DNA of 64,000 nt from Ketogulonicigenium robustum. Lineage in GTDB: Bacteria; Pseudomonadota; Alphaproteobacteria; Rhodobacterales; Rhodobacteraceae. How positions within the stretch are numbered: position 1 is the first letter of the stretch; each line of letters begins with the position of its first letter. Where the stretch lies: positions 62,001-126,000 of the forward strand of contig NZ_CP019938.1 of NCBI RefSeq assembly GCF_002117445.1. Direction: 5' to 3'. The notes beneath the pieces were generated by a model, which saw nothing but the letters and a program-made list of their open reading frames with translations, was not told the DNA's origin and ran no database searches. Below are positions 1 to 64,000 of the stretch, one piece after another. A program made the translations under genes and the position numbers.

Positions 1-626
1 TGCAGCACGCGGCCGTTGCCGTCCAGTTGGATCAGCCACGGGCCGAATTCGTCGCCAATCCAGTAGCCATCGCCGACGGGTTGGATCGATTCGAAATCGA
101 AGTCTTGGCCGGTCAGGTAGCGGGTATCGGTGGTTTCCGTGACGATGGGGAAGGGCACGATGCGGTCGGGGTCGTGGGCGAAGATCGTCCGTTCAAAGGC
201 CAGACGGCCTGTGTCGAAGTCGGCTTTGAAGATGCTGAAGTGCAGCATGGCATCGGCCGAGTTCAGCTGATTGCCGTAGCCGTTATCGGTCAGGAACAAG
301 AAGCGGTTATCGCCAAGGCTGCGGGTCGAGGAAAACCCCTGCACCGGCTGCCCAGCGAACGGGCGCGACAGGCCGGTTTTTTCGTCGAAGATGCCCATAG
401 GCTGTTCAACCCGCGCGCCAGCCGTAAAGCGGCCCGATTGGGCGAAATAGCTGGGCGCGTCGGCGGGCGGCGCGATGAAAGTGGCTGCGGGCAGTTGGGC
501 GTGGCCGGCCAGTTGCGCGGGAAACGCGCGGGCATCAGCTGCGGTGTCTTGCGCGTGGGCGGCGGCAGCGATGGCAAGGAAGCTGGCAGAGAGGAGAGCG
601 GTAAAGCGGACCATTTGCATTTCCAT
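1..626 (-). CDS. Phytase-like esterase domain protein, partial (C-terminus beyond window edge)
   Basis: An open frame on the minus strand runs off position 1, so only the N-terminal ~208 residues are visible. It opens with a Sec-type signal peptide (MEMQMVRFTALLSASFLA, then an Ala-rich stretch ending AHAQ), so the product is probably periplasmic. Further on it reads FLFLTDNGYGNQ and, near the edge, DGYWIGDEFGPWLIQLDGNG. These are hallmark motifs of the esterase-like-activity-of-phytase family (PF13449), predicted beta-propeller hydrolases of uncertain substrate. Three in-frame ATGs lie close together (626, 620, 614). I took the outermost because none has a convincing Shine-Dalgarno. Family membership is secure; the substrate is unknown. 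Confidence 0.75.
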   Translation of the reverse strand, partial: MEMQMVRFTALLSASFLAIAAAAHAQDTAADARAFPAQLAGHAQLPAATFIAPPADAPSYFAQSGRFTAGARVEQPMGIFDEKTGLSRPFAGQPVQGFSSTRSLGDNRFLFLTDNGYGNQLNSADAMLHFSIFKADFDTGRLAFERTIFAHDPDRIVPFPIVTETTDTRYLTGQDFDFESIQPVGDGYWIGDEFGPWLIQLDGNGRVL

Positions 627-745
627 ATGCGGGGGATAAACGCGCCCGTCATCACGGGAAAATGCAACGTAACTGTCGCGTGGGTATGACTTTTTTGTAA
701 AATTACCGCGGCCGCGCTATGGAACCGCCCCCATCATTAAATGGT

Positions 746-1735
746 TCAGGCGCCGGGGAGCAGGCGCAGCCAGCCGGGGGTCGACGCGCCTTGAACTTCG
801 CCGAAATGGAGCGCGAAGGTCTGTTTCCAGCGTTCGGTCGCCGCGCGGTCTGCCATGAAAGTGGGGAAGTCGTCGAGGTTGGCGTTCGCTTAGTCTCAAG
901 CGGTTTTGAGGCCGCCCGCCGCTGATGCGCCTATGCACAGCGACCAGCCGTCATACGACTGCAGCTCGGTCGAGACTTGCCATGCCACGGGGGTGCGCCT
1001 CGGCCACCTTCCATCGTACCGACTGGCAGTCATCGCGATCAACGAGTCCGAGCCACCGCTGCCGAAGTTGAGTTCGTTATTGGTCAACACCGCGCGGGGA
1101 GAGTGCGAACCGCGCGCAAATGTTATTTTTTGGTCGGTCATCGCTCGCAGCCAGTTTCGGCCATTGGCCTCGACATAAAGCCTGTAGAGGTCGAGCACCG
1201 CGTCATGATCGTGAGGGTAGCTCGACGCGATTTCGCCCTACCACTCTAGTTTGATAAAATTCAGCGGGCTTGTGGGCACAGTGGTGGCCGGATCTTACAT
1301 ATAACTGAAGGCCAATAGGCCGACCAACAGCCACGCGCCATCGGGATCTTTGAACAGGTCGCGGACATGCTCGTGTCCTTCGTGCTTGGAGGGGAGCAGG
1401 CGGTCTTCAGCCTTCCGGCGGGTGAAATCTTGCAGGGTTTGCAGTTGGATGACATCGGGGATGATACTGCCGGTCGCGCATTGATTGTCGACGTAAGCGC
1501 CGTGCAACTTGCTTTAGTCGACCAAGATTTCGATTGTGATGCGGGGAAAGCGCTGGGTGAAAGCAGGTTTCGTCACTTCGTACTGGGCGGTGTGTCGCCG
1601 CGCACGTCGATCGCCAGCTTGTGCCCTTTGGTGCTTCGGGGACGGCGGTCTCGGATGCGATAGCGGTTTGGGGGAAGGCGCGGAGAGCACGGTTGCAGGA
1701 ACACTGAGGCGGCTGATGCCGGATGTGCGGAACAT
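746..1735 (-). pseudogene. Decayed ABC transporter substrate-binding protein (Fe3+/spermidine-like type)
   Basis: No intact frame exists, but the three minus frames together give a recognisable extracellular solute-binding protein. From the ATG at 1735 (AAGGA upstream) there is a broken signal peptide, then AQYEVTKPAFTQRFPRITIE. An in-frame TAA at 1514-1516 is followed by HGAYVDNQ and DVIQLQTLQDF, then DPDGAWLLVGLLAFSY and a TAA at 1295-1297. After a frame change comes LYRLYVEANGRNWLRAMTDQ with ITFARGSHSPRAVL. In-frame TGA (896-898) and TAA (890-892) precede the tail NANLDDFPTFMADRAA...GWLRLLPGA, which stops at 746. These blocks follow the order of one family of periplasmic binding proteins as I recall it. 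At least four stops plus frameshifts, and a somewhat short length, mark a dead gene. No permease or ATPase partner is nearby. Confidence 0.75.
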
Positions 1736-1822
1736 GGAATTCCTTGTGCTTTGGGCAGCCTCCATCCGGTGCGCGAACCGCTGGTTTACCCGCGATGACG
1801 GTGCGTTGGGGAAGGGAAGATA

Positions 1823-2179
1823 TCAGAGGGTTTTGAATATATCGAACAGGCCGGGGCTTTTGCGCCAGTCGTTTAAGAAGACGGCCACCGATGTGATGAG
1901 CCAGAACATCTGATATTCGATGCCGCCGCGGGCCCAATACAAATTGGGGCCTTTGGCGCTGAATTGCGCCAGCGCGGCGACAGCCATCAGGCCGATCGAA
2001 AAGATGGCGGGATATCTGGCACCGCGATTTGTCAGCTTGGCGACGACCAATTCGGTCCGCATTGCAAGCGCGAGGAAGAATGCAGGGGCGGGAAAGCCGA
2101 CGGTACCCGCAAATCCCGTGATCTTGCCGAGGCCGTGGGGCAGGTAAAACGATCCTAATGCAAGGTGGGTCAACATCAT
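1823..2179 (-). CDS. DoxX-family membrane protein
   Basis: 118 residues, mostly hydrophobic, with about four predicted membrane spans. The opening LALGSFYLPHGLGKITGF and the later GPNLYWARGGIEYQMFWLI match the DoxX layout (early HGxxK, late GG-E-x-x-FW) seen more fully in the paralogue at 5519-5920. It is slightly shorter than typical DoxX proteins (~130-150 aa) and the loop after helix 2 (ALAMRTELVVAKLTNRGARY) is unusual, so it may be diverging. It stands alone: the decayed binding-protein gene lies downstream and the PQQ-dehydrogenase terminator upstream. DoxX proteins are linked to membrane redox and thiosulfate or quinone processes, but its role here is not established. Confidence 0.65.
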   Translation of the reverse strand: MMLTHLALGSFYLPHGLGKITGFAGTVGFPAPAFFLALAMRTELVVAKLTNRGARYPAIFSIGLMAVAALAQFSAKGPNLYWARGGIEYQMFWLITSVAVFLNDWRKSPGLFDIFKTL

Positions 2180-2392
2180 GGGCGGGATTAGGCTGTTGAG
2201 CGTTCCATTCGACCGTTCGGGTGCGGATTGGGGAGTAATGGATTACCGTAAAAGACTGAATAAAAAACGAGTTTTGTTTTTTCAGATACTTGCGCTGCAT
2301 GTTAAAATATTGCCGCATATCATTTAGAATAACATGGCGACTTTGTTGTATCGCTTTCAACGGTCTGTTCCGAATTCGGGTCTTGAAATGCA

Positions 2393-2420
2393 AACGGGGA
2401 CGCAGATGCGCCCCCGTTCA
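2393..2420 (-). terminator. Hairpin terminator after the PQQ dehydrogenase gene
   Basis: AACGGGG (2393-2399) pairs with CCCCGTT (2412-2418), and an inner CGC/GCG closes an AGAT loop. It sits about 20 bases past the dehydrogenase stop. The plus-strand side has seven Ts (2421-2427), so the hairpin could act in both directions. Confidence 0.6.
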
Positions 2421-2440
2421 TTTTTTTCAGTGGCTTAGCC

Positions 2441-4843
2441 TTAGCTGGGCAGGGCGTAAGCGATCACATAATCGCCCCGATCGGGCGACTGGCGGGCGCC
2501 ACCTGCGGTGATCACCACGTATTGACGGCCAGTATCGGGCGAGCGGAAGGTCATCGGGCCGCCTTGGCTGCCTACGGGCAGGCGAGCTTTCCAGACCTCG
2601 GCACCGGTGCGGCTGTCATAGGCGCGCAGGTAGAAGTCTTGCGTGCCTGCGATGAAGATCAGCCCCGACTGGGTGGCCAGTGTCGGCCCCAGCGTCGGCA
2701 TGCCGACGGGCAGTTGTAGGCCCATGCGGATCCCCATCGGGCCGGTGTCTTGCACGGTGCCGACCGGCACTTGCCAGACCAGCGCGTGGGTTTTCAGATC
2801 GACCGCTGTCAGCGTGCCGAAGGGCGGGGCCTGACAGGGCACACCCAGCGGCGACAGGAAGCGTTCACGCATGGCGCCGAACGGCGTGCCCAGTTGCGGG
2901 ACAACGCCCATCTCGATCCCGCTGCCGCCTTGGACTTGGTCGCGGGGGATCAGGTAGTTGGCAAGGCCGAGGCGCATGTCGTTGACATACATATAGCTGG
3001 TGGTCGGGTCGATCGAGACCGAACCCCAGTTCATGCCGCCCAGCGAGCCGGGCATTTGCAGCGCATGGTCAAGGCCCGGGGGTGTGAAGATCCCTTCGTG
3101 ACGCATGCCCTTGAACTGGATGCGGCACATCAGCTGGTCGAACGGGGTTGCGCCCCACATGTCGGCCTCGGTCAGGGTCGCGTTGCCGATCATCGGCATC
3201 CCGATCGAATAGGGCTGCGTCGGCGAATAGCGCTCGCCCTCGACATTGCCCTGCGGGACGGGCTGTTCCACGATGTCGGCCAGCGGCTCGCCGGTGGCGC
3301 GGTTCAGCAGGTAGATCATGCCGGTTTTCGACACCGTCACGACAGCAGGCGTCGTCGTGCCATCGGCGTTCGGGATGTCATACAGCACGGGTTGTGCGGG
3401 GATATCGAAGTCCCACAGGTCGTGGTGCACGGTTTGGAAATGCCATTGCACGCGGCCGGTCGAGACGTTCAGCGCCACCACCGAGGAGGAGTAGAGGTCG
3501 TCCATCTCGGTTCGCTCGCCGGCCCAGAAGTCGGGCGTGGCGTTGCCGGTCGGCAGGTAGACAAGGCCAAGATCGGGGTCGAACGACATGGCCGACCACA
3601 CGTTCGGCGTGCCGCGGGTATATCCGCCTTCGTCCAGCGGCTCGCGCGTGACGGCGGGGTTGCCCGGGTCCCAAGCCCAGACCAGCGCACCGGTTTCGGC
3701 GCTAAAGGCGCGCACCACGCCCGGGGGTTCGCCCGTTTCGTTGTTGTCGGCCACACGGCCCCCGACGATCACCAGATTGCCTGCAACCAGCGGGGTCGAG
3801 GTTTGTTGGTAGTAGCCGGGTTTGACCTCGCCCATGCCGATTTTCAGGTCGACAACGCCGTCTTCGCCAAAGGTGGCGACACGCTCGCCGGTGGTGATGT
3901 CCAGCGCGATCAGGCGGGCATCGACGGTGGGCACGAACACGCGCTGCGGGCTAACGGTGCGGTCGGGGGTGATGCCGTCGGGCTCGTCGGCGACGAAGCT
4001 GGCGGTTGCGGCATCAAAATAGGCCACGCCGCGGCAACGCTGCCATGCGGGCACGGTGCCGCCCGATTCATTGCGCCAGTTTTCGGCGCCGGTGTCGACG
4101 TTATACGAGATAACCGTGCCATAGGCCGTGCAAACGATCAGTTGGTTGCCAATTTGCAGCGGGGTGTTTTGGTCTTCGGCGCCCGATCCGGTGCTCTGCG
4201 GTGTCTCGCCGGTGTGGGCCGTCCATGCGACTTCCAGCGTGTTGACGTTCGCGGGGGTGATGTCGTCCAGAGCGGCAAACCGGTGGCCTTGGTCGTTCGC
4301 GCCCCACGCCGACCAGTCGGGCGCGGTTGCGGGTGCTGCCTGCGGGGCAGCGGCGGTTTCGGTCGGATGGATCACGCCCTTGGGCGAGAATGCACTGATC
4401 GCTGTGATGACGACGCCAGCCACCAGCGCGACGGCCGATCCCAGCCCGATCAGGCGCGGTGTGCGGGCGCGCGTTAGCAGCGGCACCGAAAGGGCGACGA
4501 CGATACCGCCGACCGCCATGGCGAACAGGCGGCTGACCAGTGGCCAGAAGGTGAAGCCAACCTCCCACACGCCCCAGACGACGGTGGCGATGAAGGTCAG
4601 CCCGAACAGCGCCGCGCCGATTGCCTGGCCGCAGATGATCAGCACGCCCGAGGCAATCAGCACCAGACCCGCGATCAGGAAGTACCAGCTACCCCCGAGG
4701 CCGATCAGCCAACCGCCCCCGATGGTAAAGAACAGGCCGGCGGCCACCAAGACCGCGCCTAGTAATATGAGCCACGCGCGGCCTAAGCCGCTTCGGCCTC
4801 GGACTTCGGTGTCCATTCGAACCTCATGTTCTAAGGGTTGCAT
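2441..4843 (-). CDS. Membrane-bound PQQ-dependent dehydrogenase (glucose/quinate/shikimate family)
   Basis: 800 residues, the usual length of this family (E. coli Gcd is ~796). Five membrane helices lie at about residues 23-150, followed by a periplasmic eight-bladed PQQ propeller starting near WSAWGANDQGHRFAAL. Propeller motifs include TRGTPNVWSAMSFD, GLVYLPTGN, WHFQTVHHDLWDFDIPAQPV and GGMNWGSVSID. Family members oxidise sugars or cyclic polyols on the periplasmic face with PQQ and Mg/Ca and pass electrons to ubiquinone. The substrate cannot be read from sequence; glucose is the default guess, quinate, shikimate or other polyols are alternatives. A second in-frame ATG (4816) could be the true start. 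It is the last gene of a DoxX-esterase-dehydrogenase run (16 bases after the esterase gene). No PQQ biosynthesis genes are in the window. Confidence 0.93.
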   Translation of the reverse strand: MQPLEHEVRMDTEVRGRSGLGRAWLILLGAVLVAAGLFFTIGGGWLIGLGGSWYFLIAGLVLIASGVLIICGQAIGAALFGLTFIATVVWGVWEVGFTFWPLVSRLFAMAVGGIVVALSVPLLTRARTPRLIGLGSAVALVAGVVITAISAFSPKGVIHPTETAAAPQAAPATAPDWSAWGANDQGHRFAALDDITPANVNTLEVAWTAHTGETPQSTGSGAEDQNTPLQIGNQLIVCTAYGTVISYNVDTGAENWRNESGGTVPAWQRCRGVAYFDAATASFVADEPDGITPDRTVSPQRVFVPTVDARLIALDITTGERVATFGEDGVVDLKIGMGEVKPGYYQQTSTPLVAGNLVIVGGRVADNNETGEPPGVVRAFSAETGALVWAWDPGNPAVTREPLDEGGYTRGTPNVWSAMSFDPDLGLVYLPTGNATPDFWAGERTEMDDLYSSSVVALNVSTGRVQWHFQTVHHDLWDFDIPAQPVLYDIPNADGTTTPAVVTVSKTGMIYLLNRATGEPLADIVEQPVPQGNVEGERYSPTQPYSIGMPMIGNATLTEADMWGATPFDQLMCRIQFKGMRHEGIFTPPGLDHALQMPGSLGGMNWGSVSIDPTTSYMYVNDMRLGLANYLIPRDQVQGGSGIEMGVVPQLGTPFGAMRERFLSPLGVPCQAPPFGTLTAVDLKTHALVWQVPVGTVQDTGPMGIRMGLQLPVGMPTLGPTLATQSGLIFIAGTQDFYLRAYDSRTGAEVWKARLPVGSQGGPMTFRSPDTGRQYVVITAGGARQSPDRGDYVIAYALPS

Positions 4844-4859
4844 TAAAAAGGTTACGGGG

Positions 4860-5462
4860 TCAGCTAGCGGTCTTTAGGAAGCTGGCGGCAAGTTGCAGTC
4901 CTTGGGCGCTGATCGTGTGGCCAAGGCCGGGTAGCAGCGTCACCTGTGCGGCCGCGCCGGCGGCGGTCAAGCGTGCTGCGGCCTGTTCGGATTCCTGCGC
5001 GGGAATGGTGCGATCGCCCGTGCCGTGCACCAGCAGGACGCGCCCACCCTTGACGGGGGTAAGCGGGTCGTCGGTGGCAAGTCGCCCCGAAAACCCAACC
5101 ACAGCGCCCGTTTGCCAGCGCCCGGTTGCAAACGCGTCGAGAGCCATGATCGTGCCTTGCGAAAAGCCCAGCAGTGCGATGCGGTGGGGTTGATCTTGCA
5201 GCCCGTGCTTTTGCGCAAGGCGCGCGATCACCCCGTCAAACGCGGGGCGCGCGGCGATGATGCGGGCAGGGCGGTTCTGCGTTGTGACCCCCGAAACCGA
5301 GAACCACTGCCGCCCCGGCCCGCCCATATCGAACGGTTGGGTGCCATCGGGGGTTTCAAAGGCGGTGCCCGGCAGATCGTGAGCCAGATGGTCGGCAATG
5401 GGGGCCAAGTCGGAACCGTTGCTGCCGACACCGTGCAGCAGAATTACCAAAGAGATCGTCAT
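4860..5462 (-). CDS. Alpha/beta-hydrolase, phospholipase/carboxylesterase family
   Basis: 200 residues of the Abhydrolase_2 fold (PF02230). Visible are the early oxyanion strand VILLHGVGSNGSDL, the nucleophile elbow GFSQG near residue 100, a later Asp in LVHGTGDRTIP and a His in LPGLGHTIS, which complete the Ser-Asp-His triad. There is no signal peptide, so it is cytoplasmic. It lies between a DoxX gene and the PQQ dehydrogenase on the same strand with short spacers, suggesting co-transcription. A plausible but unproven job is hydrolysis of lactones or esters produced by the periplasmic oxidation. Confidence 0.85.
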   Translation of the reverse strand: MTISLVILLHGVGSNGSDLAPIADHLAHDLPGTAFETPDGTQPFDMGGPGRQWFSVSGVTTQNRPARIIAARPAFDGVIARLAQKHGLQDQPHRIALLGFSQGTIMALDAFATGRWQTGAVVGFSGRLATDDPLTPVKGGRVLLVHGTGDRTIPAQESEQAAARLTAAGAAAQVTLLPGLGHTISAQGLQLAASFLKTAS

Positions 5463-5518
5463 AACATATACTTTCGTGGAATGCGCCGGGCCGCTTGGCC
5501 CAGTGCCCGGTTTTCAGG

Positions 5519-5920
5519 CTAGAAAGGGCTGGGGAGCATTACCCATGCCCCATCGCCCAGCAGGGCGAGCGTCAGTAGCGCAACAATCCAAAACGCTGGG
5601 TATTCCCACCCGCCGTTTGGGTTGTTGAACCAGAACCCTGCAGGGCCGTGCACCTTGACGATTGTTCCTGCCAGCAGGGGGATCAGCAGGATGGCGAAAA
5701 CACGTGGCCAGATACCCAGCAGCAGCGCGAATGCGCCGATGATTTCAGCTGCTATCGTGACATAAGCGAACCAGCCGGGCAGCCCGAGCGATTGGAAAAA
5801 CCCGACAGTGCCCGCAGGTTTGAAGACAAAAAGCTTCAGCCCGGCATGGGCAAAGAACAGCGCCGCCAGTGCAAGCCTGAGCAGCAAAATGCCCCACGGG
5901 GCAGAGGAAAGATCAACCAT
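5519..5920 (-). CDS. DoxX-family membrane protein, first gene of the PQQ-dehydrogenase operon
   Basis: 133 residues with four membrane spans. It shows the full family pattern: LRLALAALFFAHAGLKLFVF, GFFQSLGLPGWFAYVTIAAE, HGPAGFWFNNPNGGWEYPAF, then a last helix with LLGDGAW. It starts the minus-strand group that continues into the esterase (56-base gap) and the PQQ dehydrogenase. DoxX proteins often accompany respiratory or redox membrane enzymes. Its position suggests a link to electron transfer from the PQQ enzyme to the quinone pool, which is inference. It resembles the protein at 1823-2179 but is better conserved. Confidence 0.88.
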   Translation of the reverse strand: MVDLSSAPWGILLLRLALAALFFAHAGLKLFVFKPAGTVGFFQSLGLPGWFAYVTIAAEIIGAFALLLGIWPRVFAILLIPLLAGTIVKVHGPAGFWFNNPNGGWEYPAFWIVALLTLALLGDGAWVMLPSPF

Positions 5921-6030
5921 TTCATAATCCCTGTTGGACCAGCGCGATCAGTCGAGAACGAAGCGACGCATTGATACAGACGCTAGATCTATTGATGGTT
6001 TCATAACGTTAGGCAGGTCGGGTCCGGCAG

Positions 6031-6450
6031 GTGTCGGCGCGCAAACGGATCTTTGTCTGCAGGGCAGCACCGATTGCCCGCCGCAGTATTGCAATGGTGT
6101 GGGTGGCGTCCGCCCACGCCCGTCGTTCGGCTAGCGCACGTGCGCTGGCTGTGGGGTCCGCGCCAAAGGGGCATCGCTGGGCTGGGCCGGATGTGGTGGC
6201 CTTGCTTGGGTCGGGGGCCAAATGGGTCGGGCCACCGATGCGCGCGTCTTTTGCGTTGACTAGGCAAATCCTTGCCGATGTGCCCCCACCAGTCAAGACG
6301 CTTTGGCACGCGCATATTTTGGCTGAGGCGGCCCTGCGCGGCAGCGCGCGGGTGGCGGCTTTGTGGGGTAGGAAGCTTGCAACGGTGGGCATCGGGGTTG
6401 ATCTGTCCATTGACGGCGATGTGACGGACTATCTGCTTGTTCCATTGTGA
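6031..6450 (+). CDS. Unrecognised open reading frame (doubtful)
   Basis: A 139-codon GTG-start frame with no family I can recognise. The C-terminal half (ADVPPPVKTLWHAHILAEAA and VGIGVDLSIDGDVTDYLLVP) has reasonable codon use. The N-terminal half is Ala/Arg-rich and looks non-coding. There is no convincing ribosome-binding site. It sits between the divergent DoxX operon and a LysR pseudogene, in a region that is otherwise decaying, so it may be a gene remnant. Confidence 0.25.
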   Translation: MSARKRIFVCRAAPIARRSIAMVWVASAHARRSASARALAVGSAPKGHRWAGPDVVALLGSGAKWVGPPMRASFALTRQILADVPPPVKTLWHAHILAEAALRGSARVAALWGRKLATVGIGVDLSIDGDVTDYLLVPL

Positions 6451-6502
6451 ATGAAATGCAACTGTTGTTGTTTCTCTTTCAACGATACGTTCTTAATACG
6501 CC

Positions 6503-7103
6503 ATGGATGTGCTGGACTGAATTCGCGCCTTGGTGGCAACTGCCGAGACGAGGTCTTTTACTGACGCGGCCGCGCGGCATTCGATTTCGAACCGGCTAAC
6601 GTCGAAATAGGTGGCCGAGTTGGAGCGTCGGTTGGGTATCCGCTTGTTGCAGCGCACCACCCGCGCGGCGGAGCTGACGGTAGCTGGCGAGGCATATCCG
6701 CAGCTCGGCCCCGATAGATTTAGGGTCTGCCTATATCGCGCAGCGGGCACGCCCCTCCGGATGGTTGATCTGAAAGAGCATGACTGCATCAGCGATACCA
6801 ACTGCGGCAACGGCGTTCGGTGGAGCATGACACGCGGCGATAATACAGGTGCTGGAGCGATTTTACAAAATAGCGCTAAGGTGGCAGCAGAAATGGCCGA
6901 CAAGGGCTTGGGCATCGCGCTGTGTCCGCATTTTGCGGTCGCCAAAAAGCTGCGAACCGGCGCGCTGGTGGCCTTGTTTCCAGATTTTGACGGGCGCAAG
7001 CAAGCGTTCAATATTGTTTATCTGGGGGGCGAACCGTTCCCCCGACATTGCCGCGCTGATTGAATTTGCCGTGCAAGATGCCAAACGCAGCAAAATGTTC
7101 TAG
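6503..7103 (+). pseudogene. LysR-type transcriptional regulator, pseudogene
   Basis: Starting at ATG 6503, one frame reads MDVLD, a TGA (6518-6520), then IRALVATAETRSFTDAAARH. A TAG (6608-6610) is followed by VAELERRLGIRLLQRTTRAA and ELTVAGEAY, a typical LysR winged helix-turn-helix. Straight after the DNA-binding domain the sequence jumps to the second half of the effector domain (DKGLGIALCPHFAVAKKLRT, LVALFPDFDGRKQAFNIVYL), so roughly 80-100 residues are missing. A frameshift near 7045 separates this from the natural end PDIAALIEFAVQDAK, which stops at 7103. Two stops, a deletion and a frameshift make it non-functional. It may once have controlled the divergent PQQ-dehydrogenase operon. Confidence 0.9.
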
Positions 7104-7132
7104 CGCCGCCCACCCGAAGGCAGGCGGCGCTA
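7101..7132. terminator. Hairpin between convergent LysR pseudogene and M20 gene
   Basis: A perfect 10-bp stem, TAGCGCCGCC (7101-7110) with GGCGGCGCTA (7123-7132), around a 12-base loop. It lies at the tail-to-tail junction just past the M20 stop codon. No strong T-run follows on either strand, so it may be an inefficient or Rho-assisted terminator. Confidence 0.5.
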
Positions 7133-7139
7133 GGTGCCG

Positions 7140-8600
7140 TTATTGTGCGGCGGGTGCGCGGTAGTCCAGCGGGGGTAGGCGGTCGCCGATCAGGGCCTCG
7201 TAGCTGAACGCGTCGCCGCGGGCGGCGTCGAATTCGGCTTTGGCCGCTTCCAATACCTCGGGCGATTGGAACAGTTCAATCGCCGTTGCAGCCAGCGTAC
7301 GTGCGGCGAGGGCGGTGCCCTTGTGACCAATCGACATGCCGCCAGCGGCGACCGCTTGCCAGCTATGCGCAGGCGTGCCCTGCACATAGGTCGCGGTGCC
7401 CAAGCCGACGGTCGGGACGATCCAGCTGACATCGCCAACGTCGGTCGAATAGAACCCGACGTCGCCGAATTCATAGGCATCCACCGTGCCGACCGATGCG
7501 AAATCGCCCGGCGCGCGCAGGGTCTCGGCCAGTTCGGTTGCGAAGGCGGTTTCGTCCTCGGTCCAGCTGATGGCGGGTTGCGCGCGCAGGTTGCTGTCCA
7601 TCACCTGACCCAACACGTCGTTCGGCAGAACGGAATAGACGCCGCTCATGCGCTCGATCTCGACGCGGGTGCCGGTTCCCATCGCGCCGCCCATTGCGGC
7701 TTGCTCGACGCGGTCGAAGACCTCGCCGACGATGCGCGGGTCTTGGTGGCGCACATAGAGGTAGAGTTCGGCAAAATCGGGCACCACGTTCGGGGCCGAC
7801 CCGCCGTTCGAGATGACATAGTGGATCCGCGTGTCCTGTGGCACGTGTTCGCGCAGCATGTTTACCATATGCGTCGTCGCCTCGAGGCCGTCGAGCGCCG
7901 AGCGGCCTTGTTCGGGGGCTAGCGCGGCGTGGGCCGACTGGCCGTAAAAGCGGATTTTCGCGCTGACGTTCGACAGCGACCAGCCTTGCGATGCGCTGTT
8001 GCTGGACGCAGGGTGCCAGTGCAGGGCCACGTCGACATCATCGAACACGCCTTCGCGCGCCATATAGACCTTGCCCGAGCCGCCTTCTTCGGCGGGCGTG
8101 CCGTAAAGGCGCACTTGCCCGGGAATGCCTTCGTCTTCCAGCCACTGCGCCACGGCAATGGCCGCGGCGACCGAGCCTGCGCCGAACAGGTGGTGGCCGC
8201 AGGCATGGCCCGCAGTAATCCCCTCAACCGCCTGTTGATAGGGCACCGCATCTTGCGAGAAGCCGGGGAGGGCGTCCATTTCGGCCAAAATGGCGATAAC
8301 CGGGCCATCGCCCGTGCCTTTGGATGCGACAAATCCGGTGGGCAGGCCGGCGATGCCGGTTTCAACGGTAAAGCCGTTGGCTTCCAATTCGCCGCTGAGG
8401 AGCGCGACGGTGCCTGTCTCGAGGTAGCCGAGTTCGGGGTTGGCCCAAATGGTCTGGGCGACTTCGGTCATGCGCGGCTCGTAGGCGGTGATGGCGGCAT
8501 CAAGCCAAGCCTGTTGTGCATCGCTAAGCGGGGCTGCGGCCAGATCTGTCGCCATCAGCAGGCAAGCGGCGGAGCCCAGCAGGGCAAGGCGGTGTGTCAT
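7140..8600 (-). CDS. Exported M20-family amidohydrolase (AbgB-like)
   Basis: 486 residues from the ATG at 8600, chosen because GGAG lies about 9 bases upstream; a longer in-frame extension (to 8726) lacks this. Metal-site motifs of M20 peptidases are visible: AEMDALPG near 106-113, AGHACGHH at 130-137, PAEEGG with Glu171/172, and ALHWHP with His194/196. The overall match is to the p-aminobenzoyl-glutamate hydrolase B / aminoacylase branch, which removes acyl or aryl groups from amino acids. It begins with a signal peptide (MTHRLALLGSAACLLMATDLAAA), predicting periplasmic location, whereas E. coli AbgB is cytoplasmic. It is a single gene with no transporter partner beside it. The substrate is unknown. 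Confidence 0.9.
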   Translation of the reverse strand: MTHRLALLGSAACLLMATDLAAAPLSDAQQAWLDAAITAYEPRMTEVAQTIWANPELGYLETGTVALLSGELEANGFTVETGIAGLPTGFVASKGTGDGPVIAILAEMDALPGFSQDAVPYQQAVEGITAGHACGHHLFGAGSVAAAIAVAQWLEDEGIPGQVRLYGTPAEEGGSGKVYMAREGVFDDVDVALHWHPASSNSASQGWSLSNVSAKIRFYGQSAHAALAPEQGRSALDGLEATTHMVNMLREHVPQDTRIHYVISNGGSAPNVVPDFAELYLYVRHQDPRIVGEVFDRVEQAAMGGAMGTGTRVEIERMSGVYSVLPNDVLGQVMDSNLRAQPAISWTEDETAFATELAETLRAPGDFASVGTVDAYEFGDVGFYSTDVGDVSWIVPTVGLGTATYVQGTPAHSWQAVAAGGMSIGHKGTALAARTLAATAIELFQSPEVLEAAKAEFDAARGDAFSYEALIGDRLPPLDYRAPAAQ

Positions 8601-9102
8601 CACATATCTCCATGTATTCAGGCCCTTGTTATTGGGTCGGGTGGGCCTGCGGGCAGACTGGCGAAGCCGGCGGGGTAGGACAATCCTTTCGGCTGATGTG
8701 TACGAATGATTTGGGTCGACGCCCAAGCAATCAGCACTGCGTGTGTTCGGGGTGCTGTTTAATCGTGCCCTTTGGCGAATTGAGGGGGGTTAATCAGCGT
8801 TAACCATTCGCCCGCGCACATTCATGCAGCGCGAATCGCGATGTTTTTCATTTATTGCGCATGAATGGCAAGAAACTGGAAATTATCGGGTTTCTTTTGT
8901 GTGGAACTGGCCAAGCAGCGGGCCAATTCAGGAAAAAATAAGCGAATATACGCTTATACCAAAAAGTTAACACTATATGTCTTGTCAGCTTGAAATATTG
9001 CTGCGTAGCTGGTGCCACGACCTGCCTATGACCATCCCTATCAGATTCATCGAAGGCGCCTCTCCCGCGTCTTTTGTCACCCGTATCTAGATGGAGCCTC
9101 CA
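8601..9102. other. Gene-free intergenic stretch between divergent M20 and Hint genes
   Basis: About 500 bases with no supported gene. The stretch around 8830-9000 is AT-richer than its surroundings and should hold both promoters. I see no clear -35/-10 pair, repeat or operator. Short frames on either strand here look non-coding. Confidence 0.5.
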
Positions 9103-10278
9103 GTGGCCACGCATACTCTTGGTTTTCTTGATCTTAGTGCGTACAGCGCGACAAACAATGTGCTACCCGACAAGACCGATGGTCTGTTCGTCGGCGGCGA
9201 AACATGGGGCGGGCTTCCACCGGCTGGGACCACGCTGTCGTTCGACTACACCGGGATCACCCACATCGACGTTGAAAGCGACTACGAGCATTTCACAGAT
9301 GATCCGTGGGACCCCGAATGGGACCCCGAGTCAGACTGGCCGCGGCACAAGCAAGAAAACGTTGATCCGATCACGATCAATGGCACTGTGCATCCGCCGG
9401 GGACGCTTCAGCTGGAGAATGAGTACGAGGTGCAACTGATGGGTGACGACGGTGAATCCTACCGCCTCGTTGCCATCTCTGCCGTCCGCGTCAATCCCAA
9501 CCACCAAGGCGACTGGGATTACCTTACCAGTGACGAATACGGCGTCATCGGGTTCACCTTTCAGGGCCCGTGGCCGCCCGAGGGCACTGTGCTGACCTTC
9601 GTCGAAAACGTCGATGGCGAGCAGATCGACTGGGACAACTTCGTCCCGCCCGAGGAAATTCCCTGCTTCACCAGCGGCACGATGATTTTGACCGACCGCG
9701 GCGAGGTGATGATTGATGATCTGCGTGTGGGCGATCTGGTGGCGACGCGTGACCACGGCCTGCAACCCATTCGCTGGATCGGGTCGCGCACGCTTGGCCT
9801 GCCCGTGCTGATCGTCAAGCCGAACCTGCGCCCAATTCGCATTGCGGCTGGTGCGCTGGGGGCAGGGCTGCCAGTGCAGGATTTGCTGGTCTCGCCGCAG
9901 CACCGGATGTTGGTGCGGTCGAAAACTACGCAGCGGATGGTGGACAACGCGGAAGCTTTGGTGCCCGCCAAGCAGCTTTTGAACGTTGAGGGTTTCGATA
10001 TCGCCGATACCCTGAACACCGTCAAATACTTCCACCTGATGTTCGACGCGCACGAGATTATCACGGCCAACGGGGCCGAGACCGAGTCGCTCTACCCTGG
10101 GCCGCAAGCGCTGAAATCGCTGGGGCCTGATGCTGTGGCGGAAATCCACGCCCTGTTCCCCGAGCTGCTGGACGCCAAGGCTGAACCTGCGCCTGCGCGG
10201 CAACTGTTGTCGGGCCGCATGGCGCGCAAGCTTGCCATACGTCATGCGCAAAACAACAAGGCCTTGGTCACCGTTTGA
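9103..10278 (+). CDS. Hint-domain (hedgehog/intein) protein with acidic N-terminal domain
   Basis: 391 residues from a GTG at 9103. TGGAG lies just upstream and translation then begins MATHTLGFLDLSAYSA; the in-frame ATG at 9091 has no ribosome-binding site. Residues 1-185 form an acidic, Trp/Asp-rich domain of unknown function (for example DDPWDPEWDPESDWP). At Cys188 the Hint domain starts with PCFTSGTMI, continues with VMIDDLRVGDLVATRDHGLQ and PIRWIGSR, and has LLVSPQHRMLV and an EIITANGAETES block, matching Hint_2 (PF13403), abundant in Rhodobacteraceae. Hint domains can self-cleave at the Cys. There is no signal peptide and no RTX repeat. A strong terminator follows, so it is monocistronic. 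Confidence 0.88.
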   Translation: MATHTLGFLDLSAYSATNNVLPDKTDGLFVGGETWGGLPPAGTTLSFDYTGITHIDVESDYEHFTDDPWDPEWDPESDWPRHKQENVDPITINGTVHPPGTLQLENEYEVQLMGDDGESYRLVAISAVRVNPNHQGDWDYLTSDEYGVIGFTFQGPWPPEGTVLTFVENVDGEQIDWDNFVPPEEIPCFTSGTMILTDRGEVMIDDLRVGDLVATRDHGLQPIRWIGSRTLGLPVLIVKPNLRPIRIAAGALGAGLPVQDLLVSPQHRMLVRSKTTQRMVDNAEALVPAKQLLNVEGFDIADTLNTVKYFHLMFDAHEIITANGAETESLYPGPQALKSLGPDAVAEIHALFPELLDAKAEPAPARQLLSGRMARKLAIRHAQNNKALVTV

Positions 10279-10297
10279 TCGCTGCCACACCACTGCG

Positions 10298-10330
10298 CCA
10301 CCTCGCGATGTCAAATCGCGGGGTGGTTTT
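10298..10330 (+). terminator. Rho-independent terminator of the Hint gene
   Basis: A 12-bp stem, CCACCTCGCGAT (10298-10309) with ATCGCGGGGTGG (10315-10326, one G-T pair), a GTCAA loop and TTTT. It separates the Hint gene from the convergent histidine kinase gene, whose stop is at 10332. Confidence 0.85.
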
Positions 10331-10331
10331 G

Positions 10332-11606
10332 TCAGCCCGCAGCTTTCAGCGCGACGGGCAGCGCGATGATCTGTTCCAACCCGTTCGGGGATAGGTTGCG
10401 GATCGCGATATTGCCCTCAAACCGCTCGACAATCTCTTTCGCGATGGCAAGGCCGAGGCCGACGCCGGGCACTGACTTTCTCCGGGCCATGTCGACGCGG
10501 AAGAAGGGTTCGAAGACACGCTCCAGCAATTCGGCAGGGATGCCGGGGCCTTGATCACGAATGATCACGCGCGCCATATCGCCCGTGGGCGTCGTGTCCA
10601 GTTGCAGCGCGACGCTGGTGCCGCCGCCGTGAATGGCCGCGTTGTGAATCAAGTTGCGCAGCGCGCGCTTCAGGCCGATCGGTTCCACGCGCACGAACAC
10701 GGGCTGTTGTGGCATTTGCCCCAAAGTGACGTCATCGCCCATGTCGGCCAAAACATCGTGCAGGGCGTTGCGCAGGTCGATGGTTTCAGCGGTGTGCTGT
10801 CCCACTTCTTCGCGGACAAGGCTGATAGCGCTGTCAGCGATGGCATCCATTTCTTCCAGATCCGAGAGCCACTTGGCTTGTTCCTCGGGGTCGGCGATGA
10901 ACTCGGCGCGCAGGCGCATGCGTGTCAGTGGCGTGCGCAGGTCGTGCCCGGCCGCCGCGATCAGCCGCATGCGGCTTTCCATCGACTGGCGCAGCCGTAG
11001 CGACAGCTGGTTCAGCGTGTGGGCCATCTGGCGAATTTCTGGTGGGCCTTTTTCCTGCACATGAGGGATGACCCCATCGGGTCCGATGCGTTGCATGGCT
11101 TTTTCAACCACTGTCAGCGGCCGCGAGATGCCAGACGCAAGATAAAGAGCCATGCCCGCTGTGCCCAGCGTGATCAGGCCGACCCACATCGCTAGATATG
11201 CGAAGTGATCGTCTGGCCCACTGAAGTCGGGAATATCGACCACCATCCACGTGCCTGTATCAAGCAGTAACGAGGCGGTCAGATGTGGCGCGCCCGGCCC
11301 GCGTGTCACTGTAAAGTCGTGTTGCGGGGTGGCTTTGACGAACAACCCCTCCATCTGACCCTGTACGTCGCGGTTGGTTTCCCCTGCAAACGGATGGTCC
11401 ATAAACGTGGCGCCGGCCACCCGCGCGGCGCCGGGGTCGGTTTCGGCCAGCGTTGCCAGTGCTTCGAGTTGGCGGACGATGGGTGCGATGGTGCCGCCGA
11501 CATAACGCGGAAACATGACATGCAGAACGGCCGCGGTCGATAAAATCACCACCGCAAGAATCGATCCGATCAGGACAAGCGAGATGCGCAGACGCAGCGA
11601 AATCAT
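10332..11606 (-). CDS. Sensor histidine kinase (EnvZ-like architecture)
   Basis: 424 residues: membrane helix at about 8-30, a ~105-residue periplasmic sensor region, a second helix at 138-158, HAMP at 160-212, and a HisKA domain with the phospho-acceptor His221 in AAAGHDLRTPLTRM. A HATPase_c domain follows with N-box LIHNAAIHGG, G1 DQGPGIP, F-box FEPFFR and G2 GVGLGLAI. Everything needed for autophosphorylation is present. The start codon overlaps the response regulator stop (ATGA), so the pair is translationally coupled. The divergent RND pump suggests the kinase senses a pump substrate or envelope stress. No specific signal can be inferred. Confidence 0.95.
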   Translation of the reverse strand: MISLRLRISLVLIGSILAVVILSTAAVLHVMFPRYVGGTIAPIVRQLEALATLAETDPGAARVAGATFMDHPFAGETNRDVQGQMEGLFVKATPQHDFTVTRGPGAPHLTASLLLDTGTWMVVDIPDFSGPDDHFAYLAMWVGLITLGTAGMALYLASGISRPLTVVEKAMQRIGPDGVIPHVQEKGPPEIRQMAHTLNQLSLRLRQSMESRMRLIAAAGHDLRTPLTRMRLRAEFIADPEEQAKWLSDLEEMDAIADSAISLVREEVGQHTAETIDLRNALHDVLADMGDDVTLGQMPQQPVFVRVEPIGLKRALRNLIHNAAIHGGGTSVALQLDTTPTGDMARVIIRDQGPGIPAELLERVFEPFFRVDMARRKSVPGVGLGLAIAKEIVERFEGNIAIRNLSPNGLEQIIALPVALKAAG

Positions 11607-12343
11607 GCATCGTGCCTCAGGCCTGTGGCGTCGCCGCGTGCCAGTTCTGTGACGGGGGCGACCATTTGGTAACCCGCATTGCGAACGGTTTTAAACAGCG
11701 GCTCGGCGGTTTGTTCGGCGAGTTTTCGGCGCAGGCGGCTCATCAGCACGTCGATAGATCGGTCGAGCGTATCTTGCCCGCGACCGTGGGTCAGATCCAT
11801 CAGCTGCACGCGGGAAAGAACACGTCCCGGCCGTTCCAGAAAGACGCGCAGCAGTTCGAATTCGGCACCCGTCAGCTCGACCAGCGCGGCGTTAGGGGTT
11901 GTGACGGTGTGCAAGGCTGTATCGGCGCGCAGGCCCGCAAAGGCGTAGATCGCGGTGCTGGGGGGATCGTCCGGCTGCGCGCCGACGCGCCGCAAAACCG
12001 CCTTGATCCGCGCCACCAGTTCGCGCGGGTTGAAGGGTTTACCGAGGTAGTCGTCGGCGCCGATTTCCAGCCCGATAATGCGGTCGACCTCCTCTTTCAG
12101 GGCGGTCAGCAGCACGACGGGGACATGTTGGCTGCCGGTCGTCAATTCGCGGCAGACCTCGAGGCCGGACCCGTCGGGCAGTAGCACGTCAAGCACCACC
12201 AGATCGGGCGATTCCTGTGCCAGTCGCTGCATACATTCGCGCCGGTTCGCCGCCGTCGAGACACGAAACCCTTGCCCACTGAGGTAGCGACTGAGCAGGG
12301 TTCTGATTTCCGGGTCGTCATCGACGATAAGTATGTGGTTCAC
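11603..12343 (-). CDS. OmpR-family response regulator
   Basis: 246 residues: a receiver domain (residues 1-120) with acidic pocket VDDDP, phospho-acceptor Asp52 in VLDVLLPDG and conserved Lys102 in GKPF, then an OmpR/PhoB winged helix (about 135-233, with ELTGAEFELLRVFLERPGRV and DVLMSRLRRKL). First gene of the regulator-kinase pair. It is transcribed away from the RND efflux operon, and the shared upstream region carries repeated AGACA boxes that are good candidates for its binding sites. It probably controls the pump and itself. Confidence 0.95.
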   Translation of the reverse strand: MNHILIVDDDPEIRTLLSRYLSGQGFRVSTAANRRECMQRLAQESPDLVVLDVLLPDGSGLEVCRELTTGSQHVPVVLLTALKEEVDRIIGLEIGADDYLGKPFNPRELVARIKAVLRRVGAQPDDPPSTAIYAFAGLRADTALHTVTTPNAALVELTGAEFELLRVFLERPGRVLSRVQLMDLTHGRGQDTLDRSIDVLMSRLRRKLAEQTAEPLFKTVRNAGYQMVAPVTELARGDATGLRHDA

Positions 12344-12411
12344 GCGGCGCGGGCCTTTGTCATGCTTGCAGCAGGCTTATAGCGCGGGTTTCGTGCCATG
12401 GCTGGGATTTT

Positions 12412-12476
12412 TGTGTCTGAACATGTCGCTAGCATATTAGACACACTTAGACATAAAAAAGCTATCTTCAGACACA
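12412..12476. promoter_or_regulatory. Repeated AGACA boxes in the divergent regulator/RND-pump promoter
   Basis: TTAGACAC (12437-12444) and TTAGACAT (12447-12454) are exactly 10 bp apart, as expected for tandem OmpR-type half-sites on one helix face. They lie inside a perfect 10-bp inverted repeat, TGTGTCTGAA (12412-12421) and TTCAGACACA (12467-12476). That gives four AGACA elements, one inverted, within 65 bp between the response regulator gene and the pump operon. Binding by the adjacent OmpR-type regulator is inferred from position and layout. Confidence 0.6.
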
Positions 12477-12745
12477 TTTCTGCGCAATAAGATTAAACTA
12501 CGGAAATGTAGCCGAGCTATACAAAGCCCATTCATACCGCGAGGTGTCGGTTTCGTATTGTGGTGGCGGTGGGGCAACCCCACGCTATCGCGGCGGGCGG
12601 CAGCGGCAGGTTCATGTGTCTGTCCAGCACTTGTCCTGTCATTTGGTTGGCGCATTTGCATCGCAGGTCTTGGTGCCTGCGGTGCGTTTTCTTTGCGCTA
12701 CCGATGCTTTTGCGGATCACGCACGTCCATCTTATGAGGCCTACG

Positions 12746-13912
12746 ATGAAATCAAGCTTGTCCGGCGGCACCCTCCCGGTTGTCGGCACTGCGATTTTCG
12801 CGCTTTTGGCGGCACCTGTCTTTGCCCAAAATGCTCCTCCGCCACGCCCAGTCGGGGTTGTGGAAATGCACCTGCAGACCGTGCCGCGCACGATCACGGT
12901 GCCCGGTCGCGCCGTTGCTGCCGACGAAACGCTGGTGCGCCCGCGTGTGAATGGCATGGTGACCGAGATTATTTATACCCCCGGCGCGCCGATCAAGCAG
13001 GGCGACCCGATGTTCCGCATCGAATCGGCCACCTACGAGGCTGCAATGGTTCAGGCGCGCTCGACAGTTGCGTCGGCGGATGCGGGCGTGCGTCAGGCGC
13101 AGTCTGCCTTTGACCGTGCCCAGCGTTTGCTGGGGTCGGGCGCCACGCAGGCTGATGTTGAAAACGCGCAAGCAGCGCTTGACCAAGCGCAGGCCACGCT
13201 GGCCGCCGCTGATGCATCGCTGACGCTGGCCCAGATGGAGCTGGACTGGACGACCGTCACCAGCCCGATCGACGGCATGGCAAGCTTGTCGAACGTATCC
13301 GTCGGTGATCTGGTCACGGCCAGCCAAACGACCGCGCTGGCGACTGTCACCACGCTCGACCCGATCGAGGTTGATCTTTACAGCCCCGCCGTTCGTCTGC
13401 AGCAGATCCAGAACGAGATCACGAACGCCGACACCGGCGTTTTGCGCAATTTGAACGCCACGCTGATGCTGGAAAACGGCGTCACCTATGACGCCGTTGG
13501 CCAATTCGTCGCGCCCGGTTTTGCCGTGTCGACAACGACCGGCACTGTCGAGACGCGCTTCAGCTTTGCCAACCCTAACTTCCAGTTGCTGCCCGGCATG
13601 TTTGTGCGGGGTCAGGTGGCATTTGGCGAAACCAGCGCGTTTTTGGTCACCCAAACTGCGGGCGTGCGTGACCGCATGGGCAATCTGACCGTGTGGGTCG
13701 TCGAAGACGGCAAAGCGGCGCAGCGCGTTGTGACCGATGTCGGCACGTGGCAAAACCAGTGGATCATCACCGAAGGCCTGAACGAGGGCGACCAGCTGAT
13801 CGTTGACGGCACCTCGATGCTGGGCGCGGGCGCTGACGTGACGCCGGTGCCGGTTACCATTGACGACGCCGGCATCATCCATGACGCAGCGCCGGCCACG
13901 GGTGGCAACTGA
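12746..13912 (+). CDS. RND efflux periplasmic adaptor (membrane fusion protein)
   Basis: 388 residues from the ATG at 12746, preceded by GAGG at a good distance. An upstream extension in the same frame has no ribosome-binding site and no family resemblance. Signal peptide to about residue 27 (ending PVFAQ). Then the HlyD/AcrA layout: a lipoyl half-motif (VRPRVNGMVTEIIYTPGAPI), a coiled-coil hairpin rich in Ala/Gln (RAQRLLGSGATQADVENAQA), the second lipoyl half (ITSPIDG-like: VTSPIDGMASLSNVSVGDLV), then beta-barrel and membrane-proximal domains ending near LLPGMFVRGQV. It bridges the inner-membrane pump to the outer-membrane channel. The stop overlaps the pump start by one base. Confidence 0.95.
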   Translation: MKSSLSGGTLPVVGTAIFALLAAPVFAQNAPPPRPVGVVEMHLQTVPRTITVPGRAVAADETLVRPRVNGMVTEIIYTPGAPIKQGDPMFRIESATYEAAMVQARSTVASADAGVRQAQSAFDRAQRLLGSGATQADVENAQAALDQAQATLAAADASLTLAQMELDWTTVTSPIDGMASLSNVSVGDLVTASQTTALATVTTLDPIEVDLYSPAVRLQQIQNEITNADTGVLRNLNATLMLENGVTYDAVGQFVAPGFAVSTTTGTVETRFSFANPNFQLLPGMFVRGQVAFGETSAFLVTQTAGVRDRMGNLTVWVVEDGKAAQRVVTDVGTWQNQWIITEGLNEGDQLIVDGTSMLGAGADVTPVPVTIDDAGIIHDAAPATGGN

Positions 13913-16900
13913 TGGCACATTTCTTTATCCACCACCGTGTGTTTGCATGGGTGTTGGCCATCGCCACTATGCTGTTGGGCGCCATTGGCCTGACGCGGCT
14001 GTCGATTGCCCAATATCCTGACATCGCGCCAACGACCGTGCAGGTCATGGCGACATACAACGGGGCTTCGGCCGAAATCGTTGCGGATTCGGTGACGACC
14101 GTGATCGAAGATGCCATGACCGGCATCGACGGCATGGTTTACATGACCTCGAATTCGTCGACGGGTGCGGCAACGATCACCCTGACATTCGACGAAACGA
14201 TTGACCCCGATATCGCGCAGGTGCAGGTGCAAAACCGCTTGCAGCTGGCCTCGGCACAGCTGCCCGACATCGTGCAGCAAAACGGCCTATCGGTCTATCG
14301 CTCGACTTCGTCGATCCTGTTGGTTGGCGCACTGACGTCGGTTGACGGCAGTTATTCTGCCGTGGAACTGGGCGACTTGGCCAGCCAGATGCTGGAAGAC
14401 CCGGTCCGCCGTACGCCGGGCGTCGGTTCGATCCAATCGTTTGCCACCAGCTATGCCATGCGCATCTGGTTGGATCCGATGAAGATGGTTCAGTATCAGG
14501 TGACAACCTCGGATATTCTGGGGGCAGTGTCTGAACAGAACACCAACGTCACAGTCGGCACACTGGGCAACCGCCCTGTGTCGCAAGGCCAACGCCTTAC
14601 GATCCCGCTGTCGGCACAATCGCAGCTAAAGACTGTGACCGAATTCGAAAACATCCTGCTGCGCGTGAACGAAGACGGGGCGACCGTTTTCCTGGGCGAC
14701 GTGGCGCGGATCGAGATTGGTCAGGACAGCTACGGGTTCGACTCGCTGTACAACGGTAAACCCGCCTCGGGTTTTGCCGTGAACTTGGCCACCGGCGCGA
14801 ATGCCGTGGATACCGGCGAGGCCGTGCGCCACACGCTGGAGACCTTGTCCAGCGCGCTGCCCGATGGCGTCCAGATCGTTTACCCCTATGATACTTCGCC
14901 GTTTGTGGAAAAATCGATCGACCAAGTTTACCATACACTGATCGAAGCTATCGTTCTGGTGTTCCTGGTTATTTTGGTCTTCCTGCAAAGCTGGCGCGCG
15001 ACGATTATTCCCGTGGTTGCCATTCCGGTCGTGCTTTTGGGCACGCTGGGGATGCTGGCCGTCATGGGCTATTCCATTAACACGCTGACGATGTTCGCGC
15101 TGGTTCTGGCCATCGGCCTGCTGGTGGACGATGCGATCGTTGTGGTGGAAAACGTCGAACGTGTGATGGAAGAAGACGGCCTTGGGCCCGTCGAAGCCAC
15201 CGAAAAGAGCATGAAGGAAATCACCTCGGCTCTAGTCGGTATTGTGATGGTTCTGTCGGCCGTGTTCTTGCCGATGGCCTTTATGTCGGGTTCTACCGGT
15301 ATCATCTATCGCCAGTTCTCGGTGACGATCATTACCGCGATGGTGCTGTCGCTGGGTGTTGCGATCATTTTGACACCTGCGATGTGTGCCAGCCTGCTGA
15401 AGCCGCGCAAGCATGGCGGTGGTATTGCACCGGCCCGCTGGTTCAACCGTGGTCTGGAAAACACGACCAACGGCTATGGCTGGGTTGTAAAGGCACTGGT
15501 GCGTCGTCCGTTCTTCATGATCATCGCCTTGGTCGGTATCGGCTGGGTCGCGCTTGACCGCTTTCAAGAGCTGCCGTCGTCGTTCGTGCCGCAAGAAGAC
15601 CAAGGCGTGCTGATGGCGATCATCGAGACGCCTGACGGCTCGACCATGGAAACCACGCGCGAACTGCTGGACCGTGTCCAAACCTACCTGCTCGAGCAAG
15701 AGTCGCAGTCGGTTGAAGCCGTCTTCGGGATCTTGGGCTTTTCGATGTCGGGTGCCAGCCAGAATGCCGGCATGATCTTTGTCAGCCTCAAGGACTACAA
15801 AGACCGCGAAGGGATTTCGGCTGCCGATCTGGTGAACCGCGCCAACGGCCACTTCTTCATGACAAACCGCATGGGGATGGTCTACTTCCTACAGCCGCCG
15901 GCCATTCAGGGTCTGGGCGCCAGCTCGGGCTTTACGATGCAGCTGGTTGACCAGGCGCAACGTGGCCAAGAGGCACTGGCTGCTGCCGCGGCCGAATTGG
16001 TGACCAAGGCACAGGCTGATGGTCGCATCATCAATATCCGTGGGGGCGACAGCCCGTTCCAAAGCGCCATGCGTCTTGATATCGACCAGCAAAAGGCGAC
16101 GGCTTTCGGTCTGAGCATCTCGGAAGTGAATGCGATGCTTTCGGTCATCTTCTCGGGCCGCGAAGTCAACGACTTTGCCATGGGCAGCGGCTTGCGACCG
16201 GTGATCGTGCAGGGCGATGCGTCTGCCCGCAGCCAACCCGAGGACATCGACCGTTGGTATGCCCGCAACAGCAGCGGCGAGATGGTTCCCTTCTCGGCGT
16301 TCACGTCGCGCAATTGGGACCAACAGGCCCAGACAGTCTCGCGTTATGGTGGCACTCTGGCGATGGAGCTGAGCGGCGAAGCTGCAGCAGGCCTGTCGTC
16401 GGGTGACGCGATGGCGGTGATGGAAGAACTGGTCGCCGAAATGGGTGGCGGTTATGGCGTCGCTTGGACCGGCTTGTCCTATCAGGAACGCCAGTCGGGC
16501 AACCAGGCACCAATGCTGTTCGCCCTGTCGGCAGCGGTCGTGTTCCTTGCGCTTGCCGCCCTATACGGCAGCTGGTCGGTTCCGTTCGCGGTGATGATGT
16601 CGGTGCCCGTCGGTATCTTGGGGGCCGTCATTGCGGCGGGTCTGTTCGACCAGTCAAACGACGTCTACTTCAAGGTGGGCTTGCTGACGACCATCGGTCT
16701 GGCCGCGCGTAACGCCATTCTGATCGTGGAATTCGCCCAACAATTGTACCATCAGGGCCATACCCTGCGCGAAGCCGCCATCATGGCTGCCAAGATGCGC
16801 TTGCGTCCGATCCTGATGACCACGTTTGCGTTTATGTTGGGGGTTCTGCCCTTGGCGATCGCGACGGGTGCCGGTGCGGGTGCGCAAAACTCGATCGGTA

Positions 16901-17019
16901 TCGGGGTGCTGGGCGGTATGACATCGTCAGGTGCGATCGGCATCTTCTTGGTGCCGGCGTTCTATGTGGCTGTCCTGTCCGTCGTCGAACGGTTCTCGAG
17001 AAAGGAAAAACACGCATGA
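13912..17019 (+). CDS. RND multidrug efflux pump, inner-membrane transporter (HAE1 family)
   Basis: 1035 residues with the AcrB/MexF layout: N-terminal helix (FIHHRVFAWVLAIATMLLGA), two large periplasmic loops and twelve membrane segments. The proton-relay aspartates are in GLLVDDAIVVVENV (TM4, near residue 406). The repeat-related TM10 block reads GLAARNAILIVEFA. Uses the proton gradient to expel hydrophobic drugs, detergents or solvents through the adaptor and outer-membrane factor encoded on either side. Start overlaps the adaptor stop (TGATG) and stop overlaps the next start (ATGA), so the three proteins are coupled in translation. The drug spectrum cannot be predicted. Confidence 0.96.
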   Translation: MAHFFIHHRVFAWVLAIATMLLGAIGLTRLSIAQYPDIAPTTVQVMATYNGASAEIVADSVTTVIEDAMTGIDGMVYMTSNSSTGAATITLTFDETIDPDIAQVQVQNRLQLASAQLPDIVQQNGLSVYRSTSSILLVGALTSVDGSYSAVELGDLASQMLEDPVRRTPGVGSIQSFATSYAMRIWLDPMKMVQYQVTTSDILGAVSEQNTNVTVGTLGNRPVSQGQRLTIPLSAQSQLKTVTEFENILLRVNEDGATVFLGDVARIEIGQDSYGFDSLYNGKPASGFAVNLATGANAVDTGEAVRHTLETLSSALPDGVQIVYPYDTSPFVEKSIDQVYHTLIEAIVLVFLVILVFLQSWRATIIPVVAIPVVLLGTLGMLAVMGYSINTLTMFALVLAIGLLVDDAIVVVENVERVMEEDGLGPVEATEKSMKEITSALVGIVMVLSAVFLPMAFMSGSTGIIYRQFSVTIITAMVLSLGVAIILTPAMCASLLKPRKHGGGIAPARWFNRGLENTTNGYGWVVKALVRRPFFMIIALVGIGWVALDRFQELPSSFVPQEDQGVLMAIIETPDGSTMETTRELLDRVQTYLLEQESQSVEAVFGILGFSMSGASQNAGMIFVSLKDYKDREGISAADLVNRANGHFFMTNRMGMVYFLQPPAIQGLGASSGFTMQLVDQAQRGQEALAAAAAELVTKAQADGRIINIRGGDSPFQSAMRLDIDQQKATAFGLSISEVNAMLSVIFSGREVNDFAMGSGLRPVIVQGDASARSQPEDIDRWYARNSSGEMVPFSAFTSRNWDQQAQTVSRYGGTLAMELSGEAAAGLSSGDAMAVMEELVAEMGGGYGVAWTGLSYQERQSGNQAPMLFALSAAVVFLALAALYGSWSVPFAVMMSVPVGILGAVIAAGLFDQSNDVYFKVGLLTTIGLAARNAILIVEFAQQLYHQGHTLREAAIMAAKMRLRPILMTTFAFMLGVLPLAIATGAGAGAQNSIGIGVLGGMTSSGAIGIFLVPAFYVAVLSVVERFSRKEKHA

Positions 17020-18380
17020 CCGTGTTTAGCACTGGGCTGAAAACCCTTCCTATCCTGTTACTGACGGCCGCCTGTGCGGCGGTCGGGCCCAACCCCGAAG
17101 GAACAGCCCCACCGGCTGTTCCGACGGGGTTCGTCGGCGGTGATGGCACCCCCGTGGCAACAGTGGCCCAGACCAAGTTCTGGGCGGACTACCGCGACAC
17201 CACGCTGAGCAACATCATCGAGCGTGGCTTGGCCCAGAACCTGAATGTGTTGGCCGCAAACCAGCGCATTCAGGTGGCGAGTGCGGCGGCGCAAGCCACC
17301 GGCGTGGCTGCCAGCCAAGTTCAAGGCAGCCTGACCGGGCAGCGCGAACGCTCGGGTGGTGACAACATCCAGGCCAGCACCTCGAATGGGGGTGCGTTGT
17401 CGGCAAGTTTCGTGTTCGACATGTTCGGGGGCCAACAACGCGCGCGGCAAGCGGCTTCGGCCAGCCTGCTGTCCGCCGAGGCGGGCGCTCAGACCACACG
17501 CCTTGCATGGATCGCCGAGGTGATCTCGGCCTACAGCGATGCGCGCTACTATCAAGAATCGATGGCCCTGACGCGCAATCTGGTGGCAACACGCCAACAG
17601 ACCGTGTCGGTGACGCGCAACAAACTGGATCTGGGGTCGGCGACCGATTTCGAAGTCGCCCAAGCCGAGGCGCTGCTGGCCACCGCCCGCGCTGATCTGC
17701 CGACGCAGGAAGCGGCGTTCAACGCGCAGGTATTCCGTTTGGCAACGCTGCTGAACGAGCCCGCTGGCCCGTTGATGGCGCAATTGCAGCGCGGCGCATC
17801 GATGCTGCGCGTGCCGGCACCGCCGCGTATCGGCGTGCCCGCTGACCTGTTGCGCAATCGCCCCGATGTCCGCGCGGCCGAGCATGATCTGGTTGCGGCG
17901 ATGGCGACTGTGGGTGTGGCGCAAGCAGCGCTTTACCCCTCGCTGTCTCTGACCGGTTCGGCAACCTCGACAGGCGGCAGCGATATGTGGAGCTTTGGCC
18001 CGCGTATCTCGTTGCCTCTGTTGAACCAAGGGCTGCTGCGCGCGACCCACAACCAGCGCGTGGCACAGGCCGAACTGGCCGAAACCACGTGGCGGTCCAG
18101 TATCACCACGGCTGTGGGCGATGTGCAGACCCAGAACTCGAACCTGCAGCGTTATCGGCAACAGGTTGGTGCGCTGGAGGCGGCCGTGACCTCGTACGAG
18201 CGTGCCTATGAATTGGCGCAGCGCAACTTCGAGGCAGGCTCGCTGGGCCTGTTGGATCTACTCGAAGTTGACCGCGCCTTGGCGGCGGCCCGTATTAGCT
18301 TGGCATCGGCGCGCAACACAGCTGCCAAATCCTGGGCCAGCCTGAACATCGCAGTCGGCGCTGGGGCGGCACCGCAGTAA
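17016..18380 (+). CDS. Outer-membrane efflux lipoprotein (NodT/OprM family)
   Basis: 454 residues. The N-terminus (TLPILLLTAACAAVGPN) has a lipobox-like LTAAC, so it is probably lipidated at Cys20. The body shows the duplicated TolC/OprM pattern: FWADYRDTTLSNIIERGLAQ with NLNVLAANQRIQVASA early, and IGVPADLLRNRPDVRAAEHD in the middle, the family's best-known block. NFEAGSLGLLDLLEVDRAL follows near the C-terminus. Forms the trimeric exit duct for the upstream RND pump. Last gene of the operon; a terminator follows. Confidence 0.95.
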   Translation: MTVFSTGLKTLPILLLTAACAAVGPNPEGTAPPAVPTGFVGGDGTPVATVAQTKFWADYRDTTLSNIIERGLAQNLNVLAANQRIQVASAAAQATGVAASQVQGSLTGQRERSGGDNIQASTSNGGALSASFVFDMFGGQQRARQAASASLLSAEAGAQTTRLAWIAEVISAYSDARYYQESMALTRNLVATRQQTVSVTRNKLDLGSATDFEVAQAEALLATARADLPTQEAAFNAQVFRLATLLNEPAGPLMAQLQRGASMLRVPAPPRIGVPADLLRNRPDVRAAEHDLVAAMATVGVAQAALYPSLSLTGSATSTGGSDMWSFGPRISLPLLNQGLLRATHNQRVAQAELAETTWRSSITTAVGDVQTQNSNLQRYRQQVGALEAAVTSYERAYELAQRNFEAGSLGLLDLLEVDRALAAARISLASARNTAAKSWASLNIAVGAGAAPQ

Positions 18381-18399
18381 ACGCGGGCCATTCAGGCTA

Positions 18400-18430
18400 A
18401 AAGGCCCGCCTTACATGGCGGGTCTTTCGT
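18400..18430 (+). terminator. Terminator of the RND efflux operon
   Basis: AAAGGCCCGCC (18400-18410) pairs with GGCGGGTCTTT (18417-18427) with one wobble and a TTACAT loop. The T-rich tail is short. About 20 bases past the outer-membrane factor stop. Confidence 0.7.
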
Positions 18431-18884
18431 TTGCCTGGCGCTGGCGCCAGGCAGCACGCCAGCGTGGCCGAAGCCAAGTCACCATCTTGCGCTGCGACAT
18501 GTCAGGCCCGTAACAGTCATGTCGGGCTGCACCCCGGACTGATTTCCAACAGCCACTATTTGTCTGTTTTTACCCACCTTTTCGACCGCCCTACCATCAT
18601 CCGTGATCACCAAAGTGTCGAAGATGGCAGCGCCGCGCAAGTTTTCGCCTTTCGGTGCCGCGACCATACTAAGTTGTTATTGGCAGCGGTGCAGCGCTTG
18701 GCCATATAGTAGTGACACGCTCGGCAAGATAGGGCGTGCCCAACGCAAGTGGCATCGCGCGTGGGTGACATCTGTGTCGATTTGGCGCCTTGTTTTCCCC
18801 GCTCGTTTGAAGATATGAAGCGGATCGACCCCAAGGCGAATTCTCCGCACATAGGTGTAATGGCACATATTACGAGGCCGACCC
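18431..18884. other. Gene-free stretch with a strong hairpin
   Basis: About 450 bases without a supported gene. At 18432-18453 TGCCTGGCG and CGCCAGGCA form a 9-bp stem with a CTGG loop, close behind the efflux terminator. The rest encodes only short frames without recognisable motifs. The last ~100 bases should hold the promoter for the glycan genes. Confidence 0.5.
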
Positions 18885-19769
18885 ATGTCGAGCAGACCGT
18901 TATCACGCAGGCTGGCTAAGCTGGGGTTCCGGTTGCTTGGGCCAGGGCGTGCGCATTGGCAAGATCTTTGGCCAACAACGCAAATCGACCCCGCAACGGG
19001 TGATGTGACTTGGCGCGGCCAAGCGCTGGTGCGGCTGGTGCGCCCATCGCAGATTCTGCCGCGTGGGTTGCCGTTGATTACCGTTGTCGGGTCTGGCCCG
19101 TCACTGCGCGAGCAGCGCATCGAGGCGATTGCGCCGCATTCCGCGATCTTGTGCAACGGGGCCGCGCTGTTGGCCGAACGTGTGCAGCCATTGGCCGTTG
19201 TGGTCGAGGATGAGCGTTTCGTTTTCAGGCACCATGGCATGCTAAGCGTTCTGGATAAGGCGATACCGTTGTTTCTGTCGGCGGCGGCGCTGCGGGCCTT
19301 TGCCGATGCGGATGCGGGTGCTTTTGCAGGGCGCGCCGTCGCGCTGATTGATAATTTGCAAAAACCCGTCGGCGGGCTGCGTCGTGATTTGTCGGGCCCC
19401 GCGTGGCAAGACATCGCCGTGATGCGCAATGACGCCGGCTTCTCGCGCGATGTAGACAGGGGCGTTGTGATCACGGGCACGGTCGCTTTTTCTGCGTTGC
19501 AGCTGGCCATCGCTGCGCGGCCCGCGCGTATTTTGCTGGCAGGGATCGACCTTAGCAACGACGCCGCGCCGCGTTTTTATGAAGGCGCTGACAAGGCACC
19601 TTCGGGGCTGACAGCAGGCCTTACGCGCATATTGGACGGGTTCATTCTGGCTCGGGCCGAGGCCGCCCGTCAGAATATCGCGCTCGATTGCGCCTCGCCG
19701 GTATCCGCGCTGCTGCAGGTGGGGTATAGCTACAGTGATACGCTGGAATCCGTCCCGCTGCCTGTCTGA
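18885..19769 (+). CDS. Sialyltransferase (GT42)-like / MptE-like glycan protein
   Basis: 294 residues, start supported by GAGG nine bases upstream. The core resembles the CstII/MptE-like (DUF115) fold. ITVVGSGPSLREQRIEAI parallels the nucleotide-sugar loop GNGPSL, followed by AILCNGAALLAERVQPLAVV. Later come VITGTVAFSALQLAIAARPA and ILLAGIDLSND, like the SGxxxxxxAxxLGY...LSGIDF block of GT42. The C-terminal IALDCASPVSALLQ matches the end of that fold. GT42 enzymes transfer sialic acid to surface glycans; MptE-like proteins are broader. Donor and acceptor are uncertain. Nine bases from the GT8 gene, so they form a two-gene unit probably acting on lipopolysaccharide or capsule. Confidence 0.6.
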   Translation: MSSRPLSRRLAKLGFRLLGPGRAHWQDLWPTTQIDPATGDVTWRGQALVRLVRPSQILPRGLPLITVVGSGPSLREQRIEAIAPHSAILCNGAALLAERVQPLAVVVEDERFVFRHHGMLSVLDKAIPLFLSAAALRAFADADAGAFAGRAVALIDNLQKPVGGLRRDLSGPAWQDIAVMRNDAGFSRDVDRGVVITGTVAFSALQLAIAARPARILLAGIDLSNDAAPRFYEGADKAPSGLTAGLTRILDGFILARAEAARQNIALDCASPVSALLQVGYSYSDTLESVPLPV

Positions 19770-19778
19770 AAGCGATAC

Positions 19779-20690
19779 ATGTCTGCCGACACACCTGTGC
19801 AACTGGCCTTCATCACCGACGCGGGCGCGATCGGCCCCACCACATTCGCGATGTGGACGGCGCTATGCCGTGCCTCGGGGCCGGTCGATGTCATTTACGT
19901 CGGTATCGATCTAAGCGAGGCGCATTGGGCGGGGGTGGGCTCCGTTGTGGCGGGGTTTGCGCAGGCAAGGCTGGTCGTCGTCAAGTTTGACGATGATTTG
20001 TTGCAAGGGGTTGCAGCGCCCTCGGCCCACATCTCGCGCGCGACGTTCGTGCGGTTATTCCTGCACCGCTTCACGCGCGGGCGGGTGTTGTATCTGGATG
20101 GCGACATTATGGTCACCGGCGATGTCAGCGCGATTGCCGCTGTCGATATGGCCGATGCGCCGATTGCCGCTGTGTGCGATTTTGTCGTGCAGAAATGGGC
20201 CCATATGCTGGCGCGCAAAGAGCGATCGGCCAAGATCGCGCGTAAAATGCAGCGGATTGCGCCGCTGACAGTGCCTGCGGGACCGCAGTATTATTTCAAT
20301 GCGGGCGTCGCCTTGATGGATATGGACCGCATCAACGCTGATCCGACGCTGGTGGCCGCGCTCGAGGATGTGCAAACCGCTGCGCAATACCCGCTTGCTG
20401 ATCAGGATCACCTCAATCGTGTGTTTGCGGGGCAAGCGCATGTGCTCGCACCCCAATGGAACTGCTCGTGGGGCCGCTTGCGCTTGCAGCGCCGCTATCT
20501 GGCCGATTGTGTGATGATGGCCGACGGCAACCCTGCGACCGAGGGGCCCATCGTCATCCACTACCATGGCCCGAAAAAGCCGTGGCGTCGGGTGCCGCTG
20601 GTGCACAAGCTGCGGTTTGCGCGTGCAATCTGGGCTTATCGCACGGCGCAGCGCGCATTTTTGCGCGAGTTTCCAGACTTTAGCTACTAA
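19779..20690 (+). CDS. Glycosyltransferase family 8 (LgtC-like)
   Basis: 303 residues. The GT8 metal/nucleotide site DxD is in VLYLDGDIMVTGD (Asp107, Asp109). Other family blocks are SRATFVRLFLHRF, QYYFNAGVALMDMDRI, PLADQDHLNRVF and the C-terminal IHYHGPKKPWRR. These retaining enzymes use UDP-glucose or UDP-galactose to extend lipooligosaccharide or glycogenin-type chains. No signal peptide; cytoplasmic face. Partner of the upstream sialyltransferase-like gene. Its stop codon abuts the gntK stop on the other strand with no spacer. Confidence 0.9.
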   Translation: MSADTPVQLAFITDAGAIGPTTFAMWTALCRASGPVDVIYVGIDLSEAHWAGVGSVVAGFAQARLVVVKFDDDLLQGVAAPSAHISRATFVRLFLHRFTRGRVLYLDGDIMVTGDVSAIAAVDMADAPIAAVCDFVVQKWAHMLARKERSAKIARKMQRIAPLTVPAGPQYYFNAGVALMDMDRINADPTLVAALEDVQTAAQYPLADQDHLNRVFAGQAHVLAPQWNCSWGRLRLQRRYLADCVMMADGNPATEGPIVIHYHGPKKPWRRVPLVHKLRFARAIWAYRTAQRAFLREFPDFSY

Positions 20691-21194
20691 CTACCGCGCG
20701 AAAGCGCCCTGCAGGGCGTCCACCAGCGTTGCGACGTCGGCGCTGGCGTCTAACGTCAGGCCAACCTCGTCCGCGGCGAGGGGCTCCAGCGTATTGAACT
20801 GCGATGTTAGCAGGCTGGTCGGCATGTAGTGGCCGCTGCGCGCGGCCATGCGCGCCCCGATCATCGCGGGCGTTCCGGCCAAAAATGCGAAAGCCACATC
20901 GCCCGCCGAGCCCAAAATATCGCGATACGCGCGGCGCAATGCCGAACACGCGACGACCGTTTGGTGCCCTTCGGCCGCATTTGCGACCATCCAATCACGA
21001 ATAGCGGCCAACCACGGCGCGCGGTCGCTATCGGTCAGGGGCGTGCCTGCCGACATTTTCGCAATATTCGCAGCGCTGTGAAAACTGTCGGCATCGGCGA
21101 ACACGCGCCCTGATGCAGCCGCAAATTGCTGCGCGAGGGTGGTTTTACCCACCCCCGAAACACCAAAGACGACGATGTGCTGGGGCGCGCCCAT
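20691..21194 (-). CDS. gntK: Gluconokinase
   Basis: 167 residues, the normal size of the small thermoresistant/thermosensitive gluconokinases. P-loop FGVSGVGKTTLA at residues 9-20, then FADADSFHSAANIAKMSAGT with the family's PLTDSDRAPWL, VVACSALRRAYRDILG and a C-terminal SQFNTLEPL. Phosphorylates D-gluconate to 6-phosphogluconate with ATP, supplying the dehydratase encoded at the head of the same operon. Starts 9 bases after eda. Third gene of edd-eda-gntK. Confidence 0.95.
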   Translation of the reverse strand: MGAPQHIVVFGVSGVGKTTLAQQFAAASGRVFADADSFHSAANIAKMSAGTPLTDSDRAPWLAAIRDWMVANAAEGHQTVVACSALRRAYRDILGSAGDVAFAFLAGTPAMIGARMAARSGHYMPTSLLTSQFNTLEPLAADEVGLTLDASADVATLVDALQGAFAR

Positions 21195-21203
21195 GGCTGG
21201 CTG

Positions 21204-21845
21204 TCAGGCCCCGAGCCGCGATGCAGCTTGGGCAAGGCGCGTAACCTCGGCCCAGTCGCCGGTTGCCAACGCGGATTTGGGGGCCACCCAGCTGCCGCCG
21301 ACGCAGGCGACGTTCGGCAGGGCCAGATAGTCGGTCGCATTCTGCGGGGTGACGCCACCCGTCGGGCAGAACGTGATTTGCGGCAGCGGAGAGGCCAGCG
21401 AGCCCAGCAGTTTCGCGCCGCCGGCAGCTTCGGCAGGGAAGAATTTTTGCATCACATAGCCTTGTTCCAACAGGAACATCGCCTCGGATGCGGTGGCCGC
21501 GCCGGGCAGCAGGGGCAGGCCGTATTCGATGCAGGCGTCGATCAGGCGCTGCGTCGCGCCGGGCGAGACACCAAAATGGGCCCCTGCGTCTTTCGCAGCC
21601 TTCACATCTGCGGGCGTCAGCAGGGTGCCTGCGCCGACCACGCCGCCATCCACTTCGGCCATCGCGCGGATCACATCCAGCGCGGCGGGGGTGCGCAGCG
21701 TTACCTCGAGTGCGGGTAGGCCGCCAGCGACCAGCGCCTGCGCCAGCGGGGCGGCTTGGGCCACGTCTTCGACGATCAGCACCGGCACAACGGGGGCGAG
21801 GCGGCAGATTTGCAGCGCGGCGGCAGATTGGACGGCAGGTGTCAT
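21204..21845 (-). CDS. eda: KDPG aldolase (2-dehydro-3-deoxyphosphogluconate aldolase)
   Basis: 213 residues, one TIM barrel. Active-site residues are visible: Glu47 and Arg51 in LEVTLRT, and the Schiff-base Lys134 in [21 protein letters not shown] and CPTGGV phosphate-binding loops are present. Splits KDPG into pyruvate and glyceraldehyde 3-phosphate, the last step of the Entner-Doudoroff route. Follows edd by 26 bases. It would also be needed by the kdgK cluster at 43 kb, which has no aldolase of its own. Confidence 0.96.
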
Positions 21846-21871
21846 CGGGCGTGTTCCCCTTGGCGTTATGA

Positions 21872-23683
21872 TCAGACCAGCGCCGAGGCGCCGGTTTCGG
21901 CGGTGCCGACGCTATTCCGGAAGGTCGCGAACAGCTCGCGCCCCATACCGGTGGCGTTGGCGGACAGGTCGGGCTGCGCGGGGCGGCGGCCTGTCAAATC
22001 GGACAGGCAGTCGATCGTGCCGCTGACGGCGTCTAGGCGGATCATATCACCATCTTCGATCAATGCTAGAGGGCCGCCCGCCGCAGCTTCGGGTGCGACG
22101 TGGATGGCGGCGGGCACTTTGCCCGATGCGCCCGACATGCGGCCATCGGTGACCAGCGCAACCTTTAGCCCGCGGTCTTGCAGAACCGACAGCACGGGCG
22201 TCAGCGTGTGCAGTTCGGGCATGCCATTGGCGCTGGGGCCCTGGAAGCGCAGCACGACTACGGTGTCGCTGGTGAATTCGCCGCGTTGGAAGGCGGCCTT
22301 CACATCGTGCTGGTCAATAAAAACGCGGGCAGGGGCCTGAATAATATGCCGTTCGGGCGCGACGGCCGAGACTTTGATCACCCCGCGCCCGAGGTTGCCG
22401 TGCAATTGGCGCAGCCCGCCGGTGGCGGCGAATGGCTCGGCGACGGGGCGCAGGATTTTATCGTTCAGCGTGGTGGTCGGGCCTTCTTGCCACGTGACCG
22501 CACCGTCGTGCAGCTTGGGCTCGGTGCGGTAGGCCGCTAGTCCCGTCCCCATAATCGTCTGGGCGTCGGCATGCAGCAGGCCCGCGTCCAGCAATTCGCC
22601 AATCAGGAATTGCAACCCGCCTGCGGCGTGGAAGTGGTTCACATCGGCCAGTCCGTTGGGGTAGACGCGCGCCATAAGCGGCACCACGCTGGCCAAATCA
22701 TCAAAGTCCTGCAAATCCAGCAGGATACCCGAAGCGCGCGCCATGGCCGGCAAGTGCAGGACAAGATTGGTCGAGCCGCCAGTCGCCATCAACCCGACGA
22801 TGCCGTTCACATAGGCCCGCTCGTCCAGAATCTCGCCTGCGGGGCAGAAATCATTGCCAAGGGCGGTGATTGCAGCGGCGCGGCGGACGGCGGCGTCTGT
22901 CAGGGCCTCGCGCAGGGGGCTGCCGGGGTGGATGAAGGTGGCGCCGGGCAGGTGCAGGCCCATCACCTCCATCAGCATTTGGTTACTGTTGGCGGTGCCG
23001 TAGAAGGTGCAGGTGCCCGGGCCGTGGTAGCTGGCCATTTCGGCGGCCATCAGTTCCTCGCGTGTGGCCTTGCCCTCGGCATAGGCGTTGCGGACGGCGG
23101 CCTTTTCGCTGTTGGTGATCCCCGACGCCATCGGGCCTGCTGGCACGAAAACCGCCGGAATATGGCCAAAGCTGGCGGCGGCCATAATTAGGCCGGGAAC
23201 GATCTTGTCGCAAACCCCCAAGTAAATCGAGGCGTCAAAGCAGTTATGGCTCAGGCCAACCGCCGCCGCCATGGCAATCACATCGCGCGAGAAAAGCGAC
23301 AGTTCCATCCCCGCTTGGCCCTGCGTGATGCCGTCGCACATGGCGGGCACGCCGCCTGCGACTTGGGCGGTCGCCCCGACGCTGCGGGCTACATCGCGGA
23401 TGCGTTGGGGGTAGGTTTCGAACGGCTGATGCGCCGACAGCATGTCGTTATAGGCGGTGATAATGCCAATATTCGGCGCACGCCCCGCGACCAGCGAGGC
23501 CTTATCCTGCCCCATCGCCGCATAGGCGTGGGCCTGATTGCCGCAGCCCAAATGGCTGCGCGAGGGCCCTGCTGCGACAGCGGCACGGATGCGATCCAGA
23601 TAGGCCCCACGCGTCTGTTCCGAACGGCGCCGGATGCGTTCGGTGACCTCGGCGACGACCGCGTTGATCGGGGAATGGGGCAT
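21872..23683 (-). CDS. edd: Phosphogluconate dehydratase
   Basis: 603 residues of the IlvD/Edd family. The iron-sulfur ligating cysteines fall in [30 protein letters not shown] and later blocks; the C-terminal half has [20 protein letters not shown] and [11 protein letters not shown]. Converts 6-phosphogluconate to KDPG. GAGG five bases before the ATG supports the start. First gene of edd-eda-gntK, with two LacI-type operators 25-60 bases upstream, so it is probably derepressed by gluconate or a pathway intermediate. Confidence 0.97.
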
Positions 23684-23708
23684 TTTAACCTCGCGGATGC
23701 TGGATTCG

Positions 23709-23741
23709 TGATAACGCTAACAGTGTGTGATAGCGCTAACA
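23709..23741. promoter_or_regulatory. Tandem LacI-family operators upstream of edd
   Basis: TGATAACGCTAACA (23709-23722) and TGATAGCGCTAACA (23728-23741) differ at one position and are centred 19 bp apart, about two helix turns. Each is a near-palindrome around the central CG, typical of LacI/GalR-family repressors. A similar TGTTAGCGC element precedes the LacI gene at 38.3 kb, making that protein a candidate regulator. Confidence 0.75.
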
Positions 23742-23786
23742 ACACAAATCTGCATGACGCGAGGGATTGCCGCCGATCGGGCCCGA

Positions 23787-24287
23787 TCAGGCGGGGGCGT
23801 GCAGCATCGCGACGGCGGTGGCCAGCATCGCGGCGGGCTTCAACACATCCTCGACCATGGGGGCAATTTCGGCGGGATAGCTGCCTTTGGCGTCCAGAAT
23901 GTTCACCGTCGCGACGACTTTGCCGCCCAAGGCGACCGGCAGGTTGATGATCGCCTGACACCCGAGGCTGAGGATCAGGTCGTAGTCGGCGAAATCGTCT
24001 TTCTCATTGGCGATGTCGTTCGAAATATGAGTCTGGCGCAGGGTGTCGATGCTGCGGAACCAGTCGTCCTCGATGATGGGTTTCGTGCCGGTGGTAGGGT
24101 AGGCGACGGCGTCCGACGTATAAACGCGGCGCGCCAGCATGTTTTGGCGATCCAGCATCGTCACCGTGACAAGGCGGGCGGGCAGCAGCGCGCTGGCCAG
24201 CGCGTGCAGTGCGCCATAGGCGGCGGCGGGGGATGTGGCATCGGCGATGGCGGCGGCAAACGCGGCGCGGGGCATTTCGGGGGTCAT
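23787..24287 (-). CDS. GAF-domain protein
   Basis: 166 residues forming one GAF domain: LVTVTMLDRQNMLARRVYTS, an acidic DDWFRSIDTLRQTHISND segment, then LGCQAIINLPVALGGKVVAT and a closing helix. It lacks the clustered cysteines of free-methionine-sulfoxide reductases, so it is more likely a small-molecule sensor. No output domain is attached. It lies on the same strand upstream of edd, but the operators between them suggest separate control. A broken paralogue lies at 44956-45507. The ligand is unknown. Confidence 0.8.
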   Translation of the reverse strand: MTPEMPRAAFAAAIADATSPAAAYGALHALASALLPARLVTVTMLDRQNMLARRVYTSDAVAYPTTGTKPIIEDDWFRSIDTLRQTHISNDIANEKDDFADYDLILSLGCQAIINLPVALGGKVVATVNILDAKGSYPAEIAPMVEDVLKPAAMLATAVAMLHAPA

Positions 24288-24514
24288 TTTGCGTCCATTT
24301 AGTAACTGCCGCTATCGTCTACAAAATGGTTTTCTTGTCGATAAAAATTTTTAGATGCCCTTTGACAGTTTTTTGAATTTGGTATCTGTTTGATGACAAC
24401 GCAGCGTCGCACCCCACCTCGCCGTGTGTGAACCAACCTTTCGGGCAGGCCTGTTTTTCGTGATTATTCGATGTTTTGCGCCGTGGGCGCAGTCTTGCAT
24501 GGTGGGCCGCTGCA

Positions 24515-25468
24515 ATGGCCGGTAGTGCGCTGACGCGGTTGCCGCTGGGCTACATGGCACAACGCGTGGCGCTGATGGCGGTGACGCTATGGGCGATTGT
24601 GACGCTGACATTTTTTCTGATGCATGCCGTGCCCGGCGGGCCGTTCGTGTCGGAAAAGCAGGTCGCCCCCGAAATCGAGGCGGCGCTGCAGGCGAAATTC
24701 GGGCTGGATCAGCCGGTGTGGCAGCAATACCTGACTTATCTGGGTAACGTCGCGCGTGGCGATTTGGGGCCATCGTTCAAATACCCCGGTGTGACGGTGA
24801 ACAGCATGATCGCGCAGGGGCTGCCGGTCACGCTGAAAACGGGTCTGCTGGCGGTCATTTGCGTTCTGGCGTTGGGGGTGCCGCTGGGGGTGGTAGCCGC
24901 GTTAAACCGCAATCGCTGGCCCGATACGACGGTGATGCTGATTGCCACGCTGGGTGCGGCCATTCCGTCTTATGTCATCGCGACGGTTGCCCTCTATTTC
25001 TTTGCACTGAAACTGGGCTGGGTGCCGACATTCGGGCTGGACGACTGGCGGGGGTATTTCCTGCCCGTGTTTGCCCTGTCAGGTTTCTGGCTGTCGTTTA
25101 TCGCCCGCCTGACCCGATCCAGCCTGCTGGAGACGCTGGATCAGGATTATATGACGACCGCGCGGGCCAAGGGGTTGCGGCGTGGGCAGATTTTGATCCG
25201 TCACGGTTTGCGCAATTCACTGATTCCTGTGGTGACGGTGATGGGGCCGGTGATTGCGAACCTGATGACGGGGTCTTTCGTGATCGAGCAGATTTTCGCG
25301 CTGCCTGGTATCGGGCGGCATTTCGTGCTGTCGATCACCAACCGTGATTATACCGCCATTATGGGCATCACCATTTTTTACGCCACGATTTTGATGGTGA
25401 TGATTTTCATCGTCGACATGCTTTACGTCTGGCTGGACCCCCGCATTGATTATCGGAGGCGCGCATGA
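24515..25468 (+). CDS. Peptide/oligopeptide ABC transporter permease (OppB type)
   Basis: 317 residues from ATG 24515; the in-frame ATG 24554 (MAQRVALMAV) is a serious alternative because family members usually begin there. Six membrane spans, an N-terminal HAVPGGPF motif and the cytoplasmic coupling loop DYMTTARAKGLRRGQILIRH (EAA motif). DPRIDYRR at the C-terminus is typical of OppB/DppB. First gene of a five-gene operon, ending in an ATGA overlap with the second permease. With its partner it forms the membrane channel. Confidence 0.92.
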   Translation: MAGSALTRLPLGYMAQRVALMAVTLWAIVTLTFFLMHAVPGGPFVSEKQVAPEIEAALQAKFGLDQPVWQQYLTYLGNVARGDLGPSFKYPGVTVNSMIAQGLPVTLKTGLLAVICVLALGVPLGVVAALNRNRWPDTTVMLIATLGAAIPSYVIATVALYFFALKLGWVPTFGLDDWRGYFLPVFALSGFWLSFIARLTRSSLLETLDQDYMTTARAKGLRRGQILIRHGLRNSLIPVVTVMGPVIANLMTGSFVIEQIFALPGIGRHFVLSITNRDYTAIMGITIFYATILMVMIFIVDMLYVWLDPRIDYRRRA

Positions 25469-26637
25469 CCCAGTTGCCGCAAATGGACGATCCTTGGGGG
25501 ATGCTGGGCGATGCGCGCGGGGATGCCAACGCGATTGCGGCCCCAGTACGCACCTTTTGGCAGGATGTGCGGGCGCGCCTGTGGGCGAATAAGGTGGCGA
25601 TGGCCAGTCTGGCCTTTGTTATCGTGCTGGTGCTGGCGGCGATTTTCGGGCCGATGATTTCACCCCACAGCTATCGTGCGCAAAAGCTGGAACTGGCGAA
25701 CCTGCCCCCGCTGATGCAGGTTTACGATTTGGGCGAGGGGCAGTTTGCCTATGTGAATACCGGCAATCTGAACGTCTATAGCGTCGACGCAGGCGGCCAT
25801 GTGGCGGGTGTGCTGCAAGGCGGGCGGCGCGACATGGTCAACCGGCGCACCAACTGGCAGTTGGGGGATCGCGTGGTGACGCTGGACTACAAGACACCCT
25901 CGGCCGGGCCGAAATTGTTGGTGGACGATCAGCCAGCGGCGCGCGCCGGCTATAAGTGGAACGCGACCTATTGGTTTGGCACCGATCAGCTGGGCCGCGA
26001 CGTGCTGGTGCGCCAGCTGATGGGGGCGCGGATCTCGCTGATGGTCGCCTTTGTCGCGACGATTGTGAATTTTGTCATCGGCATCACCTATGGCGGCTTG
26101 GCGGGTTATATCGGCGGGCGAACCGATCTGGTGATGATGCGGATTGTCGAGGTGATTTCGACCATTCCGCTGACGCTGTATGTCATTTTGATCATGGTTG
26201 TCCTTAGTTCTGGGTTGGTTTCGGTGGTGCTGGCGATTGGCACCGTGTTCTGGGTCGATATGGCCCGTGTGGTGCGCGGGCAAATATTAACCCTGAAATC
26301 GCAAGACTATGTCGCCGCTGCGCGAACCATGGGCGCCAGCACGCGCTGGATCATGCTGCGCCACCTGCTGCCCAACACCACTGGCCCCATTTTGGTAACC
26401 GCGACGATGCTGGTGCCCTCTGCTATTTTTATCGAAAGCTTCATGTCGTTCATCGGCCTTGGCGTCACCGCGCCCGAGGCCTCGTGGGGGACGCTGACGT
26501 CGGATGCGGTCGAGACGCTGCGGACCTATCCCCACCAGCTTTTCTTTCCCGCCGCTGCGATCAGCCTGACCATGGTGGCTTTCAACTTTTTGGGGGACGG
26601 GCTGCGCGATGCGCTGGACCCGAGGATGCGCCAATGA
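25465..26637 (+). CDS. Peptide/oligopeptide ABC transporter permease (OppC type, with large periplasmic insert)
   Basis: 390 residues, long for OppC. After the first helix there is a ~110-residue soluble insert (about 70-175, including YDLGEGQFAYVNTGNLNVYS) before WFGTDQLGRDVLVRQLMGAR. Inserts of this kind occur in the MppA/oligopeptide branch. The EAA loop is DYVAAARTMGASTRWIMLRH and the C-terminus is the usual GDGLRDALDPRM. Overlaps the gene before and after by four bases (ATGA), so the operon is translationally coupled. Confidence 0.92.
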   Translation: MTQLPQMDDPWGMLGDARGDANAIAAPVRTFWQDVRARLWANKVAMASLAFVIVLVLAAIFGPMISPHSYRAQKLELANLPPLMQVYDLGEGQFAYVNTGNLNVYSVDAGGHVAGVLQGGRRDMVNRRTNWQLGDRVVTLDYKTPSAGPKLLVDDQPAARAGYKWNATYWFGTDQLGRDVLVRQLMGARISLMVAFVATIVNFVIGITYGGLAGYIGGRTDLVMMRIVEVISTIPLTLYVILIMVVLSSGLVSVVLAIGTVFWVDMARVVRGQILTLKSQDYVAAARTMGASTRWIMLRHLLPNTTGPILVTATMLVPSAIFIESFMSFIGLGVTAPEASWGTLTSDAVETLRTYPHQLFFPAAAISLTMVAFNFLGDGLRDALDPRMRQ

Positions 26638-27656
26638 CCGCGCTGCTTGATGTGCGCGGCTTGCGCACCGCGTTTATGACCAGTCGCGGGCGCGTGCAGG
26701 CCGTGCGTGGCGTGGATTTCACCGTCAACCGCGGCGAAGTGCTGGGAATTGTGGGCGAAAGCGGGTCGGGCAAGTCCGTCACCTGCATGTCGGTGCTGCG
26801 CCTCTTGAAGCGGCAGGGCCGGATCGAGTGTGGCGAGACGCTGTTCGATGGCAAAGACCTGATGCAACTGAGCGAGGCCGAAATGTCGGACATTCGCGGC
26901 AACCGCATTTCGGTGATTTTCCAAGACCCGATGTCGTCGTTGAACCCGACGATGACGGTAGGCCAGCAGGTGATGGAATCCGTCATCCGCCACCGTAATT
27001 GTACGCGTGCCGAAGCGCGCGCCCGCGCGCTAGAACTATTTGAACTGGTGCGGATTCCGTCGCCCGAAACGCGGCTGGATGCCTATCCGCACGAGTTTTC
27101 GGGCGGTATGCGCCAGCGCGCCATGATTGCCATTGCGCTGGCGTGCGAGCCGCAGTTGTTGATTGCGGACGAGCCGACCACCGCGCTGGATGTGACAATT
27201 CAGCGGCAGATCCTGTCGCTGATCAAAGAGTTGCAGCAGCGGTTGGACATGGCGGTCATTTTGATTACCCACGATCTGGGTGTGATTGCCGAAACCGCTG
27301 ACCGCGTGATGGTCATGTACGGCGGCATGGTGATGGAAGAAGCGCCCGTCGCCGACATTTTCGCCCGCCCGCGCCACCCCTATACCCGCGGGCTGATGGA
27401 TTCGATCCCCGATCCGCACGCATTGGGCCATGGGCGGCTGAAGCCGATTGCGGGCGCGCCCCCCGACATGCTGGCCCCGCCGCCCGGCTGCCCCTTTGCC
27501 CCGCGCTGCCCTGTCGCGCGCAAGGTCTGCGCCGCCGCGATGCCGCCGATGTTTGACGGCGCGCCGCTGCCTGGCGCAGGGCGGCGGTCGCGCTGCTGGC
27601 TGATGGCCGCCGAGGCGCCGTTCGTTGCGCCCTACAATCAGGATGCTGTGCTATGA
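26634..27656 (+). CDS. Peptide ABC transporter ATP-binding protein (OppD type)
   Basis: 340 residues from ATG 26634, which overlaps the permease stop; an upstream extension only reads through the permease gene. Walker A GESGSGKS near residue 40, Q-loop [12 protein letters not shown], signature FSGGMRQR, Walker [14 protein letters not shown]-loop ITHDLG. The C-terminal Cys-rich tail [15 protein letters not shown] is the Opp/Dpp oligopeptide extension that can bind an iron-sulfur cluster. Drives import together with the OppF-type protein. Confidence 0.94.
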
Positions 27657-28666
27657 CCGCGCCGCTGGTGAATGTTCGCGACCTGAAAATTCACTTCCAG
27701 ATCGGCGGGGGGCTTTTCCGCCGCCCCGATACCTTGCGGGCGGTAGATGGCGTCAGCTTTACCATCAACCGTGGCGAGACGCTGGGTCTGGTGGGCGAGT
27801 CTGGCTGCGGCAAGTCGACGTTGGCGCGCACGTTGATCCGCCTCTATCAGCCGACCGCTGGCGCGATCGACTTTGACGGCACCGATATTGCCGCGCTGCC
27901 CGAGGCGGATTTGCGCCCGCTGCGCAAACGCATCCAGATGATTTTTCAGGACCCGCTGGCCTCGCTGGATGGGCGTATGTCGGTGCGACAGCTGATTTCC
28001 GAACCGCTCGATATTCTGAACATCGGCACCCCGGCCGAGCGGCGCGCGACGGTGGCGGCCCTACTGACGCGGGTGGGCCTGTCGCCCGCCCACGCCGACC
28101 GCTATCCGCACGAATTCTCGGGTGGGCAGCGCCAACGCATTGGGATCGCCCGCGTCATTGCGCTGAACCCCGATCTGGTGATCTGCGACGAGCCGATCTC
28201 GGCGCTGGATGTGTCGATTCAGGCGCAGGTGGTGAACATGCTGCAGGATCTGCAGCGCGATCTGGGGCTGACATACCTGTTCATTACGCATGACCTGTCG
28301 ATGGTGCGTCACATCGCCGACCGGATCGGCGTCATGTATCTGGGCAAGATCGTAGAACTCGCGCCTGCGGGTGCCCTTTATGCGCGCCCCCGCCACCCCT
28401 ATACGCGGCTGCTGCTGTCGGCGGTGCCCGTGGCCGACCCCGCCGCGCGGCGCGATGTGACGCTGGTCACGGACGAGGTGCCCAGCCCGATCAACCTGCC
28501 CACCGGCTGCCGTTTCCGCACGCGCTGCCCGCTGGCCAGCAGTATTTGCGCGCAGGTCGAACCCGCCTTGCAGGATTTTGGTGACGGCCACTTGGTCGCC
28601 TGCCATCATGGCGACGCCGCGCCCGACAATAACGATAATACCAACACGGAGATTTTGAATGCGTAG
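27653..28666 (+). CDS. Peptide ABC transporter ATP-binding protein (OppF type)
   Basis: 337 residues with Walker [11 protein letters not shown]-loop [15 protein letters not shown], signature FSGGQRQR, Walker [13 protein letters not shown] and H-loop ITHDLS. Ends with the Cys-containing [15 protein letters not shown] tail. Partner ATPase of the OppD-type protein. Overlaps OppD by four bases, and its last eight bases contain the start of the binding-protein gene. Confidence 0.94.
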
Positions 28667-30233
28667 CTTTATTCCTTCGGTGGTTTTGGCCAGCTGTCTG
28701 GCTACCACCGCACTGGCGCAGGGCAGCCTGACCTATGTGGTGAACAACGAATCCGCCACCTACGACCCCGGCCTGACGTCCGAAACCTTCGCTGCGCCGA
28801 TCATCGGCAACACGTTCGAGGGCCTTGTGCGCTTTGACGAAGCGGGCGAAGTCGAAGGGGCTATGGCCGACAGTTGGGAGGTCAGCGAAGATGGCCGCAC
28901 CTATACCTTCCACCTGCGCGATGCGAAGTGGTCGGACGGCAAGCCGGTAACGGCGCAGGATTTCGTCTATGCTTGGACGCGCGCGATCAACCCGGCCTCG
29001 GGCGCGAAGAACCCTGCCATGTTCTTCCTGATCGACGGGGCCGAGGCCTATTACAACGCGGGCGGCACCGGCGAGGTCGCGATTTCGGCCCCCGATGACA
29101 AGACCTTCACCTTCACGCTGACGAACCGCGTGCCCTATATGCTGCAAATGCTGACCTACACCAACTTCTTCCCCGTCCGCCAAGACGTGGTCGAGGCTGA
29201 CCCCGAGGGTTGGACACGCAACGCCGCAACCTTCATCGGCAACGGCCCGTTCCGCGTCACCGCGTTCAACTTCGGCGAGTCGGTGGTGTTCGAAAAGAAC
29301 CCCGAGTATTTCGAAGCCGATCAAGTCTCGCTCGACACACTGACCTTCCGCCTGATCCCCGAGCCGACCACCGCGCTGGCGGCATTCGAGGCGGGCCAAG
29401 TCGACGGGATCGAAGCCGTGCCCGCGCCCGAAATTCCGCGCCTGATGGCGTCGTCGGATGCGTTCTTGGTCGTGCCATCGCTGGGGACGACTTACGCCTT
29501 CTTTAACCCCGGCCAGTTGCCGGTCGATGATGTGCGCGTGCGCCAAGCGCTGTCGATGGCCGTAGACCGTCAGTCGATCATCGACTTTGTTATGCAGTCG
29601 GCTGATGTGCCCGCAACCGGCCTTGTGCCTTACGGTATGATGGTCGACGGGCAAGATTTCCGCGATGGGGTTGAGACTTATGGTCTAGACATCACCGCCC
29701 AGCCCGAGGCCGCGCAGGCCCTGTTGGCCGAGGCCGGTTACCCCGATGGTGCGGGCTTCCCCAGCACGATCTTCGTGACCTATACCTCGCCCCCGATCGA
29801 GCGGATCTTGGAAGCGATCCAGCAACAGTGGAAAGAAAACCTGAACATCGACGTGCAGTTGCAGGCCACCGAATGGCAGGTCTTCTACCCCGAGGTGCAA
29901 AAGGCGGAATTCCAGATTGCCCAAATGGGCTGGGGCGCGGACTATCCGCACCCGATGACATTCCTTGACGTGTTCCTGTCGGACAGCCCGAACAACTTGG
30001 CCCGCTGGCAGAACCCCGATTATGACGCCGAAATCGCCGCCGCGAAAGCCACGGGTGACGAGGCCGAGTCGCTGGCCCACATGCGCGCGGCCGAAGGCAT
30101 CTTGATGAACGACCACGTCATTTTGCCGATGTACCACCGCTATGCCTACATGATGATGTCGCCGAAGGTGGAAGGGTTCTGGCGCTCGCCGCTGAACGTG
30201 CCCTACTTCCGCAACGCCAGCATCGCACAATAA
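28659..30233 (+). CDS. Periplasmic oligopeptide-binding protein (OppA/MppA-like)
   Basis: 524 residues with a signal peptide ([21 protein letters not shown]). SBP_bac_5 fold: YDPGLTSETFAAPIIGNTFEG, LRDAKWSDGKPVTAQDFVYA, FIGNGPFRVTAFNFGESVVF, VRVRQALSMAVDRQSI and WGADYPHPMTFLDVFLSD. The DFVYAW block and the AIQQQW...LNIDVQLQATEWQVF block match OppA/MppA rather than DppA, suggesting oligopeptides or murein peptide. Last gene of the operon, which is unusual as the binding protein often comes first. Shine-Dalgarno CGGAG lies within the OppF coding end. A strong terminator follows. Confidence 0.94.
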   Translation: MRSFIPSVVLASCLATTALAQGSLTYVVNNESATYDPGLTSETFAAPIIGNTFEGLVRFDEAGEVEGAMADSWEVSEDGRTYTFHLRDAKWSDGKPVTAQDFVYAWTRAINPASGAKNPAMFFLIDGAEAYYNAGGTGEVAISAPDDKTFTFTLTNRVPYMLQMLTYTNFFPVRQDVVEADPEGWTRNAATFIGNGPFRVTAFNFGESVVFEKNPEYFEADQVSLDTLTFRLIPEPTTALAAFEAGQVDGIEAVPAPEIPRLMASSDAFLVVPSLGTTYAFFNPGQLPVDDVRVRQALSMAVDRQSIIDFVMQSADVPATGLVPYGMMVDGQDFRDGVETYGLDITAQPEAAQALLAEAGYPDGAGFPSTIFVTYTSPPIERILEAIQQQWKENLNIDVQLQATEWQVFYPEVQKAEFQIAQMGWGADYPHPMTFLDVFLSDSPNNLARWQNPDYDAEIAAAKATGDEAESLAHMRAAEGILMNDHVILPMYHRYAYMMMSPKVEGFWRSPLNVPYFRNASIAQ

Positions 30234-30259
30234 ACGCAAATCCATCGGGATGTTGCAGC

Positions 30260-30290
30260 AAGGGGGCAGGTAACTGCCCCCTTTTCGTTT
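30260..30290 (+). terminator. Terminator of the oligopeptide transporter operon
   Basis: Ten-bp stem AAGGGGGCAG (30260-30269) with CTGCCCCCTT (30274-30283), GTAA tetraloop, then TTCGTTTT. A clear intrinsic terminator 26 bases past the stop. Confidence 0.9.
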
Positions 30291-30466
30291 TGCGCGACGC
30301 ACCGTGGTCTGTGATCGCGTTTTGGCATCGCTAGGGTCAAATTTTTCACTCGTCCCGATCGGGGGGCTATGTTTGTCTAGCCCAGCGGGCACGACGCGGC
30401 GGGGAGGCCGCGTCTGCGCAGCCCAAATCATTTGGCCGCACAGATATAATGGGGGAGGAGACCCAG

Positions 30467-31435
30467 ATGCGATTTCACACGACTGTCGCACTATGCGCTG
30501 CTATTGCCGCGCCCAGCCTGAGCTTTGCGCAAGATTACCCCTCGCGGCCGATCCAGATGGTGGTGCCGTGGGGCGCGGGCGGCGCGACGGATGCGGTGGC
30601 GCGGATCATGGCTTCGATCCTGCAAGAGGATCTGGGCGTGCCGGTAAACGTGGTGAATCGCACGGGCGGGTCCGGCGTGGTGGGCCATTCGGCCATCAGC
30701 AACGCCGCGCCCGACGGCTATACCATCGGGCTGGCCACGGTCGAGGTTTCGATGATGCATTGGCAGGGCCTGACCGACATGACTTACGAGGATTTCGACG
30801 TGCTCGGGCTGGTGAACTATGATCCGGCGGGCATCATGGTGCGCGCGGATTCGGGCTTTTCATCGCCGGGCGAGTTGATCGACGCCATCCGCGCGCAGCC
30901 TGCGGGTAGCTTCAAGGCCTCGGGGTCGGGGCAGGGCAGCATCTGGCATTTGGCACTTGCGGGGTGGTTGGCTGATCAAGGGATCGACCCGAACCACGTT
31001 ACATGGGTGCCCAGCCAAGGCACCGCCCCCGCGCTGACCGACCTGATGGCCGGCGGGGTCGATATGGTGACTTCGCAACTGGCCGAGGCGGACGCGATGA
31101 TCCGCGCCAACCGCATCCACCCCTTGGGCACGATGGGGGCCGAACGCCTGCCGACGTTCCCCGACACGCCGACGATTAACGAAGACGGCACCGGAACTTG
31201 GACGGTGGGGGCGTGGCGCGGCATTTTCGCACCTGCGGGCCTGCCCGACGACGTCCGCGCGCGGCTGACCGATGCTGTTGCCGCCGCCGCCGCGAGCCCG
31301 GCCTACACCGATTTCATGAACAGCCGCGGTTTTGGCGTGCTGTGGGTGCCCGCGGACGAAGCGGTTTCCTTCATCGCGGAATCGGATGCGAGCTTCGGCG
31401 AGGTCATGGCCGCAGCGGGCCTGCGGGGGCAGTGA
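30467..31435 (+). CDS. Tripartite tricarboxylate transporter binding protein (TctC family)
   Basis: 322 residues from ATG 30467, preceded by GGGAGGAG. Signal peptide (MRFHTTVALCAAIAAPSLSFA) followed by the family opening YPSRPIQMVVPWGAGGATDA, then NRTGGSGVVGHSAISNAAPD and WRGIFAPAGLP. Binds a carboxylate in the periplasm and delivers it to TctA/TctB. First of three transporter genes. Likely ligands are di- or tricarboxylates or sugar acids; the neighbouring rhamnonate genes make L-rhamnonate or a related aldonate a candidate. Confidence 0.93.
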   Translation: MRFHTTVALCAAIAAPSLSFAQDYPSRPIQMVVPWGAGGATDAVARIMASILQEDLGVPVNVVNRTGGSGVVGHSAISNAAPDGYTIGLATVEVSMMHWQGLTDMTYEDFDVLGLVNYDPAGIMVRADSGFSSPGELIDAIRAQPAGSFKASGSGQGSIWHLALAGWLADQGIDPNHVTWVPSQGTAPALTDLMAGGVDMVTSQLAEADAMIRANRIHPLGTMGAERLPTFPDTPTINEDGTGTWTVGAWRGIFAPAGLPDDVRARLTDAVAAAAASPAYTDFMNSRGFGVLWVPADEAVSFIAESDASFGEVMAAAGLRGQ

Positions 31436-31441
31436 TCCGCC

Positions 31442-31924
31442 ATGAAACTGAATGATATTGCGCTGGGACTGTTGGTTTTTCTGGCGGGGCTGGCTGTGTT
31501 TGCCTCGTCCTGGGGGTATTCGACGCTGCCCAACCAATCCTACGGTGCCAATACGATGCCGCTGGCGGTGGGCATGCTGGGAATGGTGACCGGCCTTGCC
31601 CTTGGCGTGCAGGGCGTCGTGCAGCGGCGCACCATCGGCCCCGTACCGTGGGCGCAGGTGCAAAGATGGCTGCGATCGCCGCGCCATGTGCTGTCGCTGG
31701 TGCTGCTGATGGGGCTGGGCGTCGCCTATATTCTGGTCGCGCCGGTGATCGGTTTTCTGCTCGCAGCGTTTCTGGTGATGTTGCCACTGATGCGGCTGGG
31801 TGGGACGACATGGCTGAACGCCATCATCGTATCGGCCCTGACCGCCGTCATCTTGCAATTGATTTTTGGCCGCTTGCTGATGGTGCCGCTGCCGCGCGGC
31901 CCGCTGAGCTTCGGCTGGCTATAA
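31442..31924 (+). CDS. Tripartite tricarboxylate transporter small membrane subunit (TctB family)
   Basis: 160 residues, four membrane helices: GLLVFLAGLAVFASSWGYST, then a second hydrophobic hairpin near 40-60 and two at 85-150 ending QLIFGRLLMVPLPRGPL, the family's typical close. Poorly conserved accessory subunit always found with TctA and TctC. Six bases after the TctC gene. Confidence 0.92.
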   Translation: MKLNDIALGLLVFLAGLAVFASSWGYSTLPNQSYGANTMPLAVGMLGMVTGLALGVQGVVQRRTIGPVPWAQVQRWLRSPRHVLSLVLLMGLGVAYILVAPVIGFLLAAFLVMLPLMRLGGTTWLNAIIVSALTAVILQLIFGRLLMVPLPRGPLSFGWL

Positions 31925-31945
31925 CCCGCAGCGTTGGAGGTTGAG

Positions 31946-33439
31946 ATGCAAGTTCTTATGGACGCCTTCGGCCATGTGTTTCAATGGCATGTCCTGCTGG
32001 TTATCGTGCTGGCGGCGGCCTTTGGTATGCTGGTGGGGGCCATTCCGGGGTTGACGGCCACAATGGCGACATCACTTCTGGTGCCGCTGACATTTTTCAT
32101 GGACCCCGTGCCGGCGGTGGCCACCATCGTGACCGCGACCGCAATGGCGATTTTCGCTGGCGACATCCCGGGCGCATTGCTGCGCATACCGGGGACGCCT
32201 TCCTCGGCGGCCTATGTCGACGACAGCTACATCCTGTCGCGACAGGGGCGCGCAAACGACGCGCTGGGGGCGAGTTTGTTCTTTTCGGTTCTGGGCGGGA
32301 CGATCGGTACGATCGTTCTGGTTGTTAGTGCGCCGCAACTAGCGGAAATCGCGTTGAATTTCACGTCGTTCGAATACTTCTGGCTGGTGATGCTCGGGCT
32401 GTTCTGCGCGACATTCGTGTCGCCCGGCACACCGACGCGGGGCCTGATCGCCCTGTTTCTGGGGCTTGGCTTTGCCATGGTCGGCCAGACGAACCCCACG
32501 GGCGAGCCGCGCTATACCTTCGGCTCGATCGAGTTGATGGCGGGGATCCAGTTCATTCCCGCGATGATCGGCCTGTTCGCGATGTCCGAAGTGATGCGCT
32601 TTTACGCCCATCCGTTCCAGAACCAAAAACCGGCGGGTGTGAAAGGGCCGATCTTGCGGCAGCAATTTGGCGTGCTGCGTCGCTACCCTGTGCAAGCGCT
32701 GCGGGGGTCTGCCGTTGGCACCGCCATCGGGATTCTGCCGGGCGCGGGGGCGGATATTGCCGCGTGGATTTCCTATGCGGTGTCCAAGCGTTTCTCGCGT
32801 AAGCCCAAGGAATTCGGCAAAGGCTCGATCGAAGGGTTGGTCGAGGCGGGGTCGGCCAACAATGCATCGGTGTCGGCGTCTTGGGTGCCTGCGCTGGTGT
32901 TTGGTATTCCCGGCGACAGCATCACGGCCATTGCGATTGGTGTCCTTTATATCAAAGGGATCAACCCCGGCCCGACGATTTTTCTGACGCAACCCGACAT
33001 CATCTATGCGGTGTTCATCGTCTTCTTTCTGGCGCTGCTGCTGATGTTGCCGCTGGGGTGGATCACCATTCGCGCAGCAGGACTGTTGCTGGCGATTCCG
33101 CCACGCGTTCTGATGCCGATCATCCTGATGTGCTGTGTCACAGGGGCCTATGCGATCAACAATTCGGCGGCGGGCATCCTGATTATGCTGTGCTTCGGCG
33201 TCTTGGGCTTCATCATGGCCGAAAACGACATACCCGTTGCGCCGGTGATCCTCGGCCTTGTCCTTGGTCCGATGCTCGAGGAAAACTTCGTCAACTCGAT
33301 GATCAAGGCAAATGGCAACTTCGGCGCATTCTTTGAACGCCCCATTTCGGCGGCGTTGGGTGTGTTTACCATCGCGGTGCTGCTGATGCCGATCATACGC
33401 CTGATAATGCGAAAGCAACGCATTAAAAGTGAAAGCTAA
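31946..33439 (+). CDS. Tripartite tricarboxylate transporter large membrane subunit (TctA family)
   Basis: 497 residues from ATG 31946, which has GGAGG five bases before it; a TTG four codons upstream would lose that site. About 11-12 membrane spans with the duplicated TctA motifs: GMLVGAIPGLTATMATSLLV, GDIPGALLRIPGTPSSAAYV, TAIGILPGAGADIAAWISYA and WVPALVFGIPGDSITAIAIG. Carries the substrate using the cation gradient. Four bases before the dehydrogenase gene, so the enzyme is part of the operon. Confidence 0.95.
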   Translation: MQVLMDAFGHVFQWHVLLVIVLAAAFGMLVGAIPGLTATMATSLLVPLTFFMDPVPAVATIVTATAMAIFAGDIPGALLRIPGTPSSAAYVDDSYILSRQGRANDALGASLFFSVLGGTIGTIVLVVSAPQLAEIALNFTSFEYFWLVMLGLFCATFVSPGTPTRGLIALFLGLGFAMVGQTNPTGEPRYTFGSIELMAGIQFIPAMIGLFAMSEVMRFYAHPFQNQKPAGVKGPILRQQFGVLRRYPVQALRGSAVGTAIGILPGAGADIAAWISYAVSKRFSRKPKEFGKGSIEGLVEAGSANNASVSASWVPALVFGIPGDSITAIAIGVLYIKGINPGPTIFLTQPDIIYAVFIVFFLALLLMLPLGWITIRAAGLLLAIPPRVLMPIILMCCVTGAYAINNSAAGILIMLCFGVLGFIMAENDIPVAPVILGLVLGPMLEENFVNSMIKANGNFGAFFERPISAALGVFTIAVLLMPIIRLIMRKQRIKSES

Positions 33440-33442
33440 GGT

Positions 33443-34390
33443 ATGACAAAAAAAGATATTCTACTTATGTCACCGCCTGCGAGTGAAAAGCTGGGCGACG
33501 ATTTGGCGGCCCGCTTTAACGTGATCCGCTGGTGGGAGGCCGAGGACAAACCTGCCTTGCTGGCCAAGCTGGCAGGCCATCTGCAGCTGATCGCCACCAC
33601 AGGCCATTCGGGGCCGGATGCCGACGTGATCGCCGCGCTGCCAAAGCTGCAGCTAATCGCATCGTTCGGCGTCGGCTATGACGGCATCGACATCGCGGCG
33701 GCGCGTCAGCATGGGGTGAAGGTGACGAACACGCCAGATGTTCTGAACGATTGCGTGGCCGAATTGGCACTAGGGCTGATGATTGCGCTGGCGCGCGACA
33801 TGGTGAATGCCGATCAGTACACCCGTGCGGGCCGATGGGCGCGTGACGGCAACTACCCGTTTCAGGATGAACTGACCGGCAAGGTTGTTGGCATTTTGGG
33901 GCTAGGGCGCATCGGCAAGGAAATTGCCCGCCGCGCGCAAGCGTTTCGTATGCAGGTGGTCTACCATGGCCGCAGTGCGCAAGTCGACGAGCCCTACCGC
34001 TACTACCCCGATCTGGTGCAGATGGCGCGCGATGTGGACTGGCTGGTCGTCATTGCCCCCAGCGCGGCGGGCACCCATCATCTTGTCGATGCTGCTGTTT
34101 TGGACGCATTAGGGCGTGATGGACGGTTGATCAACGTGGCGCGCGGCAGCTTGGTAGATGAGGCCGCGCTGGTCGCTGCGCTGCAAAACGGCACTATCAA
34201 AGGCGCGGGGCTGGATGTGTTCGAGGACGAGCCGCGTCCGAACCCCGCACTGCTAACGCTGTCCAACGTGATCCTGTCCCCGCACGCGGGCACTGCGACG
34301 CACCGCACGCGGCGCATCATGGGGGATCTGGTTATGGCCAATCTTGAAGCGCATTTGCGGGGCGACCCGTTACGATCGCCAGTCGTCTAG
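33443..34390 (+). CDS. D-isomer-specific 2-hydroxyacid dehydrogenase (hydroxypyruvate/2-ketogluconate reductase type)
   Basis: 315 residues. NAD(P)-binding GLGRIG, catalytic Arg in NVARGSLVDEAAL, Glu in DVFEDEPRPNP and His in LSPHAGTAT are all present. Reduces a 2-keto acid to the D-2-hydroxy acid or the reverse. The GRSAQ segment after beta-2 (VVYHGRSAQ) suggests NADPH preference. Co-transcribed with TctCBA, so it probably acts on the imported acid. One of three such enzymes in the window (see 42351 and 55484), which are clearly not recent duplicates. Confidence 0.92.
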   Translation: MTKKDILLMSPPASEKLGDDLAARFNVIRWWEAEDKPALLAKLAGHLQLIATTGHSGPDADVIAALPKLQLIASFGVGYDGIDIAAARQHGVKVTNTPDVLNDCVAELALGLMIALARDMVNADQYTRAGRWARDGNYPFQDELTGKVVGILGLGRIGKEIARRAQAFRMQVVYHGRSAQVDEPYRYYPDLVQMARDVDWLVVIAPSAAGTHHLVDAAVLDALGRDGRLINVARGSLVDEAALVAALQNGTIKGAGLDVFEDEPRPNPALLTLSNVILSPHAGTATHRTRRIMGDLVMANLEAHLRGDPLRSPVV

Positions 34391-34395
34391 ACGTG

Positions 34396-34422
34396 AAAAA
34401 GCCCCCGTGAAGGGGGCTTTTT
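34396..34422. terminator. Bidirectional terminator between tct operon and rhamnonate operon
   Basis: Perfect 11-bp stem AAAAAGCCCCC (34396-34406) with GGGGGCTTTTT (34412-34422), GTGAA loop. The A-run and T-run make it work on both strands, serving the convergent dehydrogenase and FAH-family genes. Confidence 0.93.
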
Positions 34423-34423
34423 G

Positions 34424-35263
34424 TTATGCGTGGCCGACGGTCTGCTGCTGCACGCCCAGCCCTTCAATGCCAAGGCGGATAACCTCGGCGCCCTTGAGGT
34501 AAACCGGCGGCTTCAGCCCCATCCCGACCCCCGGAGGTGTTCCGGTCGAGATAATGTCGCCCGGTTGCAGCGACATGAACTGGCTGACGTAGCTGACCAG
34601 ATGGGCTACGCCAAAAATCATCGTGCGCGTTGAACCATTTTGGTAACGATGGCCGTCAACCTCCAGCCACATCGACAAATTCTGCGGATCGTCTATTTCG
34701 TCCTTGGTCACCAGCCAGGGGCCGGTCGGGCCGAATGTATCGGCGCTTTTGCCCTTGATCCACTGCCCGCCGCGCTCGATCTGGAAGGCGCGTTCGGACA
34801 CGTCGTTGATCACGCAATAGCCTGCGACGGCGTCCAGCGCCTCGGCCTGCGGGATGTAGCTGCCGCCTTTGCCGATGACGATGCCGAGCTCGACCTCCCA
34901 GTCGGTTTTGGTCGCGCCGCGGGGTATCAGAACGTCATCGTTCGGTCCGCAGATAGCCGAGGTTGCCTTGCCGAAAATGATCGGTTCGGACGGGATCGGC
35001 ATGTTGCTTTCGGCGGCGTGGTCAGCGTAGTTCAGGCCGATGCAGAGGAATTTGCCAACCTGACCGACGCAGGGCCCAATGCGGCCTGCGGGCAGGATGG
35101 GCAGGGCGGCGTGGTCCAGCGCGGCGATGGCGGCAAGGCCCGCAGGGGTCAGCGCGGCGCCCGCAATGTCGGCCACATGGGCCGACAGGTCGCGTAGCTG
35201 CCCTGCGCTATCCAGCAGGGCGGGAACTTCTTGGCCCGGGGGGCCGACACGCAGAAGTTTCAT
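34424..35263 (-). CDS. Fumarylacetoacetate hydrolase-family enzyme, probable 2,4-diketo-3-deoxy-L-rhamnonate hydrolase
   Basis: 279 residues. FAH-fold motifs: KFLCIGLNYADHAAESN, PIIFGKATSAICGP and metal ligands Glu123 and Glu125 in DWEVELGIVIG with Asp154 in CVINDVSER; GDIISTGTPPGVGMG near the C-terminus. In the non-phosphorylative L-rhamnose/L-fucose routes this family cleaves the 2,4-diketo-3-deoxy acid to pyruvate and L-lactate. Placement 15 bases after the SDR and in the same operon as rhmD supports that role. Substrate assignment is inferred from context; ureidoglycolate lyase annotations in this family are commonly misleading. Confidence 0.88.
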   Translation of the reverse strand: MKLLRVGPPGQEVPALLDSAGQLRDLSAHVADIAGAALTPAGLAAIAALDHAALPILPAGRIGPCVGQVGKFLCIGLNYADHAAESNMPIPSEPIIFGKATSAICGPNDDVLIPRGATKTDWEVELGIVIGKGGSYIPQAEALDAVAGYCVINDVSERAFQIERGGQWIKGKSADTFGPTGPWLVTKDEIDDPQNLSMWLEVDGHRYQNGSTRTMIFGVAHLVSYVSQFMSLQPGDIISTGTPPGVGMGLKPPVYLKGAEVIRLGIEGLGVQQQTVGHA

Positions 35264-35278
35264 GGGTCTTTTCCTTTT

Positions 35279-36025
35279 TCAGTAAGTCGCGCGGCCGCCC
35301 GACAGGTCGAAGACCGCGCCGGTGGTGAATGAGTTTTCGGCGCTGGCCAGCCATGCGACCATATTGGCGGCTTCTTCTACCTCGAGGAAGCGCCCGCGCG
35401 GGATTTTCGACAGCATATAGTCGATGTGGGTTTGGCTCATTTGTTCGAAAATACGGGTGCGCGCCGCTGCGGGGGTGATGCAGTTCACGGCGATGTCCAG
35501 CGCTGCGGTTTCTTTGCCCAGCGTCTTGGTCAGCGCGATGACACCGGCCTTTGACGCCGAATAGGCGCAGGCATTGGGGTTCCCTTCTTTCCCCGCGATC
35601 GAGGCGACGTTGATAACGCGGCCATAGCCCTGCGCGATCATGTCGGGCAGCAGGGTGCGGCAGACATGGAAGACACCAATCAGGTTTACGTCGATCACCT
35701 TGCGAAACTCGGCCGGGTCATAATCGACGGTCGGGCCGTTACTGCCAGCGATACCCGCGTTGGCGACCAGAATGTCGACATGCCCCAGCGCATCGCGCGT
35801 CGCCTGTGCGGCGGCTTCGACGCTGCCGAGGTCGGCTTGGTCGACGCGTACGAAATGGGCCTGTTCGCCAAGGCTGGCAACCGCATCGGCCCCGCGCGCG
35901 GCGTCCAAATCCCATATCGCAACGCGCGCGCCGCTGGCGATGAACCGCTGCGCGACAGCAAAGCCGATTCCTTGCGCGCCGCCGGTGACGACTGCGGTTT
36001 TTCCGTTCAAATCAATCGTGTTCAT
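35279..36025 (-). CDS. SDR oxidoreductase, probable 2-keto-3-deoxy-L-rhamnonate dehydrogenase
   Basis: 248 residues of the classical short-chain dehydrogenase type: TGGAQGIG at 14-21, NAG at 89-91, and the catalytic Ser142, Tyr155 and Lys159 (YSASK). Asp39 at the end of beta-2 (AIWDLD) indicates NAD. Between a rhamnonate dehydratase and an FAH-family hydrolase it is best explained as the enzyme that oxidises 2-keto-3-deoxy-L-rhamnonate to the 2,4-diketo acid. Ten bases after rhmD. Confidence 0.88.
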   Translation of the reverse strand: MNTIDLNGKTAVVTGGAQGIGFAVAQRFIASGARVAIWDLDAARGADAVASLGEQAHFVRVDQADLGSVEAAAQATRDALGHVDILVANAGIAGSNGPTVDYDPAEFRKVIDVNLIGVFHVCRTLLPDMIAQGYGRVINVASIAGKEGNPNACAYSASKAGVIALTKTLGKETAALDIAVNCITPAAARTRIFEQMSQTHIDYMLSKIPRGRFLEVEEAANMVAWLASAENSFTTGAVFDLSGGRATY

Positions 36026-36034
36026 GGGGTGTCC

Positions 36035-37219
36035 TTAGCGTTCATAGGGGCGGTGAAGCTGCAAATCGGGCGACAACCGCACGCCGAAGCCGGGCTTGTC
36101 TAAGGCCGAAATATGCAGCAGGCCGTTTTGGGGCACGGGTTCATCCAGCAGCATGGGGCTGAACATCGGCACGACGTTGTCGGCCTTCGGCGCCATCATC
36201 AAAAACTCGGCAAAGGGGCTGTTTTGACGTGTCATAACAAAGTGATAGCTGTAAACGCTGGACCCGTGCGGGATGACCATCGTGTTATGCGCATCGGCCA
36301 GGGCCGAAATTTTCAACAGCTCGGTCAGCCCGCCGCACCAGCCGACATCGGGCTGGATGAAATCGCAACAACCCATTTCGAGCAGCATGCGGAACCCCCA
36401 GCGGGTGGCTTCGTGTTCGCCTGTCGTCAGCAGCATTTTCGGGGGTAGCTTTTTGCGCAGCGCGGCATAGCCCCAGTAGTCGTCGGGCGGCAGACATTCC
36501 TCGATCCATTTCAGATCGTATTCAGCGGCGGCGACGGCAACTTGGTGGGCGTAATCGACGGTCATGCTCATCCAGCAGTCGAACATCAGCCAGAAATCGG
36601 GGCCGACTGCGTCGCGCATTTGGCCCAGGCGCTCCATCTCGGTGCGGATGCCGGGGGTGCCTTGCAGGGGGTTGTGGCGGAAGGCCAGCTTGCCGCCGAT
36701 GAACCCCATTTGCTTTGCCAAGTCGGGGCGGGCGCCCGTGGCATAGAAGGGTTGCTCGTCGCGCACCGCGCCACCGATCAGCGCGTGCACCGGCAACTGG
36801 CGCACCTGTCCCAGCAGATCCCACAGCGCCAGATCAACCCCCGAGATCGCGTTGATGACCAAGCCGCGCCGCCCATAATACAGCGTGGCGTTGAACATCT
36901 GGTCCCAGATCAGTTCGATCTCGTCGACACGGCGGCCTTCGACAAAGCGGGCGAGGTGCTTTTCGACAATATAGGCAGCGGGTTCGCCCCCTGTTGTGAC
37001 GGCGAATCCCTTGACGCCGGTGTCGGTCTCCAGCTCGACCACGAGGGTGCCCAGCACGTTGATCCCAAAGCTTTGCCGACTTTGCCGATAGGCGGGATAG
37101 CGCGACATGGGGGTGGCGATGTGGTCGTCAATCCAGTGGTCGGCGCCTTGGTCGTGATAATCGGCCCCGCCGCCAAAGACGGTGAAGGCCCTGATATGCT
37201 TGATAATAGGGGCGTGCAT
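36035..37219 (-). CDS. rhmD: L-rhamnonate dehydratase
   Basis: 394 residues from the ATG at 37219, preceded by GGGAGGAG. Enolase superfamily. Strong match to E. coli RhmD as I recall it: [68 protein letters not shown] and LDKPGFGV. Metal ligands Asp214 (FDCWMS), Glu240 (WIEECLPP) and Glu268 (GEH); His33 and His318 (IPHGSS) complete the site. Dehydrates L-rhamnonate to 2-keto-3-deoxy-L-rhamnonate. First gene of a three-gene minus-strand operon and divergent from a LysR gene. No L-rhamnose dehydrogenase or lactonase is nearby, so rhamnonate may be taken up directly or made elsewhere. Confidence 0.94.
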
Positions 37220-37324
37220 TCTCACTCCTCCCATGGAAATGCAGGGACAGTGGTAATGGCGATTGTGATGCGGGAATAATGAAGTAATCTGCGGTTGCGA
37301 TCACGAATTGCGAAAGGTCTGCCG

Positions 37325-38263
37325 ATGTCGACACGCCTGAACACCTATCTGAAGGTTCGCCACCTGACGCTGCTGTTGGCGCTGGTCGAACACCGCACCA
37401 TGCATCGCGCGGCGGCGGCGCTGAACATGACGCAATCGACCGCATCGAAAATCCTGCGCGAGATCGAGGATCTTTTGGGTGTCGCGTTGTTTGTGCGCGA
37501 GCCGCGCGGGATGCGCCCGACTGACAGCGGCCTGCTGGCGACCGGCTTGGCCGAGGCGGTTTTGCAGCGCATCACCCGCTTTTCGGACGAGTTGGAGAAC
37601 CTGAAATCCGGCAATATGGGCAGTTTGGTGATCGGGGCGATTATGGGCGCCGCGCCCGATCTGGTCGCCGCCGCCGTGGCCGAGGTCAAGCAAGCCTATC
37701 CGCTGTTGACCGTGCGGATGTTGGGCGAGACCAGCGATTTGATCTTGGAAATGCTGCAAACCGGCCAAGTCGATATTGCGGTGGGCCGCTTTATTTCCCC
37801 CCAACAGCAGCAGATGTTCACGTTCGAGCCCTTAGCTCAGGAGCCGCTGGTTCTGGTCGCCCGCGCGGGCCACCCGCTAGAGGGGGTTGCAGGCCCCGTG
37901 CGCGCCCTGCATGAATTCGCCCAGTGGCCATGGGTGCTGCAACCCGCGACCAACCCGACGCGGCGCGTGCTTGACGCGGCATTCGTGGCGGCGCGCGTGA
38001 ACCCGCCGCGTAATCAGGTCGAATCCGTCTCGGTTTTCGCAATCCTGCATCTGCTGCAAACCTCGGATGCGCTGGCGTTGCTGCCGGAATCTGTCGCGCG
38101 TGATCATTTTCGTGGGGGCATCCTGACACGTATTCCTGTGCGCGATTTGCCCGCCATTCCTGACTTCGGCATTCTGACCCGCGTGGGCGAACCGCTAAGT
38201 TTTCATGCTGCGCTGTTCCGCGATATCTTGCAAAAGCATGGTAAACAGCGGCAAGTGGCGTAA
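37325..38263 (+). CDS. LysR-family regulator, divergent from rhmD
   Basis: 312 residues from ATG 37325 (AAAGG upstream). Winged HTH at residues 5-65: VRHLTLLLALVEHRTMHRAA, AALNMTQSTASKILREIEDL and LGVALFVREPRGMRPTDSG, then a LysR effector domain with MGSLVIGAIMGAAPDL and VDIAVGRFI. It belongs to the GalR/PcaQ/CbgA-like group often controlling aromatic or sugar-acid genes. The 105-bp gap to rhmD is the standard layout for a LysR activator and its target operon. TTGCGA occurs twice in that gap. Confidence 0.92.
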   Translation: MSTRLNTYLKVRHLTLLLALVEHRTMHRAAAALNMTQSTASKILREIEDLLGVALFVREPRGMRPTDSGLLATGLAEAVLQRITRFSDELENLKSGNMGSLVIGAIMGAAPDLVAAAVAEVKQAYPLLTVRMLGETSDLILEMLQTGQVDIAVGRFISPQQQQMFTFEPLAQEPLVLVARAGHPLEGVAGPVRALHEFAQWPWVLQPATNPTRRVLDAAFVAARVNPPRNQVESVSVFAILHLLQTSDALALLPESVARDHFRGGILTRIPVRDLPAIPDFGILTRVGEPLSFHAALFRDILQKHGKQRQVA

Positions 38264-38277
38264 TGTTAGCGCCTAAA
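38264..38277. promoter_or_regulatory. LacI-type operator-like element before the LacI gene
   Basis: TGTTAGCGCCTAAA shares TGTTAGCGC exactly with one of the edd operators at 23.7 kb (read on the other strand). It begins straight after the LysR stop and lies about 36 bases before the LacI start, a good place for autoregulation. Confidence 0.5.
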
Positions 38278-38312
38278 CTGCGCCAAGAGTCGGGAAAAAC
38301 CTGTGAGGGACC

Positions 38313-39326
38313 GTGACAGCTAAACGACCGACATTGGAAGATATCGCCAAGGTGGCAGGTGTCTCGCGCGCGACGGTGTCGCTGGTCGTGCGCAATTCGC
38401 CATTGGTGGCCGATCAAACCCGTCAGCGTGTTGCGCAGGTCATGGCCGATCTGGACTATGTGCGCAACATCGGCGCGGCAAAGCTGCGCAGCAACAATAG
38501 CCACACCATCGGGGTGGTAGTGCCGAACTTGGTAAACTCTTTCTTTACCGAGTTTTTGGGCGGCGTCGAACACGTCATGGGCCAGCATGACCGCGTGGTT
38601 TTGCTGGCTAACAGCAAAGACGATCCGCACATTCAGGACGAAATTTTGCAGCGCTTTCGTGGCCACGGCGTCGATGGCGTGATTCTGTGCCCGGCCGAAG
38701 GCACCCAGACCGATCTGCCCCAGCGGATGCGTAGTTGGGGCTTGCCGCTTGTGCAGGCGCTACGTCATGTAGGCGGCGACCAGACCGATTATGCTGGGGC
38801 CGATTATGTCAACGGCGTCGGTCTGGCGTTGCGCTATCTGGTCGAACTCGGGCACAAGCGCATCGCGTTTTTGTCCGTTCCAGCCCACACCTCGGCCCGC
38901 GATGACCGCCTGCGCGGGTTTCATCTGGCACTGCAAGAAACCGGCGCTGAAAACGCCGGAATCCTCGAGGCGGACCTGAAGTGGGGCGGGGCAGGCGGCG
39001 CGGTTGACGCCCTGATGGCGCTGCCGACCAAACCCACCGCAGTCCTTTGTTTCAACGACGTTTTGGCCGCTGGGTTGATGCTGGATTTGCGCAGGGCGGG
39101 TTACAAGCCGGGGCGCGATATTTCGGTGATCGGGCTCGACGATCTGCCCATGGCCGAGCTGGCCTTTCCGCCGCTGACAACTGTGGCGATGCACCCGAAC
39201 CTGATCGGGGCCGGTGCCGCCCGCCTGCTGGCCCGCCGCTTGGCCGAGCCAGACGCAGTCCCCGACCATTACACCCAGGCCCCCAATTTCGTCGCGCGCG
39301 AATCCGTGGCGGATCTGCGCGCGTAG
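38313..39326 (+). CDS. LacI-family transcriptional regulator
   Basis: 337 residues from a GTG preceded by GAGGGA. N-terminal HTH PTLEDIAKVAGVSRATVSLV and hinge LRSNNSHTIGVVVPNL, then a ribose-binding-protein-like effector domain with DGVILCPAEGTQ, YLVELGHKRIAFLS and ISVIGLDDLPMAELAFPPLT. It lies directly before the ABC-importer/kdgK operon and an operator-like element precedes it. Because that element also matches the edd operators, it may coordinate the sugar-acid operon with the Entner-Doudoroff genes. The inducer is unknown. Confidence 0.93.
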   Translation: MTAKRPTLEDIAKVAGVSRATVSLVVRNSPLVADQTRQRVAQVMADLDYVRNIGAAKLRSNNSHTIGVVVPNLVNSFFTEFLGGVEHVMGQHDRVVLLANSKDDPHIQDEILQRFRGHGVDGVILCPAEGTQTDLPQRMRSWGLPLVQALRHVGGDQTDYAGADYVNGVGLALRYLVELGHKRIAFLSVPAHTSARDDRLRGFHLALQETGAENAGILEADLKWGGAGGAVDALMALPTKPTAVLCFNDVLAAGLMLDLRRAGYKPGRDISVIGLDDLPMAELAFPPLTTVAMHPNLIGAGAARLLARRLAEPDAVPDHYTQAPNFVARESVADLRA

Positions 39327-39343
39327 GGGTAGTCGGCATGGGC

Positions 39344-39372
39344 TTGACAGCGGGGGTGCCCTCAATTTAGAT
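39344..39372 (+). promoter_or_regulatory. Candidate promoter of the sugar-acid ABC/kdgK operon
   Basis: A perfect TTGACA (39344-39349) is followed after 17 bp by TTAGAT (39367-39372), a weak -10. It lies 40-70 bases before the first permease start, whose own Shine-Dalgarno is GGGGAGGG. Confidence 0.45.
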
Positions 39373-39412
39373 CGTTCTATATAGGAAGAGACACATCCGC
39401 AGGGGAGGGCAG

Positions 39413-40081
39413 ATGTATCAATTCAATTTCCGGCCCGTGTTCGATAATATGGATATGCTGCTGCAAGGCGCATGGCTGACGGTGCAATTGTCGCTGACGG
39501 CGATGGTGCTGGGGCTGATCGTATCCATCGTGGGGGCCGTTGCGAAAACCTCGCGTTTTGTTCCGCTGCGTTGGATCGTCGATGTCTACGTCGAGGTGAT
39601 CCGCAACACGCCGTTCCTGATCCAGATCTTCTTCATTTTCTTTGGTTTGCCCGCCATCGGCTTCAGCATGTCACCCAATACGGCGGCCTTGGTGGCGTTG
39701 GTGATCAACGTGGGCGCCTATGGCACCGAGATCATCCGCGCGGGGATTGAATCTGTGCCGCGCGGCCAGATCGAGGCAGGCCGCGCGCTGGCGCTGAACC
39801 CGCTGCAAATTCTGCGCTACGTGATTTTGAAGCCCGCTTTGCGCAATATCTATCCCTCGCTGACCAGCCAGTTCATTTACCTGATGCTGACATCCAGCGT
39901 GGTCTCGGTCATCTCGGCGACCGATCTTGCGGCAGCAGGGGCCGACCTGAGTGCTACGACTTTCGCCAGCTTCGAGGTCTATCTGGTGCTGACGATCATG
40001 TATTTCTTGTTGGCGCTGGCGTTTTCGGGGCTGTTCGGCGCGCTGCGCCGTGTGTTCTTCCACTATCCTGCGAGCCGCTGA
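39413..40081 (+). CDS. Polar amino acid-type ABC transporter permease (HisM/GlnP family)
   Basis: 222 residues. Five or six membrane spans, the family block VEVIRNTPFLIQIFFIFFGL and the EAA loop GIESVPRGQIEAGRALALNP. First gene of a seven-gene plus-strand operon; the next permease begins one base after its stop. Although the fold is that of amino acid importers, the operon's enzymes act on keto/hydroxy acids, so the true substrate may be a sugar acid or hydroxy acid. Confidence 0.93.
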   Translation: MYQFNFRPVFDNMDMLLQGAWLTVQLSLTAMVLGLIVSIVGAVAKTSRFVPLRWIVDVYVEVIRNTPFLIQIFFIFFGLPAIGFSMSPNTAALVALVINVGAYGTEIIRAGIESVPRGQIEAGRALALNPLQILRYVILKPALRNIYPSLTSQFIYLMLTSSVVSVISATDLAAAGADLSATTFASFEVYLVLTIMYFLLALAFSGLFGALRRVFFHYPASR

Positions 40082-40082
40082 C

Positions 40083-40739
40083 ATGATCCGTGAATTTTCA
40101 TCTAGCGATGTACTGTTCATTGTCGGCGCGATCCGTTGGACGCTGATCCTGTCGGCAATCGCCTTTGTGGGCGGCGCGATCGGGGGGATGCTGATTGCGC
40201 TGGCACGCACGGCGCAAAACACGCTTCTACAACGCGTGGCGCAGGCTTTTATCGCGGTGTTTCAAGGCACGCCGTTGCTGATGCAGCTATTTCTGGTCTA
40301 CTTTGGCCTGACTGTCGCGGGCCTGCCGATTGACCCGCTGATGGCCGCCGCCGTTGCGCTGACGCTGCATGCCAGCGCCTATCTAGGCGAGATTTGGCGC
40401 GGAGCGATCCAGTCGGTGCCGACCGGCCAATCCGAGGCCGCAAGCGCCCTTTCGCTGTCTTACACCCACCGCATGCGCTATGTCGTGCTGCCGCAGGCGT
40501 TGCGTGTCGCAACTGCGCCGACGGTCGGGTTTTTGGTGCAGTTAATCAAGGGCACGTCGCTGGCGTCGATCATCGGATTTACCGAACTGACGCGCGCCGG
40601 TCAGATCGTCAACAACGCCACGTTCCAGCCGTTTTTGGTGTTTGGCACGGTGGCTGCGCTATACTTCGTGTTGTGCTGGCCGCTGTCGCTGATCGCGCGC
40701 CATATGGAATCGCGGATGCGCCGCGCGATAACACGCTGA
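40083..40739 (+). CDS. Polar amino acid-type ABC transporter permease, second subunit
   Basis: 218 residues from ATG 40083, one base after the previous stop; an in-frame ATG at 40050 lies inside the previous gene. Same family as its neighbour: FIAVFQGTPLLMQLFLVYFG and EAA loop GAIQSVPTGQSEAASALSLS. Forms a heterodimer channel with the first permease. Confidence 0.93.
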   Translation: MIREFSSSDVLFIVGAIRWTLILSAIAFVGGAIGGMLIALARTAQNTLLQRVAQAFIAVFQGTPLLMQLFLVYFGLTVAGLPIDPLMAAAVALTLHASAYLGEIWRGAIQSVPTGQSEAASALSLSYTHRMRYVVLPQALRVATAPTVGFLVQLIKGTSLASIIGFTELTRAGQIVNNATFQPFLVFGTVAALYFVLCWPLSLIARHMESRMRRAITR

Positions 40740-40769
40740 TTTCGTCACCTGTTTCTGAGGAGGAGAAAC

Positions 40770-41567
40770 ATGAAAACGACCCGTCGCCTATTCACTGCCC
40801 TTGCCGCCAGCACCCTGCTGGCCGGTTTCGCCGCACCCAGCCTTGCGGCTGATCTGCAAGCCATCAAAGATGCCGGCCGCGTCCGGATCGGGATGATGGT
40901 CGACTTTCCGCCCTTTGGCATTTTGGATGCTTCCGGCCAGCCCGGCGGGTATGATGCCGATGTGGCCAAAGCGCTGGCCAGCTATCTGGGTGTCGACGTG
41001 CAGATCGTGCCCGTAACCGGCCCGAACCGCATCCCTTACTTGCTGTCGGGTCAGGTTGACCTGCTGGTTGCATCGCTGGGCATCACCGCCGAGCGCGCGG
41101 AACGTGTCGATTTCTCGACCCCCTATGCAGGGATCGCAATCGGCGTTTACGGCGGCACCGATGTGCAGATCGCCGACGCGGCTGATCTGGCCGGCAAAAC
41201 CGTCGCGGTCGCTCGCGCATCGACCCAAGACATCGGCGTGACCGAAGTTGCCCCCGCAGGCACCGAAATCCGCCGTTTTGACGATGACGCCAGCGCCGTG
41301 CAGGCTCTGATGTCGCGCCAAGTGCAAGCGATTGGCCTGTCGAACGTGGTCTTCACGCAGATTTCGGGCGTGGCCGGTGGCCGGTTCGAGAAGAAGTTCG
41401 ACCTGTCCAGCCAAGTGCAGGGCATCGCAGTCGCGCCTGGATCAGATGCTCTGCTGGCCGAAATCAACGCGTTTGTGGTGGCGTCGCGCACCGACGGCAC
41501 GTTCGACGGGCTATACCAGACGTGGCTGGGCGAAGATCTGCCCGATTTCGTTAAAAACGCTGAATAA
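40770..41567 (+). CDS. Periplasmic substrate-binding protein (SBP_bac_3 family)
   Basis: 265 residues with signal peptide (MKTTRRLFTALAASTLLAGF, cleavage after AAPSLAA). Family motifs: RVRIGMMVDFPPFGILDASG, GYDADVAKALASYLGVDVQI, VDLLVASLGITAERAERVDF and the Arg in ITAERAERVDFS that pairs with an alpha-carboxylate in amino acid-binding members. GAGGAGGAG precedes the start. A stable hairpin after the gene probably favours higher expression of this subunit. Confidence 0.93.
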   Translation: MKTTRRLFTALAASTLLAGFAAPSLAADLQAIKDAGRVRIGMMVDFPPFGILDASGQPGGYDADVAKALASYLGVDVQIVPVTGPNRIPYLLSGQVDLLVASLGITAERAERVDFSTPYAGIAIGVYGGTDVQIADAADLAGKTVAVARASTQDIGVTEVAPAGTEIRRFDDDASAVQALMSRQVQAIGLSNVVFTQISGVAGGRFEKKFDLSSQVQGIAVAPGSDALLAEINAFVVASRTDGTFDGLYQTWLGEDLPDFVKNAE

Positions 41568-41580
41568 GCTGTAGACGGGT

Positions 41581-41605
41581 GGCGGCCGCTCCCTTTGCGG
41601 CCGCC
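41581..41605 (+). promoter_or_regulatory. Intercistronic hairpin after the binding-protein gene
   Basis: Perfect 9-bp GC stem GGCGGCCGC (41581-41589) with GCGGCCGCC (41597-41605), loop TCCCTTT, in the 58-bp gap between binding protein and ATPase. With no T-run it is more likely an mRNA-stabilising element than a full terminator. Confidence 0.6.
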
Positions 41606-41625
41606 CTGCTTCTAGGGGATTTTGC

Positions 41626-42350
<725 letters not shown>

Positions 42351-42354
<4 letters not shown>

Positions 42355-43271
42355 CACGCAAGCAGATTCTGGCCCTTGCCGCGATGAAGCCTGCCGATAT
42401 GGCGGCGCAGCTTGCGGCTGATTACGACGTAACCGCCGACATCGCCGCCGCAGCGTCCGCCGAGATCGTGCTGACCAACGGCGCTGTCGGCATATCAAAG
42501 GCCCAGATGGATCAACTGCCCGCGCTGCAGTTGATCGCCGTCAATGGTGTGGGCGTAGATGCCGTAGATCTGGCCGAGGCCAAGCGCCGCGGCATCGCCG
42601 TCACGACGACGCCTGATGTGCTTTCGCTGGCTGTTGCCGAACTTGCCTTGGGGCTGGCATTGGCGACAGGGCGGCGGATCGCCGAAGGTGATCGTTTTGT
42701 CCGTGCCGGATCGTGGGCCGATGGCGGCAAATTGGCCCTTGGCCAATCTGTGCTGGAGGGGCGGGCAGGCATTCTGGGCTATGGCCGCATCGGGCGGCGT
42801 TTGGCCGACCTGCTGCGCGGCATGGGCATGCAGGTTTTCTACACTGCGCGCGCCGAAAAAGCGGGCACCCCCGATACGTTCGAGGCCGATCCGGTGGCCT
42901 TGGCCGAAAGCTGTGACGTGCTGTTTGTCACCGCCACAGGCGGCCCCGATACGCGCGGGTTGGTTGATGCCGATGTGTTGCAGGCCCTTGGCCCGCGGGG
43001 AATTTTGGTCAACGTCGCGCGCGGGCCGGTGGTCGACACCCCCGCATTGGCGGCTGCGCTGGCCGCGGGTACTATCGCGGGCGCGGGGCTGGATGTGTTC
43101 GATGATGAACCGCAGGTGCCCGATGCGCTGCTGAACGCGCCCAACACGGTGCTGACGCCGCATATCGCATCAGCCACCGAAAACGCGCGCCGTGCCATGG
43201 CGACTTTGGTGCTAAAAAACATCACCGCCTATACGGCGGGTCAGCCGCTGCCCAGCAAGTACGAGGGTTAG
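42351..43271 (+). CDS. D-isomer-specific 2-hydroxyacid dehydrogenase (2-keto sugar acid reductase candidate)
   Basis: 306 residues. NAD(P)-binding GYGRIGRR, an Arg-containing YTARAEKAG segment that suggests NADPH, catalytic Arg in [13 protein letters not shown], acidic residue in [11 protein letters not shown] and His in LTPHIASAT. Belongs to the glyoxylate/hydroxypyruvate/2-ketogluconate reductase branch. With KDG kinase and a hydratase directly downstream it likely handles a 2-keto sugar acid. Two bases before kdgK. Confidence 0.92.
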
Positions 43272-43272
43272 G

Positions 43273-44202
43273 ATGGATTTTCTGTGCATTGGCGAGCCGC
43301 TGGTTGAATTTACCAACCCGGCGGATGATCCCGCGCGCTTCAACCGCTTGGCGGGTGGCGACACGCTGAACACCGCGATCTACTTGGCGCGCTTGTCGCC
43401 AGCTGGTGCGGTGGGCTATCTGTCGCGCCTCGGCGATGACAAGATGAGCGATTACCTGGCCAGCATCATGGTCGATGAAGGTTTGGTTGATTTGTGCCAG
43501 CGCGAAGTAGGCGGTCGCCCGGGCCTTAGCTTTATCACCACGGACAGCACGGGCGAGCGTAGCTTTACCTACTGGCGCGATCAGGCGCCCGCGCGGCGGC
43601 TATTCAGCGACCAGTCGGAAATTATTGCATTGGAACAAGCTGATACGTTGTTTCTGTCCGGCATTACATTAGCTGTTTTGCATCCACAGGGTCGTGCGTC
43701 GCTACTGGCTGCACTCGCCGCGCGTCGTGCGGCAGGCGCGCAAATCGTGCTCGACACCAATTACCGCCCGCGTCTTTGGCCCAATGCGGCAACGGCCGCA
43801 GAGGTCATCGGGAAGGCTGCCGGCGTCGCGACGCTGGTTCTTCCCTCGCTGGACGACATGAGCGGTGCTTTCGGTACTGATGACCCGCAAGAGGCATTGG
43901 CTTTGCTGATGCATTTGACCAAAGCCGAAATCGTGCTGACGACAGGCGGCGGTGACGTGCTTTATCGCGCGGCTGGGCAGGATACGGCCCGCGCTATAGC
44001 CATCGCCGAACCGCGCGCCGCGTGTGATACCACCGGTGCAGGCGACAGTTTCAATGCCGCGTGGCTGACTGGTCGCAAGGCGGGCCTCAGCATCGACGAT
44101 GCCATCGCGCGTGCTGCCGCTTTGGCTGCCGAGGTTGTCTGCTACCCCGGTGCGATCATGCCGCGCGCCGCTATGCCTTTTGCCGCCTCAGGTACACAAT
44201 GA
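43273..44202 (+). CDS. kdgK: 2-keto-3-deoxygluconate kinase (PfkB family)
   Basis: 309 residues. Matches KdgK: CIGEPLVEF at the start, LAGGDTLNTAIYLARLSPAG, TGERSFTYWRDQAPARRLF, LFLSGITLAVL, DTNYRPRLWP and the PfkB signature with catalytic Asp in DTTGAGDSFNAAW. Phosphorylates 2-keto-3-deoxy-D-gluconate to KDPG, the substrate of the eda aldolase at 21 kb. The stop overlaps the hydratase start (ATGA). Confidence 0.92.
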   Translation: MDFLCIGEPLVEFTNPADDPARFNRLAGGDTLNTAIYLARLSPAGAVGYLSRLGDDKMSDYLASIMVDEGLVDLCQREVGGRPGLSFITTDSTGERSFTYWRDQAPARRLFSDQSEIIALEQADTLFLSGITLAVLHPQGRASLLAALAARRAAGAQIVLDTNYRPRLWPNAATAAEVIGKAAGVATLVLPSLDDMSGAFGTDDPQEALALLMHLTKAEIVLTTGGGDVLYRAAGQDTARAIAIAEPRAACDTTGAGDSFNAAWLTGRKAGLSIDDAIARAAALAAEVVCYPGAIMPRAAMPFAASGTQ

Positions 44203-44945
44203 CCGCCACATTCGACCCCCAAATCGCCGCCGCCCAGCTTGTCGCCACGCGTAACGGCCAGCCGCGCGCCACAGGTTTGCAACCGCCGCCGACGGATGTC
44301 GTTGCCGCCTATGCCGTGCAAGGCCATGTGATGCGCACGCTGGGCGGGCCCGCCTGCTGGAAAATGGCGATGATGGGCGGCGTCGACCGGCAAGCCGGCG
44401 CGATGCCGGTGACGATCCTGTACCCCAATGGCGGGCATGTCGCCGGCCTGCCGCACGACGCGGCGATCGAGGTGGAAACGGCCTTCGTCCTTGCGCAAGA
44501 CCTGCCCGCCGATTGCACCCTTGATGAGGTTGTCGCGGCGGTCGGTGCTGTGCATCTGGCTTTCGAAATCGTTGCCTCACGCTTCGCCGATCGAAGTGCA
44601 ATCACCCCTTTGACCGCATTGGCCGACAGCTTTAGCTCGGCGGCGATTGTGCTGGGCGATGCGATTGCAGATTGGGAGTCCGCCTTGCAGCGCCCGCTCG
44701 GCCTCAGTCTGACGCGTGGCGCAGATGCCCCCGACACTGTCGAGATTGTGCCGACGTTGGCGGAACAAATCGATTTTATCCACTGGCTCGCGGGTCACGC
44801 CGTAGCTCACGGGCTGCCGCTGGTGGCGGGCACTGTCATCATCAGCGGCGCGCGGATCGGGCCTATCGCGATGGCAGGCATTGAAACCGCATCGGCGCTA
44901 GGGGGCGGGGCGAGTGTTTCGGCTAAATTCTCATATTCCGCATAA
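44199..44945 (+). CDS. 2-keto-4-pentenoate hydratase-family protein
   Basis: 248 residues from the ATG overlapping the kdgK stop; upstream in-frame sequence lies within kdgK. MhpD/HpaH/FAH-related fold with metal-ligand glutamates in AAIEVETAFVLAQDL and VHLAFEIVASRF, and a C-terminal GTVIISGARIGPIAMAG in place of the usual GxxxTGT turn. Known members hydrate 2-keto-4-pentenoates or decarboxylate 4-oxalocrotonate. Here it may act on a dehydrated keto sugar acid; no aromatic genes are near. Last gene of the operon. Confidence 0.82.
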   Translation: MTATFDPQIAAAQLVATRNGQPRATGLQPPPTDVVAAYAVQGHVMRTLGGPACWKMAMMGGVDRQAGAMPVTILYPNGGHVAGLPHDAAIEVETAFVLAQDLPADCTLDEVVAAVGAVHLAFEIVASRFADRSAITPLTALADSFSSAAIVLGDAIADWESALQRPLGLSLTRGADAPDTVEIVPTLAEQIDFIHWLAGHAVAHGLPLVAGTVIISGARIGPIAMAGIETASALGGGASVSAKFSYSA

Positions 44946-44955
44946 TGAACGGCAT

Positions 44956-45507
44956 TTAACCCTCTAATATACCGGCATTTTGTGGGGTACGTATGCCGGA
45001 ATGAAGTGTGGCGCTGGCAATGTCTTCCAGCTGTAGCTTTAGAAACGCCAGCGTCAGCGCGGGCTGCCATGCCATTGCGGCGGCGACAACTTCGGGCGTG
45101 TAATCACCCGTACGCCCCAGCAGATTGAGGGTGCTGACGACACGCCCATCCGCTACCGCTGGCAGGTTCATGTTCGCGGTAAATCCCAGTGCCTCAATCT
45201 TCTCGCAATCGAAAAACGCAGCTGTGAATTCGACTAGCGTGTGGGATACGAACAGGCGTTTATCCATAAAAACAGTATGATAGTGACCGTTCTTTAGAAG
45301 TATTTTGAAGTTCTAGACAGGGTAGGCATCCGCATTGTCGGAATAAACGCGGCGGATGCGCATGTTCGTCAAATCGTAGACCGATGCCGTTGTCAGGCCC
45401 GACGGGGCGCAAGCTGTGGCACCCTCCAACACATAGGCGAAAACGCTAGCGGCGGCATCTGGGGCAGCGGCGAGTGCGTGGGCGTGCGCAAGGTCGGGTG
45501 TCGTCAT
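44956..45507 (-). pseudogene. GAF-domain protein, interrupted by an in-frame TAG
   Basis: From ATG 45507 (AAAGGA upstream) the frame reads MTTPDLAHAHALAAAPDAAA, then LTTASVYDLTNMRIRRVYSD and NADAYPV, and stops at a TAG (45313-45315). The same frame continues for 118 codons: MDKRLFVSHTLVEFTAAFFD, EALGFTANMNLPAVADGRVV and STLNLLGRTGDYTPEVVAAA, ending at 44956. The two halves together align along the whole length of the intact GAF protein at 23787-24287 (RRVYTSDAVAYP, LGCQAIINLPVALGGKVVAT, VNILDAKGSYPAEI). A single nonsense codon is the main lesion, so decay is recent or the gene is read through. Confidence 0.85.
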
Positions 45508-45601
45508 CTTTTGTCCTTTGGCGGTGTAATGGGCAGGCTGGCCAAGCGTGCACTTTATGATAACAACGCCAAGCCCCATCCCGCGAAACGACAGGTTACC
45601 C

Positions 45602-45991
45602 ATGGCAAATCGCCCCCGTTTTACGGCCCGTCAGGCCGGCTTCTTTGTGCTCGGCTGCCTTATGGTGGTGTTGGGGGTAATCGGCGCCGTGCTACCGTTG
45701 ATGCCGACGACAGTTTTCCTCATCTTGGCGGCATGGTGTTTCGGCCGTTCGTCGCCGCGGCTTGAGGCATGGCTACTGAACCATCCACGCTTTGGCCCCA
45801 CATTGCGCGCGTGGCGCAAAGACGGAGCCATCCCGCTGCGGGCAAAGTACTTCGCGGTGGGGGGCATAACCTTGGGCTACGCTCTGTTCTTCTGGGGCGC
45901 GCGCCCTGGTTGGCTGCTGGCGATTGGGGTGCTAATCCCGATGGCAGCCATCGCGATGTGGATCGTAACCCGGCCGCTGCCGCGAAACTAA
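45602..45991 (+). CDS. DUF454 (YbaN) family membrane protein
   Basis: 129 residues from ATG 45602; the frame extends 18 codons upstream without a better start. Three membrane spans. The DUF454 pattern is plain: LGVIGAVLPLMPTTVFLILA, AWCFGRSSPRLEAWLLNHPR and FGPTLRAWRKDGAIPLRAKY. Small inner-membrane protein of unknown function, widespread in proteobacteria. It is divergent from the GAF pseudogene and convergent with the SDR gene; the 40-bp gap downstream is AT-rich without a hairpin. Confidence 0.9.
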   Translation: MANRPRFTARQAGFFVLGCLMVVLGVIGAVLPLMPTTVFLILAAWCFGRSSPRLEAWLLNHPRFGPTLRAWRKDGAIPLRAKYFAVGGITLGYALFFWGARPGWLLAIGVLIPMAAIAMWIVTRPLPRN

Positions 45992-46030
45992 TGCACAGTT
46001 ATCCTATAATTTATCTTATGTAATATATAT

Positions 46031-46783
46031 CTAGGCCAGCAGCAGGCCGCCGTCGACGTGTATGGTCTGCCCCGTAATGTGCCGCGCGCCGCGCGACAGT
46101 AAAAACGCTACCATTTCGGCGATATCGGCGGGCTCGCCCAAGCGGCGGTTAGGGGTGATTTGGGCGGTGCGTTCCATCGCGGCACTGGGCGTTGCGGTGT
46201 GGCCGCCGGCGTCTTTGCGCACGAAACCGGGCGCCACGCAATTCACGCAGACGCCATCGGGGCCTAACTGGACAGCGAGCGTCTTGGCCAGTGCCTCTAG
46301 CGCGGCTTTGGCGGCGCTGGAGGCGGGAAACAACATGTCGTTCACCCCAAACCCGTGCGCGACAAAGCTGCTTATGGCCACGACGCGCGCGTTATCAGCA
46401 GTCTTCAGATGTGGCAGCGCCGCCGTCATCAGACGTAGAAAAGCGACCGGCATAATCGCGAAGGCGGCTTCCAGATCCTCGGGTTGCAGGTCGCCAATAT
46501 CGGCCCGATGCGCCCTGCCCGCATTAGACACAATGCGCCCGAGCCCGCCGAAGCTGGCGATGGCCTGTGCGACCAACGCCGGTGCGGTTTGTGGGGCGGC
46601 CAGATCGCCGACCATGGTGACCACACTTGCGCCGTCAGCGCGCAGCGCATCGGCCAAGGCATTCAGGCTCGCAGTATTGCTGCCGGTGTGCAGTATCAGC
46701 CGCGCGTCGGGGCCGCCGATACGCCGCGCGATGGCCGCGCCTATCCCCGTTGCCGCGCCCGTAATCAGCGTGATCGGTTCCAT
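46031..46783 (-). CDS. SDR-family oxidoreductase, last gene of the Dpp-type operon
   Basis: 250 residues from ATG 46783 (GGAAGGG upstream, and a one-base overlap with the TauE stop). TGAATGIG near 8-15, SNAG at the active-site edge, Ser in AISSF. At the usual YxxxK position the sequence is FPASSAAKAAL, so the catalytic Tyr appears replaced by Ser or Phe while the Lys is kept. Ends with the common ITGQTIHVDGGLLLA. The altered catalytic tetrad suggests an unusual reaction, a non-catalytic role or relaxed selection. Substrate unknown. Confidence 0.88.
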   Translation of the reverse strand: MEPITLITGAATGIGAAIARRIGGPDARLILHTGSNTASLNALADALRADGASVVTMVGDLAAPQTAPALVAQAIASFGGLGRIVSNAGRAHRADIGDLQPEDLEAAFAIMPVAFLRLMTAALPHLKTADNARVVAISSFVAHGFGVNDMLFPASSAAKAALEALAKTLAVQLGPDGVCVNCVAPGFVRKDAGGHTATPSAAMERTAQITPNRRLGEPADIAEMVAFLLSRGARHITGQTIHVDGGLLLA

Positions 46784-47523
46784 TACAGTAATCCCTTCCA
46801 AGCGCGGGCCAGCAAAACAAGGGCTGACACGAATGATATCGCGATGATCAGCGGCTTAACCCGCGCCTTCGTCAACAGCCCCCGCGCGAAGCCCGATGCA
46901 AGCAGGCCCAGCATTGCAAATGGCGTCATGAATGCGCCCAGCACCAGATCGTCGCGCCCGAAGCCGCCCGTTGCGGCCAAGGCCGCGATTGAGATCAGCG
47001 AGCCGACAAAGAAGTATGCGTTCAGCGTGGCGCGCATGCGGGCGGGCGGCGCATTTTGGTACACCAGCGCCATGGGCGGCGCGCCGATGGATGTCAGCGT
47101 GCCCATGAAGCCCGAAACAGCGCCTGCGCCGAACAAGCTGGCCGGCGATGCTTTGAATGTCGTACCCAAAAGGCTAAGGATAACGGCCAGCAGCACGGCA
47201 AGACCGAAGACGCCCGAAAATGCGTGTGGGCTGAGGGTGCCAATGGCCAGCGCCGCGCCGATGGCCGCAACGAACCGGCCCAGCAACGAAAACCCAAGAT
47301 CGCTGCAATCGACATCGCGCCAATCGCGCAGCGTCGCGCCAATGCAGACTGCCCCCGCCATCACCAGCATCGGCCCCGGAACGAAAACGGGACTGATGAC
47401 GGCCAGCAGCGGCGCGGCCAGCATATTGAAGCCGAAACCCGTCACGCCTTGGACGGCACCGGCGATGAAAACAGCAACAATGGCGGCAAAGCCCGTCCAG
47501 CCCAGCAGAAATTCCAGTGTCAT
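46783..47523 (-). CDS. TauE/SafE-family sulfite/organic acid exporter
   Basis: 246 residues from ATG 47523, which overlaps the ATPase stop. About eight membrane helices with the family motif VQGVTGFGFNMLAAPLLAVI near residue 25 and the repeat GAVSGFMGTLTSIGAPPMAL in the second half. Members export sulfite, sulfoacetate or related anions. It is translationally coupled to the peptide importer upstream and the SDR downstream, an unusual combination that suggests the imported compound yields an anion that must leave the cell. Confidence 0.9.
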   Translation of the reverse strand: MTLEFLLGWTGFAAIVAVFIAGAVQGVTGFGFNMLAAPLLAVISPVFVPGPMLVMAGAVCIGATLRDWRDVDCSDLGFSLLGRFVAAIGAALAIGTLSPHAFSGVFGLAVLLAVILSLLGTTFKASPASLFGAGAVSGFMGTLTSIGAPPMALVYQNAPPARMRATLNAYFFVGSLISIAALAATGGFGRDDLVLGAFMTPFAMLGLLASGFARGLLTKARVKPLIIAISFVSALVLLARAWKGLL

Positions 47524-48500
47524 AGGCCGTCGTTCCAGCAGGCCGCGAAGCGGTCGCCATCTTTGCGCACCAACGGCGGGGCTTGAATGCGGCATTTCTC
47601 GCTGGCCAACGGGCAGCGGGGGTGAAAGCGGCACCCACTGGGCGGGTTCGCTAAATCGACGCTTTCGCCCGGGTGCACGATCCGCCGCCGCGTGCGCTGC
47701 ACAGCCGGGTTTGCGACGGGCACGGCCGATAGTAGTGCCTTGGTATAGGGGTGGATGGGGCGACTATAGATGTCGGCGCGCGGGGCAATTTCGACGATGC
47801 GCCCCGCGTACATAATCGCCACGCGGTGCGAGATATGCCGGACAATGGCCAGATCGTGCGCGATGAACAGAAACGAGATGCCGAGCTCGCGCTGCAGGTC
47901 CTGCATCAGGTTCACCACCTGCGCGCGGACCGAAACATCCAGCGCAGACACCGGTTCATCCGCCACGATCAGCGATGGCTTCAGTGCCAGCGCGCGGGCA
48001 ATACCGATCCGCTGGCGCTGCCCCCCAGAAAAACTATGGGCGAACCGATCGACCGCATCGCGCGGCATGCCGACCTTGTCCATCAGGTCCTGCACAACGC
48101 TGCGCGCCTCGTCGGGGCCCGCGACAAGTCCGTGCACGATCAGCGGTTCGGCCACGATGTCACCGATTTTCATGCGCGGGTTAAGCGACGTGTACGGATC
48201 TTGCAGGACGATCTGCATACGGGCGCGCAGCTTGCGCAACGCCTCGCCGCTGGTGTGGGTGATGTCGCGGCCTTCGAATATGATGCGCCCGTCGGAACTG
48301 GGCAGGCGCCGCAAAATCGCACGGCCCACGGTGGTCTTACCTGACCCGCTTTCGCCGACCAGCCCCAAGGTCTCGCCCGGTGCAATGTCGAACGAGACGT
48401 CCGTCACCGCGTTCACGCTGCGCTTTTTACGCAAGAATCCACCGGCTGATAGCTGGTAATCAATCGACAGACCCGCAACGGAAAGTGTCGTGTCACTCAT
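47520..48500 (-). CDS. Dipeptide/oligopeptide ABC transporter ATP-binding protein (DppF type)
   Basis: 326 residues: Walker A GESGSGKTT, Q-loop IVLQDPYTSLNPRMKIG, signature FSGGQRQR, Walker B LIVADEPVSALD, H-loop IAHDLA, and the Cys-rich tail GCRFHPRCPLASEKC. Starts at 48500, four bases inside the previous ATPase gene. Partner of the DppD-type protein in energising the importer. Confidence 0.94.
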   Translation of the reverse strand: MSDTTLSVAGLSIDYQLSAGGFLRKKRSVNAVTDVSFDIAPGETLGLVGESGSGKTTVGRAILRRLPSSDGRIIFEGRDITHTSGEALRKLRARMQIVLQDPYTSLNPRMKIGDIVAEPLIVHGLVAGPDEARSVVQDLMDKVGMPRDAVDRFAHSFSGGQRQRIGIARALALKPSLIVADEPVSALDVSVRAQVVNLMQDLQRELGISFLFIAHDLAIVRHISHRVAIMYAGRIVEIAPRADIYSRPIHPYTKALLSAVPVANPAVQRTRRRIVHPGESVDLANPPSGCRFHPRCPLASEKCRIQAPPLVRKDGDRFAACWNDGL

Positions 48501-49486
48501 ACTTGCTCACCTTCCCATGCGGGTTGTCCGGCCTTGCGGCAGGCCACCATGCCATTGCCATGGGGCCGCAGGGTTTGCGGTGCGCGACAGCCGTCATCGC
48601 CCAGCGGGCAACGCGCCAGAAAAGCGCAGCCTTGCGGCGGGTTGCGCAGGCCGGGGGGTGTCCCCTCGATCGAGACAAGCCGGTCTTCGTCAACATCCAG
48701 CTGCGGGGTCGAGCGGATGAGGCCCTGCGTGTAGGGGTGCGCTGGCGCGCCAAATATGTCGTCGACAAGGCCGGCTTCGATGATCTGACCCGCATACATG
48801 ACCGCCACCTTGTGGCACAGGCCCGCGACAATCCCCAGATCATGCGTGATCAGGATGATCGACAGGCCCATCCGGTCCTGCAAGGCGGCCAGCAATTCCA
48901 GAATTTGCGCTTGAATGGTGACATCCAGTGCGGTCGTAGGCTCATCCGCGACGACCAGATCGGGGTTGCAGGCGATTGACATGGCAATCATCACGCGCTG
49001 GCGCATGCCGCCAGAAAATTCGTGCGGGAACTGCCCCAACCGCCGCTGTGCCCCCGAAATGCCGACGGCGCTCAGTAGCTCGGCCGCGCGGGCTTGCGCC
49101 TGTTCGGTGGTCATGCCCAGATGCAGCTGCAACACTTCGCCAATTTGCGCCCCGATGGTCATCAGCGGGTTCAGCGACGTCATCGGGTTCTGGAAGACCA
49201 TGGTCATGTCCTTGCCCCAGACGCCATGTTGGTGGCGCGCTGCCCCTGCCCCGATGATCGGCTGCCCTTTCCAGTAAATCGTGCCGCCGGTGACGCGGCC
49301 CGGCACGTCGATCAAACCCATGATGGCTTGGGCAGTGACCGACTTCCCCGACCCGCTTTCACCGACGATGCCCAGCGTCTCGCCGCGCGCCAGCGTCAAG
49401 TTTACGCCGCGCAGCGCGTGGACGGTACCGTCGCGCGTATCAAACGCGACTTCCAGATTGTCGACCTGCAACAGGGGATGGCTCAT
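48497..49486 (-). CDS. Dipeptide/oligopeptide ABC transporter ATP-binding protein (DppD type)
   Basis: 329 residues from ATG 49486, overlapping the permease stop (ATGA). The frame is open far upstream but only by reading the permease gene out of frame. Walker [10 protein letters not shown]-loop MVFQNPMTSLNPLMTIG, signature FSGGMRQR, Walker [14 protein letters not shown]-loop ITHDLG, tail GCAFLARCPLGDDGC. Confidence 0.94.
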   Translation of the reverse strand: MSHPLLQVDNLEVAFDTRDGTVHALRGVNLTLARGETLGIVGESGSGKSVTAQAIMGLIDVPGRVTGGTIYWKGQPIIGAGAARHQHGVWGKDMTMVFQNPMTSLNPLMTIGAQIGEVLQLHLGMTTEQAQARAAELLSAVGISGAQRRLGQFPHEFSGGMRQRVMIAMSIACNPDLVVADEPTTALDVTIQAQILELLAALQDRMGLSIILITHDLGIVAGLCHKVAVMYAGQIIEAGLVDDIFGAPAHPYTQGLIRSTPQLDVDEDRLVSIEGTPPGLRNPPQGCAFLARCPLGDDGCRAPQTLRPHGNGMVACRKAGQPAWEGEQV

Positions 49487-50436
49487 GCGCTGTCCTTTGT
49501 GGGGGTCTTTGTGGCGGAAGGGGCGATCTTGCATCGGCGGGCCGTCAAGCTGCGGGCAAAGCGTTTCTCGCGCTCCTCGGGGTTGGTGGTGACGCGCAGC
49601 CAGTTGGCGAACAGGTTGATCGACAGCACGGTTGCGACAATCGCAAGGCCCGGGAATGTGACCAGCCACCACGCGATAAACAGGTAGTCGCGCCCCGACG
49701 CCACATCGAGGCCCCATGACGTTGCTGGCGGTTGCACCCCGAACCCGAGGAATGAGACCGCAGCCTCGGCCAGTACGATATTGGTGAATTCCAAGATCAA
49801 CAGCGTCAGAAGTGGCGAGACAAGGTTCGGCAGGATGTGTTTGAAGATGACGCGGGCCGGTTTGCAGCCAATCACCTCGGCCGCCTCGACATAAGGGGTC
49901 TGGCGCGTAGCCGATACGATGCCGCGCACAAGGCGCGCGTACACCATCCAGTTGGTGATGGACAGTACGATAACCAGCGTCCACACCCCCGGCCCGATGA
50001 CCCCGACAATCAGCAAAATCAGCAAGATACCGGGGAATGATACCTGAATGTCCACCAGTCGCATCAGCACGGAATCCGTCCGCCCGCCTGCATAGCCCGC
50101 CCACAGCCCGATACAGGTGCCCAAGGTCGCGGCGATCAGGCTGGCCAGAATGCCGATCATCAGCGTTGCCCGCGCGCCCCATATTAACCGCGAGAGGACA
50201 TCGCGGCCCAAATTGTCGGTGCCCAGAATATGCGCCCAGCTGCCACGCTCATGCCAAACGGGTGGCGTCAGGCGGCTGGTCAGGGCCTGCGCGCTGGCAT
50301 CATAGGGGGCCAGCAGCGGCGCAAACAGCGCGGTCAGCAGGATGAGGACGATGACGATCAGCCCGAAAGCCGCCATTTTGTCGGCCCAAAGCTCTAGCCA
50401 GAACGCTTTGAAACGGGTGAAAAGCGCGGCTGCCAT
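49483..50436 (-). CDS. Dipeptide/oligopeptide ABC transporter permease (DppC type)
   Basis: 317 residues from ATG 50436, which overlaps the DppB stop (TGATG). Six membrane spans, HILGTDNLGRDVLSRLIWGA before helix 2 and EAA loop PYVEAAEVIGCKPARVIFKH. Standard length, without the large insert seen in the other operon's OppC. A Lys/Arg-rich C-terminal tail (REKRFARSLTARRCKIAPSA) is longer than usual. Confidence 0.93.
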   Translation of the reverse strand: MAAALFTRFKAFWLELWADKMAAFGLIVIVLILLTALFAPLLAPYDASAQALTSRLTPPVWHERGSWAHILGTDNLGRDVLSRLIWGARATLMIGILASLIAATLGTCIGLWAGYAGGRTDSVLMRLVDIQVSFPGILLILLIVGVIGPGVWTLVIVLSITNWMVYARLVRGIVSATRQTPYVEAAEVIGCKPARVIFKHILPNLVSPLLTLLILEFTNIVLAEAAVSFLGFGVQPPATSWGLDVASGRDYLFIAWWLVTFPGLAIVATVLSINLFANWLRVTTNPEEREKRFARSLTARRCKIAPSATKTPTKDSA

Positions 50437-51356
50437 CAGTTCAACTCGATCCGCGGGTCGACCGATTTGGCGATGATGTCCAGCAAGATGCTGATCACCA
50501 CGATAAGACCGGCGATGATGAAAACAATGGCCTGCATCAGAAACAGATCGCCGCGCTTGATCGCTTGCACGGCGGTGTTGCCCAGCCCGGGCCAGGCGAA
50601 CACGGTTTCGATCACCACCGTATAGCCCGACAGCGCCGTGATGAATTCCCACCCCGCGATCGAGATGAAGGGCACCAAAATATTGCGCAGCGTGTGAATG
50701 CGCAGGATGCGCGGCAAGCTCAGCCCCTTGGCGCGGGCGGTTTTGACATAGGGTTTGTTCAGTTCCTCGATCATGTTGGCACGCACCATCATGGTAAAGC
50801 GCGCCAGCGGCGCCAATGCCATTGTGGCGGCAGGCAGCACAAGGTGCCAGACTGACCCTGCCCCCGATGTGGGCAGCCATTTCAGCCAGACGGCAAAGAC
50901 CATGATCGCCATCAAGCCCACCCAGAACTGCGGCATGGCCAGCCCCAAAAGCCCCACCGATGTTGTCAGCCGGTCAACCACCCCGCCCGGACGCAGGGCC
51001 GCAATCGCCCCCAGCGGCACCGACAGAATGATGGCAACGCCCAGCCCCGCGCTGATCAACATCAGGCTGAACGGCAACCGTTCGAACACCACGTCAACGG
51101 CCGCCCGCCGCTGCCATGTGCTGTCGCCGAAATTCAACGTCAGGATGTCCCAGCAGAAGCGAGCGAATTGCGTGGGCAGCGGTTGGTCCAGCCCCAGTTG
51201 CGCGGCGAAGGCCGCGCGCTGTTCGGCCGTCGCGCTCAGTGGCAGCATCAGCGCCACCGGATCGCCAAAGGTGCGGGTAGCCAGAAAAACGGCCGTCGTC
51301 ACGCCAAAGACGACAAGCACACCTTGCAGCAGTCGACGAAGGATGAAGTCCAACAC
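50436..51356 (-). CDS. Dipeptide/oligopeptide ABC transporter permease (DppB type)
   Basis: 306 residues. N-terminal FILRRLLQGVLVVFGVTTAV, periplasmic domain, then EAA loop PYVKTARAKGLSLPRILRIH and the C-terminal DPRIEL typical of DppB. Second gene of the operon, separated from the binding-protein gene by 67 bp containing a hairpin. Confidence 0.94.
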   Translation of the reverse strand: MLDFILRRLLQGVLVVFGVTTAVFLATRTFGDPVALMLPLSATAEQRAAFAAQLGLDQPLPTQFARFCWDILTLNFGDSTWQRRAAVDVVFERLPFSLMLISAGLGVAIILSVPLGAIAALRPGGVVDRLTTSVGLLGLAMPQFWVGLMAIMVFAVWLKWLPTSGAGSVWHLVLPAATMALAPLARFTMMVRANMIEELNKPYVKTARAKGLSLPRILRIHTLRNILVPFISIAGWEFITALSGYTVVIETVFAWPGLGNTAVQAIKRGDLFLMQAIVFIIAGLIVVISILLDIIAKSVDPRIELN

Positions 51357-51394
51357 GAGGCAGGTCCTGTAGTAAGATTTTGGTGGGCGAGGAC

Positions 51395-51416
51395 GGTAGC
51401 CCGCACGCGGGCTACC
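51395..51416 (-). promoter_or_regulatory. Intercistronic hairpin between binding protein and DppB
   Basis: GGTAGCCCG (51395-51403) pairs perfectly with CGGGCTACC (51408-51416). Located just past the binding-protein stop on the minus strand with no T-run in that direction, so probably an mRNA stabiliser or attenuator that sets a higher level of binding protein than permease. Confidence 0.6.
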
Positions 51417-51423
51417 AGCTTTT

Positions 51424-52911
51424 TTACTCGCTGACTGTCATTTCCGCGATGATCAGCTTGGCGTCCGAGCGCGGCTGCCATTCCATCCGCGTCGACATGC
51501 CATAGATGTCTTGCAGGTTGAAAAGCGGCACGGTGTAGTTCAGGTCGTGCGCGTGCTGCTGGATCTCGCCATACATCGCTTGGCGCTTTTCGACGTCGGT
51601 TTCGACGCGGGCGGCATCGATCATCGCGGCCATTTCGGCATCGGAATTCGACGCTGCGGCGCCGTCCATATGATAGATGAACGACATTTCGCGGTCGGCA
51701 TCCAGCAGCTCGTTCGAGTTGGCGATGAAGATCGCGTCGGGGCGCGGGCCGCTGCCCATCAGGCTATCAAGGTAGACCGAGAATTCCTGAATATCCGTTG
51801 TCACGTTCAACCCGATCTCGGCCCAATAGGCGGCAACGGCCTCAATCTGCTCGCGGTCTTTCAGCCAGCGGCCGGATTCGCCGACGACGGTAATGGGAGC
51901 GCCTTCCATTCCGGCCTCGGCTAGTAGGGCGCGGGCGCGATCGGGGTCGTAGGGGTAGGAATCCAACGCGGTGTTGAAGCCGAATGCGGCGGGATTGATG
52001 TGCGAACCTTTGGCAATTTGCGCATAGCCCATGAACAGGCTGTCAACCATCGCCTGGCGGTCAATCGCCAGATTCAGCGCCTCGCGCACCAGCGGGTTGC
52101 CCGTCACCTCGTTATCCGTGCCGACCACGAAAACCGATGTTTCAAGGCCCGCGACGGCGGCAAACTTCGGCACGGCGCTGGTAAATTCCGGCATCAGGGC
52201 GGTGACGACATCAAACTCGCCCGCCATCAGCCCCGACAGGCGGGTGCCCGGCTCGGCCACAAAGCGGTAGGTGGCCTCGTCGATTTCGGGTGCGCCGCCC
52301 CAGTAGTCGGCGTTGGCGACCAAGACCAGATCGGTGCCGCGGCTCCAGCTTTGCAGCTTGTAGGGGCCGGTGCCGACAGCTTCGCTGGCGATATCGCCGG
52401 TGGCGGCATGGCCCGGCTCGATCATCTTCATCCAATACATCCGCGAGGGCAGAATCGGGTCGGGGCCGGTCGTGGTGATATTCACGGTCAGGTCATCGAC
52501 CGCCTCGGCCCCCGCGATGGTGCCGAAATACGCCATCTGTTCGGAATTGTTGGCCGGATCAATAACCCGCGCGACCGATGCGACAACCGCGGCCGCATTG
52601 AACGGCGCGCCATTGTGGAAAGTGACGCCATCGCGCAGCTTGAACTGCCATGTCAGCGCATCCAGCTGTTCGGGCAGCGCGGCGGCAAGGCCGGGCACCA
52701 ACTCGCCCTCGGGGGTGCGCGCCAGCAGGGCTTCGTAAATATTGTCGTTTACCATCCGCTCGCCACCGTCGTCACGCAGCTGCGGATCAAGTGTCGAGGG
52801 TTCCGATCCGATAGCGATGGCGATCGACTGCGCCCAAGCGCTGCTGCCGAGGGCCGTCGTCGACAGGAAGGCCGCAAGCCCGATACTGCGGGCAAAAGTC
52901 GTGAAGGTCAT
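51424..52911 (-). CDS. Periplasmic peptide/nickel-type binding protein (SBP_bac_5 family)
   Basis: 495 residues with signal peptide (MTFTTFARSIGLAAFLSTTA, ending SSAWAQ). SBP_bac_5 motifs: STLDPQLRDDGGERMVNDNI, YEALLARTPEGELVPGLA, WQFKLRDGVTFHNGAPFNAA, VGTGPYKLQSWSRGTDLVLV and NPLVREALNLAIDRQAMVDS. Closest in style to DppA/GsiB-like proteins; the ligand may be a dipeptide, glutathione-like compound or opine. First gene of the seven-gene operon. Confidence 0.93.
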   Translation of the reverse strand: MTFTTFARSIGLAAFLSTTALGSSAWAQSIAIAIGSEPSTLDPQLRDDGGERMVNDNIYEALLARTPEGELVPGLAAALPEQLDALTWQFKLRDGVTFHNGAPFNAAAVVASVARVIDPANNSEQMAYFGTIAGAEAVDDLTVNITTTGPDPILPSRMYWMKMIEPGHAATGDIASEAVGTGPYKLQSWSRGTDLVLVANADYWGGAPEIDEATYRFVAEPGTRLSGLMAGEFDVVTALMPEFTSAVPKFAAVAGLETSVFVVGTDNEVTGNPLVREALNLAIDRQAMVDSLFMGYAQIAKGSHINPAAFGFNTALDSYPYDPDRARALLAEAGMEGAPITVVGESGRWLKDREQIEAVAAYWAEIGLNVTTDIQEFSVYLDSLMGSGPRPDAIFIANSNELLDADREMSFIYHMDGAAASNSDAEMAAMIDAARVETDVEKRQAMYGEIQQHAHDLNYTVPLFNLQDIYGMSTRMEWQPRSDAKLIIAEMTVSE

Positions 52912-53025
52912 ACATTTCCCCTGTTGAAAGGTCGGTGCGATTGTGTGCGGATTCAGTGCCGCCTTTTTTCACCGATTGTGTGTTTTGAAATGGAATGCGG
53001 GCATGGTTCTGGCTGCAGCCTAGAA

Positions 53026-53050
53026 GGGCCCCCGCCGCGGCGGGAGGCCC
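53026..53050 (-). terminator. GC-rich hairpin after the LysR gene
   Basis: A nested inverted repeat, outer GGGCC (53026-53030) with GGCCC (53046-53050) and inner CCCG with CGGG. About 15 bases past the LysR stop; on the minus strand only TTCT follows, so it is a weak intrinsic terminator. Confidence 0.55.
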
Positions 53051-53065
53051 GTTATAGTGTATCTA

Positions 53066-53995
53066 TCATGACTTAAACTCATGCAGGGCGGCCATTGCAC
53101 GGGTCATGCCCTCGGCTTCGCGCAGCAGCCAATCGCGCACATCCAGCAGCGCCGCGCGGTGGCTTTTGGATTCGGGTGTGACGATCCAGTACGACTCGCC
53201 CGAGGCAACCGGCGGGCCGAATGGCGCGACCAAGCTGCCGTCGCGCAGCGCATCGGCCACGTAGTGCAGCGGTAGAACCGCAAGGCCCAGCCCGTCCTGC
53301 GCGGCGGCGATCAGCATCTGGCTTTGCGGCAGGCGCAGACCGGCAATGGCCCCCTGATGGGCCACGCCCGACATGCGTAACCACTGCAGCCACAGGCTGG
53401 GTCGACTGGCATTTTGCAGCGTGGGCAGATGCGCAAAGTCGATTTCGCCCGCTGGCGGGGCGAAGCGCGCGACGAATGCGGGGCTGGCGACAACGACCAG
53501 CTTTTCGGCAAAAAATTCGCGCGTGCGTGTGCCCTGCCAGCTACCAGATCCACGCATAATGGCTATGTCAGCCTCGATCGCGGCGGGGTCGACGTTTTGG
53601 GGCAGCGCCGCGATCTCCAGCGGGGTGGCAGGAAACGCGGCGCCAAAAGCCCGCAAGCGCGGCAGCAAAAACCGCAGCGCGAATGTGGGATGCGCGCCCA
53701 GCACCAGCCCTGTGTCGGCCTTGCGGCCCCGCACGGCATCGATCGACACCTCCTCAAGCCGGTCGAGGGTTTGGCGCACATCCGCTGCATATGATCGCCC
53801 GGCATCGGTCAACACCAGCCGGGACCCGGTGCGTTCAAACAAGCGCACGCCCAAGTAGTTTTCCAGATTGGTGATCTGCCGACTGATACCGCTTTGTGTC
53901 AGCATCAGGTCCTCAGCCGCGCGCGTAAAGCTAAGCTGCCGCGCCGCTGAATCGAAGGCCTGCAAGGCCGAAAGCGAGGGGAGGAATCGGCGCAT
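53066..53995 (-). CDS. LysR-family regulator (GcvA/AmpR-like)
   Basis: 309 residues from ATG 53995, with AGGAGA upstream. HTH begins LPSLSALQAFDSAARQLSFT and RAAEDLMLTQSGISRQITNL, followed by FERTGSRLVLTDAGRSY; the LPSLxALxxFxAAAR opening is typical of the GcvA branch. Effector domain has LPLHYVADALRDGSLVAPFG. Divergent from the D-amino acid dehydrogenase operon, which it probably regulates; an inverted repeat lies in the shared 218-bp gap. It could also act on the Dpp-type operon that lies downstream on its own strand. Confidence 0.92.
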   Translation of the reverse strand: MRRFLPSLSALQAFDSAARQLSFTRAAEDLMLTQSGISRQITNLENYLGVRLFERTGSRLVLTDAGRSYAADVRQTLDRLEEVSIDAVRGRKADTGLVLGAHPTFALRFLLPRLRAFGAAFPATPLEIAALPQNVDPAAIEADIAIMRGSGSWQGTRTREFFAEKLVVVASPAFVARFAPPAGEIDFAHLPTLQNASRPSLWLQWLRMSGVAHQGAIAGLRLPQSQMLIAAAQDGLGLAVLPLHYVADALRDGSLVAPFGPPVASGESYWIVTPESKSHRAALLDVRDWLLREAEGMTRAMAALHEFKS

Positions 53996-54160
53996 GGGCA
54001 AGTCTCCTGATCGCTATGATCAAAAGTCATGGTCCAACCACTTTTCAAGGTTTCCGCCTTGGGCACTGGCGGCGCTAGGATTAGCCCCACAAGAACCGCT
54101 TAAATTCCGCCCTAATTTGCAGCCGTAAGATGTGAATTTAAGCATAAATGAAGTGAAGGC

Positions 54161-54192
54161 CCCTGATTTAGCCCGCAACGCCAAAATCAGGG
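54161..54192. promoter_or_regulatory. Inverted repeat upstream of the D-amino acid dehydrogenase operon
   Basis: CCCTGATTT (54161-54169) and AAATCAGGG (54184-54192) are perfect 9-bp inverted arms 14 bases apart, ending about 20 bases before the start codon. It may be a LysR-type or repressor operator or, if transcribed, a leader hairpin just ahead of the ribosome-binding site. Confidence 0.5.
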
Positions 54193-54213
54193 ATGCAGTC
54201 AAAAGGGGCAGTC

Positions 54214-55473
54214 ATGCCACAGACAGCACATGTCGCGGTCATCGGGGCAGGTATCGTTGGTGCGGCAACGGCCCATGCCCTGCTGGACAAGGGGGTGCGC
54301 GTTACGTTGATCGACCCTGCGCGCGCTGGTGATGCGCAAGCGGCCAGCTATGGCAATGGCGCCTTCATCAGCCCCGCTTCGATCATCCCGATGTCGATGC
54401 CGGGGCTGTGGCGCAACGTGCCCCGTTACCTGCTGGACCCGATGGGCCCCTTGACCATTCGCTGGGCCAGCCTGCCTCGCCTATTGCCGTGGCTTGTCCG
54501 CTTTTTGGCCGCCGGCGCGACCGAGCAACGCGTGACCAAGACTGCGGCAACGCTTTGGGCGCTGCTGCATGACGGGCCCGCCCGCCACAGCGCGCTGGCC
54601 GCCCGCCACGGGCTATCCGACTATATCCGCACCGATGGGTTGCTCTACGCCTACCCCGACCGCGCGGCGTTCACGGCAGAATCGCTGGCGTGGCGGCTAC
54701 GGCGCGCGAACGGCCTGCAGTGGCGCGAGGTCGAGGGCGACGCCCTGCGCGCGTTCGAGCCTGCGCTAAGCCCCCATTATGCCTTTGCCGCGGTGGTCGA
54801 GGAAGGCGCGCATTGCACCGACCCGGGTGCCTATGTCGCCGCGCTGGTCGCCGCAGCCGAGGGGCGCGGGGCACAATTTGTGCAGGCCCGCGCGACGGGG
54901 TTCGTGCGCGGCAGCGGTTTGCAAGCCGTTGAAACAACAGTTGGCCCTGTCGCATGCACACATGCCGTAATCGCAGCCGGCTACCAATCCGCCGCACTCG
55001 CCCGCCAGTTGGGGGATCGGATCCCGTTAGTGTCCGAACGCGGCTATCATGTCGAAGTGCCGCATGCGCGCGGTGGCCCGACCCGCCCCGTGATGCCGAG
55101 CGAAGGGAAGATGGCCAACACGCCGCTGACAGGGCGGCTGCGCGCGGCGGGACAAGTGGAAATCGCCGTGCCGACAGCCGCGCCCAACTGGAAGCGCGCC
55201 GATATCTTATTAAAAAATATGCAGATTGCCTACCCGCAGCTGCGTTTTGAGCCGACCGAAGTGACTCGCTGGCTGGGCCACCGCCCATCAACACCCGACG
55301 GGTTGCCGGTCATCGGGCCCGCGCGCGGCTGTGTGCAGGTCATCCACGCTTTCGGCCACGGCCACGTCGGGCTGGCCGCCGCCCCCGTTACCGCCGCGCA
55401 AGTCGCGGCGCTGATCACCGCGTCGCCGCTGCCACTGGCAGCGCAGCCGTTTTCCCCCACCCGCTTTCGCTAA
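54214..55473 (+). CDS. D-amino acid dehydrogenase / FAD-dependent amino acid oxidoreductase (DadA-like)
   Basis: 419 residues from ATG 54214 with AGGGG upstream. FAD-binding VAVIGAGIVGAATAHALLDK at the N-terminus, then ASYGNGAFISPASIIPMSMP, the DadA-type block. Later HAVIAAGYQSAALARQLGD and C-terminal WLGHRPSTPDGLPVIGPARG and HAFGHGHVGLAAAP. Oxidises D-amino acids (or an imino acid) to 2-keto acids, passing electrons to the respiratory chain. First gene of an operon with a 2-hydroxyacid dehydrogenase, an aminotransferase and a permease. The exact amino acid is not predictable. Confidence 0.9.
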   Translation: MPQTAHVAVIGAGIVGAATAHALLDKGVRVTLIDPARAGDAQAASYGNGAFISPASIIPMSMPGLWRNVPRYLLDPMGPLTIRWASLPRLLPWLVRFLAAGATEQRVTKTAATLWALLHDGPARHSALAARHGLSDYIRTDGLLYAYPDRAAFTAESLAWRLRRANGLQWREVEGDALRAFEPALSPHYAFAAVVEEGAHCTDPGAYVAALVAAAEGRGAQFVQARATGFVRGSGLQAVETTVGPVACTHAVIAAGYQSAALARQLGDRIPLVSERGYHVEVPHARGGPTRPVMPSEGKMANTPLTGRLRAAGQVEIAVPTAAPNWKRADILLKNMQIAYPQLRFEPTEVTRWLGHRPSTPDGLPVIGPARGCVQVIHAFGHGHVGLAAAPVTAAQVAALITASPLPLAAQPFSPTRFR

Positions 55474-55483
55474 AGGCCCCACC

Positions 55484-56470
55484 ATGACCGACACCCAAGC
55501 CCTGATCCCCACGCGCGACAAGATCCGGATCCTGTTTGCGCATGGGGCTTATGACATGAAGCCGATCTTTGCGGGGATTTCGCCCGATATCGAAACGATG
55601 CAGGTCGCCACCTACGCCGACCTGCAAGACAAGCTGCCCGAGGCCGACGTGCTGGTCGTATCAGGACTGTGGAAGAACGACCTTTTGCCCCATGCAACGC
55701 GGCTGAAATACCTGCAATCGGTCAGCTCGGGGACGAACCAATACGATCTGGTGGCGTTTCAGGATCAAGGTATTTTGCTGGCCAGCGGGCAAGGCGTGAA
55801 CAAGAACGCCGTATCCGACCATGCCATGGCATTGATGCTGGCGCTGACCCGCCGCATTGCCAGCGCGCGCGACAACCAGTCTGCCACCCACTGGCGCCCT
55901 GAACAGCGCAACCCTGCCGATCGCGAGGATGAAACCCCCGGCAAGACCATGGTCGTCGTCGGCACCGGCCATATTGGCGACCGCATTGCCAAGCTGGCCA
56001 AGGCGTTCGACATGCACGTGATTGGGGTGCGCCGCGACACCGCGAAGGGTGCAGGCGCTGCGGACGAGGTCTTCCCCTTCACCGCCCTGCGCGACATCGC
56101 CCCCCGCGCCGACGTGCTGGTGCTGTCCTGCCCCCTGACGGATGAGACGCGCGGCCTTGTCAGCGCCGACGTGTTGGCCGCGATGAAGCCGACCGCCCAT
56201 CTGATCAACGTCGCGCGCGGCCCCGTGGTTGACGAGGACGCCCTGATCGCCGCGCTGCAAGCGGGCCGTTTGGCCGGCGCGGGGTTGGATGTCACCACGG
56301 TCGAGCCGCTGCCCGCTGACTCGCCCCTTTGGGCCATGCCGAACGTCGTTCTGACCCCGCATTCGGCGGGCGAGACGCAAGTTTACGAGCGGAACGTCCT
56401 GGAAATTCTGACGCGTAACCTCGAAACCCTGTGGGCGGGCAGCAGCGCGCTGCACAACCGCATCGTCTAA
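55484..56470 (+). CDS. D-isomer-specific 2-hydroxyacid dehydrogenase
   Basis: 328 residues. Nucleotide-binding VVGTGHIGDRIAKLAKAF, a VRRD segment after beta-2 (VIGVRRDTAKG) suggesting NADP, catalytic Arg in [13 protein letters not shown], Glu in DVTTVEPLPADSP and His in LTPHSAGET. Diverged from the other two dehydrogenases of this fold in the window. Ten bases after the DadA-like gene and 12 before the aminotransferase, it would interconvert the keto acid made by the former with a 2-hydroxy acid. Confidence 0.91.
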   Translation: MTDTQALIPTRDKIRILFAHGAYDMKPIFAGISPDIETMQVATYADLQDKLPEADVLVVSGLWKNDLLPHATRLKYLQSVSSGTNQYDLVAFQDQGILLASGQGVNKNAVSDHAMALMLALTRRIASARDNQSATHWRPEQRNPADREDETPGKTMVVVGTGHIGDRIAKLAKAFDMHVIGVRRDTAKGAGAADEVFPFTALRDIAPRADVLVLSCPLTDETRGLVSADVLAAMKPTAHLINVARGPVVDEDALIAALQAGRLAGAGLDVTTVEPLPADSPLWAMPNVVLTPHSAGETQVYERNVLEILTRNLETLWAGSSALHNRIV

Positions 56471-56482
56471 ACGGGGGCTGCG

Positions 56483-57700
56483 ATGACCGACACTTTCCGC
56501 CCCGCCGCCCGCCTCGAGGGGCTGGCCGTTTCCGAAATCCTGCGCATCGGCGCCCGTGCCAAGGCGCTGGCCGATGCGGGACACCCCGTGATCGTGCTGG
56601 GTGCGGGCGAGCCCGACTTCGACACGCCGCTGCATGTCAAAGCCGCAGGCGTCGCGGCCATCGAAGGGGGCGATACCAAATACACCGCCCTTGACGGCAC
56701 CCCTGCGCTGAAAGCCGCCATCTGCGCCAAGCTGCAGCGCGAAAACGGCCTGACCTACACCCCCGCCGAGGTGACCGTGGCGGCAGGGGCCAAGCAGATC
56801 ATCTATAATGCCATGATGGCCACGCTGGACGCCGGCGACGAGGTGATCATCCCCACCCCCTATTGGACAACCTATTCCGCAATCGTCAAAATCGCGGGCG
56901 GCGTTCCGGTGCTGATCCCCTGCGATGACAGCGTCGGGTTCAAGCTGCAACCCGCCGCGCTGGCAGCCGCCATCACGCCCAAAACGCGTTGGCTGATGTT
57001 GAATACCCCGTCGAACCCCACAGGCGCGGCCTATGACGCTGCCGAACTGCAGGCGCTGATCGATGTGCTGAAAACTGCCCCTCAGGTCTGGCTGATGACG
57101 GACGAGATCTATGAACACATTACATACGACGGGTTCAAATGCGTCTCGCCCGTCGCGGTCGATAGCGCCATCCGCCCGCGCTGCCTGATCGTCAACGGCG
57201 TGTCCAAGGCCTATGCCATGACAGGCTGGCGCATCGGCTATGGCGCAGGCCCTGCCGCGCTGATCAAGGCGATGGCGGTGGTGCAATCGCAGGCGACATC
57301 CAACCCCGCCTCGATGGCGCAGGCGGCTGCGGTCGCCGCCCTGAACGGCCCGCAGGACGAAGTTGCCGCCCGCGCGGCCAGCTTTGCGGCCCGCCGCGAC
57401 CTGGTCGTCCAGCGCCTCAATGCGATTGATGGCATCACCTGCCGTCAGCCCGAAGGCGCGTTCTATGCCTTTGCCAGTTGCGCGGGCCTGATCGGCGCAC
57501 GCACCCCCAGCGGTGACGTGCTGGCCAGCGATCGCGACTTTTGCAGCTGGCTGTTGGAGAGCAGCTATGTCGCGACGGTGCCGGGGGCGGCGTTCGGGCT
57601 GCAACCCTATTTCCGCATCTCGTACGCGACCGCCATGGCCGAGCTGGAGGAGGCGCTGGACCGCATTGCAGCCGCCTGCAGCACCCTGACACGGGCCTGA
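56483..57700 (+). CDS. Class I pyridoxal-phosphate aminotransferase (aspartate aminotransferase family)
   Basis: 405 residues. N-terminal ILRIGARAKALADAGHPVIV and LGAGEPDFDTPLHV, LNTPSNPTGAAYD, the PLP-binding Lys242 in VNGVSKAYAMTGWRIGYGAG and substrate Arg in PYFRISYAT. This is the AatA/1-gamma subgroup that also includes prephenate, aromatic and branched-chain transaminases. In context it would convert the keto acid from the DadA-like enzyme to an L-amino acid. Six bases before the permease. Confidence 0.92.
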   Translation: MTDTFRPAARLEGLAVSEILRIGARAKALADAGHPVIVLGAGEPDFDTPLHVKAAGVAAIEGGDTKYTALDGTPALKAAICAKLQRENGLTYTPAEVTVAAGAKQIIYNAMMATLDAGDEVIIPTPYWTTYSAIVKIAGGVPVLIPCDDSVGFKLQPAALAAAITPKTRWLMLNTPSNPTGAAYDAAELQALIDVLKTAPQVWLMTDEIYEHITYDGFKCVSPVAVDSAIRPRCLIVNGVSKAYAMTGWRIGYGAGPAALIKAMAVVQSQATSNPASMAQAAAVAALNGPQDEVAARAASFAARRDLVVQRLNAIDGITCRQPEGAFYAFASCAGLIGARTPSGDVLASDRDFCSWLLESSYVATVPGAAFGLQPYFRISYATAMAELEEALDRIAAACSTLTRA

Positions 57701-57706
57701 CGCCCC

Positions 57707-59065
57707 GTGGCCGCGCGTTGGGCAAACGCCGTGCAACTGGCCATGCTGGCGTGCCTGCTGCTGGGCAGCTACCTGCGCAGCGATGCGCTGGTACTGCTGG
57801 CTGCGGGGCTGATGCTGGTGGATGTGACCGCCCACTACCCCCGTCTGCTGGGGCTGGCCCGGCTGTTTCTGCCCTTGGCGGCCTTGGCTGGCGCTGTCTT
57901 GATGGCGCTGCCGGACGGGCCGCAAGCCTTGGCGCGCGCGATGGCACAGGGTGTCGGCTTTGCCGCGCTGATGACCGTGATCGCACTACTGCGCCACCCC
58001 GTGCGCCGATCGCCCCGCGTTCAAGATGCGGCGGGCTATCTGACCAGCTTTACACCGCGCTTTCGGTATGGCGCGCTGAATGCGGGGGCGATGGGCTTGG
58101 CGCTGCTGTTCAACGTCGGCATCATCACCATGATCGGCGACCTGATGCGCCGCCCGGACGAGGCCCATGTCACCGACCCCACCCGCCGCGCGATGGTCGT
58201 CGCCGCGATGCGCGGGGCCGCGCTGGTGTCGATTTGGTCACCCCTCGGGATCGGGTTTGCCATCGTCATCGCGGGCATTCCGGCGCTGAACCCCACCGCA
58301 TTTTTGGCTTTGGCGGCTGCGACGACAGTTGTGGCGCTGGCCATCACCGCCCGCTGGCCGCTGCTGCCGCCCGAGGCCACCATCGCCCACCTGCCCCAGC
58401 AACCCGGCACACGGTCACCACGCGCGCTGCTGCAGGTTCTGCTGATTTGCGCGCTGGTTCTGGCGCTGACACTGCTGCTACACCATTGGGCCGGCGTGAG
58501 CTTTACCATCGCGTCCATCACCGTGCTGCCCGCCTTTGCAGCCATTTGGCTGCTGGCCGAGGCCTCGCCGCCCAGCGACGGCACCCGCCTGCGCGCCTAT
58601 CAAAAAGCGGTATCAGGTCTGGGCGATATGCGCAGCGAGGGCGCCATTTTCATGGCCGCCAACGTCATAGGCACCATGATCGCCGCATTGGTGGGGGCAG
58701 CGCATTTGGGGGCGGGAAGTTTTGGCGCAGGCGCGGGCACGCTGCCCGTGTTGTTGGGGCTATTGGTGCTCATCCCCCTCAGCGCGGCGCTGTATCTGCC
58801 CAATTCCATCGTTGTGGTGATCGCAGCGCAGATATTCGGCACCGGCCCCTTGGGGCAAGACCATCCGCTGGCGTTGGGGTTGGTGCTGGCCGTTGGCTGG
58901 GCCAGCGCGATCGCAGTCTCGCCCGTCAGTGCTATGAACCTGCTGTTGGCCCGCGCTTGCGGGGTCAGCGCGCCGCACGCCGCACGGCGCTGGAACCCTG
59001 GGTTCAGCAGTGTGCTGACCGTGATCGGCGCGGTTGTGGTCAGTTTTCTTGTCGGGGCGGGGTAG
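57707..59065 (+). CDS. Unassigned polytopic membrane transporter
   Basis: 452 residues, 11-12 predicted membrane helices, GTG start six bases after the aminotransferase stop. Blocks that look functional are SIWSPLGIGFAIVIAGIPAL, MAANVIGTMIAALVGAAHLG, LPNSIVVVIAAQIFGTGPLG and VSPVSAMNLLLARACGV, with paired Pro/Asn/Ser-containing breaks in helices as in the ion-transporter superfamily. I cannot place it in a named family. As the last gene of the operon it probably moves the amino, keto or hydroxy acid involved. Its last 26 bases overlap the end of davA on the other strand. Confidence 0.82.
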   Translation: MAARWANAVQLAMLACLLLGSYLRSDALVLLAAGLMLVDVTAHYPRLLGLARLFLPLAALAGAVLMALPDGPQALARAMAQGVGFAALMTVIALLRHPVRRSPRVQDAAGYLTSFTPRFRYGALNAGAMGLALLFNVGIITMIGDLMRRPDEAHVTDPTRRAMVVAAMRGAALVSIWSPLGIGFAIVIAGIPALNPTAFLALAAATTVVALAITARWPLLPPEATIAHLPQQPGTRSPRALLQVLLICALVLALTLLLHHWAGVSFTIASITVLPAFAAIWLLAEASPPSDGTRLRAYQKAVSGLGDMRSEGAIFMAANVIGTMIAALVGAAHLGAGSFGAGAGTLPVLLGLLVLIPLSAALYLPNSIVVVIAAQIFGTGPLGQDHPLALGLVLAVGWASAIAVSPVSAMNLLLARACGVSAPHAARRWNPGFSSVLTVIGAVVVSFLVGAG

Positions 59066-59840
59066 CGTGCTGCGGTCGGTAATCTGCATCTTGCGTCGAC
59101 AAAAGCGCGCCATCGATGGCATCTGCTGCCGCAAGATCCACGACCAGCAGGGCGGGGCCATCGGCGGGGGCGCTGGCCATCACGCCAGCATCCGGCCCTG
59201 CGACCAACGAGCCACCGCCGAAGTGCAGCCCAGCGTCATCACCGCTGAAATTGGCATAGGCGATAATGGCGCGCGCCTCGTACGCGCGGGCGGGCACCAA
59301 GACGCGCTGGACGTGTTCGTAGCCCGCCGGATTGGCCGTCGGCACCAATATCACGCGGGCGCCGCGATCGCGCAGGGCGGCGGCGTGGGCGGCAAATTCG
59401 ACGTCATAGCAAATCAGCAAGCCAAAGCGGCGCCCGTGCAGATCAAACGTCACGTAGCCGTCGTCGCTGGGGGTAAAGCTCGCGCGCTCCATCGCGCCGA
59501 ACAGCTGGATTTTGCGGTAGTGGCCCAGCAATTTGCCATCGGGGCCGATGGCGGTGACGGCGTTGTAGACGGCCGTCCCCGCGCGCTCAGCCCAGCCTAG
59601 CGTGATGCCACACCCAGCAGCGGCCGCAATGCTTTGCAACTGGGCTATCCAAGGGCCACCCTGCGACTGCGCCAAGATGGCGTGCAGCGCGGGGTGGTTG
59701 TAGCCCGGCAGCATCAGCTCGGGCAGCAGTAACATCTGAGCACCCTGCCCTGCCGCATCGGCCAAAACGCGAGCGATCGTTGCAAAGGTCCCCGCAGTGT
59801 CACCATCTGTCGGCGCGGATTGGTAGACGCCCAGCTTCAT
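59040..59840 (-). CDS. davA: 5-aminovaleramidase (nitrilase superfamily)
   Basis: 266 residues from ATG 59840 (AGAGGGTGGGA upstream); 27 upstream codons are open but lack support. Carbon-nitrogen hydrolase triad Glu41 (LLLPELMLPGYN), Lys110 (HYRKIQLFG) and Cys144 (LLICYDVEFA). The sequence resembles Pseudomonas DavA as I recall it (YRKTHLFGELDR, LLICYDIEFPE, LVPTAN). With davB divergent across 52 bp, the function is hydrolysis of 5-aminovaleramide to 5-aminovalerate and ammonia in lysine breakdown. No davD/davT homologues for the next steps are in the window. Confidence 0.87.
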   Translation of the reverse strand: MKLGVYQSAPTDGDTAGTFATIARVLADAAGQGAQMLLLPELMLPGYNHPALHAILAQSQGGPWIAQLQSIAAAAGCGITLGWAERAGTAVYNAVTAIGPDGKLLGHYRKIQLFGAMERASFTPSDDGYVTFDLHGRRFGLLICYDVEFAAHAAALRDRGARVILVPTANPAGYEHVQRVLVPARAYEARAIIAYANFSGDDAGLHFGGGSLVAGPDAGVMASAPADGPALLVVDLAAADAIDGALLSTQDADYRPQHATPPRQEN

Positions 59841-59892
59841 TCCCACCCTCTTTTCTTTCACCATAGCATGACGGCGCAAACAGGCTATAGTC

Positions 59893-61563
59893 ATGAAAAC
59901 GCCAGATAAAGCAGCGATCATGTCACATATTACCGCATTCGGCCCCGACTTTCCCTTCGCCTATGACGATTGGCTGACCCATCCGGCGGGCCTTGGGCGG
60001 ATCCCGGCGCAGGCTCACGGCAAGCGTGTCGCCATCATCGGCGCAGGGGCGGCAGGCATCACGGCGGGGTACGAGTTGATGCGCCTTGGGCTGCAGCCGA
60101 TCATCTATGAATCCGGCCGCTTCGGGGGCCGCCTGCGGTCCGAGGTTTTCGAAGGCAGCGACGGCGTTATTGCTGAACTGGGCGGGATGCGTTTCCCCAT
60201 CTCGTCGCGCGCGTTTTACCATTATGTAGCCGCGACTGGCAGCGAAACCGCCCCTTTCCCGAACCCGCTGACATCTGCCGCAGGGTCGACCGTCATCGAC
60301 CTCGAGGGCGAGACCCTGTTCGCCCGCACGAAAGATGACCTGCCCCCCCTCTATGCCGATGTTGCGGCGGCCTACGCCAGCGCGCTCGAGGAAGGTGCCC
60401 AGTTTTCGGCGCTGCAAGACGCGATCCGCGCGCGGGACAGTGCAGCGGTGAAAGCCCTTTGGAATCCGTTGGTTGCTGCGTGGGACGAACGGACATTCTA
60501 TGATTTCGTCACAACATCATCGGCTTTCAGCGCGCTTGATTTTCGCCATCGCGAGGTTTTCGGGCAGGTCGGCTTCGGCACCGGCGGGTGGGATTCCGAC
60601 TTTCCCAATTCCATGCTCGAGATCCTGCGCGTGAACTTGACCGAGCTGGACGACAACCAGTTCTACATCAAAGGCGGCGTCGAAAACGTGCTGCACCGCC
60701 TGTGGCGCACGCCCGCCAACTGCGCCCATTGGGGCGCTGATATGACGTTGGAGCGTCTGAACAGCGGCGCGACCCGCAGCCGCGCCGTGGGCATTGCCCG
60801 CAGCGGCACGGGGTTCGCGGTGACCGACCAATGGGGCAACCGCGACGCGTATGACGCGGTGCTGGTGACGTGCCAAAGCCACTTGCTAACAACCTCGATC
60901 CAAGTGGACGAGGATATTTTCAGCCAAAAGCTGTGGATGGCGCTGGATCGCACCCGTTATATGCAGGCGGCCAAGACATTCGTCATGGTCGACCGCCCCT
61001 TCTGGCACGACATCAACCCAACCACCGGCCAGCCACTACTGTCGATGACGCTGACCGACCGTATCACGCGCGGCACCTATTTCTTTGACAACGGCCCTGA
61101 CCAGCCCGCCGTGATTTGCTTATCCTATGCGTGGATGACCGATGCGCTGAAAGTGCTGCCCATCGGGGCCGAGGCGCGCGTGAAGCTGGCACTTGATGCG
61201 CTTGCCAAGATCTACCCCGGCGTCGATATTGCCAGCCACATCCGCGGCAACCCCGTTTGTGTCAGTTGGGAGGCGGACGAGAACTTCCTTGGCGCCTTTA
61301 AAGGCGCGTTGCCTGGCCATTACCGCTATAACTGCCGTATGTTCGGCCATTTCATGCAGGCCGATATGCCCCCCGCACAGCGCGGTATTTTCATGGCAGG
61401 CGACGGTGTCAGCTTTACCCCCGCGTGGGTCGAGGGGGCCGTGCAGACGGCCCTGAATGCGGTTTGGGGCATCATGACCCATTTCGGCGGGCAAAGCGCC
61501 CCCGAAAACCCGGGCCCCGGTGATCTTTACCCGCAGCTCGGCCCCGTCACATTGCCGGATTAA
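59893..61563 (+). CDS. davB: L-lysine 2-monooxygenase
   Basis: 556 residues, a flavin monoamine oxidase-type enzyme. FAD site GAGAAG at 50-55 with Glu73, FGGRLRSE at 77-84, ELGGMRFP at 95-102, and the C-terminal flavin loop GIFMAGDGVSFTPAWVEGAV. It matches remembered P. putida DavB closely, for instance FGPDFPFAYDDWLTHPAGLG, SALDFRHREVFGQVGFGTGG, WDSDFPNSMLEI and QKLWMALDRTRYMQ. Converts L-lysine with O2 to 5-aminovaleramide and CO2. The related tryptophan 2-monooxygenases (IaaM) are more distant. Start at 59893 has only a weak ribosome-binding site (AGG). Divergent from davA. Confidence 0.93.
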   Translation: MKTPDKAAIMSHITAFGPDFPFAYDDWLTHPAGLGRIPAQAHGKRVAIIGAGAAGITAGYELMRLGLQPIIYESGRFGGRLRSEVFEGSDGVIAELGGMRFPISSRAFYHYVAATGSETAPFPNPLTSAAGSTVIDLEGETLFARTKDDLPPLYADVAAAYASALEEGAQFSALQDAIRARDSAAVKALWNPLVAAWDERTFYDFVTTSSAFSALDFRHREVFGQVGFGTGGWDSDFPNSMLEILRVNLTELDDNQFYIKGGVENVLHRLWRTPANCAHWGADMTLERLNSGATRSRAVGIARSGTGFAVTDQWGNRDAYDAVLVTCQSHLLTTSIQVDEDIFSQKLWMALDRTRYMQAAKTFVMVDRPFWHDINPTTGQPLLSMTLTDRITRGTYFFDNGPDQPAVICLSYAWMTDALKVLPIGAEARVKLALDALAKIYPGVDIASHIRGNPVCVSWEADENFLGAFKGALPGHYRYNCRMFGHFMQADMPPAQRGIFMAGDGVSFTPAWVEGAVQTALNAVWGIMTHFGGQSAPENPGPGDLYPQLGPVTLPD

Positions 61564-62062
61564 TCGTCGTCATCGGGCTGGCCCAGTTTGCGTTTCAGCG
61601 GCGATAGCGCGAGCAGCACCGCCAGCACCAAAACGGTGGCCATGGCCGCCAGCCCGATCCGCCCGATGCCGCAGGCCAGCCCGATGGCCCCGGCCATCCA
61701 CATGCCCGCGCCGGTTGTCAGCCCCTGCACGCGGCCCCCGCTGGTGATGATCGACCCCGCCGCCAAAAACGCCGCGCCCGACGTGATGGCGCTGATCAAT
61801 CGCAGCGGGTCGCCCGATACGGCGGTCGCATCGCGCTGGACAACGTCGATCAACTCGAACGCGACCAAGGCGAACAGGCACGCGCCCACGGCAATGAGGA
61901 TATGCGTGCGCAGGCCAGCGGGGCGGTTGTTCACCTCGCGCTCAAACCCGATCATCGCGCCAAGCGCCCCCGCAATCAGCAGCCGAAAAAAGCCACTTCG
62001 GGGCGCGTCGCGGTGAAGGATGTGGCGACATCGTCCCAAACGGCAGCAACCGTGTCGATCAT
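61560..62062 (-). pseudogene. MgtC/SapB-family membrane protein, frameshifted in a T6 tract
   Basis: The ATG at 62062 has a good GGAGAGG and encodes MIDTVAAVWDDVATSFTATR and PEVAFF, then meets a stop after six Ts (A6 at 61986-61991 on the plus strand). The next frame continues perfectly as FRLLIAGALGAMIGFEREVN, with NRPAGLRTHILIAVGACLFA, FLAAGSIITSG and a charged C-terminus to 61560. One added T restores the full MgtC/SapB protein of about 167 residues with four helices. It is therefore a homopolymer slip: a sequencing error, a real pseudogene or a phase-variable switch. Family members affect Mg2+ homeostasis and membrane energy state. Stop codon overlaps the davB stop. Confidence 0.88.
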
Positions 62063-62114
62063 GGCCCTCTCCGGTAATGCGTGGATATGATGGCAAATTC
62101 ACAAGGTTTTGCAG

Positions 62115-62147
62115 CAAAAAAGGGCCGGGCTTGCGCCCGATCCCTTT
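62115..62147 (-). terminator. Terminator of the cytochrome c / GMC dehydrogenase operon
   Basis: On the minus strand AAAGGG and an inner CGGGC form a stem with GCCCG and CCCTTT around a GCAA loop, followed by a T-run (A-run at 62115-62121 on the plus strand). It begins 33 bases past the cytochrome stop. Confidence 0.8.
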
Positions 62148-62179
62148 CGTTACCGTGAACGGTAATTGCTAGGACAGAA

Positions 62180-63013
62180 TTATTCCTGGCCCGGCAGATT
62201 TTTGCGGTCGCGCAGCAGGGCCACATCGTCGCCCGTCACGCTAAGGTCGGGGTTGCCGAAGCGCGCGAACACGTAATTCGCGACGGCGGCAATCTGTTCG
62301 TCGTTCATGTCAGCCGCATAGGCCGGCATGGCAACGGGGAAGCCGCGGTTGCTGTCGCGCGTCACACCATGCAAGATGACTTGCACAAGGTTGTTCGGCG
62401 TGTGGCCACCAATACGGCCGTTGCCAACCAGCGACGGGTAGAAGTGGTCAGCCGTGCCTTCGCCGTTGGGCATGTGACAGGTTGCGCAGGCCGCGACATA
62501 AAGCTCGGCCCCGTCGGTGGTCGACAGGTCGACCTTGGCTTCGGGGTTTGACTGGTCGATCGCCGGATCCAGCGAGATGACCGAAGCCGGTTGCGCGGTC
62601 GTAAAGCTGAACGCAGGCTGCTTTACATCCGGATCGGACACAGGGTCAGTCGACTTCAGATAGGTCGCCAGCGCGGTCAATTCGTCATCGGTCATGCGAC
62701 GCGTGACGCTGCCCACAACACCAGCCATCGACCCAGCTGCTTGCCCTTTGGCGGTGCTGCCATCGCGCAGGTATTCGACCAGCTCTTCAATGGTCCAACC
62801 GCCGATACCGGCAATCGGGTCCGAGGAGATGTTCGGCACGTACCAGCCGCCAAAGAATTGGCCGCCCAGTGTTTCGGTGTGGCAGCCCGTGCAGTTGTGG
62901 GTTTCAACCAAGGCGCGGCCGGCATCCAAAACCGACGCGTCGGTCGTTTGGGCCATGACAGGCGCAGCCAAAACGGTCCCAGCGGCAAAAGCGATCAGAA
63001 CACGATTTTTCAT
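62180..63013 (-). CDS. Di-heme cytochrome c, electron acceptor subunit of the membrane dehydrogenase
   Basis: 277 residues from ATG 63013 (GGAG upstream). Signal peptide to about residue 21 (APVMAQ). Two CxxCH heme sites: CTGCH at 41-45 and CATCH at 176-180, with candidate axial Met in GFPVAMPAYAADM. FAD-dependent gluconate/sorbitol-type dehydrogenases usually have a tri-heme cytochrome of ~440 residues, so this is a shorter two-heme version. Two bases after the flavoprotein gene. It would carry electrons from the flavin to ubiquinone or the oxidase in the periplasm. Confidence 0.9.
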   Translation of the reverse strand: MKNRVLIAFAAGTVLAAPVMAQTTDASVLDAGRALVETHNCTGCHTETLGGQFFGGWYVPNISSDPIAGIGGWTIEELVEYLRDGSTAKGQAAGSMAGVVGSVTRRMTDDELTALATYLKSTDPVSDPDVKQPAFSFTTAQPASVISLDPAIDQSNPEAKVDLSTTDGAELYVAACATCHMPNGEGTADHFYPSLVGNGRIGGHTPNNLVQVILHGVTRDSNRGFPVAMPAYAADMNDEQIAAVANYVFARFGNPDLSVTGDDVALLRDRKNLPGQE

Positions 63014-63015
63014 GA

Positions 63016-64000
63016 TCAAATCTCCTTCGCGATGATTTGGGCCGAACGGATCGCCAGCGCGACAGCCGTCAGCGTCGGGTTGATCAGACCCGATGCAGGG
63101 ATCACGCCTGTGGTCGCAAGGAACAGGTTTTCGTGGTCCCAAGTGCGGCATTCGTGGTTCACAACCGAATTATCCGCACTGTCGCCCATGATGACGGTGC
63201 CCATGATGTGGTCGCGGTTCTGGAAGCCGGTGTCATCGTCATAGACGGTGCCGCCCATAACCTCGACGAACTTGGCATAGTCGGCTTTCACGACCGGAAC
63301 AGCGGCCTTCACATAATCATCCACGTCGTAGTGGATCGTGAGGGTCGGAATCCCCAGCGCATCGACGCGCGTCGGGTGCGGCTGCAACCGGTTTTCGGGG
63401 TGCGGCAGCATTTCGAACACGGTCGACACATCGACAAATCGGGCCGACAGGTGGCGGATCTGCTCGTCCAGTTCAGATCCGACGACGCCCTGCTTCAGCA
63501 GGTATTCGGTCACGACCTTGTTGGGCACGTTGTTCGACAGCGAGTGTTTGATCGCGGCGTGATCCTTTCGGAAGTCGCCATCGCGCCAGTTAAAGATACC
63601 GCCTTGCTGTACGGGGCCACGACCCGGCCACAGGGCTTCGTCTGCAAAGAATTGCAGGCCCATACCGGTGTGGTCCATCAGGTTCCGGCCGACTTGGTCC
63701 GACGAATTGGCGACATCCGACATCATCAGCAGCTTGGGCGTCTCGTAGCCGTTCGCTGCGACGATGAAGTATTTGGCCGTCAGACGGTGGCTTTCACCAT
63801 CGGGCGACTTGTAGTGGACGGCCACAATCTTGTCGCCCTCGCCCGTTTCCAACTTGTAGGCGACGGCCTCGGTCAGGATTTGTGCGCCTTCATCCTCGGC
63901 TTTCTCGGCTGTCATATTGCCCGAATACATTGCGCCAATCGGGCACACAGGCATGCAGTTGTTGTTACCGGTACAGGCCGGACGGCCCTGCAAGCTGATC
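63016..64000 (-). CDS. GMC-family FAD dehydrogenase, flavoprotein subunit (N-terminus beyond window edge)
   Basis: The visible part is the C-terminal ~327 residues. It begins with GRPACTGNNNCMPVCPIGAM, a Cys-rich block typical of membrane gluconate-2/sorbitol dehydrogenase flavoproteins (reported to hold a 3Fe-4S cluster in related sugar dehydrogenases). Then come ADEALWPGRGPVQQGGIFNW and the GMC C-terminal domain with the catalytic His/His-Asn pair in NSVVNHECRTWDHENLFLAT and TGVIPASGLINPTLTAVALA. Oxidises a sugar alcohol or sugar acid in the periplasm and passes electrons to the cytochrome encoded next. A small third subunit may lie upstream, outside the window. Substrate (gluconate, sorbitol or similar) is not determined. 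Confidence 0.9.
   Translation of the reverse strand, partial: ISLQGRPACTGNNNCMPVCPIGAMYSGNMTAEKAEDEGAQILTEAVAYKLETGEGDKIVAVHYKSPDGESHRLTAKYFIVAANGYETPKLLMMSDVANSSDQVGRNLMDHTGMGLQFFADEALWPGRGPVQQGGIFNWRDGDFRKDHAAIKHSLSNNVPNKVVTEYLLKQGVVGSELDEQIRHLSARFVDVSTVFEMLPHPENRLQPHPTRVDALGIPTLTIHYDVDDYVKAAVPVVKADYAKFVEVMGGTVYDDDTGFQNRDHIMGTVIMGDSADNSVVNHECRTWDHENLFLATTGVIPASGLINPTLTAVALAIRSAQIIAKEI

Follow-up and report, generated by a model that had tools for sequence, protein, structure and literature searches.

The kgu operon, one of the closest described systems for keto sugar acids, comprises a LacI regulator, a transporter, a kinase and a reductase (PMC11678583). In Gluconobacter, the NADPH-preferring reduction of free 2-ketogluconate by GLF_0478 and GLF_1777 is described as the committed step (PMC11837542). 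Cupriavidus JMP134 is reported to lack a 2-ketogluconate kinase and not to use 2-ketogluconate, while other Cupriavidus strains do use it (PMC2842291). For K. vulgare, plasmid 2 was reported to carry GA2DH, which converts 2-KGA to idonate, together with Edd, Eda and ABC genes; the higher 2-KGA in SPU B805, where this plasmid is absent, was linked to that absence by its authors (PMC6293013). A literature search, with subscription papers mostly outside its scope, returned no paper describing the operon or gene combination presented here and nothing on its hydratase together with 2-ketogluconate.

Gene order, conservation and putative operator

We analyzed a window of 64,000 nucleotides from a Ketogulonicigenium robustum plasmid. 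A sequence-only reading had described a HisM/GlnQ-type importer in an operon with a 2-hydroxyacid dehydrogenase, a KDG kinase and a hydratase-like enzyme. This arrangement was confirmed by family searches, by 13 other records and by the open frames, since each gene named was recovered as such and the operon ends at 44945. The operon exceeds that description and also includes a LacI gene and a promoter/operator region:

38313 to 39326, + strand: LacI-family regulator (family search, PF00356), first of the conserved set
39344 to 39381, + strand: promoter-like TTGACA (39344-39349) and palindromic operator TTTAGATCGTTCTATA (39366-39381), from conservation
39413 to 40081, + strand: PAAT-type ABC permease A (EhuC/cystine/GlnP models, BPD_transp_1)
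40083 to 40739, + strand: PAAT-type ABC permease B (family search, open frame)
40770 to 41567, + strand: family-3 solute-binding protein, SBP_bac_3 (family search, residues R109/Ser191/Gly104, model)
41626 to 42354, + strand: GlnQ-type ABC ATPase (family search)
42351 to 43271, + strand: D-2-hydroxyacid dehydrogenase (2-Hacid_dh), predicted NADPH-linked 2-ketoaldonate reductase (family search, tree)
43273 to 44202, + strand: PfkB kinase of KDG-kinase type (family search, identity comparison)
44199 to 44945, + strand: putative MhpD-like (FAH-fold) 2-oxo acid hydratase (weak models, residues, predicted fold)

The ATPase and dehydrogenase genes share a 4-base ATGA overlap, the dehydrogenase and kinase genes are 1 base apart, and the kinase and hydratase genes again overlap by 4 bases. 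The eight-gene set occurred in identical order in 13 other named records from Paracoccus, Puniceibacterium and Ketogulonicigenium vulgare, indicating that the grouping is not due to chance. In one of these records (L032) the kinase frame is truncated to 180 residues, and in K. vulgare WSH-001 the operon is located on plasmid 2. All six annotated plasmid records read that carry the full set have a LacI gene at the equivalent place.

The operator overlaps the presumed -10 region. TTGAC and the palindrome were kept in all seven aligned loci, and the operator was present in seven of nine loci found via the binding protein (7/7 close, 0/2 distant). It is the single exact site in the whole genome; on contig C3, one further site differs at a single position and has a gene nearby that appears ParA-like by eye. 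A wider LacI regulon was rejected: at two mismatches the reversed control pattern matched more often than the operator (23 and 20 versus 4 and 4), so that weak sites are regarded as background. As a consensus promoter scan found none in the region by its own rule and 9 of 100 shuffles of the window alone reached as many operator matches at 3 mismatches, it is conservation that supports the operator. LacI would repress at the palindrome over the -10 region and might be released by the keto acid.

Partial sets were found in a scan of 80 hydratase loci, which is biased towards hydratase-bearing loci, and in a binding-protein search that served as a check from the other side (G509 left out). Operon partners or a cut at the contig end were seen in 25 of the 80 loci (8 full, 9 of Azospirillum type, 5 of MFS type, L046, L047 and L052); in the other 55, partner sets were not found in the flanks available. 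At L092, one of these 55, an SBP relative lies about 5.6 kb from the hydratase. One Sinorhizobium and one Neorhizobium locus lacked the hydratase; beyond LacI, importer and dehydrogenase they contained just one small additional gene. Importer and dehydrogenase are the part that the window has in common with both rhizobial loci and with the ten Azospirillum loci read; the unannotated A. brasilense locus L165 was left out of comparisons. The small rhizobial gene is an ABM gene, above the cut-off in one of the two loci. The idea of a mutarotase-like helper replacing the hydratase in rhizobia was dropped, as an ABM gene proves nothing. P. nototheniae has importer and hydratase with neither dehydrogenase nor kinase adjoining, P. 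homiensis combines LacI, kinase and hydratase but lacks the importer, Azospirillum and Gluconacetobacter have the hydratase without an adjoining kinase, and P. seriniphilus has the kinase without the hydratase.

The importer and its binding protein

The importer displays PAAT-type architecture with two HisM/GlnP-type permeases, a family-3 SBP and a GlnQ-type ATPase, which scored 314 bits against the GlnQ-like model (cut-off 379). In PAAT receptors such as GlnBP, an arginine grips the carboxylate and an aspartate the alpha-amino group of the amino acid. The carboxylate arginine is kept as R109 in the operon's binding protein; the amino-clamp aspartate is replaced by Ser191, and Thr70 of GlnBP by Gly104. 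The same combination, arginine kept and aspartate replaced by serine, was found in 25 of 25 operon binding proteins, some of them from the same species (L183-L186 were left out of this check). Eight of eight further relatives with 40-60% identity also lacked the aspartate and kept the arginine. The aspartate was kept in all six E. coli PAAT receptors and in both readily alignable paralogues of the same genome. Nine other SBP_bac_3 matches in this genome represent seven distinct sequences (two loci being duplicates and one frame accounting for two matches), and the remaining five had an aspartate at this column too, in weak alignments with the frame taken as the gene. An AlphaFold model of moderate quality (pLDDT 84, pTM 0.76) retrieved amino-acid/opine receptors and their relatives among the 50 matches listed.

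Judged by these residues, the importer is built like a PAAT system yet would not be an amino-acid importer, because the arginine is kept and the aspartate is replaced by serine. The binding protein may grip the carboxylate of an acid via R109 and no longer select for an alpha-amino group, and the permeases and ATPase would import this acid, whose class is predicted from sequence. A related importer adjoins quinate/shikimate-type genes, and importers of the clade probably carry several hydroxy acids, for example quinate. Another lies in Cupriavidus necator A5-1 (L146) within a LacI-SBP-permeases-ATPase-KguK-like-KguD-like cluster, whose kgu names derive from the gene order and from resemblance to a locus of Pseudomonas piscis. 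Its identity to the window's importer is 40% for the SBP, 46 and 57% for the permeases and 50% for the ATPase. At three loci with relatives of approx. 40% identity (L171, L194 and L195), no recognised sugar-acid enzyme was found beside the importer. The earlier proposal that the importer moves sugar acids gains indirect support from the loss of the aspartate throughout the operon proteins and the further relatives examined, from the kguK/kguD-like and quinate/shikimate-type neighbours and from the pairing with the dehydrogenase in rhizobial and Azospirillum loci.

Dehydrogenase, kinase and hydratase

In the dehydrogenase, the sequence around the catalytic Arg, Glu and His is conserved. In a tree of 21 selected rows, which carries long-branch warnings, it fell outside the GhrB/KguD group (split 99/99) and was therefore not assigned to the KguD-type reductases; as a member of the same superfamily it may still function like KguD. 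In Deinococcus, a relative adjoins an annotated L-idonate 5-dehydrogenase. The occurrence of dehydrogenase and importer without an adjoining kinase suggests that the enzyme acts on the free acid. It would reduce a free 2-keto-aldonate to the aldonate with NADPH, most likely 2-keto-D-gluconate and in Ketogulonicigenium perhaps also 2-keto-L-gulonate. Gluconokinase, Edd and Eda, encoded on the same contig within the window about 15 kb away, are the conventional way onward from gluconate, which would enter the Entner-Doudoroff route through them.

The kinase is a PfkB protein whose best NCBIfam model is KDG kinase (219 bits, cut-off 400). It was 40% identical to E. coli KdgK (294 residues), 44% to a KdgK-type and 31% to a KguK-type protein of P. 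piscis in a comparison that left out the shortened L032 kinase. For comparison, the two kinases assigned to the KguK type by their gene order are 53% alike. The window's kinase contains GGDTLN, YWR and NYRPRLW, which we take to be KDG-kinase-type motifs. Our working guess of a KguK kinase and a KguD dehydrogenase was rejected once both were compared with their Pseudomonas and Cupriavidus counterparts, and the kinase does not belong to the KguK-type 2-ketogluconate kinases. It may form a side branch towards KDPG by phosphorylating either 2-ketogluconate itself or a 2-keto-3-deoxy acid.

The hydratase gave no PF01557 match in the domain search and scored weakly, with 55 bits, below the curated cut-off of 350 of 2-keto-4-pentenoate hydratase models. 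Its predicted model folds like MhpD and HpcG (TM 0.77 and 0.79; approx. 25% identity), and 4-oxalocrotonate decarboxylases match almost equally well. Q41, K55, E91, E93, E123 and D143 were kept in 32 of 32 aligned relatives. Fold and the metal-binding EXE...E plus Lys place it with MhpD/HpcG. The enzyme is thus an intact, putatively metal-dependent 2-oxo acid (de)hydratase, as judged from residues and model, and may serve the imported keto acid or a by-product.

Interpretation and comparison with known systems

The loss of the amino-clamp residue together with the keto-sugar-acid enzymes suggests that the operon most likely serves to nourish the cell with keto sugar acids, for instance 2-ketogluconate, and not with amino acids. 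We put the probability at roughly 0.57 that it is a LacI-regulated operon scavenging a 2-keto sugar acid by uptake, reduction to the aldonate and the Entner-Doudoroff route, with the kinase as a side branch. 2-Ketogluconate itself is named from context, because the kinase is of KDG type (40% versus 31%) and the dehydrogenase lies outside GhrB/KguD.

The sequence-only reading had seen in the unusual hydratase a possible mark of an undescribed KDG/KDPG route. The hydratase proved real and conserved; a linear three-enzyme route was not borne out, since rhizobial loci lack the hydratase and the P. nototheniae hydratase has no adjoining dehydrogenase or kinase. Nor does a single linear pathway predict the partial sets of P. 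nototheniae and P. homiensis. Such an undescribed route is unlikely: the hydratase would hydrate a 2-oxo-enoic acid to a 2-keto-3-deoxy-4-hydroxy acid (or work backwards), the dehydrogenase would adjust the redox state and the resulting KDG would be the substrate of the kinase. The KDG-type motifs of the kinase, the invariant residues and MhpD/HpcG-like fold of the hydratase and the importer-less LacI-kinase-hydratase set of P. homiensis speak for it, and the product of MhpD and HpcG is a 4-hydroxy-2-oxo acid. However, no natural source of a 2-oxo-enoic sugar acid is known to us, and hydratase and kinase occur apart, in Azospirillum and Gluconacetobacter on the one hand and in P. seriniphilus on the other. 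A kgu-like order, with a 2-ketogluconate kinase acting first and the dehydrogenase reducing 2-keto-6-phosphogluconate to 6-phosphogluconate, would fit the kinds of parts, which equal those given for the kgu operon (PMC11678583), and the related importer in the kgu-like Cupriavidus cluster. Since the kinase is not KguK-like and rhizobial and Azospirillum loci pair dehydrogenase and importer without an adjoining kinase, we regard this order as quite improbable.

Two readings keep an amino group on the substrate. An ordinary amino-acid importer sharing the operon with unrelated enzymes by chance would agree with the family annotation and the listed fold matches, but importer and dehydrogenase stay together with a LacI gene from rhizobia to Azospirillum to Paracoccus and the aspartate is lost, which makes it highly improbable. 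Import and degradation of an amino sugar acid such as glucosaminate, also raised earlier, is now disfavoured to the point of being remote: the aspartate is lost in every operon binding protein and the operon contains no deaminase, ammonia-lyase or PLP-type dehydratase. In its favour are the PAAT-type importer and, as one would expect for glucosaminate, the PLP-type genes that by eye adjoin the P. piscis KdgK relative (with RidA) and the Cupriavidus PfkB kinase.

Beyond the scavenging of 2-keto sugar acids, we offer the doubtful extension that the binding proteins form an importer branch without amino clamp that takes up sugar and cyclitol acids such as 2-keto-aldonates and quinate, and that a new step of the MhpD-fold enzyme converts the imported keto acid so as to supply the KDG-type kinase with a 2-keto-3-deoxy acid. 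Automatic annotation of bacterial genomes very often assigns the label "amino acid ABC transporter", and the simple residue rule of arginine kept and aspartate lost could move a whole importer branch to the sugar-acid class. For Ketogulonicigenium, the operon may be the means by which cells take 2-keto sugar acids back up as food, with a bearing on the yield of the vitamin C precursor. The hydratase is a testable candidate step in keto-sugar-acid metabolism.

Like the kgu operon of Pseudomonas (PtxS, KguE, KguK, KguT, KguD), the locus combines a LacI-type regulator, one transporter, a kinase and a reductase for a keto sugar acid. It differs by an ABC importer instead of KguT, a hydratase instead of KguE, a KDG-type instead of a KguK-type kinase and a dehydrogenase outside the KguD/GhrB group. 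The C. necator A5-1 cluster shares the PAAT-type importer, an SBP without the amino-clamp aspartate, LacI, a PfkB kinase and a 2-HADH, whereas its enzymes are of KguK and KguD type and no KDG-type kinase or hydratase was seen in the stretch. With GlnHPQ/HisJQMP-type importers the locus has in common the fold, gene set, ATPase family and carboxylate arginine; unlike them, its SBP carries Ser for the alpha-amino Asp and Gly at the equivalent of Thr70. The hydratase resembles the 2-hydroxydienoate hydratases MhpD and HpcG in model fold and metal/catalytic residues, but is only approx. 25% identical, stays below curated cut-offs and belongs to a sugar-acid rather than an aromatic-degradation operon. 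Finally, the function proposed for the dehydrogenase is that of Gluconobacter GLF_0478 and GLF_1777, a likeness drawn from function.

Organization and conservation of the operon

The genes proposed in the sequence-only reading were all found, whole and densely packed, and a LacI regulator gene extends the set upstream. The reading frames are intact and closely spaced, with 4-base overlaps at the ATPase/dehydrogenase and kinase/hydratase junctions.

Genes of the operon (window positions)
38313-39326: LacI regulator, true start of the gene set
39413-40081: PAAT-type permease, first
40083-40739: PAAT-type permease, second
40770-41567: family-3 binding protein
41626-42354: GlnQ-type ATPase
42351-43271: D-2-hydroxyacid dehydrogenase
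43273-44202: PfkB kinase
44199-44945: hydratase-like protein

The window lies on contig C2 (226,430 bases) of a 2.71-Mb genome. In K. vulgare WSH-001 its probable counterpart is plasmid 2, which carries a hydratase gene at 108721-109467; the one other Ketogulonicigenium genome searched has a hydratase match at C2:108742-109467.

The operon is real and conserved. All eight genes occur in unchanged order in 13 further named records, namely Paracoccus versutus (two records), P. liaowanqingii, P. sp. AK26, P. denitrificans, P. kondratievae, P. benzoatiresistens, P. acridae, P. aerius, P. sp. PAMC 22219, P. amoyensis, Puniceibacterium antarcticum and K. vulgare. The proteins of these records compare with those of the window at the following identities: ATPase 83-91%, permeases 80-86%, binding protein 70-84%, dehydrogenase 70-77%, kinase 58-74% and hydratase 44-53%. 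The P. liaowanqingii kinase (L032:11462-12004), annotated as a 180-residue frame and matched by tblastn in two pieces, is shortened and perhaps decaying. Upstream neighbours of the operon differ among the six annotated records; the downstream neighbourhood is common to P. versutus, P. denitrificans and P. kondratievae and differs in the other three.

When 292 genomes of the order were queried with the binding protein, 11, counting that of the window, matched at E up to 1e-50. Loci from nine of the other ten genomes were examined. The full set was present in six of the seven closest (two of the seven, L046 and L048, are already among the 13 records), the P. nototheniae contig being without dehydrogenase and kinase; the two loci at about 40% identity carried the importer only. 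At family level the hydratase gave some match in 133 of 295 genomes. Only four besides the window's own reached E 1e-19 or better, and kinase or dehydrogenase relatives were not found within the 3.6-kb stretches of these four.

Regulator, importer and dehydrogenase are the most stable core of the set, to which kinase and hydratase look like add-ons. Azospirillum combines importer, dehydrogenase, LacI and hydratase without a kinase (9 of 80 hydratase loci scanned; ATPase undetected in one of the nine). One locus each of Sinorhizobium and Neorhizobium contains LacI, importer, dehydrogenase and a small ABM-like protein, with no adjoining kinase or hydratase. Gfo/Idh, an MFS transporter, hydratase and dehydrogenase stand together in Gluconacetobacter (5 of the 80 loci), an arrangement shared by Komagataeibacter but with a truncated dehydrogenase. 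LacI is accompanied by dehydrogenase and kinase in P. seriniphilus, by kinase and hydratase in P. homiensis, and by dehydrogenase and an annotated L-idonate 5-dehydrogenase in Deinococcus.

A candidate operator upstream of the first permease gene

Two elements that precede the first permease gene, a TTGAC box and a palindrome, TTTAGA(T/A)CG(T/A)TCTA, are kept in all seven aligned loci. The palindrome is the sole site at up to one mismatch in both whole plasmids, and its exact form occurs once in this genome. Among the nine loci reached via the binding protein, it is present in all seven close ones and in neither distant one. Two results count against this regulatory reading: a sigma-70 scan reported no promoter in the region, and 9 of 100 shuffles equalled the palindrome's match count at three mismatches in the window alone. 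LacI may repress at the -10 region.

Binding protein and importer ligand

In GlnBP, Arg75 holds the alpha-carboxylate and Asp157 the amino group of the ligand. The carboxylate arginine (R109) is kept in all 25 aligned operon binding proteins, some of which share a species, and all 25 have serine (S191) in the Asp column and glycine in the Thr70 column. The aspartate is present in six of six E. coli receptors (GlnH, HisJ, ArgT, TcyJ, ArtJ and ArtI) and in the two well-aligned paralogues of this genome. Eight further relatives (40-60% identity) likewise keep the arginine and lack the aspartate, with S, S, S, G, G, N, Y and P in its place. The proposal that the importer moves sugar acids is thus supported, and degradation of an amino sugar acid is disfavoured.

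For two of these eight relatives the neighbouring genes are informative. In Cupriavidus necator A5-1 (L146), importer genes related to those of the window (binding protein 40%, permeases 46 and 57%, ATPase 50% identity) precede genes for a kinase and a 2-hydroxyacid dehydrogenase. The kinase shares 53% identity with the one in a Pseudomonas piscis LacI-kinase-MFS-2-hydroxyacid dehydrogenase locus, which we read as kgu by gene order, and the dehydrogenase groups with the Pseudomonas enzyme (support 80/79). A KguK/KguD-like cluster is here paired with a PAAT-type ABC importer instead of an MFS transporter. On a Rhizobium phaseoli plasmid (L173:4538-11168), a PAAT importer precedes Gfo/Idh, type II dehydroquinate dehydratase and isomerase/HPPD-type genes. 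Its binding protein has asparagine at the amino-clamp position, and it is likely a quinate/shikimate importer, though annotated as an amino-acid transporter. Informative enzyme neighbours were not found for the other binding-protein relatives examined, so the ligand class is firmer than the exact ligand.

Enzymes and proposed pathway

The catalytic Arg, Glu and His regions of the dehydrogenase are conserved, and NADPH is its likely cofactor, given an Arg that follows the second strand. In the tree a split with 99/99 support, subject to long-branch warnings, separates it from GhrB and the KguD type and places it with the enzymes of Azospirillum, rhizobia, Gluconacetobacter and Deinococcus. The kinase is closer to E. 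coli KdgK (40% identity) than to the KguK type (31%). For the hydratase, predicted with a pLDDT of 95, ranks 1-20 against the PDB were taken by MhpD (TM 0.77), HpcG (best 0.79) and related 4-oxalocrotonate decarboxylases, with other FAH enzymes lower. All 32 sequences compared have Q41, K55, E91, E93, E123, D143 and G217. The operon could hold a new route to KDG, as had been proposed from the hydratase.

Most likely, the importer would take up a 2-keto-aldonate, which the dehydrogenase would reduce to the aldonate for the Entner-Doudoroff enzymes. The gene set and its conservation, the conserved palindrome, the residue changes and the classes of kinase and hydratase are direct observations; the ligand, the direction of the dehydrogenase reaction, the kinase substrate and the hydratase step are inferred. 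Gluconokinase, Eda and Edd are also encoded within the window (20691-23683), each exceeding its curated cut-off.

A neighbouring set of three genes at 34424-37234 (minus strand) comprises an L-rhamnonate dehydratase (719.9 bits, above cut-off), an SDR and an FAH protein resembling 2,4-didehydro-3-deoxy-L-rhamnonate hydrolase (407.8 bits versus a cut-off of 500), and looks like a non-phosphorylative sugar-acid pathway. At 31934-34390 (plus strand), the gene for a TctA transporter protein (PF01970) directly precedes one for another D-2-hydroxyacid dehydrogenase, which shares 45% identity with that of the operon; the two are a predicted second keto-acid uptake/reduction pair. The window closes with genes for cytochrome c and a GMC oxidoreductase (62180-63993, minus strand), the combination expected of a periplasmic dehydrogenase for sugars or sugar acids.

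In Gluconobacter, one study reported that 2-ketogluconate use is committed by two NADPH-preferring 2-ketogluconate reductases (PMC11837542). For K. vulgare, another assigns to plasmid 2 a 2-KGA-to-idonate enzyme together with Edd, Eda and ABC genes, and associates absence of this plasmid with higher 2-KGA (PMC6293013).
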